From contig JAISQK010000145.1 in NCBI GenBank assembly GCA_031274255.1, positions 1-34,035 of the forward strand: a stretch of 34,035 bases of DNA, read 5' to 3'. The notes below the pieces were generated by a model. The model searched no databases, had not been told where the DNA came from, and saw only the letters and a program-made list of their open reading frames with translations. The DNA comes from Planctomycetaceae bacterium. GTDB taxonomy: Bacteria; Planctomycetota; Planctomycetia; Pirellulales; Thermoguttaceae. Shown here one piece after another: positions 1-34,035 of this stretch. Numbering within the stretch: the first letter of the stretch is position 1; each line of letters opens with the position of its first letter. The position numbers and the translations under genes were made by a program.

Positions 1-480
1 CGGTTCCATGCCGCCGGTGCTCACACCTCGTAAATACAGGATCGGAATGAACTCTTCAAGCGTTTTCGCCTTTCGCAAATACGGCGGCAAAATCTTTGAT
101 GGGAATGGTTCACGCTCCGCTTTTTCACGTTTGTCACGAGCCTGCGGCTGCGTCACTTCGATCCCGCCGACACCCGTCAAAATGGTTCGCGTTTGGCAAT
201 GGCCGTTGCGAACGATTGGTTTGTGACCGTGCTCATCGCGAACGGACTCGTATTTTGCGAGGCGGGCGGCGATCTCGCATTCCAACGCCTCGGTCAAAAG
301 ACGCTTCGCTCCCTCCCTTGCGATCTCCGTGATCACGTCCCCAAACTCCGGCATCGGTGCGATGGAAAGCGGCACTCCCTTTTCTGCGTCGTCAATGAAG
401 CGTAACAAACCTGGCACGACTCCTGACAATTTTTCATTGGCGACTGGCTTGACTTCCGACTTTCTGTTAAATTTTTTCAT
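1..480 (-). CDS. IS256-family (mutator) transposase, N-terminal part, runs off the left edge
   Basis: Reading the minus strand from the ATG at 480-478 gives 160 codons that stay open to base 1, so the gene is cut by the window edge and is not itself shown to be broken. The protein starts MKKFNRKSEVK. It then shows the usual start of IS256/Transposase_mut proteins: a stretch like ITEIAREGAKRLLTEALECE, a region with RNGHCQTRTILTGVGGIEV, and then PPYLRKAKTLEEFIPILYL with RGVSTG. These correspond to the DNA-binding N-terminal half. The first catalytic Asp of the DDE triad would lie beyond the edge. An AAGGAA stretch lies about ten bases upstream of the ATG. The family and orientation are clear from motifs recalled from IS256 relatives. 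Whether the element is intact cannot be judged here. Confidence 0.9.
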   Translation of the reverse strand, partial: MKKFNRKSEVKPVANEKLSGVVPGLLRFIDDAEKGVPLSIAPMPEFGDVITEIAREGAKRLLTEALECEIAARLAKYESVRDEHGHKPIVRNGHCQTRTILTGVGGIEVTQPQARDKREKAEREPFPSKILPPYLRKAKTLEEFIPILYLRGVSTGGMEP

Positions 481-550
481 AGCGGTGGTTCCTTGTAAAA
501 TGGTGCTTTTTGTTTGCACTCACCATTTTCCAATAACCCCGCTGCTTTTT

Positions 551-580
551 CAACTCATACACAACTTGAGAGTATAACTC
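551..580. repeat. Candidate terminal sequence of the IS256-type element
   Basis: About 70-100 bases upstream of the transposase start lies CAACTCATACACAACTTGAG followed by AGTATAACTC. The short GAGTATAACTC piece is itself nearly palindromic. Recognisable IS5 transposase coding sequence begins immediately afterwards, at about 587, so the IS256 end must lie between roughly 550 and 587. The exact terminus and any target-site duplication cannot be fixed because the other end is outside the window. Confidence 0.3.
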
Positions 581-586
581 ATATTT

Positions 587-1010
587 GCGGATGTGGAGAC
601 GCAGGAAATCCTTTGCGCGGCACAGGAAAAGGGGAGTGTTCACGACTTTAAGTTGTTGTTCAAAAGGACGATTCGGGCAGTGATGGGGTGCATCTTGTTA
701 TGAGCGGACAGCAGTTATCAAGGGTTGTTCGCCATTCCCAGGAACAGCAGGATCCCTTTATAAAAGAAATAAGAATCGTCCGTTGACGACGGAGCAAAGG
801 CCGTTGAATCGTGAGTTGTCTCGTGAGCGGATTGTCATTGAGAACATGAACGCAAAAATCAAAACGTTCAAGATCATGAGCGACAGATACCGCTGCAGAC
901 GAAAAAGACACTTCTTGCGAATGAACCTTATCTATGTTATCATCAACTACGAAACAAAATTAGAGTTTCCGAACAACTCTAATAGGTGCACATACCGGAA
1001 TTTCAAATAA
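587..1010 (+). pseudogene. IS5-family transposase remnant (C-terminal part, frameshifted)
   Basis: The plus strand carries the C-terminal third of an IS5/DDE_Tnp_4 transposase in shifted frames. From 590 it reads DVETQEILCAAQEKGSVHDF, then a frameshift. It continues as ADSSYQGLFAIPRNSRIP around 700-760, shifts again, and ends with NRPLTTEQRPLNRELSRERI, VIENMNAKIKTFKIMSDRYR and a run close to RRKRHFLRMNLIYVIINYE. The NRELSRERIVIEN block holds the last catalytic Glu and is diagnostic for the family. The 5' two thirds are missing, and the break coincides with the end of the neighbouring IS256-type element. This suggests that the IS256 copy inserted into, or recombined with, an older IS5 copy. 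The product cannot be functional. Confidence 0.85.
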
Positions 1011-1192
1011 GGAGAGTTGCCGTACCGCACAGGTGATATGCCCCGTTGATACGGCGATGAGAAGATGGTATATTGAACACGGTTGAAATTTCCGTTTTGA
1101 ATTTTCAACCGTAATTGTCTCTTTTCTTGGAAGTTAAAAGAGAATTTCTGAGATTGCAGCATCCCAAAACGAATCATTAAGGAGTAGAAAGC

Positions 1193-2356
1193 ATGTCCAC
1201 ACGCCGTGAATTTTTGAAGCAGGTCGGAATTTTAGGGACCACCGCACTGGTTTCGCAGGCGGCTTACAAAACAGGTTTCACACGGGAGGAGCAAACAATT
1301 CCCGATGTGGAAAAGGTTTTTACCGTTCCGATGGAAAAAGCCGTTCATCTTGTTCCGCCGAAACAGGTGATCACGATTCCGGATGTCGATGGTTTCAAGG
1401 TACTCAAGGGAGACTTCCACATGCACACCATTTTTTCCGACGGCCGCGTCTGGCCGGGAGAACGTGTTGTCGATGCGGTGGGAAACGGGCTGGATGTCAT
1501 TTCGATCACGGATCATATTGAGTACCGTCCGCATATCGGCGGGAAAGGTTTGCAGCTCAAGGATCGTAACGATGACTACAATATCTGGTATGATTATGCG
1601 AAAGAAACCGCCGAAAAACAGAAACTCATTCTTGTGCATGGTGCGGAAATCACCAAATCCAAGCTGCCGCCGGGACATTTCAACGCTCTGTTCATTAAAG
1701 ATGTCAATCCGATAGCGGGCGTACAGAACGATATCAACAAAATGTTCGAGGAGACCGTCAAACAAGGCGGTTTTCTGCAATGGAACCATCCCGGTTGGGG
1801 AGGGCAACTCCCCAAGGGAACACCATTGACGTTTTTCCCGCAGCATGAGGAATTTTTCCGAAACGGTTTTCTGCATGGAATTGAAACCTTCAACGGAAAG
1901 GAATTTTACCCGTCGGTCTGTCAATGGTGCGAGTCAAAGGATCTGGCGGTCATTGCCAACAGTGACATTCACGGCAGTGAGTTTGAAACCTATGGCGTCC
2001 GCAATTCACTCCGTCCGATGACCTTGATTCTTGCCAAAGAACGAACGTATGATTCCATTAAAGAAGCGTTCTTTGCCAAACGAACCATCGCCAGTGCCGC
2101 AGGAATGATTATCGGTCGTGAAAAGTGGGTCAAACCGCTCTTCAAAGCTTGTGTTGAAATCCGCAAGGAAGGCGGAAAAGGGAGACTCGTCAACAAAAGC
2201 AGCCTTCCGATGACAATCGCTTACGCCGAGCAGACGGTAAAACTCGGACCGCTTGGAACCTCGGAACTGCAACTCACTGCCGCCGAAAGCAAGCTGTGCG
2301 TCGTCAACTGGTGTACGATCGGCAGCAAATCGCTTGTGGTGGACATTGAAGTTTAA
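1193..2356 (+). CDS. Tat-exported PHP-domain metal-dependent phosphoesterase
   Basis: This 387-residue protein begins MSTRREFLKQVG, an exact twin-arginine signal (RRxFLK) followed by a hydrophobic segment to about residue 24, so it is probably exported folded. The mature part is a PHP domain, the trinuclear-metal fold shared with histidinol phosphatases and polymerase exonucleases. Visible metal ligands are H76 and H78 (GDFHMH), D107-H108 (ITDH), E152 (GAEIT), H199 (WNHPGW) and D258/H260 (NSDIHG). About 90 C-terminal residues form a probable beta-sandwich add-on. The start is supported by AAGGAG seven bases upstream. The substrate is unknown; family members cleave phosphate monoesters or nucleotides. 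Its stop codon lies one base before the epmA start, so the two are probably co-transcribed, although no functional link is evident. Confidence 0.85.
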   Translation: MSTRREFLKQVGILGTTALVSQAAYKTGFTREEQTIPDVEKVFTVPMEKAVHLVPPKQVITIPDVDGFKVLKGDFHMHTIFSDGRVWPGERVVDAVGNGLDVISITDHIEYRPHIGGKGLQLKDRNDDYNIWYDYAKETAEKQKLILVHGAEITKSKLPPGHFNALFIKDVNPIAGVQNDINKMFEETVKQGGFLQWNHPGWGGQLPKGTPLTFFPQHEEFFRNGFLHGIETFNGKEFYPSVCQWCESKDLAVIANSDIHGSEFETYGVRNSLRPMTLILAKERTYDSIKEAFFAKRTIASAAGMIIGREKWVKPLFKACVEIRKEGGKGRLVNKSSLPMTIAYAEQTVKLGPLGTSELQLTAAESKLCVVNWCTIGSKSLVVDIEV

Positions 2357-2357
2357 T

Positions 2358-3323
2358 ATGTCTTTTTTACCAACATCACCGCTGAAAAACCTTGTACGCC
2401 GCGCGGAGCTGATTCGCAGAATTCGGACGTTCTTCGACGGGCATGGTTTTATTGAGGTCGAAACGCCGGTTCTTTCACAGGATATTGTGGTTGACAGGCA
2501 TTTGGAACCGTTCACCGTTGACATCCGTAATACGGCGTATTATTTGCAGACATCGCCGGAGTTTGCGCTCAAGCGGCTTCTCGCGGCAGGCATGACGGCG
2601 ATTTATCAGATCGGTCCTGTCTTCCGCCGGGGAGATCGCGGTACGGTGCATAATCATGAATTTACGATGCTGGAGTGGTACCGTGTCGGTGAGGACTATC
2701 TTGCGGGAATGCGGTTTCTCAGTGAACTTATTGATGCAGTGTTGAATCGCGAACCGGCGGAATCTGTCACGCTACGATCACTGTTTTTGCAACATGCCGG
2801 AATGAATCCGCATACGTGTGGTGTGACGGAGTTTCAAAATTTTGCGAAGGAAACGGACATGGTTTTTCCTGGCTCTTACCGCACGGGTGAGGCATATCGT
2901 GAGGACTGGACGGACCTGATTTTTTCGGAAAGGATTCAGCCGAAACTTGGCTTTTTGCAGCCGCTGATCGTGTATGACTACCCTGACACGCAGCCGCAGC
3001 TTGCCCGGACAGTGTTTCTGCCGGAGGAAAAAATCACCGTTTCGCAACGCTTTGAACTCTTTATTGACGGTATGGAACTGGCGAACGGGTATCATGAACT
3101 GCTTGATCCGTCAGAACTCAAGCAGCGGTTTGAGCGAATCAACACGCTCCGGAAACTTGACGGGAAAAAGAGTCTTCCCGTGGAAAGCCGGCTTCTCGCC
3201 GCGATGCGGCACGGACTTCCGCCATGCAGCGGTACGGCACTGGGACTCGACCGTCTTGTGATGGTCGCTCTCGGCGCGAAGAGCATTGACGAGGTGATTC
3301 CTTTCCCGTTGGAAAACGCATAA
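2358..3323 (+). CDS. epmA: EF-P beta-lysine ligase EpmA (PoxA/GenX, lysyl-tRNA synthetase-like)
   Basis: A 321-residue class II aminoacyl-tRNA synthetase catalytic core without the N-terminal anticodon-binding domain of LysRS, matching the roughly 325-residue length of E. coli EpmA. Motif 1 is near residues 15-40 (FIEVETPVLS). Motif 2 is near 89-108, with FRRGDRGTVHNHEFTMLEWY. Motif 3 is near 291-302 (SGTALGLDRLVM), where EpmA proteins have Ala and LysRS has Gly. The family attaches (R)-beta-lysine to Lys34 of elongation factor P, which relieves ribosome stalling at polyproline. The frame is open further upstream, but the ATG at 2358 overlaps nothing and follows the PHP stop by one base, and the extra upstream residues would be a PHP shadow. 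Its substrate protein (efp) and the aminomutase (epmB) lie about 2.3-4 kb downstream. Confidence 0.93.
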   Translation: MSFLPTSPLKNLVRRAELIRRIRTFFDGHGFIEVETPVLSQDIVVDRHLEPFTVDIRNTAYYLQTSPEFALKRLLAAGMTAIYQIGPVFRRGDRGTVHNHEFTMLEWYRVGEDYLAGMRFLSELIDAVLNREPAESVTLRSLFLQHAGMNPHTCGVTEFQNFAKETDMVFPGSYRTGEAYREDWTDLIFSERIQPKLGFLQPLIVYDYPDTQPQLARTVFLPEEKITVSQRFELFIDGMELANGYHELLDPSELKQRFERINTLRKLDGKKSLPVESRLLAAMRHGLPPCSGTALGLDRLVMVALGAKSIDEVIPFPLENA

Positions 3324-3403
3324 AAAAGAAGGATTTCGGAAGGGGTGATACAAAGAGAAACATGTTTCTATGGATCATCTTTTCCAACCGTTTGCGTTGG
3401 AGG

Positions 3404-3522
3404 TGTTGTTCCGCTCGCGGACTCCAGCGGTCGCGAGCCGCGACGGGGCAACATGCTGTTCCATCGCAGTTGCCTCATGGTCACTGCGTTCCATTCGGCC
3501 TCCGATGGAAAATCTTTCCAAC
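3404..3522 (-). repeat. Mosaic intergenic repeat, copy A
   Basis: This gene-free block begins GTTGTTCCGCTCGCGGACTC, contains GCGAGCCGCGACGGGGCAAC and GCCTCATGGTCACTGCGTTC, and ends with the near-palindrome GGAAAATCTTTCC. Each phrase recurs elsewhere in the window, in either orientation (around 4160-4190, 4460, 17900-17960, 18360-18380, 28900-28945, 30583-30600). The strand is given relative to the GAACGCAGTGACCATGAGGC phrase. It lies 80 bp after the epmA stop and 13 bp before the end of the IS630 relic. No promoter or gene is seen in it. Confidence 0.8.
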
Positions 3523-3534
3523 GAATTCTATACC

Positions 3535-4070
3535 TTATAACGCCATTAATTGCCCCTTTTTAAGTTTTTGGAAATTGAGTTGCATGAGTGTGTCGAGTTC
3601 GGATTGATAATCGGTTTCGACACGGCTCAGACAATCATTGATGCCCGACGTAAAATATTGTAAAGACATTTCTTCTTAACCAATTTCCATAACCGTTCCA
3701 TCCAATTCAAATTCGGGGAATAGCTCGGAAGAAATTGTAACGTGATTCCCAAGTCCTTCGCCAAGCCCTCCACGAGTTTGCAACGTTGATAAAGTGCATT
3801 GTCCAGTACGATTACGATTGGCCGCCCCGCCTATTGCACGGACAATTTTCGCAACATCTCGCATACGGTCGCCGCCGTAATGTCACCGTCGTTCACGACG
3901 ACGGTCCATTGTTCGCTGATCGCGTTGCAGGCTCCCGGAACATTCCAAAGTTTTCGCCCCGAAGGACTGCGAAGGAAAATTCGGGTGAAACACCATAAGT
4001 ACCCAAGAAACGCCGCTTGAACAAAATGGACTCCATCCATGAACAACACCGTCTCGCCCGCTTTTGACCG
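3535..4070 (-). pseudogene. IS630-family transposase remnant (DDE domain with stop and frameshift)
   Basis: Read on the minus strand, this is the catalytic C-terminal part of an IS630/DDE_3 transposase. VLFMDGVHFVQ (first Asp at 4037-4035) is followed by FLGYLWCFTRIFLRSPSGRK and LWNVPGACNAISEQW. An in-frame TAG sits at 3833-3831. After it the same frame resumes with RPIVIVLDNALYQ (second Asp) and FLPSYSPNLNWMERLWK (Glu of the triad). The frame then slips near 3655-3675, in an A-rich stretch, and continues as YFTSGINDCLSRVETDY to a stop at 3537-3535. All three acidic catalytic residues are present, but the stop and the frameshift make it inactive. The N-terminal helix-turn-helix half is absent and is replaced exactly by repeat copy B. 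No inverted-repeat ends were identified. Confidence 0.87.
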
Positions 4071-4081
4071 ATTTCCGCCCC

Positions 4082-4270
4082 CCGGCAACGCACGGGCGTT
4101 GCATCCCGGTAGGCTCCCGGCTTCTTCGAGACGATTGCTTTCCGATGGAAAATCTTTCCAATAGGAGGCCGAATGGAACGTAGTGACCATGAGGCAGCCG
4201 GATGCAACGGCACGCTGCCCGTCCCGAAACAATAACCCGCTTCCGATGGTCGCTAGTATTTGGTGAGCGG
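4082..4270 (+). repeat. Mosaic intergenic repeat, copy B
   Basis: The block starts with a perfect hairpin at 4085-4102 (stem GCAACGC/GCGTTGC, loop ACGG). It continues with the CCGGTAGGCTCCCGGCTTCT module, GGAAAATCTTTCC, and the phrase GAATGGAACGTAGTGACCAT. It then carries the inverse of the phrase CGGGTTATTGTTCGGGAC that is found in copies H and I, and it ends near GTGAGCGGAACAAC. It abuts the truncated 5' side of the IS630 relic. The remaining bases to about 4360 show no recognisable gene. Confidence 0.8.
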
Positions 4271-4364
4271 AACAACGTCTTTTGTGGAGTGATTGGAAGA
4301 AAAGCTATCCGGGTGATCTCAACGTGACTTCATGAACCGTTTCCCGCATAGGACTTATAAAAGA

Positions 4365-4537
4365 TGCCTCCGGCGGGCAGCGGTAGGCCGCTGCACCCCT
4401 GATGGAGCTGCCGCTCCGAGAACCACGAACCCGTTCGCGTTGCTCACTGGAATCCGCGAGCGGAACAACGATTCCAACGGAAGCGGCTGGAAAGATTGTC
4501 CAACGGAAAGCGAACCGAACGCAGTGAGCGTGAACAT
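4365..4537 (+). repeat. Mosaic intergenic repeat, copy C
   Basis: From 4365 to 4469 this is an inverse copy of the 120-bp module seen at 30583-30702. It starts ATGCCTCCGGCGGGC (the element end elsewhere read as GCCCGCCGGAGGCAT) and finishes GCGAGCGGAACAAC. Its central hairpin at 4377-4394 has a perfect 7-bp stem (GCAGCGG/CCGCTGC) with loop TAGG, a different stem sequence from the other copies. A second module follows with GGAAAGATTGTCC and ACCGAACGCAGTGAGCGTGA. It ends about 17 bp beyond the stop codon of the convergent PEP-CTERM gene. Confidence 0.8.
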
Positions 4538-4553
4538 GCCGGCCGTGAACGTA

Positions 4554-5375
4554 TCAGACCGCAATGTCCGTCCCGCGGCGTTTCTTACGGAAGACGGAAA
4601 CCCCCATAACACCCAGACTTCCGAATGTCCAAAAGAGAAGAGCCGCCGGTTCAGGTACCGTTTCGGCGGGATTGTTTGAAACCTTCGCCAGATAGAGAAA
4701 GTCCTGCATGGAAGAACCGTTCGATTGCTGCATCTGGACGGCGAACACGGCGTAACCATCTGTATCGCCATTAACATTACTGCCGACCTGATAATTTTGC
4801 AACCAGTAATCAACAGTATTTGACGCAAGCATTTGTGAGACATACTTGTTGTTTCCAGCGGTCAAACCGGAATGATTTTCGCCGATCATGATGTACATTG
4901 CGTTCTGCAGTTCCACAAAATCCGCGTCACGGTTTGCACCTGTATAGGCAAAATTCGATAATTGCCCCGTGGCAAACTGTTGATACAACCAGGCGACACC
5001 ATTGGTCACAACATTGCCGATACTGGTTTGGGTTGTTCCGTTCGTGTTGTAATTCAACCTGCCGTACTGGGAAACGGCTGTACTGACAGGCTCATGCCCT
5101 TCAATACAAAAAGTGCTGAATGCTGTCCCCGAAGCGGTGTTGTGACCTGTATATGCCGCCAAAGAAGGCGCAGAACCTGAAGGTGCCGTGAGTTTGACTT
5201 CATAGCCGTAATTATTATTGGCCGTGGAGTATGTCAGTAATGTTCCTTTCCCGTTGTTTTTGCTGTTAAAATTGTTGAGAATGTTACTGATTTCACTGCT
5301 GATATCGGCAAACACCATTCCGGAGCCGAATGCAACTACAGCGGTCACAGCAACCATGAATAAAAGTTTTTTCAT
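4554..5375 (-). CDS. PEP-CTERM sorting domain protein, secreted
   Basis: A 273-residue protein with a Sec signal peptide (MKKLLFMVAVTAVVAFGSG, cleavage near A23). The C-terminus is a textbook PEP-CTERM anchor: VPEP at 240-243, a hydrophobic helix (LLFWTFGSLGVMGVSVF), then RKKRR. Such tails are recognised and removed by an exosortase, which leaves the protein on the surface or in the extracellular matrix. No exosortase gene is in this window. The mature region is rich in Asn, Gly, Ser and Thr and has a single Cys after the signal peptide, in TFCIEGHEPV. This recalls the N-terminal motif of thioester-like or surface domains common among PEP-CTERM proteins, though the function is not established. 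A small inverted repeat (GGAGT/ACTCC, 5414-5429) lies in its leader. The downstream side runs straight into repeat copy C. Confidence 0.85.
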   Translation of the reverse strand: MKKLLFMVAVTAVVAFGSGMVFADISSEISNILNNFNSKNNGKGTLLTYSTANNNYGYEVKLTAPSGSAPSLAAYTGHNTASGTAFSTFCIEGHEPVSTAVSQYGRLNYNTNGTTQTSIGNVVTNGVAWLYQQFATGQLSNFAYTGANRDADFVELQNAMYIMIGENHSGLTAGNNKYVSQMLASNTVDYWLQNYQVGSNVNGDTDGYAVFAVQMQQSNGSSMQDFLYLAKVSNNPAETVPEPAALLFWTFGSLGVMGVSVFRKKRRGTDIAV

Positions 5376-5443
5376 TATCCTGACCCTTTGCGAAAAAGTT
5401 TATCTTGCTTATTGGAGTGTAATGACTCCTTGGACTAATGAAT

Positions 5444-5471
5444 ATTTTACATAAATTTGACAGAAATACAA
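5444..5471 (-). promoter_or_regulatory. Candidate promoter of the PEP-CTERM gene
   Basis: On the minus strand TTGTAT (5471-5466) is followed after 16 bases by TAAAAT (5449-5444), in very AT-rich DNA about 70 bases upstream of the start codon. It is a reasonable sigma-70-like match, based on sequence only. Confidence 0.35.
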
Positions 5472-5584
5472 ATCAAAAATGATAAAAAAAGAGGAAAAAT
5501 CGTATCAATTTTGCTTAAATACTGCAATTTTTTCGTATTTATTGTCACAAAACCTGTAAAATTTTCCATTCGAGTCAGATAGAA

Positions 5585-5612
5585 CAACCCCGCGAGGTAC
5601 GAAACGGGGCTT
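5585..5612 (-). terminator. Possible terminator downstream of efp
   Basis: About 35 bases after the efp stop, on the minus strand, GCCCCG and CGGGGT can pair across a 12-base loop, followed by GTTCT. The stem is short and the T-run weak, so this is tentative. Confidence 0.3.
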
Positions 5613-5645
5613 CTGATAATTGACGTTGAAACGGTATACAGCCGT

Positions 5646-6215
5646 CTATTCTTTCACGCGTTCAATGTATGCGCCGGTTCGAGTGTCAACACGGATCAGC
5701 TCGCCCATCTCGACAAAGTTCGGAACGTAAATCTCCGCACCGGTATCGACTTTCGCCGGTTTCGTCACATTGGTCGCCGTATTTCCGCGGACGCCCGGCT
5801 CGGTGTACTCCACCCGAAGCACAACGTGATTCGGCGGCGTCATTCCTATCGGCGCATTATTGAAAAGGAGCATCTTACAATCCATGTCCGACTTCAGATA
5901 CTTCCACGCATCGTCAATCGCGTCCTTGCTCAACTCGTACTGTTCGTAGGTTTTGTTGTCCATGAAGATGTATTCGTCTCCCTGGGCATAGAGGAATTTG
6001 GCGTCGATTTCGCCGATGTCCGCCGCTTCCAAAGCGTCGCCGCTTTTGTAGGTGCGGTCGAGAATCGTCCCTTTGAGAAGGTTGCGGAGCTTGCATTTGT
6101 AAAGCGCCTGACCTTTGCCCGGCTTCACAAAATTGCACTCCGCCATAATATAAGGGTCGCCGTCAATCTGAACTTTAAGACCTTTGCGAAAATCACTTGT
6201 GCTGTAACTGGCCAT
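5646..6215 (-). CDS. efp: Elongation factor P
   Basis: A 189-residue protein of standard EF-P length and three-domain layout: N-terminal KOW-like domain to about residue 65, then two OB folds. EF-P binds the ribosome between the P and E sites and restores peptide bond formation at consecutive prolines. The modification loop reads VKPGKGQALYKCKLRNLLKG, with the conserved lysine at exactly K34. That is the residue beta-lysylated by EpmA in the gamma-proteobacterial pathway. In the Arg32-type (rhamnosylated) EF-Ps this position is Arg, so this protein belongs to the lysine type. The C-terminus has the usual VRVDTRTGAYIERV ending. It is transcribed away from epmB, and their start codons are about 60 bp apart, so the short gap probably carries both promoters. 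Confidence 0.97.
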   Translation of the reverse strand: MASYSTSDFRKGLKVQIDGDPYIMAECNFVKPGKGQALYKCKLRNLLKGTILDRTYKSGDALEAADIGEIDAKFLYAQGDEYIFMDNKTYEQYELSKDAIDDAWKYLKSDMDCKMLLFNNAPIGMTPPNHVVLRVEYTEPGVRGNTATNVTKPAKVDTGAEIYVPNFVEMGELIRVDTRTGAYIERVKE

Positions 6216-6276
6216 GAATCAATTCCTTCTTATAATCTATAGGTGTTTCAAATCTGTTTTTAATGGTTGTAAAAAA

Positions 6277-7275
6277 ATGTCCGAGTCCGACTTTTGGCAA
6301 AAGCAGCTTCAGGACGCCGTGACCGATCCTGCGGAACTCGTGCGTTCCCTCCGGCTTCCCGAAGACGCCGTGTCGGCTGAGGCGGCTCGCCGTTATCCGG
6401 TTTTTGTGACTCGAAGTTACCTCCGCCGCATGGAACCGGGAAACTTGAACGATCCGTTGCTTCTTCAAGTGCTTCCCCGGGAAGCGGAACTTTCCGAACA
6501 TGCGGATTTCTGTTGCGACCCGCTCGGTGAGCTGGAAAATCCCGACCAATGTCCTGATGTTCTCCAAAAATATCAGGGCCGCGTACTTCTTTTGACAACG
6601 GATTCCTGTGCCGTCCACTGCCGATTCTGTTTCCGGCGTCATTTTCCGAAAAAACATCACTCACTTGAGCATGTTTTTACAGAAAACCGCCTTCGAAATC
6701 CTGACATGCGCGAAGTGATTCTCAGCGGAGGCGACCCGTTGATGCTCACCGACCGACAACTGAAAAAGCTGTTTTATTATATGGAAGAGTTGCCGCATGT
6801 GAATAGGGTCAGGGTTCACACTCGATTGCCGGTCATGATTCCGGAACGGGTGACGGAGGAATTGCTCGGTCTTTTTCAAAAGTTTCGGCAGTCTGCGGCA
6901 AACAGGTCGGCTTTCCTGGTTCTGCATGTGAATCATCCGAACGAACTCGCCCCGGAGGTGCTTGCGGCGGTCGGAAAAATGGCCGATTCCGGTATGCCTG
7001 TCCTGAGTCAGACCGTGCTTTTGAAAGGAATCAACGATAATTTTGCGACGCTTTTCGAACTTTTTGAAAAACTTGTCAACAATCGGGCGATTCCTTACTA
7101 CCTTCATCAGCTTGACCGTGTTGCCGGAGCTTCCCATTTTGAAGTTCCGATGGAGCAGGGGCTGTGTCTTTTACGGAAACTTCAGGATTCCCTTCCGGGC
7201 TTTGCCGTTCCGCGATACGTTCAGGAAACCGCCGGAATGCCGGGTAAGGTGCATCTGCCGCGGAGCGGTGAGTAG
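6277..7275 (+). CDS. epmB: EF-P lysine 2,3-aminomutase EpmB (KamA/YjeK family radical SAM)
   Basis: A 332-residue radical-SAM enzyme that converts (S)-alpha-lysine to (R)-beta-lysine, the donor used by EpmA. The iron-sulfur motif CxxxCxxC is at C111, C115 and C118 (CAVHCRFCFRRHFP). It is followed by SGGDPLML and the PLP-binding segment region, with a lysine near VLLKGIND. The length matches E. coli EpmB (342 residues) and lacks the long ends of clostridial lysine aminomutases. The frame is open back to an ATG at 6214, but that would overlap the efp start. The ATG at 6277 begins MSESDFWQKQLQDAVTDP, which aligns with EpmB starts, although no strong Shine-Dalgarno sequence precedes it. It is divergent from efp. 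Confidence 0.95.
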   Translation: MSESDFWQKQLQDAVTDPAELVRSLRLPEDAVSAEAARRYPVFVTRSYLRRMEPGNLNDPLLLQVLPREAELSEHADFCCDPLGELENPDQCPDVLQKYQGRVLLLTTDSCAVHCRFCFRRHFPKKHHSLEHVFTENRLRNPDMREVILSGGDPLMLTDRQLKKLFYYMEELPHVNRVRVHTRLPVMIPERVTEELLGLFQKFRQSAANRSAFLVLHVNHPNELAPEVLAAVGKMADSGMPVLSQTVLLKGINDNFATLFELFEKLVNNRAIPYYLHQLDRVAGASHFEVPMEQGLCLLRKLQDSLPGFAVPRYVQETAGMPGKVHLPRSGE

Positions 7276-7315
7276 AGGAGTAGAATGGAGTCCATCTGAC
7301 GTGATTGTTCCGGCA

Positions 7316-7350
7316 AAAACGTTCCACCCTTTGTACGGGTGGAACTTAAA
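7316..7350 (-). terminator. Strong intrinsic terminator for the 7421-8548 gene
   Basis: A perfect 9-bp stem, GTTCCACCC (7321-7329) with GGGTGGAAC (7337-7345), and loop TTTGTAC. Read on the minus strand, the stem is followed directly by GTTTTTGCC, giving the U-run. On the plus strand TTAAAGTTT follows, so it may also serve epmB weakly. Confidence 0.8.
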
Positions 7351-7420
7351 GTTTAACCGGTATTGGCGGCGGCCTTTGACAAGCGTGCCGCTTCACATCG
7401 GACAATGAGAAAATCTGACA

Positions 7421-8548
7421 TTATTCATCATCTGTTTCGTCATCTTCCTCTTCTTCATCGTCCATGTCTTCTTCGTACTCCTCATCTTCCCCGTCTCCCT
7501 GATCAAAGATTGAGCCGTTGAGTATCGCATTCGTGATCAGTGCCAGTGCCTGTCCATGTTTTTCAAAGAATTTCGCGTTGATTTCCAGTAATAACTGATT
7601 CTTTTTCACCTGGGGAAACAAATCTTTCAGGATTGGTTTCAAAAGAAGTTCGGAGACTTCTTCTTCTATTTCGCTGTCAAGAGTTTCCGGCAAAAGCGTC
7701 AAAAGTGTTTTTGAAAAAGCGGCGGCTTTTTGGGCGGAATTTTCATTGTCGAATTGGGTAACAACACTCAACCGCAATGCGGCAGGATCACATCCCAATG
7801 AGGCAAATTCCACTTTCGGGAGCAATTTCAAGAATGTGTTGATTTGTTCTTCGTCAGCGATGTCCGCAAGCGATTCGGACTGTTCGAGAACAGACGAAAG
7901 CAAGACCTCCAAACCGGCGGTCACTGCTGCGGACGGCGTATAAACGAATTGAACCGGAAGTTTCGAGTGAAGTTTCAGAGCCGCATCAATTTCAGGACGT
8001 TTTTCTGCCGGCAGTTCGTCGAACGCTTCGAGGAATGTTTCCGCTTCCTCATCGCTTGCGCAGTAAACAAAATAGGCCCAGCCGTCTTTCGTACCGGCAA
8101 AATCGAGCGAAGCTTCCTGAAATTGCTCTTCGACATCTTCGTCCATCTCCGTTTGACCGGGAATCGCAACAATCAACGGGTAGTCCTCCAGTAATTCTAT
8201 GACCGAAATCACGTAAATTTCATTGATGCCGGCTTCAAGGAATTTGTTTAACGCTTGCTTGGCAAGTTTTTTCTGACCGGCAACCTGTGTTTTGATTTCT
8301 TTTTTAGTCTCTGCCAACGCATCTTCATCGTCTTCGAGAGCGGCGGACGCCGTCGCAACCACCTGTTGTGCAATGGCATCGACATCAAGACCTTTCAGAT
8401 TGATGCGCCCCAGAAATAACGTGTTTTCCTTCAGCAGCGGAGCGATCGCAGAAGTTTCCGCCCGGACGGTGGAAAGACCGGCAAGGGAAATCAGCATGAC
8501 CGTCAGGACGGCGTGAAAAGGAACGTGGAAACGGATTCTTTTTGACAT
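7421..8548 (-). CDS. Secreted protein of unknown function with a very acidic C-terminal tail
   Basis: A 375-residue protein if it starts at the ATG 8548-8546, which has AGGAG eight bases upstream. The frame extends farther upstream, but without a comparable ribosome site. The start MSKRIRFHVPFHAVLTVMLI and the following ALA-type region form a Sec signal peptide ending near VRA. The mature part is alpha/beta with many Glu and Lys residues, for example the helical DEDALAETKKEIKTQVAGQK. It contains phrases such as YLIVAIPGQTEMDEDVEEQF-like segments that suggest a repeated alpha/beta domain, but no motif I can name. The last 25 residues are almost entirely Asp and Glu (DEEYEEDMDDEEEEDDETDD), typical of calcium-binding or solubilising tails. 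Proteins of this look, with a variable DUF3352-like fold, are frequent in planctomycetes. Any function would be a guess. Confidence 0.75.
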   Translation of the reverse strand: MSKRIRFHVPFHAVLTVMLISLAGLSTVRAETSAIAPLLKENTLFLGRINLKGLDVDAIAQQVVATASAALEDDEDALAETKKEIKTQVAGQKKLAKQALNKFLEAGINEIYVISVIELLEDYPLIVAIPGQTEMDEDVEEQFQEASLDFAGTKDGWAYFVYCASDEEAETFLEAFDELPAEKRPEIDAALKLHSKLPVQFVYTPSAAVTAGLEVLLSSVLEQSESLADIADEEQINTFLKLLPKVEFASLGCDPAALRLSVVTQFDNENSAQKAAAFSKTLLTLLPETLDSEIEEEVSELLLKPILKDLFPQVKKNQLLLEINAKFFEKHGQALALITNAILNGSIFDQGDGEDEEYEEDMDDEEEEDDETDDE

Positions 8549-9166
8549 TGGTTTTTCTCCTGTTTGTAAAGGATGGGAAATGGTCAGGCGGCGGAACCGC
8601 CCGATACAAGTTGTTAAATACTGCAAAAACGTGTTACCGAAACTCGTGCTGAGGAAAACGAGCGGAACGGTGACACAAGAAATTGTTACGCCAAAACGCC
8701 GGAAACGAACCGGTCTTGTTTTGAACAGACAGAACGAAGCCCAAAGAATATTTTCTGCAATGCTCCGTCGTAAATATCGAAAGAACCGGGATATTCCGGT
8801 GAGTCGATTAAGAAGATTTCGTAAAATGGGGGGGGGGGTAACTGGAAGGTTTTGCATTGTTTACACCGTTTTGGAGTGTTATTCTAGGAATGGAAGTGTT
8901 ATCGGTACGGAATCATAAAAACTTGGCGAAAAATATCTTTTTTTCCGTGAACCTTTTCCTTGCATGCGGCGTATAACTTGTGGAAATGTCGCATGTTACG
9001 GAAAGAATCCCTTGTGTAGTCTATCTACATTGTTTATTTTAAAGGCGGAAAATAATCATGAGGTAAATAATACGCTTTGTGATCATGAAACCTTGCAGAA
9101 AAGAAGATTTCCGATAAAATGCAGCCTGGAATCGACAACACTGTGAAAATTTGGAGTATATTTGTG
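8549..9166. other. Gene-free stretch with an 11-G homopolymer
   Basis: No reading frame here has a ribosome site, family motif or convincing composition. The stretch is the divergent region between the secreted protein (leftward) and the zinc-ribbon gene (rightward). The one striking detail is a run of eleven G at 8828-8838. A small inverted repeat (TGTAG/CTACA) lies near 9015-9030. Confidence 0.5.
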
Positions 9167-9195
9167 TTGTGGTGTCTCAGCCGTCTGATTATACT
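9167..9195 (+). promoter_or_regulatory. Candidate promoter of the 71-residue zinc-ribbon gene
   Basis: TTGTGG (9167-9172), a 17-base spacer, then TATACT (9190-9195), about 80 bases before the start codon. It fits a sigma-70-type promoter. Confidence 0.45.
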
Positions 9196-9277
9196 GGAAA
9201 TGATGAGTATTTTCAAAAATGTCCGTGTGTTGACGGAAGACACTGTCAGAAAAAAGGAGTTGGAGGAATCATAATCA

Positions 9278-9493
9278 ATGAGTGCAGTGACTTATTTTAT
9301 TCAGTCGTGCCCCACATGCGGGCGAAGGTTGCAGATTCGTGTCGAATATTTGGGGCGGGATGTGAGCTGCTATCATTGCAGTGCAAGATTTCCCGCCGAC
9401 TGCACGCCGCCCGGCGTGAGTGTTCCTTCTTTAACACTCAGTGATTTGACTGCCGGTAATGATTCCCTTCTGGACAACTGTACCTGTCGATGA
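9278..9493 (+). CDS. Small zinc-ribbon protein
   Basis: A 71-residue protein, preceded by GGAGGAATCATAATCA, which puts a ribosome site about ten bases from the ATG. Residues 11-34 form a zinc ribbon with CPTCG and CYHCS, so C11, C14, C31 and C34 with 16 residues between the pairs. The hydrophobic stretch RVEYLGRDVSCYHC is the usual strand between the knuckles. The remaining 35 residues are polar, with Thr, Ser and Pro, and end in CTCR. Small proteins of this kind are very common in planctomycetes, often at the start of longer membrane proteins; this one has no further domain. It is alone between two leftward genes. The function is unknown; nucleic-acid binding or protein docking are possibilities only. 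Confidence 0.7.
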   Translation: MSAVTYFIQSCPTCGRRLQIRVEYLGRDVSCYHCSARFPADCTPPGVSVPSLTLSDLTAGNDSLLDNCTCR

Positions 9494-9537
9494 TTTCCGC
9501 GGCATCAATACCCCCGACGGGTCAAACATTCGTTCAT

Positions 9538-10599
9538 TCATTTGCCGCCGACAATCGGGACGGCACGGGGAAAAATGTAGTAAAACCGAGGCGTGACCAG
9601 GTTGTTCGCCAATTCCGGTGAAAGCATTGCCGATGGACGGACCTCTTGGGATTTCGAGCCGAGCAGATAGTCCATCGCCGTTTTGGGAAGAACGTATTTC
9701 ACCGTTTTGTAACTTCCGGCAGACAGGTTGGCGAGTTCTCCGGCACGCGACACCGCATCTTCGACGAAACCTATTTTGTCGACAAGTCCGTTATCGACCG
9801 CCTGAAGTGCCGTGTAAACCTGACCGGTCGCCAGCTCCTCAATTTTTGCCGGAGTCAGTTGGGGACGTCCTTCATGCACAACTTCCTTGAAACGCAGGAA
9901 CATGTCATCAATGAGTTGCTGAAAGACCTCTTTTTCTTCCGGTGTCATTTTCCGGGTCGGATCGCCCATGGACTTCATCGGACCGCTGGTAACCGGATTC
10001 GAGTGCAGCCCGATTTTGTCGCACAGTTCGGAAAAATCATAGAGGCTGGCAATGACACCGATAGAACCGGTGGTCGTTGTCCGTTCGGCGAAAATTTCCT
10101 GACCTGTCACGGAAAGATAGTACCCTCCGCTGGTGGCCATGCTTCCCATACTGACAACGACAGGCACGTTTTTATTTGCTTTGAACTGCTGAATTTTGTG
10201 GTGATAGTAGTCGCTTCCCGAAACCGTTCCGCCGGGAGAATCAATCCTCAGCACGACCGCTTTCACCTTCGGATCGGTTTCGGCGGCATTGAGCTGTTTG
10301 ATGAACGAACCTTCCTCATCACCGACAATCACACCGGAAAGCGTAATGACGGCGATCTTGTCTGTTGCCTTGTCCGGACCGGAAACGTGTTTCTCCGTCA
10401 CCTCGAATCCGGCATCTCCGTGAAACAGGTATCCCAGCATTGAAAAACAGCCTGCCATCACAATACAAATAACGGCGATTTTCAGAAAAAACGAGAGCAG
10501 CCCCGGCAAGCAGCCGTTGACCGCCGGCGAACCTCCGGACGGTTGACGGTAAACAACGGCGGGACGCTCATGATGATCGTGAGTTTGATCTTGTGACAT
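9538..10599 (-). CDS. sppA: Signal peptide peptidase SppA (short form)
   Basis: A 353-residue serine protease of the SppA/S49 family, which clips signal peptides left in the membrane. A polar N-terminus is followed by one membrane helix at about 33-57 and one protease domain, so it is the single-domain type seen in Bacillus rather than the tandem E. coli form. RIDSPGGTVSGSD (119-131) gives the oxyanion region. MGSMATSGGYYLS (151-163) carries the nucleophile S157, and K199 in SGPMKSMGDPTR is the general base, so the Ser/Lys dyad is intact. A GAAGGAAT site precedes the ATG. It lies 47 bp downstream of the PD-(D/E)XK gene on the same strand, so co-transcription is likely, though a functional link is not obvious. 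Confidence 0.92.
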   Translation of the reverse strand: MSQDQTHDHHERPAVVYRQPSGGSPAVNGCLPGLLSFFLKIAVICIVMAGCFSMLGYLFHGDAGFEVTEKHVSGPDKATDKIAVITLSGVIVGDEEGSFIKQLNAAETDPKVKAVVLRIDSPGGTVSGSDYYHHKIQQFKANKNVPVVVSMGSMATSGGYYLSVTGQEIFAERTTTTGSIGVIASLYDFSELCDKIGLHSNPVTSGPMKSMGDPTRKMTPEEKEVFQQLIDDMFLRFKEVVHEGRPQLTPAKIEELATGQVYTALQAVDNGLVDKIGFVEDAVSRAGELANLSAGSYKTVKYVLPKTAMDYLLGSKSQEVRPSAMLSPELANNLVTPRFYYIFPRAVPIVGGK

Positions 10600-10646
10600 A
10601 TTCAGATTCCTTCGAGTTTGTACTTGACGAAAACAGTGGTTTTGGT

Positions 10647-11291
10647 TTAATCGCTATAATCAGAGGTGTCAATACTCAATTCTTCGATTCTTTTCAAATG
10701 AAGTTTTTTGTTTTCGTATTCCAGCAACACGCTGAAATCAAAGGCAAAACTGTCATGAAGAATGTTCCCCTCTTCTTTATCATCATGACCGTATTGCAAA
10801 GAGGCAGTCATGACGCCACTCCCTTTGACGTGAATATCGCCGTTTTCCACCGAGATTTCATCAATCACGATATCAGAGACGGAATCGAAAGAAGAATGAC
10901 CTGGAAGTTTTTCAATCTCATCAGGTGGATTATTGGAAAAATAACCGGTCAGTAAATCTTCAAGTTCCGCAATGACCAGTTTCTTTTCTCTGGGAGGTGC
11001 CGCAATTGCCACTAGAAGTTTATAATTCCCCAATGACTTCACATAGCTTGCAAGCTGTTCAATATTTTCTTTTTGTCCTGAAGACAGTGTATTATTTCGC
11101 AGTTTGACTTCAATAACGAGATTTTCTTCTCCTTTTTGAGCCAGAATGTCCGCGTAGAATCTTCCCAAGAAAACATTTTTCCGCACCTGATACCCGTGTT
11201 TTCTGTAATCGTCACATATCTGATTGATCGCAGCATCATAAAAATACTCAGTCAGGTTTCGTTCTTTAATTTCCATTGTTTTCGATACCAA
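10647..11291 (-). CDS. PD-(D/E)XK nuclease-fold protein of unknown role
   Basis: A 214-residue protein. Residues 10-105 look like a restriction-endonuclease fold. A helix (YDAAINQICDDYRKHGY) precedes D48 in GRFYADILAQ, then E61 and K63 in LVIEVKLRNN, which gives the D-x12-ExK catalytic pattern of PD-(D/E)XK nucleases, followed by helices and a LLVAIAAPP strand. The C-terminal half (about 130-214) is beta-rich (IVIDEISVENGDIHVKGSGV) and probably a separate domain. The ATG at 11291 overlaps the end of the RusA-like gene by 26 bases. A second in-frame ATG at 11276 overlaps by 11; neither has a clear ribosome site, so translational coupling is likely. The active-site residues are visible. The target and partner are unknown; a defence or repair role is inference. 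Confidence 0.7.
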   Translation of the reverse strand: MVSKTMEIKERNLTEYFYDAAINQICDDYRKHGYQVRKNVFLGRFYADILAQKGEENLVIEVKLRNNTLSSGQKENIEQLASYVKSLGNYKLLVAIAAPPREKKLVIAELEDLLTGYFSNNPPDEIEKLPGHSSFDSVSDIVIDEISVENGDIHVKGSGVMTASLQYGHDDKEEGNILHDSFAFDFSVLLEYENKKLHLKRIEELSIDTSDYSD

Positions 11292-11727
11292 ATTTGTAAA
11301 GTGAGTAACTTAAATGACCACATTCAATATAGATAATATGATCTTCCTCTTCTATAGCGGACAGTAATTGGACAACCATATTTTCTTTGAGGTTTGAAAA
11401 ATCCAATAAAGTGGGAGACGGGCGTGAAATATCGAAAGTTCCGGCAACTCTCATTTTTACCTGGTTGTCATTGGCATATAATTTTCCGGTCAAAGAATCC
11501 CAGACCGGTTTACTGATGTTATCGGCGTCAATACCACTGTTTTTTTTGTAAAAATAGTAAACGATTCCATACAAATCACTGTTCAACAACGCAAAATCAG
11601 GCCAAAACAATTCCAATGCCCGGTGAATATGCCAGGCATAAGAATCTTTTTCAGGTATATTCCCTTTATTTGGCGATCTATAACTGTTAAACGATTTTGC
11701 CTTTTTTTTAACAATAAAATTATACAT
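11266..11727 (-). CDS. RusA-like Holliday junction resolvase family protein
   Basis: A 153-residue protein starting at the ATG 11727-11725, 25 bp after the stop of the large fusion gene. Residues 65-90 read GIDADNISKPVWDSL followed by TGKLYANDNQV. This matches the RusA core, where E. coli has DLDNLQKAAFDAL and DDAQV; D67, D69 and D87 correspond to the three catalytic acids. RusA enzymes are dimers that cut four-way junctions, usually phage-borne. The 60 residues after the core are longer than in RusA and end in an unusual segment rich in Glu and Ile. The region is clearly more AT-rich than the flanking genes, as is the next gene, hinting at acquisition as a pair. No phage structural genes are nearby. 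Confidence 0.75.
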   Translation of the reverse strand: MYNFIVKKKAKSFNSYRSPNKGNIPEKDSYAWHIHRALELFWPDFALLNSDLYGIVYYFYKKNSGIDADNISKPVWDSLTGKLYANDNQVKMRVAGTFDISRPSPTLLDFSNLKENMVVQLLSAIEEEDHIIYIECGHLSYSLYKFGIENNGN

Positions 11728-11752
11728 TGTTTCTGATGTCTGAAAATGGCGA

Positions 11753-14700
11753 TCAATACGTGTCCATTTCCTTTTGAAGGCGTCTGAGTTCGCGGGCAGT
11801 GGTGTCAATGGTGTAGCGGATTTCCTCCTCATTGTGCGCCGACGTGATGAAGAACCGCAGCCGCGCCGCCCTTTCCTCCACCGCCGGATAAAGGATCGGC
11901 TGCACATTGACCCCGCAATCATACAGTGCCTTCGACATCATCACGCTCAACATGGAATTTCCCAAAATCACTGGAATCACCGCGGAATCCCTGCTCAGAC
12001 CGGTATTGAGTCCCTGTTCTTTGGCCAGTGTCAGGAAAAGTCTGCTGTTTTCGCGGAGTTTGTCCACTCGCTGCGGTTCCTGTTCCAACAGTTTCAGTGC
12101 CGCAAGGGCCGCCGCGGTATTGGGAGGCGAAAGTCCGACGCTGAACACAAAACCGGGTGCCGTGAATTTCAGGTACTCAATCAGTTCCTTGCGGCCGGAA
12201 ATGTAACCGCCGCAACTGGCGAAGGTTTTACTCAGTGTACACATCCAGAGATCGACATCTTTCCGGTCAACGTGAAAATGTTCGCCGAGACCTCGTCCGG
12301 TTTTTCCCAAAACGCCGATGGAATGCGCCTCATCAATCATAATCAACGTTTTGTACTGTTTTTTCAGGGCAATCATCCGCTCCAGATCAGGGGAGTCGCC
12401 GTCCATGCTGTAAACTCCCTCCGCGACCATCAGGACACGGCGGTACTCTCCGCGATGTTTTTTCAGAATCCATTCCGCGGCGTCAAGGTCGTTGTGCGGG
12501 AACGGACGCCGTCTTGCGCCGCTCAAAATCGCTCCCTGAACGATACTGTTGTGCGAAAGAGCGTCCATTAAAATCATGTCATTGTCATTAAGGAGATGTC
12601 CGATGACGGATTCATTGGTGGAATGTCCGCCGACCATGACGATGGTGTCTTCCGTTCCGAGAAATTTGGAGATTTCGTTCTCCAGTTCGCGGTGCAGCGG
12701 CTTTTCGCCGGAAACAAGACGGCTCGCCGAAACACTGGTTCCATATCTGGCACACGCTTCCTGGGCCGCTTTCGTGACCACAGGATCGCCCGACATGTTC
12801 ACGTAATTGTAAGAGGAAAAGTTGATCAGTTCCTTGCCGGCAATAATGGTTTTATCGTTCGTCACCGACTCATGAACATCAAAGAAACGGTTGAGCCCTA
12901 ACGAATCCGCCAAGTCAAGCCGTTGACGCAGGGCCTTGTATTCCGGGAATTGTGCGATTTCGTGCCAGTCGTCCGGAATCGCTTCAATCGTAGGAAGTTC
13001 CGCGCGGACCACCGGACGCATTCCGCCGCCGAGATACTTTTGAACAGCTTCCACCACTTCACGGGCGGTGTACAGTGTCGGAAGCACCGATTCAGGAAAC
13101 TGACCGCCGAAACGGTCTTCCAGTGACGCGAGAACTTCCATCCGTTCGAGAGAATCAAGTCCGAGCGTGGTAATGTCGGTGTCAAGCGTGAGTCCCTGTG
13201 TGCGTTCCCGTCCGACTTTGCGGACTTCTTCCAGAACCGTTTCCGCCGTATTTTCGAATGTGCCGGGAAAGACCGTGGTCGTTTTTCCCGACGCGGCGGG
13301 GTCTTCCGAAAGAACCGGCATTTGATCCTTGAGAACCTTCGCCCGTTCCTCCGCTTCCGCGGCACGAGCCTTGAGCCGCTCCGCAATCAGACGGTCGCCG
13401 GGTGCCACGAGTTTGATAGAATCGTCACGGTCGAGAAATTCTTTCTTGGCAAGCGGCGAACCTTGCGCCGTCCACTGTTCAATCCTTTTGAGCGTTCCCG
13501 CGATGAAATCTTCACGGCATCGGTGACGCTGGATTTTACCGCTTGATGTCTTCGGAATGCTCCCCGATTTGAGCAGCACGATCGCATCCGGCGCGATCTC
13601 ATGTTCCTGGGCCACCGCCGTGCGGATCTCGTTGAAAAGTCTGTCAAGTGTTTCACGCTCCAGTGTGAATGTCCGGTCAATCTCCTGAACAATGACCAGC
13701 CGTTCGGAATGTCCGTCATCCACCATGAACGCACCGCCGCTTCCGATACGAAGTGCCGGATCCACTTTTTGCACCGTCGCCTCAATGTCCTGCGGATAAA
13801 CATTGACGCCGTGAATGATAATCAGGTCCTTGATTCTTCCGGTGATGAAAAACTCATCGTTTTGCACGAAACCGAGGTCACCTGTCCGCATGAAAGGTCC
13901 CTCTCCGGTGTCTTTGATGTAAGCCCGAAAGGTGTAGTCTGTCGCTTGTTCCGCGTTCCAATACCCTTGCGCGACACTCGGACCGCACACCCAAATCTCA
14001 CCGACATGTCCTTCTTCACACTCCCGTTCCGTTTCCGGGTCAACGATGGCCGTCCGCTGATCAATCAGGTTACGTCCGCTGGAAACGAGCCATCGGACTT
14101 TTTCCGCGTTGTCCGATGCCGGAACCGCCGCTCCATTGGCCAGTGAGTCGGCATCAATCGCGCGGATGAGCGGTTTTTTCCCGAGTATCCCTCCTGTCAC
14201 AATCAACGTCGCTTCCGCAAGACCGAAACACGGATAAAACGACTCGTACCGGAAACCGCAACGTTCAAATTTCCGTGCGAAATTATCCAGTGTCTCCGCC
14301 TGAACCGGTTCCGCTCCGTTGAAAGCTACCTTCCAGTAGCTTAAATCCAACAGATCCAACTGCTCCTCCGAAATCTGCCGCACACACAAATCGTACGCGA
14401 AATTCGGTCCGCCGCTGGTCGACGCCTGATAACGGGTGATTGCGGAGAGCCATCGGAACGGTTTTTGCAGAAACGAAAGCGGCGACATCAGAATATTGGG
14501 ACACCCGCAATAAATCGGCTGTAAAATTCCGCCGATCAGTCCCATGTCGTGGTAACTCGGCAGCCAAAAGACGCCCCGATTCGAACGGGTGTGTTCAAAA
14601 GCGTCATGAATCAACCTTGAATTATGAATTAAATTTCCGTGACTGAGAATCACTCCTTTAGGAACACCGGTTGAGCCGGACGTGTATTGAAGAAACGCAG

Positions 14701-15250
14701 TTGTGAACTCGGAAATTTCCGGGGAAACCCAGTTGGCTTCGATTCCGGTTTCCATGTCCGTCGTTGCGAGCCACTCCAGCCGATTCAAGTCAGGTGTGTC
14801 CGAAATCAAATCCCTGACCCGCTCCAAAACCTCGCCTGTCGTCAGCGCGACACTTGCTTCCGCGCTCGACGCCACCGCCTGAATTCTCACCATCGACCGG
14901 TTCCGCCGCGGCGGATAAACCGGCACGGCAATCGCTCCGGCGTACAGACATCCGAAAAATGCGGCGATAAAGTCAATCCCCGGCGGATAAAGGAGGAGTA
15001 CGCGTTTTCCTTCCATTTTGCGGATTTGCAACCACGCTCCGATCGCACGGGAACGCCGGTCCAACTCGAAATAGGTCAGCGGAATTTCCTCGTCCACCCC
15101 ATTGGCAAGGTAAATGAACGCCACGTCTTCCTGCTGAACATGCGTCCGGTAGCGGAGCAGCTCAACAAGTGTGGAAGGACCAAAAATTGTGGGAGAAAAT
15201 TTTTCGTTGCGCAATTTAACTGCCTCTCTAGAGCAAGTGGAGTGATTCAC
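11753..15250 (-). CDS. Fatty acyl-AMP ligase / acyl carrier / alpha-oxoamine synthase fusion protein
   Basis: A 1165-residue three-part enzyme. Residues 30-595 are a fatty acyl-AMP ligase: ATP loop YTSGSTGVPKG (189-199), TGDLGF (456-461), GRIKDLIIIHGVNVYP (471-486), and the terminal catalytic K572 in PKTSSGKIQR. Residues 665-742 are an acyl carrier domain with GLDSLE, where S700 is the phosphopantetheine site. Residues 780-1160 are a PLP-dependent alpha-oxoamine synthase (the family of serine palmitoyltransferase, AONS and ALAS) with DEAHSIG (973-979) and the PLP lysine K1008 in TLSKTFASCGG. The likely reaction is loading a fatty acid as acyl-AMP, moving it to its own ACP, and decarboxylative condensation with an amino acid to give a long-chain amino-ketone, as in sphingoid-base synthesis. 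The amino acid is not predictable. The GTG start at 15250 lacks a ribosome site; a TTG at 15214 has GAGAGG upstream. Confidence 0.9.
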   Translation of the reverse strand: MNHSTCSREAVKLRNEKFSPTIFGPSTLVELLRYRTHVQQEDVAFIYLANGVDEEIPLTYFELDRRSRAIGAWLQIRKMEGKRVLLLYPPGIDFIAAFFGCLYAGAIAVPVYPPRRNRSMVRIQAVASSAEASVALTTGEVLERVRDLISDTPDLNRLEWLATTDMETGIEANWVSPEISEFTTAFLQYTSGSTGVPKGVILSHGNLIHNSRLIHDAFEHTRSNRGVFWLPSYHDMGLIGGILQPIYCGCPNILMSPLSFLQKPFRWLSAITRYQASTSGGPNFAYDLCVRQISEEQLDLLDLSYWKVAFNGAEPVQAETLDNFARKFERCGFRYESFYPCFGLAEATLIVTGGILGKKPLIRAIDADSLANGAAVPASDNAEKVRWLVSSGRNLIDQRTAIVDPETERECEEGHVGEIWVCGPSVAQGYWNAEQATDYTFRAYIKDTGEGPFMRTGDLGFVQNDEFFITGRIKDLIIIHGVNVYPQDIEATVQKVDPALRIGSGGAFMVDDGHSERLVIVQEIDRTFTLERETLDRLFNEIRTAVAQEHEIAPDAIVLLKSGSIPKTSSGKIQRHRCREDFIAGTLKRIEQWTAQGSPLAKKEFLDRDDSIKLVAPGDRLIAERLKARAAEAEERAKVLKDQMPVLSEDPAASGKTTTVFPGTFENTAETVLEEVRKVGRERTQGLTLDTDITTLGLDSLERMEVLASLEDRFGGQFPESVLPTLYTAREVVEAVQKYLGGGMRPVVRAELPTIEAIPDDWHEIAQFPEYKALRQRLDLADSLGLNRFFDVHESVTNDKTIIAGKELINFSSYNYVNMSGDPVVTKAAQEACARYGTSVSASRLVSGEKPLHRELENEISKFLGTEDTIVMVGGHSTNESVIGHLLNDNDMILMDALSHNSIVQGAILSGARRRPFPHNDLDAAEWILKKHRGEYRRVLMVAEGVYSMDGDSPDLERMIALKKQYKTLIMIDEAHSIGVLGKTGRGLGEHFHVDRKDVDLWMCTLSKTFASCGGYISGRKELIEYLKFTAPGFVFSVGLSPPNTAAALAALKLLEQEPQRVDKLRENSRLFLTLAKEQGLNTGLSRDSAVIPVILGNSMLSVMMSKALYDCGVNVQPILYPAVEERAARLRFFITSAHNEEEIRYTIDTTARELRRLQKEMDTY

Positions 15251-15485
15251 GACACATTATTGATGTTGGACTTATTTTTCTAAACTTCCTGTTTTAACCC
15301 GTTTTAACAAAAACAGCCGATTCCGCGCCGCGAACAGACAACTCTCTTACACGGTTAATCGTTAAAACCGGCAAAAATGATTATCTCTGTTTCCGTGATT
15401 GTGTCAAAATTGGAAAAAATGTCTTCGGTAAAAAGCTTATTATCGGCAAAATTCAACAGAAAAACGCAAAATAGCCCATTTTATC

Positions 15486-15514
15486 GTGACCTGTCTCAAT
15501 AAATTGAGTATAAT
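15486..15514 (+). promoter_or_regulatory. Candidate promoter of the 205-residue zinc-ribbon gene, in a 350-bp divergent spacer
   Basis: GTGACC (15486-15491), 17 bases, then a perfect TATAAT (15509-15514), about 85 bases before the start at 15601. The rest of the 15251-15600 spacer is AT-rich with no gene. It contains two similar GTTTTAAC/GTTAAAAC segments near 15300 and 15363 that could be operator half-sites for the leftward fusion gene. Confidence 0.45.
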
Positions 15515-15600
15515 AGTCATAAATTTCACAGTTCAATCTTTTTTATCTTTGTATATTCTCTCATTTTTTTCCCAAAATCCAAGGGGGCAAGGGGACATTT

Positions 15601-16218
15601 ATGACAATCCGCGTAATTTGCAAAAAATGTAACAGTAAGTTGGACGCGAAAGACGAACTTCTCGGACAGGTAAAATTGTGTCCGAAATGCAAAAATCCAG
15701 TGAAAATCATTCCTGAAACACCGCCGCGGGAAGTTCCGATGAAAGCGGAAATCATTTCTGAAAATCGGACAGATAATAATCCGCCACTCGCCGCGGGCAA
15801 GATTTCCCGTGAGTTGAATGTTCACAGCAAATACTGCATCTGCACGGAAGAGCGTCTTGTCGCAACGTGGGAAATCGGCAAAGGCTGGGCTTACAATGCC
15901 GGAACAGGTTTCGTCAATGCCGCGAAAAACAGCAACATCATTCCTGAAACCGGCGACTTCACACTGGTGGAAATTGCGGTCGAAGAGGCGGACGACGGTG
16001 TGAAACGCCCTTCCCATGTCAAGGCGTATGAACTGACCTCACGCCGGGCGCTTCCCGCGATTGCCCAGGGAGACAATCCGATTCTGGAAAAGATCACTTC
16101 GGAAAAGACTTTGTCGAAAATTCAGAAAGGACTCGTGCTTGATTTTCTGCGAACCGTCTACATGCCGGACTTCCTCTATGAATCCAAAGGCTTGATTCAT
16201 TTCCTGCGGGAGGATTGA
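15601..16218 (+). CDS. Zinc-ribbon protein of unknown function
   Basis: A 205-residue protein, start preceded by GCAAGGGGACATTT. The N-terminus is a zinc ribbon with C7, C10, C27 and C30 (CKKC and CPKC), the same 16-residue inter-pair spacing as in the small protein at 9278-9493. A Pro/Glu-rich linker covers about 35-65. The rest (70-205) is a soluble alpha/beta domain containing LVATWEIGKGWAYNAGTGF and KAYELTSRRALPAIAQGDNP, which I do not recognise. There is no signal peptide or membrane helix, so it is probably cytoplasmic. It is followed by two membrane-protein genes on the same strand, but the next has its own promoter, so they are not necessarily one operon. Confidence 0.75.
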   Translation: MTIRVICKKCNSKLDAKDELLGQVKLCPKCKNPVKIIPETPPREVPMKAEIISENRTDNNPPLAAGKISRELNVHSKYCICTEERLVATWEIGKGWAYNAGTGFVNAAKNSNIIPETGDFTLVEIAVEEADDGVKRPSHVKAYELTSRRALPAIAQGDNPILEKITSEKTLSKIQKGLVLDFLRTVYMPDFLYESKGLIHFLRED

Positions 16219-16261
16219 CCTGTCGGAAATTTGCTGCCGGGTTGCACAAAATCACACAGAC

Positions 16262-16290
16262 TTGATGTATTGACTTGTGGCTATTATAAT
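16262..16290 (+). promoter_or_regulatory. Promoter of the 237-residue membrane protein gene
   Basis: TTGATG (16262-16267), an exact 17-base spacer and TATAAT (16285-16290), 29 bases before the start codon at 16320. ACAGGAGAATCAC gives the ribosome site. Confidence 0.6.
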
Positions 16291-16319
16291 GTTAAACAAA
16301 TCAAAAACAGGAGAATCAC

Positions 16320-17033
16320 ATGAAAAAAACGGTGACCATTGAACTGCCGGAGCAGCAAACGATTGAAGAAGTGAAAAAAGATTTGGAAAATCGACGAAGC
16401 CGTTTGCGGATAACAACGGAAAAACATTTACCTCCTGAAATTTTTTTCGGCATTGTCATAGGTCTTTTGTTATATTCGTGGATACTGATTGTGACACATG
16501 GTTGGGCATCATTTGGGGTTTACCCGTTTCTGTCTTTAATAACAGGAGGAATTGGCGGGATTCTGTGGTTCGTTCGTAAAAAGATATCGGGAAAACAGAT
16601 GGTTTCTTCAAAAAGATACAGTAAATATCTCACGGTGAAAATATTTGTTATCGTTTGTTTCCTTTGTATTTTTCTGCCATATCTTACGGTGAAAGGATAT
16701 TATCTGATTCGAGTTGCCAACATCCCCATTCCCTCCGGTCTGACGCGAACTCAAACAAAAACACTTGTCTTTGGTTATGATGACGGTGCCGGTTATTTTA
16801 TCGAAATGGAAGGCAATGTTGCAACCCCAAAAGTGTTTCAGTTCTACCGGCAATATCTCGAACAGCAAAATTGGCAGGAGAAAGTGAAAGGACATGAGTC
16901 ATTATTTTCCCGTAAGAATGAGATGACTTTCTACAAAAAAGGAGGACATCGAATGATTCGTGTCGGCCGTAGAGATTATCTTTCTGAGAAAACCAAGACA
17001 AAGAAGTTTTACTTTGCATACAGTTCCTACTGA
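16320..17033 (+). CDS. Membrane protein of unknown function
   Basis: A 237-residue protein with a polar, coiled-coil-like start (LPEQQTIEEVKKDLENRRSR). Three predicted membrane helices follow, near residues 42-62, 66-86 and 105-128. The C-terminal domain of about 110 residues (130-237) contains YDDGAGYFIEMEGNV and VFQFYRQYLEQQNWQEK. That segment resembles small domains that describe a step-wise residue such as those in periplasmic lipoprotein-like proteins, but I cannot name it. The basic end suggests that the tail meets membrane or nucleic acid. It has its own promoter and ribosome site. The next gene begins 42 bp later and also encodes a membrane protein, so they may be co-transcribed. Confidence 0.65.
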   Translation: MKKTVTIELPEQQTIEEVKKDLENRRSRLRITTEKHLPPEIFFGIVIGLLLYSWILIVTHGWASFGVYPFLSLITGGIGGILWFVRKKISGKQMVSSKRYSKYLTVKIFVIVCFLCIFLPYLTVKGYYLIRVANIPIPSGLTRTQTKTLVFGYDDGAGYFIEMEGNVATPKVFQFYRQYLEQQNWQEKVKGHESLFSRKNEMTFYKKGGHRMIRVGRRDYLSEKTKTKKFYFAYSSY

Positions 17034-17075
17034 GAAAACCTTTAAAATCATCCATGAAGCAGGAGACATGTCATC

Positions 17076-17873
17076 ATGATCGACAGAGAAGCACGGAATG
17101 AATTATTGCAGATCCTCAATGACGGCATGGACGAAAAAATTTCACCTGAAGAGTTTGCCGCGGTTTTCTTTGGTAAAATTGCCAGAAAAACAAAAGACGA
17201 ACTCATAAGAGCCGTTGATTTGTGGTTTTCCGGCATTTTTATTGATGGTTCCGTTCCTTGTCATCTGCAATCGGATTGTGTCACCTGGAAATTTTTCAAC
17301 CGTATCCGGCTGCTGCTGGAGTCTGACGCGGAATGCAAAACCGAAAAAGCCGGACCACCCCGATCGACCGTCCGACGGATCACAGGAAGAATGATCCTCA
17401 TCACCTTGATTTGCGGATGCGGCTTCACGGTTTCCCACACGCCCGGGATGTTTGGGGACGGCCTTCTTATTTGGGGGATGCTTTGGTATGTTTTATGCGG
17501 CATTTCCCTGTTTATCACGATCCTTTTGAAAAAACGGCCGGAGGAACCGGAACAAAACGGCCTTACGATGGAGTGTTATCCGCTGGAATCCTTTGAGGAA
17601 CTGATGAGGTTACGCCGTTCCGTGCCGGATTTTTGCAGCAAGCGGTTTCCCCGCAAACCGCTGGTGAGAAAACAGAGAAATGCGTTGTTCCGGTTTTTGG
17701 TCGAAACCCAATGTCCGGCATGGGTTGACCGGATCGGTGATGCGTTTATCACCTGGTTTTACATGATGTTGTTTCCCTTTTCTCTACTTTGTCTTTGGCC
17801 GATCGTTGCGGGGATGTTCTTCATCGAATGGAAGGAACGCCGGCTTATTCTTCCTGAAACGAATCAACCGTAA
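17076..17873 (+). CDS. Membrane protein of unknown function
   Basis: A 265-residue protein. The N-terminal 100 residues are soluble and acidic (LLQILNDGMDEKISPEEFAA). Two helices follow at about 105-125 and 130-148 (LWYVLCGISLFITILL), then a soluble loop with Arg and Lys, and a last hydrophobic pair near 225-255 (FYMMLFPFSLLCLWPIVAGM). The first 60 residues, with a helix and EEFAAVFFGKI, resemble those of small regulatory domains, but this is not diagnostic. The start is the ATG at 17076, preceded by AGCAGGAGACATGTCATC. No recognised family. The stop codon is directly followed by mosaic repeat DNA. Confidence 0.65.
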   Translation: MIDREARNELLQILNDGMDEKISPEEFAAVFFGKIARKTKDELIRAVDLWFSGIFIDGSVPCHLQSDCVTWKFFNRIRLLLESDAECKTEKAGPPRSTVRRITGRMILITLICGCGFTVSHTPGMFGDGLLIWGMLWYVLCGISLFITILLKKRPEEPEQNGLTMECYPLESFEELMRLRRSVPDFCSKRFPRKPLVRKQRNALFRFLVETQCPAWVDRIGDAFITWFYMMLFPFSLLCLWPIVAGMFFIEWKERRLILPETNQP

Positions 17874-17877
17874 CAGA

Positions 17878-18125
17878 GTCCGGGTCGCGAGCCACGACGG
17901 CAGCGTGGCACGTTGCACCACAGCCGCCTCATCGTCACTGCGTTCCATTCGGTCTCCGTTGGATACGTTTTTCCGACCAGCGACTAACTGGAGGCAGCAT
18001 GTTGCTGCACCGCAGTATGCCTTCGGCCTCCTATTGGAAAGATTTTCCATCAGAGGGCGAACCGAACGCAATGAGTGTGAGCCTACAGGGATGCAACGCT
18101 CGTGCGTTGTTGCCCGCCGGAGGCA
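17878..18125. repeat. Mosaic intergenic repeat, copy D
   Basis: It begins five bases after the preceding stop codon. It contains GCGAGCCACGACGGCAGCGT, the inverse phrase GTCACTGCGTTCCATTCGG, a hairpin GCAGCA-TGT-TGCTGC near 17996-18010, GGAAAGATTTTCC, ACCGAACGCAATGAGTGTGA, and the CAACGC-loop TCGT-GCGTTG hairpin (18094-18109). It ends with GCCCGCCGGAGGCA, the same end as copies G and H. Both inverted and direct versions of the modules occur within this one block. Confidence 0.8.
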
Positions 18126-18128
18126 AAG

Positions 18129-18254
18129 ATCACTCCTCAAATAAGGATTTACTGTCCTCCAGTCGCTCAATATTGTCCGCCCATTGTTTACTACAGTCCT
18201 CCAATTTCCTTTTGTAGCCCTACAATTCCCTTTTGTTCCGGTGCAATTCCCTAT
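18129..18254. repeat. Degenerate tandem array, 6 units of exactly 21 bp (array 1)
   Basis: Units start at 18129, 18150, 18171, 18192, 18213 and 18234. Examples are TACTGTCCTCCAGTCGCTC.., TATTGTCCGCCCATTGTTT.. and TACAGTCCTCCAATTTCCT... Identity between neighbours is only about half to two-thirds, yet there is no change of phase. No gene covers it. Because 21 is divisible by three it also yields heptapeptide-like translations such as YCPPVAQ-YCPPIVY, without start or ribosome site. Confidence 0.8.
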
Positions 18255-18299
18255 TGCCAAGTGTCTTTTCGTTCTGTTTGGGCGGAAAAAGGCTGCGAT

Positions 18300-18392
18300 T
18301 CCGTCACAACCGACCGCGAGCCGCGGCAAGCGATAGCCTTCCAGTCTCTACGAGACGATCGGTGTCGGTTGGAAAAATCTTTCCAACCGCAA
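18300..18392 (+). repeat. Mosaic intergenic repeat, copy E (short)
   Basis: It contains ACCGCGAGCCGCGGCAAGCG, the hairpin GTCTC-TAC-GAGAC (18344-18356), and GGAAAAATCTTTCC flanked by TTGG/CCAA, giving a longer palindrome. It lies between 21-bp arrays 1 and 2. Confidence 0.75.
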
Positions 18393-18432
18393 AAGGGGTA
18401 CTTTTTCGGAAAAACCAGTACATTTTTTCCCC

Positions 18433-18552
18433 TCGGAAGCCCTGAATCACCACTTGGAACCTCAATATTCTCTCTCGGAAGCTCAATATCCGGCGTTGGA
18501 AGTCCGAAACCGGACATCGGAACCTCAAAATCCGCTCTCGGATGTTCAGAAG
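18433..18552. repeat. Degenerate tandem array, 5.7 units of exactly 21 bp (array 2)
   Basis: Units start at 18433, 18454, 18475, 18496, 18517 and 18538. Each starts with TCGGAAG, TTGGAAC or similar, followed by CTCAATATCC-like sequence. The sequence is unrelated to arrays 1 and 3, but the period is the same. It is non-coding in context. The minus-strand translation is heptads such as GLPTPDI-ELPRENI-EVPSGDS with no start signal. Confidence 0.82.
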
Positions 18553-18554
18553 AA

Positions 18555-18735
18555 ATGCCTCCGGATGGCAGCATAAAGGCCACTGCACTTCATTAGCCTC
18601 CCAGCTTCGCGGTCGGGCAAAGTGACGTTGCTCACTGTTATCAATAGGTGGAAAAATGTTTTCAACGGAAACCGAATGGAACGCAGTGATCATGAGGCAA
18701 GTGCGGTACAGCGTGCCACGCTGCCGCTGCCGGTA
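18555..18735 (+). repeat. Mosaic intergenic repeat, copy F
   Basis: It starts ATGCCTCCGGATGGCAGCAT, the inverse of the GCCGGAGGCA end of copy D, so 18126-18554 is framed by two oppositely oriented ends. It also contains GTGACGTTGCTCACTG, a worn GGAAAAATGTTTTC, and CCGAATGGAACGCAGTGATC followed by ATGAGGC, then GCGTGCCACGCTGCCG. AT-rich promoter DNA of the next gene follows. Confidence 0.8.
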
Positions 18736-18789
18736 ATTTTTTTATTTTTGATTGATTCTTCTTTTTTTGAAAAATCTTTTTCCCGCCAT

Positions 18790-18818
18790 TTGAAAAATTT
18801 GTTGAGTTTCTGTAAAAT
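18790..18818 (+). promoter_or_regulatory. Candidate promoter of the sugar isomerase gene
   Basis: TTGAAA (18790-18795), a 17-base spacer and TAAAAT (18813-18818), about 92 bases before the start. ACAAGGAGAACTCAC is the ribosome site at 18911. Confidence 0.5.
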
Positions 18819-18910
18819 AGGGATAATTCGGGAAACCGATTTGTACAAGATTCAACATTACAGCGGACAGAAATTCCTCTGTCCCGAAACTTTTTACAAG
18901 GAGAACTCAC

Positions 18911-19924
18911 ATGGGAAGACCTGTCACTCTCTGCTCCGGTCAATGGGCAGACTTGAAACTTGAAAATCTTGTGGACAAAGTCGTGGATTTCGGCTACGAC
19001 GGCATTGAACTGGCCTGTTGGGGCGACCATTTTGAGGTCGAAAAAGCCCTGTCGCAAGACGATTACTGTGCTAAAAAATGGGATTTACTGAAATCCAAAG
19101 GGCTTCAGTGTTACGCGATCAGCAACCACATTGTCGGTCAGGGAATCTGCGATGTTATTGACGAACGCCACAAATCCATTCTGACGGAGGCTCTCTGGGG
19201 CGACGGCAACCCCGCAGGGGTCAACCAGCGTTGTGCCGACGCCATGAAAGATGCCGCCCGTGCCGCTCAAAAACTCGGCGTCAAGGTGGTCAACGGGTTC
19301 ACCGGCTCCAGCATTTGGCAGTATTTTTATTCCTACCCGCCGGTTCCGCCGAGTTGGATCAAAGACGGCTTCAAACTCTTCGCCGACCGCTTTCATCCGA
19401 TTCTTGACGTCTTCGGAGAATGCGGCGTGAAATTCGCTCTTGAAGTTCACCCGACCGAAATCGCCTACGACCTTTACACGGCGGAAATGGCTCTCGACGC
19501 GATCGGCTGGCGTGAAGAATTCGGCTTCAACTTCGATCCGAGTCACCTGGAATGGCAAGGGGTCGATTCGGTGCAGTTCATCCGCCGGTTCGGAGAACGT
19601 ATCCATCATGTTCACATCAAAGACGCCATTGTGACTCTCGACGGCACTCAGGGAATTCTGGCAAGTCACATCAACTTCGGCGATTACCGCCGCGGCTGGC
19701 AGTTCCGTTCGCCGGGACATGGTTCCGTCAACTTCGAGGAAATCATCCGCGCACTGAACGATGTCGGATACAAAGGACCGCTTTCCGTCGAATGGGAAGA
19801 TTCCGGTATGGAACGTGAAGCCGGTGCCAGGGAATCGTGCCAGCTCGTCCGTAAATGGGATTTTCCCCCCAGTGATTTTGCGTTCGACTCCGCATTCGAC
19901 ACCTCCGCCCAGCAGCAAGGGTAA
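18911..19924 (+). CDS. Sugar phosphate isomerase/epimerase (xylose isomerase-like TIM barrel)
   Basis: A 337-residue protein of the AP-endonuclease-2/xylose-isomerase TIM-barrel superfamily. Probable metal ligands are in the usual places: E178 ([10 protein letters not shown]), D209 and H212 ([10 protein letters not shown]), H235 (HHVHIKDA) and E284 ([10 protein letters not shown]). Such enzymes interconvert keto and aldo or epimeric sugars or inositols with Mn or Mg. There is no signal peptide, so it is cytoplasmic. The exact substrate is not readable from the sequence. The close resemblance of the ends ([17 protein letters not shown], and the [15 protein letters not shown] tail) to inositol- or keto-sugar-type paralogs common in planctomycetes is from memory. 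It stands alone, with its own promoter. No sugar-kinase or dehydrogenase genes are next to it. Confidence 0.85.
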
Positions 19925-19977
19925 GATTTTATTGCGGTCAACATAAAGCGGGAATGTGTCCGGTAAATCGCCTGCCC

Positions 19978-20034
19978 CGCCGATATTGAGTCATTGTCCT
20001 GTCTTCTGTTTTACAGGATGTTCTCAAATCGGCG
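19978..20034. other. Large two-part stem-loop downstream of the sugar isomerase gene
   Basis: CGCCGATATTGAG (19978-19990) pairs with CTCAAATCGGCG (20023-20034) apart from one bulged A. Inside it TCCTGT (19997-20002) pairs with ACAGGA (20013-20018) around a 10-base loop. No T-run follows, so it is not a classic terminator. It may be an mRNA-stabilising hairpin or a miniature transposable element end. The rest of 19925-20231 has no gene. Confidence 0.6.
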
Positions 20035-20153
20035 AAGCGGGCCGGATGAAGTGTGCGGGGCTGCCGTCCGTTGCAACTCGCGGTCAAATGCCCTGACCTG
20101 TTGCAGGGAGAGCCGTGCCGATTTGCGGTTTGTACAAAATTATTGTATTCTCT

Positions 20154-20181
20154 TTTCAAAATTGTACGGATGTTGTATAAT
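20154..20181 (+). promoter_or_regulatory. Candidate promoter of the dipeptidase gene
   Basis: A perfect TATAAT (20176-20181) is preceded by a weak TTTCAA (20154-20159) at 16 bases. The start codon at 20232 follows after a 50-base AT-rich leader. Confidence 0.4.
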
Positions 20182-20231
20182 AAGATTTGATTGAGACTCA
20201 AAATAAATTTTTATAGACAAGGAATGCCGGG

Positions 20232-21947
20232 ATGAAATGCTTGATTTTTCCCTTACAGGTTTTCATAATGGGCTTGATTTTTGTATCCGATTCGGTTTCA
20301 GGACAGGTTGCACAAAATCCAACGGAACCCCTGGTGCGGTCGGAAAGTGAGGAGAGTAAAATGCAGTTCAAAGCGTTCCTTGACGAACATCTCGCCGTCA
20401 TGCAAAAAATGGTGACCGAAGCCAATCTTGCGGAATGGCAGGCCGCCGTCACGGGAAAACAGGAGGATTTCGATGACGCCAGCGTGAAAAGTCTGGCCGT
20501 CCGAACTTATCTGAGTGATCCGGCAAAATATCAGAAGTTTCAGGACCTCCGCAAAAATGCCGGAGGACTGACGAATATCGAAAACCGTTGCGCGGACATG
20601 GTTGAGATTTCGTTCCGGTCCAACCAGATTCCGTCCGGCCTGCTCAAGCAAATGGTCGATCTTTCCACGGAAATCGAAATGATCTTTCAGAATTACCGGG
20701 CAAAACTCGACGGAAAAGAGTACAACAACAATGAGCTTCTCGAAACACTCTCCAAGGAAACCGATTCCGCCAAACGGGAAGCGGCTTGGGCGGCTCTCAA
20801 ACAGGTCGGGGATCAGGTTGGCGGAAAACTCATCGCATTGGCCAAAGTCCGCAATCAGGCCGCGGCTGAACTGGGGTTCAAAAATTACTGGGAGATGGAA
20901 ATCGTCTTTCAGGAACACAATCCGGAACAACTGATGCAGATTTTCGAGGAACTTGACCAACTTACCGCTCCGATTTTTGCGGAAATGAAGACGGAAATGG
21001 ACGCGGAACAGGCGGAACGGTTCGGAATCAAGCCGGAAGAGATCATGCCGTGGCACTACGACAATCCGTTTTTTCAGGAGCCGCCGAAATCCGCCGCCAT
21101 TGATTTTGACCGTTTTTACGCCGGAAAAACCCCGCAGGACATCGCGGAAATCGGACGGAAGTTTTATCAGGACATCGGGATTCCGGTCGATTCCATTCTC
21201 GAAAAAAGCGACCTTTATGACCGTCCGGGGAAAAATCAGCACGGTTTCTGTACCAGTATCGACAATTCCGGTGATGTGCGGATTCTCGTCAATCTGAAAC
21301 CGACCATTCAGTGGATGGACACGCAGCTTCATGAACTCGGACACGCGGTTTACGACCTTCATGTTGATCGGAATCTGCCGTACAATTTGCGTGAAGCGGC
21401 CCATATTTTCACGACGGAAGGAGTCGCGATGTATTTCGGAGCCTTGCCGTATTCGCCGGACTGGATGGTGAAGTATCTCGGTGTCGAGCCGGAAAAAGCG
21501 GATGCCGCTGCAAAACTCCTCAAAAAACAGCGTCGCCGGGAACAGTTGATTTTCTGCCGCTGGGTGCTTGTGATGCTTCATTTCGAAAAAGCTCTTTATG
21601 AGAACCCGGATCAGAATCTCAATACGCTCTGGTGGGACATGGCGGAGAAGTATCAGTTGCTCAAGCGTCCGCAAAACCGTAACGCGGCGGATTGGGCATC
21701 AAAGCCGCACTTCACGATCGCTCCGGTCTATTACCACAACTACATGCTCGGCGAACTTTATGCTGCGATGATCCGTAAAATCACCGTGAATGTGCCGCAA
21801 GGGACGGACGAGTACCGCGACTTCTTCATGAACTCCGTGTTCAAAGCGGGACATCTGCTCCCGTGGCCGGATTTTGTGGTGGAATCGACCGGTCAACCGC
21901 TTTCCCCCGCCGCTTTCGCCGAGGAACTCCAGGGGATTGATCCATAG
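20232..21947 (+). CDS. Secreted M2-like zinc metallopeptidase (peptidyl-dipeptidase A family)
   Basis: A 571-residue protein with a Sec signal peptide (to about residue 24, VSDSVSG). The rest is an all-helical gluzincin protease. The zinc motif is HELGH at 367-371, and the third ligand is E396 in TTEGVAMYFGAL. LPYNLREAAHIF between them matches the M2/ACE segment LPVALREGAN. The N-terminal helices (FLDEHLAVMQKMVTEANLAE) and the GTDEYRDFFMNSVFKAGHLLPWPDF-type end are also M2-like. M2 enzymes remove dipeptides from peptide C-termini. The glutamate sits 25 residues after the second His, not 24 as in human ACE. The M3 family (neurolysin type) has the same distance, so an M3 relation is the alternative. 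Beside it is a POT-type peptide transporter, which would fit a role in using peptides as food. Confidence 0.85.
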   Translation: MKCLIFPLQVFIMGLIFVSDSVSGQVAQNPTEPLVRSESEESKMQFKAFLDEHLAVMQKMVTEANLAEWQAAVTGKQEDFDDASVKSLAVRTYLSDPAKYQKFQDLRKNAGGLTNIENRCADMVEISFRSNQIPSGLLKQMVDLSTEIEMIFQNYRAKLDGKEYNNNELLETLSKETDSAKREAAWAALKQVGDQVGGKLIALAKVRNQAAAELGFKNYWEMEIVFQEHNPEQLMQIFEELDQLTAPIFAEMKTEMDAEQAERFGIKPEEIMPWHYDNPFFQEPPKSAAIDFDRFYAGKTPQDIAEIGRKFYQDIGIPVDSILEKSDLYDRPGKNQHGFCTSIDNSGDVRILVNLKPTIQWMDTQLHELGHAVYDLHVDRNLPYNLREAAHIFTTEGVAMYFGALPYSPDWMVKYLGVEPEKADAAAKLLKKQRRREQLIFCRWVLVMLHFEKALYENPDQNLNTLWWDMAEKYQLLKRPQNRNAADWASKPHFTIAPVYYHNYMLGELYAAMIRKITVNVPQGTDEYRDFFMNSVFKAGHLLPWPDFVVESTGQPLSPAAFAEELQGIDP

Positions 21948-21990
21948 GGAATTGATTCACCGGACAGGTCAATAATACATCAAAATTAGA

Positions 21991-22050
21991 ATACAAACTT
22001 GTATAAGACAACAGACAAACTTGACGTTCCGCCGGACATCACCGGATGTC
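21991..22050. promoter_or_regulatory. Inverted repeats in the peptidase/transporter spacer
   Basis: ATACAAACTTGTAT (21991-22004) is an inverted repeat of ATACAA with TTGTAT. GACATC-ACCG-GATGTC (22035-22050) is a perfect 6-bp stem. The first looks like an operator. TATAAG overlapping it could be a -10. The transporter start is about 85-130 bases downstream. No regulator gene is in the window. Confidence 0.35.
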
Positions 22051-22136
22051 GATGCGGAAAAGTTATCACCATTTCCATGTGAGGCAGGCACGATTGGGAA
22101 TAAACATCAGCCGTAACAACCAGGGAGACGAATTTC

Positions 22137-24050
22137 GTGAGTAATGATTCAAAAAATGGAAACGTGATACGCAAAGGCCATCCGGCGGGAATCTGGGTGC
22201 TTTGTACAACGGAAATGTGGGAGCGGTTCGCTTATTACGGAATGCGTGCCCTTTTGGTTTTGTACCTTGTCGGACTTTCCACAAAAATCACCGGTACCGG
22301 CTTCGGTTGGTCAAAAGCGGACGCGTTGGATTTGTATGCATGGTACACAAGTCTCGTTTATTTGCTTCCGCTTCTGGGCGGCTGGGTTGCCGACAGATAT
22401 TTGGGACAATTCCGCTCCGTATTGCTTGGCGGCGCATTGATGGCACTCGGACAATTTTGTCTTGCCGCGACGGAATTTGTGCGAATCGGAATCGGAACAA
22501 ACATCACCTGGACAACCGATCCTGTGGCATTGATGACGTTTTATGCCGGTTTGGGATTGATGATCATCGGCAACAGCTTTTTTAAACCGTGTATTTCCGT
22601 CATGGTCGGACAGCTTTACAAACCGGAAGAATCACAAAAACGCGACACCGGTTTCTCCTATTTTTATATGGGAATCAATATCGGCGCGTTTTTCTCACCG
22701 CTTGTCGCCGGAACGATCGGCGAAATTTACGGTTTTCATCTCGGTTTTATCATTTCGGGTTTCGGAATGCTTTTCGGTCTGTGCACCTTTTTGTTTTTCC
22801 GCCGTCACCTCAAAGGACTGGGACTTCCTCCGAAACGCAAACACGGTTCGGTTGAGGAAATGCCTGAAGCGGAGCGGCTCGTTCACGAAAAGCATGTTTA
22901 CGAACAGACCCGTCCGCTTGTCAAACAGGACTACGACCGGATGTTTGTCATCATCGTTCTCACGTTATTTGTGGTGGCATTCTGGATGGCGTTTGAGCAG
23001 GCAGGCGGATCGTTGACAATGTTTGCCAAAAACAATACCAACCGCGCCGTACCGCAAGCCGTTATCAGCATTCCGGGAACCGAGACGATTTTGATTAAAA
23101 ATGAATTTCGCGACGATCTGGAAGCGGAAGTTTTAGCCGCAGAACGTCTCGAAAGAAATATTGCCGACATTCTTGATTCGAACGAACAAAAGGTTTCCAA
23201 ACGGGAATCTTTCGGGGAACGGGTAACGCGGCTGTTTTCGTTCAAAGCGGAGCAAAAGGCGACCGTGGAAGACCTGTTGGAACGTGCGTCGGACGAAAAA
23301 CGCCCCGGTTATCTTGTTGGCCCCGGTTGTCTTGTTGAGGGAGAACCCGTCAACCGTGCGGCTGCGGCAAAAACGGAACATTTGGCGGAAAAACAGCGAA
23401 ACGAACTCGGCATTTTACTGACGACATACAAAGATACGCTGAAACGGATGTCGGAGCAAACCGCGAAAACCAGAGAAATGTACAATCCGGAAATTTCCAA
23501 TTACACCTTTCCTTCAACGTGGTATCAATCGGCAAATCCGTTATTTGTTGTCGCGTTCGCACCGTTGTTTATTCTTGTTTGGGGATTGCTGGCAAAACGC
23601 GGTGTTGAACCGAGTACGCCGTTAAAATTCGCTATCGGCGTATTGATGCTTTCCATCGGATTTTTCCTGATGATTCCTGCGGCGATTCAGGAACAACATT
23701 CTCCGGTTCATTTGTCCGCTCCTCATTGGCTGCTTTGGTGTTATATTTTTTCAACGTGGGGGGAACTTTGCCTTTCCCCGGTCGGACTGTCGATGGTCTC
23801 CAAACTTTCTCCGACGCGTTATGCTTCGTTATTTATGGGAGTTTGGTTCCTTTCCAGTTTTATCGGAAATTTCCTTGCGGGAAAACTTGCCGCGATATTT
23901 GAACGCGGCGGCGGAGTGGAGATTCTTTTCGGCAAACAAGGGGGAATGGCGGACTTCTTCCTGCTCATGGCAATTATTCCGGCAATCATCGGCTTCGTTG
24001 CTCTGTTTATGGTGCCGGTACTGAAAAAGAAAATGCACGGGATTAAATGA
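22137..24050 (+). CDS. POT/PTR2-family proton-coupled oligopeptide transporter with a large internal insertion
   Basis: A 637-residue major-facilitator protein that takes up di- and tripeptides with protons. Helix 1 has the family signature TEMWERFAYYG (E26, E29, R30, F31). It is followed by LPLLGGWVADRYLGQFR and the second signature FYMGINIGAFFSPL, all correct for POT. The start is GTG at 22137 with GGGAGA upstream. The normal family size is 450-520 residues. About 165 extra residues (roughly 303-468) lie between the helix ending SLTMFAKN and the one beginning with NPLFVVAFAP. They are hydrophilic, helical and rich in Glu, Lys and Arg (RDDLEAEVLAAERLERNIAD), with a KRPGYLVGPG segment, and so should form an extra domain on one side of the membrane. 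It lies next to the M2-like peptidase. Confidence 0.9.
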   Translation: MSNDSKNGNVIRKGHPAGIWVLCTTEMWERFAYYGMRALLVLYLVGLSTKITGTGFGWSKADALDLYAWYTSLVYLLPLLGGWVADRYLGQFRSVLLGGALMALGQFCLAATEFVRIGIGTNITWTTDPVALMTFYAGLGLMIIGNSFFKPCISVMVGQLYKPEESQKRDTGFSYFYMGINIGAFFSPLVAGTIGEIYGFHLGFIISGFGMLFGLCTFLFFRRHLKGLGLPPKRKHGSVEEMPEAERLVHEKHVYEQTRPLVKQDYDRMFVIIVLTLFVVAFWMAFEQAGGSLTMFAKNNTNRAVPQAVISIPGTETILIKNEFRDDLEAEVLAAERLERNIADILDSNEQKVSKRESFGERVTRLFSFKAEQKATVEDLLERASDEKRPGYLVGPGCLVEGEPVNRAAAAKTEHLAEKQRNELGILLTTYKDTLKRMSEQTAKTREMYNPEISNYTFPSTWYQSANPLFVVAFAPLFILVWGLLAKRGVEPSTPLKFAIGVLMLSIGFFLMIPAAIQEQHSPVHLSAPHWLLWCYIFSTWGELCLSPVGLSMVSKLSPTRYASLFMGVWFLSSFIGNFLAGKLAAIFERGGGVEILFGKQGGMADFFLLMAIIPAIIGFVALFMVPVLKKKMHGIK

Positions 24051-24118
24051 TTCCATGCGGCACAGCACATCGTAGGTTTTCCAATTCATTTCAATAAAGG
24101 ATTCAGCAAGGAAATTTT

Positions 24119-25717
24119 ATGGGCGGTAATCCGTTTTTGGGAGTGTTTTTTCATTGGCTCGGCGGCTTGGCTTCCGGGAGTTTTTACGTGCCGTACCGTG
24201 CGGTCCGCAAATGGTCGTGGGAGGTTTTCTGGCTGACCGGAGGTTTTTTCAGTTGGATCATCGCTCCCTGGGTTGCCGCGTTTCTCCTCTCAAATGACCT
24301 CTGTGCCGTGCTTCGGATCGCATTTCAGGAACATTTCAACAGTGTCGGACTGGCGTTTCTTTTCGGTATGATGTGGGGCATGGGGGGGCTGACATTCGGT
24401 CTTACCATGCGGTATCTCGGCATGTCGCTCGGCATGGCGGTGGCATTGAGTTACTGCACCGTCTTCGGGACATTGATGCCGCCGATATTCCGCCGCGAGT
24501 TTGTTTCGAAAGTTTGCGGCGAACCTTCGGGAATCCTCATTCTTTTCGGGCTTGGAATCTGTATTCTGGGAATCGTCATTGCCGCTTTGGCCGGAATGTC
24601 GAAAGAGCGTGAGATGTCGGAGGAGGCGAAGCGTGCCGCAATCAAGGAGTTCAGTTTCACAAAAGGTCTCCTCGTGGCGACGTTTTCCGGAATCATGAGT
24701 GCCGGGATGTCGTTTGGAATGGCCGCCGCAACTCCTATCGCCGACATTTCCCTCAATCACGGGACGCCCAAAATGTGGTCGGAATTGCCGAGACTTTGCG
24801 TGATTCTCGCGGGCGGTTTCACGGCCAATTTTGTGTGGTGTCTCCTTTTGTTTCTCAAAAACAAAACCGGCGGACAGTTCTTCGCCAAATACATCGACAA
24901 CAGCGGCAACATTCCGCAAACACCGGAAGACCGTTTCCGTGTGCCGATGCTGGCGAACTACATTTTCTGCGCCGTTGCCGGAACGACATGGTATCTTCAG
25001 TTCTTTTTCTACTCCATGGGCGAGACGCAAATGGGAGCCTATCAGTTTTCGAGCTGGCCGCTCCACATGGCGAGTATCATGATTTTCAGTTCCCTTTGGG
25101 GAATCGCTCTGAAGGAGTGGAAAGGAAGCAGCGGTTACACCAAAACCGTTCTTTTTGTCACGCTTGTGACGCTGATTTTTTCGACCATTGTGATGGGGTA
25201 CGGCACGCATCTCGGTAAAATCACCAACGAAGCCCGGTTTTACAGTATTGCGGAACAAATCCTCCTTGAGCGTGATGCGATGGACAACGCCAAGGCGGAT
25301 CAAGCCAGGAAAGCGGACAGAGTAAAAACCATTTTCGCACTGACCGGAAAAATCGCGAAGTTTGACAAACCGGCTGAAAAAACGGAAGCGGGAAAAGACA
25401 CGGCATTGCCGCCAATTATAGGCTTGGCGAAGGATATTGAGCTTTTCGACTCCTTCTACCTGAGTCCGCTCAGCGAAGAGGGAAAAACCAAACGCAAAAT
25501 CAACGAGCGGGACAAAAAAATCGCTCATCTTGTGAGAGACATTGCCGCGTCCCGTCAATTGTTTGTCGATACGGAGGGAAAGACGGAATCCCCGGAAGAA
25601 GCGGTTCTGACCGCGAACAAAGAGAGGGCGATTCAAACGGCAAACACCGTGGAAGAACTTCTGGCGGCACTCAAGCGGCGGGAGACATCCTCATCAGACA
25701 AAAAAGCGAAGGAGTGA
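24119..25717 (+). CDS. RhaT-like L-rhamnose/proton symporter with a long C-terminal extension
   Basis: A 532-residue protein. Residues 1-370 align by eye with E. coli RhaT (344 residues): the start MGGNPFLGVFFHWLGGLASG, PYRAVRKWSWEVFW, LTMRYLGMSLGMAVAL, and WYLQFFFYSMGETQMG followed by SSWPLHM, over about ten membrane helices. RhaT imports rhamnose with protons. From about 375 a hydrophilic extension of roughly 155 residues follows, lacking in RhaT. It contains Lys-rich and coiled-coil-like sequence (ERDAMDNAKADQARKADR, NERDKKIAHLVRDIAA) and ends KKAKE. The substrate may be rhamnose, but no rhamnose catabolic genes are adjacent, so another sugar is possible. Start: ATG at 24119 after AAGGAAATTTT. 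proC begins five bases after its stop. Confidence 0.85.
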   Translation: MGGNPFLGVFFHWLGGLASGSFYVPYRAVRKWSWEVFWLTGGFFSWIIAPWVAAFLLSNDLCAVLRIAFQEHFNSVGLAFLFGMMWGMGGLTFGLTMRYLGMSLGMAVALSYCTVFGTLMPPIFRREFVSKVCGEPSGILILFGLGICILGIVIAALAGMSKEREMSEEAKRAAIKEFSFTKGLLVATFSGIMSAGMSFGMAAATPIADISLNHGTPKMWSELPRLCVILAGGFTANFVWCLLLFLKNKTGGQFFAKYIDNSGNIPQTPEDRFRVPMLANYIFCAVAGTTWYLQFFFYSMGETQMGAYQFSSWPLHMASIMIFSSLWGIALKEWKGSSGYTKTVLFVTLVTLIFSTIVMGYGTHLGKITNEARFYSIAEQILLERDAMDNAKADQARKADRVKTIFALTGKIAKFDKPAEKTEAGKDTALPPIIGLAKDIELFDSFYLSPLSEEGKTKRKINERDKKIAHLVRDIAASRQLFVDTEGKTESPEEAVLTANKERAIQTANTVEELLAALKRRETSSSDKKAKE

Positions 25718-25721
25718 TGGG

Positions 25722-26537
25722 GTGACAAAAATCATCGGATTTATCGGGGCCGGGCAGATGGCGACGGCACTGGCAGCGGGGTTTCTGAAATCAGGAACGC
25801 TGAAAAGGATGGAACTTTACGCGAGTGATGTGTCCCGTGCGGCGGCGGAACGGTTTTTGACGGCAACCGGTGCGGTGTTTTGCGACACCAACACGGAGCT
25901 GCTGCAAAACGCGGAGGTCGTGTTTCTGGCGGTCAAACCTCAGCAGATGCCGGACGTGCTTGATGGAATTTCCGGTGAGCCGGGCATCAAAGAAAAATTG
26001 TTCGTGACGATTGCCGCCGGACTTCCGATCCGTTTTTTCGAGGAAAAACTCGGATTGTCGGCGCGGATCATCCGGGTCATGCCGAACACGCCGGGGCTGG
26101 TCGGTGAAGCGGCGTCCGCGCTGACTCCTTCCAAAAATGCGAAAGACGCCGATATTCAACTGGTGCGGTCCCTCCTTGAGACGGTCGGTCTCGCGGAGCA
26201 GATTCCGGAAAAGCTGATGGACGCCGTGACGGGACTTTCCGGTTCCGGTCCGGCGTTTGCCTATATGATGGTCGAAGCGATGAGCGATGCCGGCGTGAAA
26301 ATGGGGCTGCCCCGTGCGACGGCGGTTCAATTTGCGGCCCAAACGCTGAAAGGGGCGGCGGAAATGGTGCTGAAAACCGGCGACCATCCGGCGGTGCTCA
26401 AAGACCGTGTCATGAGTCCTGCCGGAACAACGATTGCCGGAGTCAGCGCACTGGAGGACCGCGGGTTTCGTGCCGCGGTCATGGCGGCGGTCGAAGCGGC
26501 GACACGGAGATCTCAGGAACTTTCCGGGGCCAAGTGA
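25722..26537 (+). CDS. proC: Pyrroline-5-carboxylate reductase
   Basis: A 271-residue enzyme of normal ProC length. An NAD(P)-binding Rossmann motif, IGFIGAGQMATALAAGFLKS, is at the start. AVKPQQMPDVL and IRVMPNTPGLVGEAASAL lie in the middle. The C-terminal dimerisation and active-site block reads GLSGSGPAFAYMMVEAMSD and SPAGTTIAGVSALED. It reduces 1-pyrroline-5-carboxylate to proline, the last step of proline synthesis. The start is a GTG at 25722, with AAGGAG seven bases upstream lying in the stop region of the symporter gene, so it is probably translated from the same message. No other proline genes are adjacent. Confidence 0.97.
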   Translation: MTKIIGFIGAGQMATALAAGFLKSGTLKRMELYASDVSRAAAERFLTATGAVFCDTNTELLQNAEVVFLAVKPQQMPDVLDGISGEPGIKEKLFVTIAAGLPIRFFEEKLGLSARIIRVMPNTPGLVGEAASALTPSKNAKDADIQLVRSLLETVGLAEQIPEKLMDAVTGLSGSGPAFAYMMVEAMSDAGVKMGLPRATAVQFAAQTLKGAAEMVLKTGDHPAVLKDRVMSPAGTTIAGVSALEDRGFRAAVMAAVEAATRRSQELSGAK

Positions 26538-26630
26538 CACGGGCCGGGTGACCGTCCGTACGTTGAGTCCCGCGGTTGAAAAAACGCCGTGAGGACACCA
26601 AGACAAGAAGAACTCACCAAGGAGATTTTT

Positions 26631-27629
26631 ATGCGGTTTCCCTTTTGTTTACGGGCCACTTTACCGGCCGCTTTACCGGCAGCGGTTTTTTGTCTGATTC
26701 CATGGTTCCTCCCCGCCGAAGAGGAAGTGCTTTACCAACCGGACGAACCGGCCGCGGCGGTTTTTCCTCTCTGGCCCGGTACGGCTCCCGGCGAAAAGGG
26801 AAATCCCGGGGAAGAGAAAGGAATCACGACCAACATTCTTCGGATTGAAAACGTCACGGTTCCCACGCTGACCGTTTACAAGCCCCGCCAGGCCGAAGGT
26901 AAAATCAAAGACACCGGCGCTTGCGTGATGGTTTGCCCCGGCGGCGGATACAACATCCTCGCTTATGATTATGAGGGAACGGAAATCGCCGGTTATTTCA
27001 ATTCTATCGGAGTCACGGCGGCGGTGCTGAAATACCGCGTGCCGCGGCGTGAAGGTCTTCCCAAACATCTTCCCGCTCTTCAGGACGCTCAGCGGGGAAT
27101 CCGGATTTTGCGGGCCCGCGCGGAGGAATGGGGAGTGGACCCGAACCGTATCGGCGTCCTCGGATTTTCCGCCGGAGGACATCTCACCATGATGACGGCC
27201 GTCCATTTCGATCAAAAGACCTATGAACCGGTTGATGCCGCGGACCGAATCAGTGCCAGACCCGATTTTGTCATGCCGATCTATCCGGCGTACATGATGG
27301 AGAATGAGAAGGAGTTTCGGGCCGGCGTGCCGCTTGCCGGCGAGGTGACAATCCGCAAGGACATGCCGCCGGTGTTCCTTTCCGTCACCGATGATGATGA
27401 AAACCGTGCCGCCGCCGGGGCCCGGGTTTACATTGCCATGAAAGAGGCGGGTGTTCCGTGCGAGCTTCACATTTTTGCCAAAGGAGGTCACGGCTACGCG
27501 CTCCGCAAGGGACGCGGTCCGGCGGCCGGTTGGGACAGACTCCTGACCGACTGGCTCCTGACCGGCGGAATCCTCAAACAGGAAACAAACGCCCCTCCTC
27601 TGCCGGAAAGCCGTCCCCCCTTGGAGTAA
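26631..27629 (+). CDS. Secreted alpha/beta hydrolase (esterase/lipase-type)
   Basis: A 332-residue protein whose first 28 residues are a Sec signal peptide (MRFPFCLRATLPAALPAAVF, cleavage near LPAEE). The fold is a typical esterase. The oxyanion loop is PGGGY (103-107). The nucleophile S170 is in GFSAGGH. Probable acid residues are at D254-D256 (VTDDDE), and H287 is in AKGGHGYAL. It resembles planctomycete xylan or carbohydrate esterases and polyester-type hydrolases (prolyl oligopeptidase/BD-FAE-like, DUF-type) that remove acetyl or feruloyl groups. The actual substrate is not determined by these motifs. The start at 26631 has CAAGGAGATTTTT upstream, the best site in the frame. The gene ends inside the first unit of the 21-bp palindromic array. 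Confidence 0.87.
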   Translation: MRFPFCLRATLPAALPAAVFCLIPWFLPAEEEVLYQPDEPAAAVFPLWPGTAPGEKGNPGEEKGITTNILRIENVTVPTLTVYKPRQAEGKIKDTGACVMVCPGGGYNILAYDYEGTEIAGYFNSIGVTAAVLKYRVPRREGLPKHLPALQDAQRGIRILRARAEEWGVDPNRIGVLGFSAGGHLTMMTAVHFDQKTYEPVDAADRISARPDFVMPIYPAYMMENEKEFRAGVPLAGEVTIRKDMPPVFLSVTDDDENRAAAGARVYIAMKEAGVPCELHIFAKGGHGYALRKGRGPAAGWDRLLTDWLLTGGILKQETNAPPLPESRPPLE

Positions 27630-27842
27630 GACTTTCCCCCCCGGGAGTGAGGTTTCCACTCCTCGGAGTGAGACTTCCGCTCCCGGGAGTAGGACTTTCA
27701 CTCCGAGGAGCGAGACTTCCACTCCCGGGAGTAGAACTTTCTCTCCCGGGAGCGAGGTTTCCACTCCCGGGAGTAAGGCTTCCGCCCCCGGGAGTGAGGC
27801 TTTCCCTCCCGGGAGCGAGACTGTCCCTCCTCAGGAGAGAAA
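27621..27842. repeat. Tandem array, 10 units of exactly 21 bp with a palindromic core (array 3)
   Basis: Ten consecutive units start at 27621, 27642, 27663, 27684, 27705, 27726, 27747, 27768, 27789 and 27810, plus a partial eleventh. The consensus is CGGGAGTGAGGYTTCCACTC plus C. Across each unit junction sits the palindrome CTCCCGGGAG or a version CTCC-NN-GGAG, where only the central two bases change (CG, TC, GA). Alternatively GGAGT pairs with ACTCC within a unit, around a loop of nine. The array begins with the stop codon of the esterase, extends into the leader of the ABC gene, and encodes nothing with a ribosome site. Confidence 0.92.
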
Positions 27843-27936
27843 CGGGGGAACGGGGCGGCGGACATTGCGGGGACCGCACCGGGGGCCGTGGGATTCGGCG
27901 GGATGGCGAGGTTTCAAATTCAGAAAGACTTTTCCC

Positions 27937-28686
27937 ATGATTGACGTGGAAAATCTCACGAAAGTTTATGACGATTTCGAACGCGGTTCCCTGACCGCGG
28001 TGGACGGGGTGAGTTTTTGCGCCGAAGCGGGTCAGGTTTTTGCCCTGCTCGGTCCGAACGGTGCCGGGAAAACGACGATTTTGCGGATTCTTGCCACGAT
28101 GCTTCGTCCGACTTCGGGAACGGTCCGCATTGCGGGGTTTGACGTTCTCACTCAGGCGTCGGAAGTGCGGCGGCAGATCGGTTATGTTTCGTCGGGAACC
28201 GCCATTTACGACCGCATGACCGGCTGGGAAATGGTCAGTCACTTCGGACGGTTGTACGGACTCGCCAAAGACATCCTTTATCCCCGGATGGAGGAGCTTT
28301 TCGACCGTCTTCACATGCAGGACACGCGGAATGTTCTCGGCAACAAGATGTCGAGCGGCATGAAACAGAAAGTTTCCATTGCCCGTGCCCTCATTCATGA
28401 CCCGCCGATTCTGATTTTCGACGAGCCGACCGTCGGCCTGGATGTTCTGACCGCGCGGACGCTCCTGAAGTCCATTGCGGAACTCCGTGACCGGGGGAAG
28501 TGCGTCATTTTTTCCACGCATATCATGCGGGAAGTGGAACGGCTGTGCGATCAGGTTGCGATTGTCGCTTACGGAAAAATTCTTGCTCAGGGAACCCTCT
28601 CCCAGATGCGGCGGATGTATCAGGAGGAGGATGTGGAGGAGATTTTTTTCCGCCTGATCGAGGGGGAATTTCAGGCCGTATTGTAA
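27937..28686 (+). CDS. ABC-2-type transporter ATP-binding protein (NatA-like)
   Basis: A 249-residue nucleotide-binding domain: Walker A GPNGAGKTT at 39-47, signature SSGMKQ at 139-144, Walker B ILIFDEP at 158-164, H-loop H195 in FSTHIM. In place of the Q-loop Gln it has IGYVSSGTAIYDRMTGWE, which is the NatA form (the sodium-export ABC ATPase family) rather than the drug-export form. The frame is open upstream to 27865, but the ATG at 27937, start of IDVENLTKVYDDF, begins the domain correctly. Its ribosome site is weak (GAAAG). It works in pairs with a membrane permease, normally in the following gene. Here the downstream gene is missing and repeat DNA begins after eight bases. Confidence 0.9.
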   Translation: MIDVENLTKVYDDFERGSLTAVDGVSFCAEAGQVFALLGPNGAGKTTILRILATMLRPTSGTVRIAGFDVLTQASEVRRQIGYVSSGTAIYDRMTGWEMVSHFGRLYGLAKDILYPRMEELFDRLHMQDTRNVLGNKMSSGMKQKVSIARALIHDPPILIFDEPTVGLDVLTARTLLKSIAELRDRGKCVIFSTHIMREVERLCDQVAIVAYGKILAQGTLSQMRRMYQEEDVEEIFFRLIEGEFQAVL

Positions 28687-28693
28687 TCGCTTC

Positions 28694-29229
28694 TTCCTTC
28701 TGTGCCGGAGGGCCGCGACGCCGCGGCAGGCGGCAACGCGAGGGCGTTGCATCCCGGTAGGCTCCCGGTCTCTTCGAGACGGTCGCTCTCCAATAGAAAA
28801 TCTTTCCACTGGAGGCCGAAGGCTACTGCGGTGAAGCAGCATGCTTCCCGCTCCGAAAGCCACAAACCCGCTCTCGTTGCTCGCTGGAATCCACCGGTTG
28901 AACAACGCATCTAACGGAGGCCGAATGGAACGCAGTGACCATGAGGCTACTGCGATGGAACAGCATGTTCCCCCGCTCCCGCTGGGAAGCGTGCCGCTTT
29001 TCGTCGCACATCGCAAGCGGTTGGAAAGACGATCCATTGGAAGCGAACCGAACGAAGTGAGTGTGAGCCTACCGGGATCCAACGCCCTTGCGTTGGCCGC
29101 CGGAGGCATTTCTTGTTATTCTTTTCCCGTTGTTCCGCTCACCGCTTCCCAGCGACTAACAGGAGCGGGTTCGTGGCTCTCGGAGCGGCGGGATCCAACG
29201 CCCTCGCGTTGGCCGTTGCGGCGTTGCTT
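28694..29229. repeat. Mosaic intergenic repeat, copy G (longest block)
   Basis: This 536-bp gene-free block lies between two converging genes and is composed of at least three joined sub-blocks. Perfect hairpins: 28733-28750 (GCAACGC/GCGTTGC, loop GAGG), 28768-28780 (GTCTC/GAGAC, loop TTC), 29079-29096 (CCAACGC/GCGTTGG, loop CCTT) and 29195-29212 (CCAACGC/GCGTTGG, loop CCTC). It also holds AGAAAATCTTTCC, GAATGGAACGCAGTGACCAT, GCCGGAGGCATTTC and GTTGTTCCGCTCACC. It ends at the nspC stop codon. Confidence 0.85.
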
Positions 29230-30435
29230 TTACGACAATCGCTCCTTAAAATCTTCGTAGCCAAACTGACGCAGCACCTTGACATCGCCGCCCGGAACGT
29301 CCGAATCGCACGAGACAATCGCCGGAAGCTGGAGTCCGTTGAACATCGTGTTTTTGCAGATCGTATATTGCGCCATGTCGCTGAACACCAGCCGGTCGCC
29401 GACTATCAGCGGTTTTCGGAACTGGTATTCCCCGATGATGTCGCCGGAAAGACACGTCTTGCCGCCGACAATATACTTGTAACGTCCGCTTTCAAGCGGC
29501 GCGTCCGCCAGTTCCACCACCCGCCGGGCGTTGAGAATTTCCGGCGTGTACGGCATCTCCAGAACGTCCGGCATGTGAGCCGTTCCCGACGTGTCCACAA
29601 TCACCACACTCAGGTTGTTCGGATTGGCGATGATGTCAAGGACCGACGTGACCAGAAAGCCGGAATAAAGCACATGCGTCTCCCCCGGCTCCAGATAAAT
29701 CTGAAGCCCGGTCCGCTCGTGGAAATCGGTCAGAAGTTCGCAAAGCTGGTCGATGTCGTAGCCGAGCCGCGTGATGTGGTGGCCGCCGCCGAAATTGATC
29801 CACTTGATCATCGGAAAATAACGGTCGAACCGCTGCTCGACATGCAGCAGCGTCCGCTCCAGAACGTCCGGCCCCTGCTGGCAGATCGTGTGGAAGTGAA
29901 AACCGTCCACGCCGTCCAGCGAGACCCCGTAAAGTCCGTCCTCGCGGATCCCGAACCGCGACCGGCTGGTGCACGGATTGTACATCTCGATCTGCACTTC
30001 GGAATACTCCGGGTTGATCCGCAGTCCGACCTCGATTTCACGCCCCGACTTGTTCAATAGCGGCTGAAAGGTCTTCCATTGATTCACCGAATTGAAGACG
30101 ATCGTGTCGGCAAGCGTCGTGAGATACTTGATTTCGCTTTTCGAATAGGCGGTGGAATAAATGTGAAGCTCCTTGCCGAACTCCTCTTTGCCGAGCCGGG
30201 CCTCATGAATACTGCTGGCCGTGGTCCCCGCAAGATACGGAATCATCTCGTCGAAAAACCCCCAACTGGAAAACGCCTTCAGCGCGAGAAGAATCTTGGC
30301 ACCGCTGCTGTCCTGAACCTTCTTCAGAAGCTGCATATTGCGGCGGAGCCGCGCACGGTCAATCACGTAATACGGAGTCGGAACATCAAACAACGCATAA
30401 TCAAAATCAGGAAGTGCAAAGGTGGACATGATCAT
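29230..30435 (-). CDS. nspC: Carboxynorspermidine/carboxyspermidine decarboxylase
   Basis: A 401-residue fold-III PLP decarboxylase of the NspC type. The N-terminus reads DYALFDVPTPYYVIDRARLR, then the PLP lysine K53 in LLALKAFSSWGFF. IYSTAYSKSEI, NPCTSRSRFGI and a substrate loop with NFGGGHHIT, YLEPGETHV and SVVIVDTSGTAHMPD follow. The final segment, VSCDSDVPGGDVKV, carries the second-subunit catalytic Cys region. It removes CO2 from carboxynorspermidine or carboxyspermidine to make the triamine. The partner dehydrogenase (NspB/LYS1-like) is not in this window. There is a second in-frame Met at residue 3 (30429). Upstream is repeat DNA (copy H), which must lie in its promoter region. Confidence 0.93.
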   Translation of the reverse strand: MIMSTFALPDFDYALFDVPTPYYVIDRARLRRNMQLLKKVQDSSGAKILLALKAFSSWGFFDEMIPYLAGTTASSIHEARLGKEEFGKELHIYSTAYSKSEIKYLTTLADTIVFNSVNQWKTFQPLLNKSGREIEVGLRINPEYSEVQIEMYNPCTSRSRFGIREDGLYGVSLDGVDGFHFHTICQQGPDVLERTLLHVEQRFDRYFPMIKWINFGGGHHITRLGYDIDQLCELLTDFHERTGLQIYLEPGETHVLYSGFLVTSVLDIIANPNNLSVVIVDTSGTAHMPDVLEMPYTPEILNARRVVELADAPLESGRYKYIVGGKTCLSGDIIGEYQFRKPLIVGDRLVFSDMAQYTICKNTMFNGLQLPAIVSCDSDVPGGDVKVLRQFGYEDFKERLS

Positions 30436-30469
30436 TACTTTTTCTTGTTAAAGGGTTATCGCAACGTGG

Positions 30470-30702
30470 CGGCCGGGCAACATGCAGACGTTGCCGCCCG
30501 GTATGCTCACGGCCTCTTTGAGGCGGTCGCTTTCAATAGATAATGTTTCCCGCCGCTTTTCTTTTGTTCCGGCAGTATTCCCGTTGTTCCGCTCGCGGAC
30601 TCCAGTGAGCAACGCGGGTTATTGTTCGGGACGGCAGTCCCCTCCGGGATGCAACGCCCGTGCGTTGCCGCCCGCCGCGGCGTCGCGGCCCGCCGGAGGC
30701 AT
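30470..30702 (+). repeat. Mosaic intergenic repeat, copy H
   Basis: Part 1 (30470-30555) carries the hairpin GCCTC-TTT-GAGGC (30512-30524) and a worn GGAAAATCTTTCC counterpart. Part 2 is a complete 120-bp module, 30583-30702, starting GTTGTTCCGCTCGCGGACTC and ending GCCCGCCGGAGGCAT. Inside it is the hairpin GCAACGC-CCGT-GCGTTGC (30651-30668). 54 bases (30615-30668) recur identically in copy I. The following bases to about 30867 contain no gene that I can support. Confidence 0.85.
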
Positions 30703-30867
30703 CCTTTTATAAATCTATGCCATCAACGGTTCATAAGGTCATGTTGTTGGGATAACTCTGAGTGTTTTCACTGGACGTTAAAAGGAGATGAGGGAAACTT
30801 TTGGTATTGATAAGATACCGCACAAAATCCCGACCGGGAAGTCCCGGCGTCAACGTAACACATTGGA

Positions 30868-31044
30868 TCGCAATCGCGAGCCGCGACAGGCAGTATGCCT
30901 TCCGGCTGCGCGGTCGGCTTCCGATGGACAATCTTTCCAGCCGCTTGCGATATGCGGTGAAACGGCACGCTTCCCAGCGACCAACGGAAACGGGTTATTG
31001 TTCGGGACGGCAGTCCCCTCCGGGATGCAACGCCCGTGCGTTGC
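30868..31044 (+). repeat. Mosaic intergenic repeat, copy I
   Basis: It contains AATCGCGAGCCGCGACAGGC, GGACAATCTTTCC, AACGGCACGCTTCCC and the identical 54-bp segment 30991-31044, whose final hairpin is GCAACGC-CCGT-GCGTTGC (31027-31044). The last repeat base is the first base of the stop codon of the convergent SPFH gene, so the element joins the coding sequence with no spacer. Confidence 0.85.
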
Positions 31045-31856
31045 TATCGGATGGGTAAAAGGACGGGGATATTATTGGTCTCGGAACCCTGCAGCACAAC
31101 CGTCTGCGGAGCCTTGCCATCCCACTTTTTAATGACCTCAAGCTGGGCGACATTGGGACTCTCCTGCAACGCCTGGCCGCGGACGCGGATCGCTTCGGCT
31201 TCTCCCTTGGCGGTTTCGATGGCCTGCTCCGCCTCGATTTTCGCCTTTTTCAATTCGTTTTCCGCACGCAGACTGTCCTGCAATGCAACCTGTTTACGCT
31301 CAATGGCCTGCTCGTACTCGTCGCTGAAATCGAAGTTGGAAATGACAATATCCCGGATATCGACGATTTCATGAAGCCGCTCCTGACACGCTTTGAACAC
31401 CTCGTCACGCAGCTTCTCGCGGTTTTCGACCAGCTTTTCCGCCTCGTATTTCGCGAGATGCTGCTTGAGAATCTCAAACACCCGCGGCTTGACCTGCTCA
31501 AGATACTGCATGCCGATGTTCTCGTACACCGCCACGGCGTTTTGCGGCGTGAGTACGGTGAGGATGGTGATGTCGGCCTCGACAAGCTGAAGGTCCTGAC
31601 TGTAACATTGCGTTTTCTCCTCGGTACGCAAGATGCGGCAGTCGATGGAGACCACCTTCCGCCACGGCCAAATCAGATGCAGTCCCGGATCAAGCGTGTC
31701 GCCGACAATTTTGCCGAACGACGTGACAATTCCGATATGCCCGACGTCCACCGTGCGGACGCTCATCAGTAAAGCCGCAATCACCAGCACCGCCGTAATG
31801 GTTCCCGCCGCCGCGGCTGCCGGCGGAACATTGTTTGATTTCATATTTTTCGCCAT
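31044..31856 (-). CDS. SPFH/Band-7 (prohibitin-like) membrane protein
   Basis: A 270-residue protein with one N-terminal membrane anchor (about 14-33, ITAVLVIAALLMSV). The prohibitin-type SPFH domain follows: VDVGHIGIVTSFGKIVGDTL at its start, then FSDEYEQAIERKQVALQDSL, and a coiled coil rich in Ala, Glu and Lys (ENELKKAKIEAEQAIETAKG). Such proteins form large ring- or cage-like assemblies that organise membranes and control proteases such as FtsH. The start is the ATG at 31856 with AGGAG eight bases upstream, not the longer upstream frame, which overlaps the nadE 3' end. The end, VLLPIR, lacks the longer tail of HflK and HflC. It lies 137 bp after nadE on the same strand. The stop codon is at the end of repeat copy I. 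Confidence 0.88.
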   Translation of the reverse strand: MAKNMKSNNVPPAAAAAGTITAVLVIAALLMSVRTVDVGHIGIVTSFGKIVGDTLDPGLHLIWPWRKVVSIDCRILRTEEKTQCYSQDLQLVEADITILTVLTPQNAVAVYENIGMQYLEQVKPRVFEILKQHLAKYEAEKLVENREKLRDEVFKACQERLHEIVDIRDIVISNFDFSDEYEQAIERKQVALQDSLRAENELKKAKIEAEQAIETAKGEAEAIRVRGQALQESPNVAQLEVIKKWDGKAPQTVVLQGSETNNIPVLLPIR

Positions 31857-31993
31857 GGGAAGACTCCTTTTCATTTGTGAGGTTGGGTTTTTAAGTTGAA
31901 ATATTATTGTTGTGTTTCTCGCGGTATTACAGAACACCGGCGACGGATTCCGTCTGACAGGACGGCGGAAAGACTTCGCCGTCGGGACATGTG

Positions 31994-33979
31994 TCACCTT
32001 ATTTTTTCCGTTTCTTCTTTCATTTCTTCGATTTCCCGTATCCAGAGGCGGACGCAGGCATCGCTCGGCATCCGCCAGTCCCCGCGCGGCGAAAGGTTGA
32101 CCGAGCCGACTTTCGGACCGTCCGGCATGCAGCTCCGCTTGAACTGCTGACTGAAAAAGCGGCGGTAAAACATGTCGAGCCATTTCAATATTGCCGCAGC
32201 GTCATACGTTCCGCGGAAGGCGTGTTGTGCCAGAAAACGGATTTTCCGCGGCGAAAAACCGTACCGCAGCGTGTGGAACAGAAAGAAGTCGTGCAGTTGA
32301 TACGGCCCGATGAGGTCTTCGGTGAACTGCGTCATTTTTCCCTGCGGGTCTTTCGGCAGCAGTTCCGGGCTGACCGGCGTGTCGATGATATCAAGCAGCG
32401 TCTGACGGGCGGCGGCTTCCATCTGATTTTCCGCGACCCACTTCACGAGGTACCGCACCAGCGTCTTGGGGATTCCCGCGTTCACGCCGTACATCGACAT
32501 GTGGTCGCCGTTATAAGTGGCCCAGCCGAGCGCCAGCTCCGACATATCCCCCGTGCCGACCACCAGACCGTTTTTCTGATTCGCCAGATCCATCAGAATC
32601 TGCGTGCGTTCGCGTGCCTGCGTGTTTTCGTAAGTCACGTCATGAACGGCGGGATCATGGGCGATGTCGCGGAAGTGCTGCTCACACGCGGCGGTGATGT
32701 TGATGTCCGCCGCCGTGATGCCGAGCGGCTCCATCAGCCGGACGGCGTTGGTGTGCGTCCGTTCGGAGGTTCCGAAGCCGGGCATTGTGAGTCCGCAAAC
32801 CGCGCGGCGGGAAAGCCCCAGCCGGTCGGCGGTTCTGACGCAGACCAGAAGAGCCAGCGTCGAATCCAGACCGCCGGAAACTCCCAGAATCAGCGACTCC
32901 GCCCGGGTGTGCAGGAACCGTTTGGCCAGTCCGGCGACCTGAATGGAAAAAATTTCCTCACAGCTTTCGTTGTAACGGTCCGCGTCCGGCAGGAACGGCG
33001 ACGGCGTGATCACGCGGCGGAGCGTCCGCGGTTCCCGGCAGGGGGGGAGATTCACCGCCACCGTGACGTAATTTCGAGCCGCGGACGGATTGCCGGCAAA
33101 CGTGGTGTTCTTTTTCCGTTCGGCGTTCAGCAGTTCGATATCAATGTCGCTGACGATCAACTGCCCGTCGAAGCGGAACCGTTCGGTTTCGGCGAGAAGT
33201 CTGCCGTTTTCATAAATATAAGCGTTCCCGGTGTAAACGGTATCCGTCGTGGACTCGCCGAATCCCGACGAGGCGTAAACGTAAGCGGCGTGACACCGCG
33301 CGGACTGCTGGGCGGTCAGCGATTTGACGTACTGCCGTTTCCCGGTCAGCTCGTTGCTGGCGGAAAGGTTGAAAATCAGCGACGCTCCGGCCGTCGCGTG
33401 AACGGACCCCGGCGGAATCACCGCCCAAAGGTCTTCGCAAATCTCGACGGCAAACTTCGCCCCGCCGCAATCAATGCCACCACAACCAATACCGCCGCAG
33501 TCAAAAAGAAGACTGCTCCCGAACGGAACGGCATTTCCGGCGTATTCAATGCGGATCGGCAGTTCCCCGAACGCTCCCGGACGGAACCAGCGTTTCTCAT
33601 AAAACTCCGAATAGTTCGGCAGATGCGTCTTCGGGACTATTCCAAGAAGGCGGCCGGCATGAATCACGGCGGCGCAGTTGTACAATTTGGCGTCATGTTC
33701 CACCGGGACCCCGACAAGAAAACAAAGCGGCATGTCACGGGTTTCACGCAGCAATCCGGCGACGGCCTGTTCGGCCTTCCGGATCAGAGTCCGCTGAAAA
33801 AAGAGGTCGCCGCACGTGTAGGCGGTCACCGACAGCTCGGGAAAGCAGACCGTCTGTATGTCCTGTGCGTCCGCGAGACGGAGCATGGTCAGGATTTCCT
33901 GCACGTTGGCCTCACAATCCGCAACGCAGACTTTCGGCACCGCCGCCGCGACTCTTGTGAATCCGTAATTGTTTTTCAT
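31994..33979 (-). CDS. nadE: Glutamine-dependent NAD+ synthetase
   Basis: A 661-residue two-domain enzyme. Residues 1-330 form a nitrilase-like glutaminase with the catalytic triad E48 (FPELSVTAY), K117 (PKTHLPNY) and C181 (EICEDLW). Residues 340-661 form the NAD synthetase domain with the PP-loop ILGVSGGLDSTLAL, VVGTGDMSELALGW and RYLVKWVAE. It makes NAD+ from nicotinic acid adenine dinucleotide, ATP and glutamine-derived ammonia. The size is that of the large bacterial form. Between the strands before the catalytic Cys is an odd low-complexity stretch, residues 161-173 (CGGIGCGGIDCGG), encoded by a 15-bp tandem repeat. The start at 33979 is supported by the family-like N-terminus NNYGFTRVAAAVPKVCVADC. 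Confidence 0.96.
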   Translation of the reverse strand: MKNNYGFTRVAAAVPKVCVADCEANVQEILTMLRLADAQDIQTVCFPELSVTAYTCGDLFFQRTLIRKAEQAVAGLLRETRDMPLCFLVGVPVEHDAKLYNCAAVIHAGRLLGIVPKTHLPNYSEFYEKRWFRPGAFGELPIRIEYAGNAVPFGSSLLFDCGGIGCGGIDCGGAKFAVEICEDLWAVIPPGSVHATAGASLIFNLSASNELTGKRQYVKSLTAQQSARCHAAYVYASSGFGESTTDTVYTGNAYIYENGRLLAETERFRFDGQLIVSDIDIELLNAERKKNTTFAGNPSAARNYVTVAVNLPPCREPRTLRRVITPSPFLPDADRYNESCEEIFSIQVAGLAKRFLHTRAESLILGVSGGLDSTLALLVCVRTADRLGLSRRAVCGLTMPGFGTSERTHTNAVRLMEPLGITAADINITAACEQHFRDIAHDPAVHDVTYENTQARERTQILMDLANQKNGLVVGTGDMSELALGWATYNGDHMSMYGVNAGIPKTLVRYLVKWVAENQMEAAARQTLLDIIDTPVSPELLPKDPQGKMTQFTEDLIGPYQLHDFFLFHTLRYGFSPRKIRFLAQHAFRGTYDAAAILKWLDMFYRRFFSQQFKRSCMPDGPKVGSVNLSPRGDWRMPSDACVRLWIREIEEMKEETEKIR

Positions 33980-34035
33980 GAGTTTTGAGTTACAGGTTTT
34001 CCGTTGTGTTTTGTGGGATTGTGTCAGGACAGTCC

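What the first reader, a model, noticed from the sequence alone, without database searches (positions are those of the whole stretch)
11753..15250. Single-chain FAAL-ACP-oxoamine synthase
The three activities used in bacterial sphingoid-base synthesis (an acyl-activating enzyme, a carrier protein and a serine palmitoyltransferase-like synthase, separate genes in organisms such as Caulobacter) are fused here in order of use. The active residues K572, S700 and K1008 are all in place. It lacks a ketoreductase, so the product would be a long-chain amino-ketone. This could begin a sphingolipid, sulfonolipid or signalling oxoamine pathway in a planctomycete-like organism.
Basis: partly seen in the sequence, partly recalled or inferred. 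Interest (0 to 1): 0.7.

Follow-up and report, generated by a model that had tools for sequence, protein, structure and literature searches.

The report
Single-chain serine palmitoyltransferase of planctomycetes
One long planctomycete protein carries all three machines that bacteria usually keep on separate genes to start a sphingolipid, and genomes that have it nearly always also have a gene for the next step, so these bacteria probably make sphingolipids.

Summary
The minus-strand ORF 11753-15250 (1165 aa) is an uninterrupted FAAL-ACP-alpha-oxoamine synthase (AOS) fusion, and K572, S700 and K1008 are invariant in 39 full-length relatives. The organism is a planctomycete. The gene is conserved in its order (91 of 109 genomes), as a single gene without an operon. 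The architecture is not new: A-CP-AOS was listed for Blastopirellula marina in 2013 (PMC3870968) with no function assigned.

The AOS is not a classical bacterial SPT. It belongs with AOS enzymes that unload polyketide-synthase ACPs (RkpG, SgaB-like, PKS-AOS fusions; 48-56% identity). A Pseudomonas SgaB of this kind was shown to be an L-serine-specific SPT (PMC12134224). The SulA marker lysine is valine (V1038), which argues against sulfonolipid. The genome also encodes two tandem ceramide-synthase-like acyltransferases and a CerR-like reductase. The acyltransferase gene co-occurs with the fusion across the order (Fisher p = 1e-8, not corrected for phylogeny).

Best explanation: free fatty acid to acyl-AMP to acyl-ACP in cis to 3-ketosphinganine, which enters a ceramide pathway. 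Domains and residues are shown; substrates and product are inferred. Rated a new member of a known kind, with a newly testable function.

The parts
11753..15250 (-). FAAL-ACP-AOS fusion gene, 1165 aa, GTG start
13472..15172 (-). fatty acyl-AMP ligase domain (aa 27-593), closest solved relative Synechococcus olefin synthase FAAL 7r7e, 50% identity
13535..13537 (-). K572 codon (adenylation lysine of the FAAL)
13046..13240 (-). acyl carrier protein domain (aa 671-735)
13151..13153 (-). S700 codon (phosphopantetheine attachment)
11771..12940 (-). PLP-dependent alpha-oxoamine synthase domain (aa 771-1160), SgaB/RkpG type
12227..12229 (-). K1008 codon (PLP Schiff-base lysine)
12137..12139 (-). V1038 codon: position that is Lys in SulA/CFAT and Ala in classical bacterial SPT

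Best explanation
The protein is a one-chain serine palmitoyltransferase system. The FAAL domain activates a free long-chain fatty acid to acyl-AMP and loads it on the phosphopantetheine arm at S700 of the ACP in the same chain. The AOS domain binds PLP at K1008, forms an external aldimine with L-serine, and condenses it with the acyl-ACP with loss of CO2, releasing 3-ketosphinganine. Elsewhere in the genome, CerS-like N-acyltransferases (G000:C347) and a CerR-like NAD-epimerase-type reductase (G000:C356) would convert it to a dihydroceramide-type membrane lipid. Shown: domains, invariant catalytic residues, order-wide conservation, AOS clade, co-occurrence with the CerS-like gene. Inferred: amino acid, chain length, cis loading, and the later steps.
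For: Domain calls and fold matches: FAAL against 7r7e Z 54, AOS against SPT 3a2b Z 50. K572, S700, K1008, H900, D973, H976, R1132 and N815 are invariant in 39-41 homologues. The AOS is 50% identical to the AOS of a Pseudomonas cluster (L099). That cluster's gene order (PKS, AOS, four genes, SDR) matches the published sgaA-sgaB...sgaC cluster, whose SgaB is an SPT with 'virtually exclusive' L-serine preference (PMC12134224). The two share clade signature residues A842, H876, N901, V1038, G1039 and F1134. The AOS group excludes classical SPT, SulA, Kbl and BioF in trees (99/96 support; AU p = 0.016 against grouping with bacterial SPT). The CerS-like gene is present in 98 and the family AOS in 91 of 109 order genomes; both absent in 10 genomes of 5 families; Fisher p = 1e-8. 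The CerS-like identity rests on synteny: in Roseomonas mucosa it lies between lptF/lptG and an NTP transferase, as CC_1154 (cerS) does in Caulobacter, in the ACP-SPT cluster; G000's copy is 35% identical. The CerR-like gene adjoins the CerS-like gene in 19 order genomes.
Against: No lipid or enzyme data for any member. The fusion has no conserved operon linking it to the CerS-like or CerR-like genes. CerR-like is only 24-30% identical to an E. coli CerR-type protein and is not detected in about 40% of order genomes. The CerS assignment is by synteny, not by assay. Eight order genomes have CerS-like but no close family AOS. Amino-acid specificity cannot be read safely from sequence.
Confidence: 0.7

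Rival explanations
1. Same chemistry but with glycine, alanine or another amino acid, giving a 1-deoxy-type or other amino-ketone rather than a sphingoid base.
For: The AOS family is diverse in amino acid; the closest PDB match by E-value is the promiscuous Thermus AOS. NCBIfam SPT models are all far below cut-off.
Against: The biochemically studied enzyme of this clade (SgaB) strongly prefers L-serine over alanine and glycine (PMC12134224), and the clade signature residues are shared.
Confidence: 0.14
2. The product is a specialised metabolite, or a lipid anchor or carrier for a surface polysaccharide, as in rkp capsule loci, not a bulk membrane sphingolipid.
For: The closest AOS relatives lie in capsule or PKS clusters. 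The FAAL-ACP pair resembles a PKS loading module. PKS-AOS versions occur in the same order.
Against: In the order the gene is monocistronic, nearly universal and without biosynthetic or capsule neighbours, and it co-occurs with CerS-like genes.
Confidence: 0.12
3. Sulfonolipid start: cysteate acyl-ACP transferase (SulA/CFAT-like).
For: Same reaction class, and acyl-ACP is the SulA donor (PMC9304779).
Against: The diagnostic Lys281 of SulA is V1038 here; the 41 fusions have V, A, T, C or I in at least 39 rows and Lys in none of the listed ones. SulA/CFAT form a separate supported clade.
Confidence: 0.02
4. Housekeeping AOS for biotin (BioF) or threonine/glycine metabolism (Kbl), since no other AOS was found in this genome.
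For: It is the only AOS hit in G000; TIGR00858 bioF is the best AOS NCBIfam score.
Against: The score is below the bioF cut-off (333 against 426). The fused long-chain FAAL does not suit pimelate. Relatives carry separate 400-aa AOS genes beside the fusion. G000 is 87% complete.
Confidence: 0.02

Closest known systems
A-CP-PLP2 (Aminotran_1_2) protein A3ZWL3 of Blastopirellula marina, and A1ZVW4 of Microscilla marina, in Milano et al. 2013 (PMC3870968)
   Same: Same domain order: adenylation, carrier protein, AOS-type PLP domain
   Different: Only listed there; specificity (for A3ZWL3) and product given as '?'. Their sequences were not compared here
SgaB, PKS-coupled SPT of Pseudomonas fluorescens MYb115 (PMC12134224)
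   Same: Same AOS clade as its apparent plasmid orthologue (50% identity, shared signature residues)
   Different: SgaB is a separate protein fed by the iterative PKS SgaA; here a FAAL-ACP supplies the acyl chain in cis
RkpG-type AOS of rhizobial capsule loci
   Same: 48% identical AOS, next to an RkpA-like PKS and an RkpH-like SDR
   Different: Separate gene; PKS-fed; capsule context
AasR + AcpR + Spt + CerR + CerS of Caulobacter (PMC9386255, PMC11324152)
   Same: Same division of labour: fatty acid activation, dedicated ACP, SPT; likely CerS and CerR homologues in the genome
   Different: Five separate genes; Spt of a different AOS lineage (31-32% identity for the relatives compared here)
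Olefin synthase FAAL (Synechococcus, PDB 7r7e)
   Same: FAAL domain 50% identical over about 565 aa; also a loading domain
   Different: Feeds a PKS, not an AOS
SulA / cysteate acyl-ACP transferase (PDB 7u7h, 28eh)
   Same: AOS fold and reaction class, acyl-ACP donor
   Different: Lys281 replaced by Val; separate clade

Membership tests
Fatty acyl-AMP ligase | AMP-binding domain with the catalytic lysine near the C-terminus and close similarity to proven FAALs over full length | tested here: met
   PF00501 plus C-terminal domain; K572 invariant; 50% identity and Z 54 to 7r7e over 565 residues
Fatty acyl-AMP ligase | Rejects CoA and passes acyl to holo-ACP | not testable with these tools
   Needs an enzyme assay; the adjoining ACP makes it likely
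Alpha-oxoamine synthase (fold type I PLP) | PLP lysine, Asp to the pyridine N, two His, carboxylate-binding Arg | tested here: met
   K1008, D973, H900, H976, R1132 conserved in the fusions and references
SgaB/RkpG-type PKS- or FAAL-coupled AOS | Groups with these enzymes apart from other AOS, with shared residues | tested here: met
   Trees (99/95 including a Nocardia AOS; 81/91 without); signature residues; 50% identity to the sga-like AOS
SgaB/RkpG-type PKS- or FAAL-coupled AOS | L-serine specificity | not testable with these tools
   Known for SgaB only (PMC12134224)
Classical bacterial SPT (Sphingomonas/Caulobacter, Sphingobacterium) | One clade with known bacterial SPTs; NCBIfam SPT models over cut-off | tested here: not met
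   NF047600, NF047599, NF047603 at 303, 255, 204 bits against cut-offs 640, 500, 670; joint clade rejected, AU p = 0.016
SulA / cysteate acyl-ACP transferase | Lys at SulA position 281 | tested here: not met
   V1038; clade separate
BioF / Kbl | NCBIfam equivalog cut-off | tested here: not met
   bioF 333 against 426; Kbl 306 against 460
Bacterial ceramide pathway of the host | CerS and CerR homologues in the same genome | tested here: inconclusive
   CerS-like pair G000:C347:5488-7770 (35% to the Roseomonas copy in CerS position); CerR-like G000:C356:3025-4053; activities not tested

The most novel reading that the evidence does not exclude
Eukaryotic LCB2, the catalytic SPT subunit, descends from or is sister to this PKS/FAAL-coupled AOS clade rather than to the classical bacterial SPTs. 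Planctomycete fusions would then be living relatives of the source of eukaryotic sphingolipid synthesis, in a phylum that already draws attention for eukaryote-like lipids such as sterols. Tree support is 99/96, but the alternative is not rejected (AU p = 0.064).
Probability: 0.12. Interest if true: 0.75.

Novelty: new member of a known kind. Interest (0 to 1): 0.45.

Why it matters
It gives a concrete, testable reason to expect sphingolipids in a whole order of planctomycetes, where the SPT would be missed or misnamed because it is fused and outside the known SPT families. It shows that acyl supply to this AOS clade is interchangeable: an iterative PKS in some lineages, a FAAL-ACP in others. 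A single-chain enzyme is also a convenient unit for making sphingoid bases from free fatty acids.

Tried and rejected
Chance or misassembly: rejected, full-length fusion in most order genomes. Operon logic: neighbours of 33 loci clustered, no conserved biosynthetic partner. Ketoreductase by SgaC-type SDR: hits at most 37% in all genomes, not specific; the E. coli CerR-type query was also weak, and the planctomycete CerR-like family was found through its adjacency to CerS-like genes. Sulfonolipid: rejected by the Lys281 marker and tree. LCB2 link: 99/96 in the tree, but grouping LCB2 with bacterial SPT is not rejected (AU p = 0.064), and no ALAS rows were included. Literature: no paper found on planctomycete sphingolipids made by this protein; the Black Sea study counted 138 planctomycete MAGs with Spt-like proteins (PMC11334938), with no mention of fusions. 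Structure model (pLDDT 79.7): helix 619-641 sits where the AOS N-terminal helix should be, while the real one (about 770-790) has low confidence; treated as a monomer-modelling artefact. No solved structure resembles the CerS-like proteins beyond weak GNAT hits.

Full report
What is there. The ORF is on the minus strand, 15250 to 11753, 1165 aa, with no internal stop. Pfam finds an AMP-binding domain (37-431) with its C-terminal part (475-592), a phosphopantetheine carrier domain (671-735) and Aminotran_1_2 (807-1149). K572, S700 and K1008 are at the codons 13537-13535, 13153-13151 and 12229-12227. In an alignment of 39 full-length relatives (48-74% identity) all three are invariant.

How common it is. 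All 60 relatives searched have a match, and full-length fusion hits head the list. In 109 genomes of the order, nearly all at least 90% complete, 91 have the AOS of this family, mostly inside an ORF of 1100-1300 aa. Across the phylum the family is rare outside the order. The window's genome has no other AOS and only weak other adenylating-enzyme hits at E <= 0.001. The order is probably Pirellulales; this is an inference, from the same architecture reported in Blastopirellula marina and from the title of L029.

Already catalogued. Milano et al. 2013 list A-CP-PLP2 proteins, including Blastopirellula marina A3ZWL3, with unknown specificity and product (PMC3870968). So the fusion as a domain layout is not new; its function is open.

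FAAL and ACP. The FAAL is 50% identical to the Synechococcus olefin synthase FAAL over its whole length (Z 54; sequence alignment). FAAL-ACP is a common loading pair of such assembly lines (general knowledge of these enzymes).

Which oxoamine synthase. Against the plasmid collection the AOS finds, in order, a cyanobacterial PKS-AOS fusion (55%), a Methylobacterium AOS (56%), a Streptomyces KS-AT-ACP-AOS fusion (52%), a Pseudomonas capsule-like locus (50%) and RkpG-like proteins of rhizobial capsule loci (48%); classical AOS follow at 33-37%. Trees place it with these and with eukaryotic LCB2 (99/96), apart from classical bacterial SPT, SulA/CFAT, Kbl and BioF. A joint clade with bacterial SPT is rejected (AU p = 0.016). 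In the same order the same AOS type also occurs at the end of a KS-AT-DH-ER-KR-ACP polyketide synthase (L173; L175 is a similar one elsewhere in the phylum). In another planctomycete family (f46) an AMP-binding-ACP-AOS protein has an adenylation domain only 22-24% identical to this one, so the layout probably arose more than once.

Link to proven chemistry. Pseudomonas fluorescens SgaB was shown to be an SPT with near-exclusive preference for L-serine (PMC12134224). Its AOS is 50% identical to the window's, and both share A842, H876, N901, V1038, G1039 and F1134, which differ in classical SPT. The position that is Lys281 in SulA (PMC9304779) is V1038.

Later steps. The E. coli protein YghO, beside a FAAL-CerR-ACP-SPT operon, has homologues throughout the order. 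In Roseomonas mucosa the homologue lies between two lptF/lptG permeases (with a sterol desaturase gene) and an NTP transferase, in a cluster with ACP and SPT; Caulobacter has CC_1156 and CC_1155 (LptF2/LptG2), CC_1154 (CerS) and CC_1153 (nucleotidyltransferase) in that order (PMC11324152). So YghO-type proteins are most likely CerS. G000 has two in tandem (G000:C347:5488-7770), one 35% identical to the Roseomonas protein. In the 109 genomes: both present 90, both absent 10 (five families), CerS-like only 8, AOS only 1; Fisher p = 1e-8. This is not corrected for phylogeny, but in four of those five families other genomes have both genes. A CerR-like epimerase-type reductase adjoins the CerS-like gene in 19 genomes and has one homologue in G000 (C356:3025-4053). 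It is only 24-30% identical to the E. coli CerR-type protein, so this step is the weakest.

Mechanism. Fatty acid + ATP gives acyl-AMP on the FAAL; transfer to the ACP arm; the PLP-serine aldimine on the AOS attacks the thioester; CO2 is lost and 3-ketosphinganine is released; N-acylation and reduction follow elsewhere. Domains, residues, conservation and co-occurrence are shown. Serine, chain length, cis transfer and ceramide as end product are inferred.

Structure. AlphaFold2 gave mean pLDDT 79.7. Foldseek and VIA-align match the two catalytic parts to FAAL and AOS structures. The fold does not decide the amino acid.

Verdict. A real, conserved, single-chain route into sphingoid bases, in a known architectural kind, with a function that is now specific enough to test.

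Noticed in passing
G004:C187 (L141:3736-5013 and neighbours): A stand-alone AOS with Lys at the SulA-281 position, grouping with SulA/CFAT (100/98), next to CerR-like and CerS-like genes: a possible sulfonolipid locus in a planctomycete.
   Followed up: partly
L058 (G031:C27), 254-3961: A fusion whose AOS has lost the PLP lysine (His) and the stacking His (Ala), although its FAAL is still 60% identical to the window's: apparently a dead or repurposed AOS.
   Followed up: partly
G007:C146, G010:C29, G013:C96, G016:C566 and others: The tandem CerS-like genes are fused into one ORF of about 800 aa in several relatives.
   Followed up: partly
L178, L179 (family f46): AMP-binding-ACP-AOS proteins with an unrelated adenylation domain: probable independent origin of the same layout.
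   Followed up: partly
L096 (Legionella lytica plasmid) 5863-10018: CFAT-type AOS beside a large 'phosphosulfolactate synthase' gene; query FAAL and AOS parts both matched in this stretch: likely cysteate and capnine-like synthesis in Legionella.
   Followed up: partly
window 27581-27872: Array of 21-bp tandem repeats, at least ten copies in register, open as heptad-like repeats on both strands.
   Followed up: no
window 3458, 4083, 17912, 18626, 28731, 28875, 30615, 30991: Dispersed intergenic repeats of 50-80 bp (motifs such as CCGAATGGAACGCAGTGACCATGAGGC); two 54-bp copies are identical.
   Followed up: no
window 10647-11291 and 11266-11922 (-): Downstream of the fusion: a Holliday-junction-resolvase/pPIWI-associated-nuclease-like protein and a RusA-like protein.
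   Followed up: no
window 15601-16218 (+): Divergent zinc-ribbon-like protein of unknown function, found beside the fusion in 9 related loci.
   Followed up: no

What the first reader, a model, noticed from the sequence alone, without database searches (positions are those of the whole stretch)
18126..18554. Arrays 1 and 2 sit between oppositely oriented ends of the mosaic repeat
Copy D ends GCCGGAGGCA at 18125 and copy F begins ATGCCTCCGG at 18555, so the two 21-bp arrays and copy E are framed by inverted element ends 430 bp apart. This is the geometry of a non-autonomous mobile unit, with the arrays as cargo.
Basis: inference. Interest (0 to 1): 0.55.

Follow-up and report, generated by a model that had tools for sequence, protein, structure and literature searches.

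The report
Hairpin-capped arrays of 21-base palindromes
An uncultured planctomycete carries dozens of spacer-DNA elements in which opposite copies of a palindromic repeat cap a stack of 21-base palindromes that seems to change by whole units, a layout like the pneumococcal BOX repeat but with a strict 21-base ruler whose purpose is unknown.

Summary
In detail: GCCGGAGGCA ends at 18125, ATGCCTCCGG starts at 18555, and both arrays lie between them. It recurs. The motif between the arrays (Y) has 29 copies in this genome; inward-facing ends occur left in 17, right in 20 and on both sides in 13 of 29 (about 0.2 expected on the left). The same ends frame a second, different interior.

The reading as a mobile unit with arrays as cargo is partly supported. 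The end repeat (at least 150 hits) was not found in 19 relatives. The array class occurs in a congener without these ends and uncapped at 27623-27830 here, so ends and arrays have separate histories. No empty site or matching transposase was found; copies are old (best pair 86% identical); cap phylogeny does not track interior type.

New: the framed DNA is a lattice of 21-bp dyad units counted from the end repeat's inner tip. 11 of 16 type II interiors are exact multiples of 21 (12 of 19 with three more); right-end offsets share one residue in 16 of 21. Copy E is a nested half unit seen in 3 of 29. Closest kinds: BOX, REPIN/BIME.

The parts
17898..17974 (-). outer arm, half unit of the palindromic repeat (M1 family), inverted relative to 18650-18726
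   Evidence: 77-nt inverted repeat, 84% complementary; M1 HMM hit on - strand 17898-18005
   Evidence: M1 HMM 128.5 bits; covariance model hit 17992-18125; the tip is a sharp boundary in most of the 61 distinct M1 hits listed
18126..18167 (+). X: first two 21-bp lattice units, conserved in type I elements
   Evidence: X HMM hits at the same place in other copies; 21-mer layout
18168..18272 (+). array 1 (R1) and its degenerate units; 14-bp palindrome plus 7 bp per unit
   Evidence: TRF 18198-18256; covariation of unit arms; lattice
18273..18314 (+). Y: most conserved interior motif (CTGTTTGGGCGGAAAAAGGC...)
   Evidence: 29 copies in own genome, control 0
18303..18392 (-).
   Evidence: internal M1 HMM hit in L115, L116, L119 only; Z-free junction in L117, L118, L121, L130
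18435..18548 (+). array 2 (R2), 21-bp units
   Evidence: TRF 18456-18542; R2 HMM hits at other loci
   Evidence: M1 HMM - strand, 37 bits; inverted repeat with 17898-17974
27623..27830 (.). uncapped array of 21-bp palindromic units (GGGAGTGAGGTTTCCACTCCC type), not framed by M1
   Evidence: TRF; 894-909 bp from the nearest M1; 50 of 63 symmetric positions complementary at the best of 42 axes, no shuffle control

Best explanation
The segment is one copy of a composite, apparently non-coding intergenic repeat family. Two inward-facing copies of a species-specific ~130-bp palindromic repeat (M1) cap an interior made of 21-bp dyad-symmetric units. Interior lengths differ between copies mostly by whole 21-bp units, so caps and units stay in one register (shown). 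Caps and arrays have separate origins: the array class is shared with a congener in which M1 was not found (shown); the caps were joined to it in this lineage (inferred). The capped elements then multiplied in the genome as old, non-autonomous elements, in the manner of BOX elements, either moved in trans by an unidentified enzyme or copied by recombination (inferred). The 21-bp register most likely persists because the symmetric sites must stay on one face of the DNA (two helical turns) for a protein or a folded strand (inferred). Copy E is a later nested insertion (inferred from the copies without it).
For: 29 Y copies, control 0. Inward ends left 17, right 20, both 13 of 29. 38 inward-facing M1 pairs in the fetched DNA after removal of duplicates. 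Type II interiors: 11 of 16 exact multiples of 21 bp (p about 1e-11 if independent), 12 of 19 with three more. Y-to-right-end offsets: 16 of 21 matches on residue 6; over distinct lengths, without L108, 7 of 11 (p about 3e-6). Type I framed lengths: 10 of 12 on residues 8-10. Self-identity at lag 21 is 0.44 (type I) and 0.41 (type II) against 0.26 in control DNA. In 11 in-register type II interiors the dyad axis falls on the middle base of each 21-mer counted from the M1 tip, z 4.2; best z in control DNA 1.7. M1 hairpins: covariation score 0.285 vs 0.145 shuffled. R1 units: 58 of 108 inner pairs vs 35.9 shuffled. Congener has the arrays without M1.
Against: No target duplication, empty site, excision or matching transposase was found. 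Copies are at most 86% identical, so any movement is old. A tree of 54 caps does not separate the classes (three labels 22 changes vs 24.1 shuffled, 94 of 500; left-I vs right-I 9 vs 9.6, 201 of 500; I vs II 13 vs 15.9, 33 of 500), which argues against clean inheritance of cap plus interior. Only 13 of 29 copies have both ends by the strict motif. In one search two of five measures do not exceed shuffles (pairs with changes on both sides 5 vs 4.3, 231 of 500; further pair types 11 vs 12.3, 497 of 500). Off register: 2 of 12 type I and 5 of 16 type II interiors. Related copies are not independent, so the p values are rough. The helical-phase reading is untested.
Confidence: 0.6

Rival explanations
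1. A REPIN/BIME: M1 is a REP-type repeat moved as inverted doublets by a RAYT (Y1 transposase), with the arrays as spacer.
For: Inverted doublets around a spacer, species-restricted, strong hairpins. In 24 of the 36 aligned copies, counted by eye, the reverse strand reads GTAG before a hairpin, like GTAG-tagged REPs (PMC3733652, passages).
Against: The only Y1_Tnp found in the 87%-complete assembly is flanked by a different palindrome and shows no match to the repeat.
Confidence: 0.15
2. The array interior is the mobile or targeted part: arrays enter the tip of a pre-existing M1-M1 long palindrome.
For: The sharp conserved boundary is the inner tip, and several unrelated interiors sit at that point.
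Against: No M1-M1 palindrome with 0-25 bp between exact 9-base tips was found in the genome, although an empty form would be expected; degenerate tips were not searched.
Confidence: 0.12
3. Independent neighbours: arrays and M1 both pile up in intergenic DNA and the frame is coincidence.
For: Arrays exist without M1 in the congener and at 27623-27830; M1 exists without arrays; wrong-facing tips also occur near Y in 9 and 8 of 29 copies.
Against: Inward ends at 17 and 20 of 29 Y copies against 0.195 expected on the left, and a 21-bp register between tips and units.
Confidence: 0.03
4. A coding relic: 21 bp = 7 codons, so the register reflects a heptad-repeat protein.
For: 21 is a multiple of 3; some frames are open across parts of the interior.
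Against: Over 165 bp around Y no frame is open in more than 17 of 29 copies; hairpin covariation points to nucleic-acid structure.
Confidence: 0.04

Closest known systems
BOX elements of Streptococcus pneumoniae / S. suis (boxA-boxB(n)-boxC)
   Same: Composite repeat with end modules around a variable number of tandem internal modules, base-paired structure, dormant-looking, nested with other repeats; in S. suis the same boxB modules occur between two different pairs of end modules (PMC3049150, passages).
   Different: Here the ends are inverted copies of one palindromic unit, the internal unit is a 21-bp dyad instead of boxB, array sequence varies from copy to copy at constant period, and no sequence relation was tested or is claimed.
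REPINs / BIMEs (RAYT-linked)
   Same: Inverted palindromic doublets around a spacer, species-restricted (PMC3116915, abstract and passages; PMC3733652, passages).
   Different: Unit ~130 bp, framed interiors of 84-798 bp with internal arrays, and no cognate RAYT found.
Neisserial intergenic mosaic elements and Correia elements
   Same: Composite intergenic repeats; Correia elements have inverted ends (as described in PMC3049150, passage; NIME papers seen only as a search listing).
   Different: No 21-bp dyad lattice is described in the passages seen; no sequence comparison made.
MITEs
   Same: Non-autonomous, inverted ends, strong folding (features as listed in PMC3049150, passage).
   Different: No TSD and no parent transposase shown; the conserved boundary is the inner, not the outer, end.

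Membership tests
BOX-like composite repeat | two end modules flanking a variable number of tandem internal modules | tested here: met
   distance from left tip to Y runs from 42 to 336 bp in the 17 copies with a left end; unit number varies; both ends present in 13 of 29
BOX-like composite repeat | sequence homology to boxA, boxB or boxC | not tested
   no BOX sequence was compared
REPIN / BIME | inverted doublet of a species-restricted palindromic repeat | tested here: met
   38 inward pairs; 0 of 19 relatives have the repeat
REPIN / BIME | cognate RAYT flanked by the same repeat | tested here: not met
   1 Y1_Tnp in own genome, flanks without M1; assembly 87% complete
MITE | conserved outer terminal inverted repeats | tested here: inconclusive
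   77-bp outer arms in the window, but outer limits differ between loci when read by eye
MITE | target site duplication / empty site | tested here: inconclusive
   no shared two-sided synteny at three loci; no exact empty palindrome
Described RNA family | match to a curated Rfam model | tested here: not met
   0 matches at gathering threshold in the whole window

The most novel reading that the evidence does not exclude
A kind of chromosomal element defined by geometry instead of sequence: stacks of 21-bp palindromes whose sequence turns over freely while the units and the two hairpin caps are held at exact multiples of two helical turns, maintained as a phased array for a dimeric DNA-binding protein or a folded strand.
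Probability: 0.3. Interest if true: 0.78.

Novelty: new variant of a known kind. Interest (0 to 1): 0.58.

Why it matters
It gives a repeat family in which the ruler (21 bp) is conserved and the letters are not, with caps that fall on unit boundaries. That turns a vague question (what keeps intergenic palindromic repeats in bacteria?) into testable ones: which protein or process reads a two-turn spacing, and do caps and arrays move together? It also shows that a frame of inverted ends around arrays can be secondary, because the array class exists without these ends in a congener.

Tried and rejected
RAYT link: searched Y1_Tnp, read the flanks of the own copy and of seven congener copies: other palindromes or none recognised as M1; rejected for this assembly. 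Coding: no frame open in all copies. Chance frame: rejected. Rfam: no hit.

Empty sites: tried at the window locus, at C51 (pdxA neighbour) and at C87 (queA neighbour); where congeners had a match they kept one neighbour only, so no empty site could be read. Uninterrupted M1 palindrome: none with exact tips; degenerate tips were not searched.

Cap-interior co-inheritance: the cap tree gives no significant association. One hairpin variant is more common on right caps (7 of 11) than left caps (7 of 24), p 0.07, and than type II caps (2 of 19), p 0.004; 86 further caps were left unclassified: weak and mixed.

Homology of the Y motif with the GGACGGGAAAAAACCG motif beside congener arrays: suggestive by eye, but the Y model finds nothing in the G001 loci at E <= 1, so not claimed.

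Rows left out: in the left-end count I kept 15 of 20 motif matches (<=1 mismatch; 10 of 15 on residue 10, 10 of 20 if all are kept). In the right-end p value I left out one of 21 matches (L108, off register); the count in the text is 16 of 21. The 16 type II interiors were chosen by eye by their end sequences, not by length; the script's own label caught only one of them. Three more that one search missed or mis-cut but one search lists (L015, on register at 462; L023 3588-3681 and L252 2257-2349, off register) make it 12 of 19. Framed pairs of mixed or unclear interior (for example L239, L243, L042) were not counted in either type. One search's fuzzy search called copy E in 5 copies; L109 and L130 were rejected because neither has the internal M1 hit and L130 shows the E-free junction. 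A shortest-distance artefact (7 bp)'s right-end column was ignored in favour. The control on M1-internal spacing showed that spacing to be fairly constant too (73-76 bp in 64 of 87), so it is no contrast to the lattice. One search stopped with an error at its third scan; its first two scans stand, the uncapped array was redone without shuffles, and the control DNA scan was run.

Literature: nine searches. Those for 21-bp palindromic or tandem arrays returned no paper and the planctomycete searches nothing on such arrays in their listings. They were narrow, and the library holds only open-licence papers, so novelty in print is not established.

Full report
What was checked. Both arrays are confirmed by TRF. 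The stretch lies between a + strand ORF ending at 17873 (no Pfam match) and a + strand xylose-isomerase-like TIM-barrel gene starting at 18911.

The family. A search of the own genome (3.76 Mb, 377 contigs, 87% complete) with 17900-18700 gave 117 matches. Iterated HMM searches on fetched stretches resolved a palindromic unit, M1 (136 positions), with an inner tip CGCCGGAGGCA that is a sharp boundary in most of 61 distinct hits. A covariance model of 36 copies finds at least 150 hits in the genome (150 candidates were scored, so this is a floor) and none in 19 relatives, three of them congeners; the window DNA itself also gives none in 19 relatives. The clade is planctomycete, near Pirellulales, by its named relatives.

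The frame recurs. The motif between the arrays, Y, occurs 29 times (control 0); an exact degenerate pattern of it is absent from the genome-contig collection (which may leave out the own genome). HMM annotation of the 29 loci shows the order M1 > X, array 1, Y, array 2 < M1, complete or in part, in many of them. By the strict motif, 17 of 29 have the left tip, 20 of 29 the right tip and 13 of 29 both, against 0.195 expected on the left from shuffled flanks; wrong-facing tips occur at 9 and 8 of 29. Several copies are cut by contig ends. In all, 38 inward-facing M1 pairs up to 800 bp apart were found in the fetched DNA.

Same ends, other content. Inside the same frame the array differs between copies: TTGTAGCCCTACAA-type units (window), TTGGAGTGCTCCAA-type (L026/L124, L133), TTGGTGATCACCAT-type (L013/L115); L108/L019, L111 and L112 have the last type with a differing left junction. 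A second interior, type II, starts like TCCCCTTAATGTCCT... and ends with a reverse of that (for example L046 3154-3699), and is framed by the same tips.

A 21-bp lattice. Of 16 type II interiors, 11 have lengths that are exact multiples of 21 (84, 84, 126, 147, 252, 420, 441, 546, 630, 651, 798; p about 1e-11 if independent); with three more that one search missed or mis-cut it is 12 of 19. Of 12 fully framed type I interiors, residues modulo 21 are 9 (six), 10 (three), 8 (one) and 17 (two). From Y to the right tip, 16 of 21 matches lie on residue 6, with seven distinct lengths, including the three copies that carry copy E. Self-identity at lag 21 is 0.442 in type I and 0.408 in type II, 0.352 in the 12 type II members left after removing four with obvious arrays, and 0.263 in control DNA. 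In 11 in-register type II interiors the one strong dyad axis is the middle base of each 21-mer counted from the M1 tip (494 complementary cells, 426 expected, shuffle maximum 471; z 4.2), so the tip is a unit boundary; in nine type I interiors the axis is offset (7.5; z 4.2). Control DNA gives at most z 1.7. These shuffles ignore relatedness of units.

Structure. The whole 861-nt composite folds far better than dinucleotide shuffles (z -11.3 on +, -16.1 on -; 20 shuffles each). For the M1 hairpins that I named, the covariation score is 0.285 vs 0.145 shuffled, 52 cells are changed on both sides (21.1 shuffled), and 90.6% of cells are paired against at most 67.9% in slid controls; two further measures do not exceed shuffles. 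Inner pairs of 27 distinct array units are complementary in 58 of 108 cells against 35.9 shuffled, maximum 53 in 5000.

Separate origins. The pattern of two successive palindromic units 21 bp apart has 64 matches in the own genome, 74 in congener G001, 0 in G002 and G003 and 0 in all controls. The array HMM matches G001 (best E 3.3e-5) while M1 has no hit at E <= 1 in 55 kb of G001 loci and none in the whole-genome searches. In three of five G001 array loci no inverted pair of 16 nt or more frames the array (L280, L282, L284); for L279 and L281 only the five longest pairs were shown. Other 21-bp arrays occur in G001 and G003. More distant relatives show no such excess in the stretches held: 1 of 19 and 5 of 61 TRF rows have period 21, none above 2.6 copies. 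In the window itself 27623-27830 is an uncapped array. In the fetched own-genome DNA 98 of 139 TRF rows have period 21, 42, 63 or 84 (overlapping loci are counted more than once, and loci were chosen for M1 or Y).

Mobility. Pairs of type I composites share up to 494 aligned columns at up to 86% identity, running through the interior into the caps: old copies. Congener synteny is lost, so no empty site could be read. No exact uninterrupted M1-M1 palindrome was found. The only Y1 transposase found in the assembly carries other palindromes. A tree of 54 caps does not group them by interior or side beyond shuffles, so caps may be exchanged between copies. Copy E is not seen in 26 of 29 copies, a few of them truncated, and the E-free junction can be read in L117, L118, L121 and L130.

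Conclusion. The frame is real and defines a family. The parts have different histories: the array class is shared with a congener, the caps were found in this species only. The best-supported model is a BOX-like composite repeat with hairpin caps and a 21-bp dyad interior that changes by whole units. Spread as a unit and helical phasing are inferred. The paper comparisons rest on passages (PMC3049150; PMC3733652; PMC3116915).

Noticed in passing
27623-27830: Uncapped array of about ten 21-bp units of the GGGAGTGAGGTTTCCACTCCC type, near the end of one + strand ORF and before another; resembles units inside type II interiors of L046 and L020.
   Followed up: partly
window 3421-4545, 28724-29108, 30475-31046: Three further M1 mosaic clusters in the window.
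   Followed up: no
L099 (contig C344), 2300-3250 in reverse-complement coordinates: The only Y1 transposase found in the assembly, flanked by its own palindrome (CTGCCCTTACAGGGCAG), with no match to M1.
   Followed up: partly
L078 1-290, L106 572-1016, L101 4491-4739: Congeners G001 and G003 carry long 21-bp arrays with other unit sequences.
   Followed up: partly
L079 3211-3293, L103 4419-4551: Heptanucleotide (7-bp and 14-bp) tandem repeats in congener G003; 21 is three times 7.
   Followed up: no
L021, L037, L043: ORFs with a DUF1559 (SBP_bac_10) match lie next to mosaic clusters: 3 of the 10 neighbouring proteins scanned.
   Followed up: no
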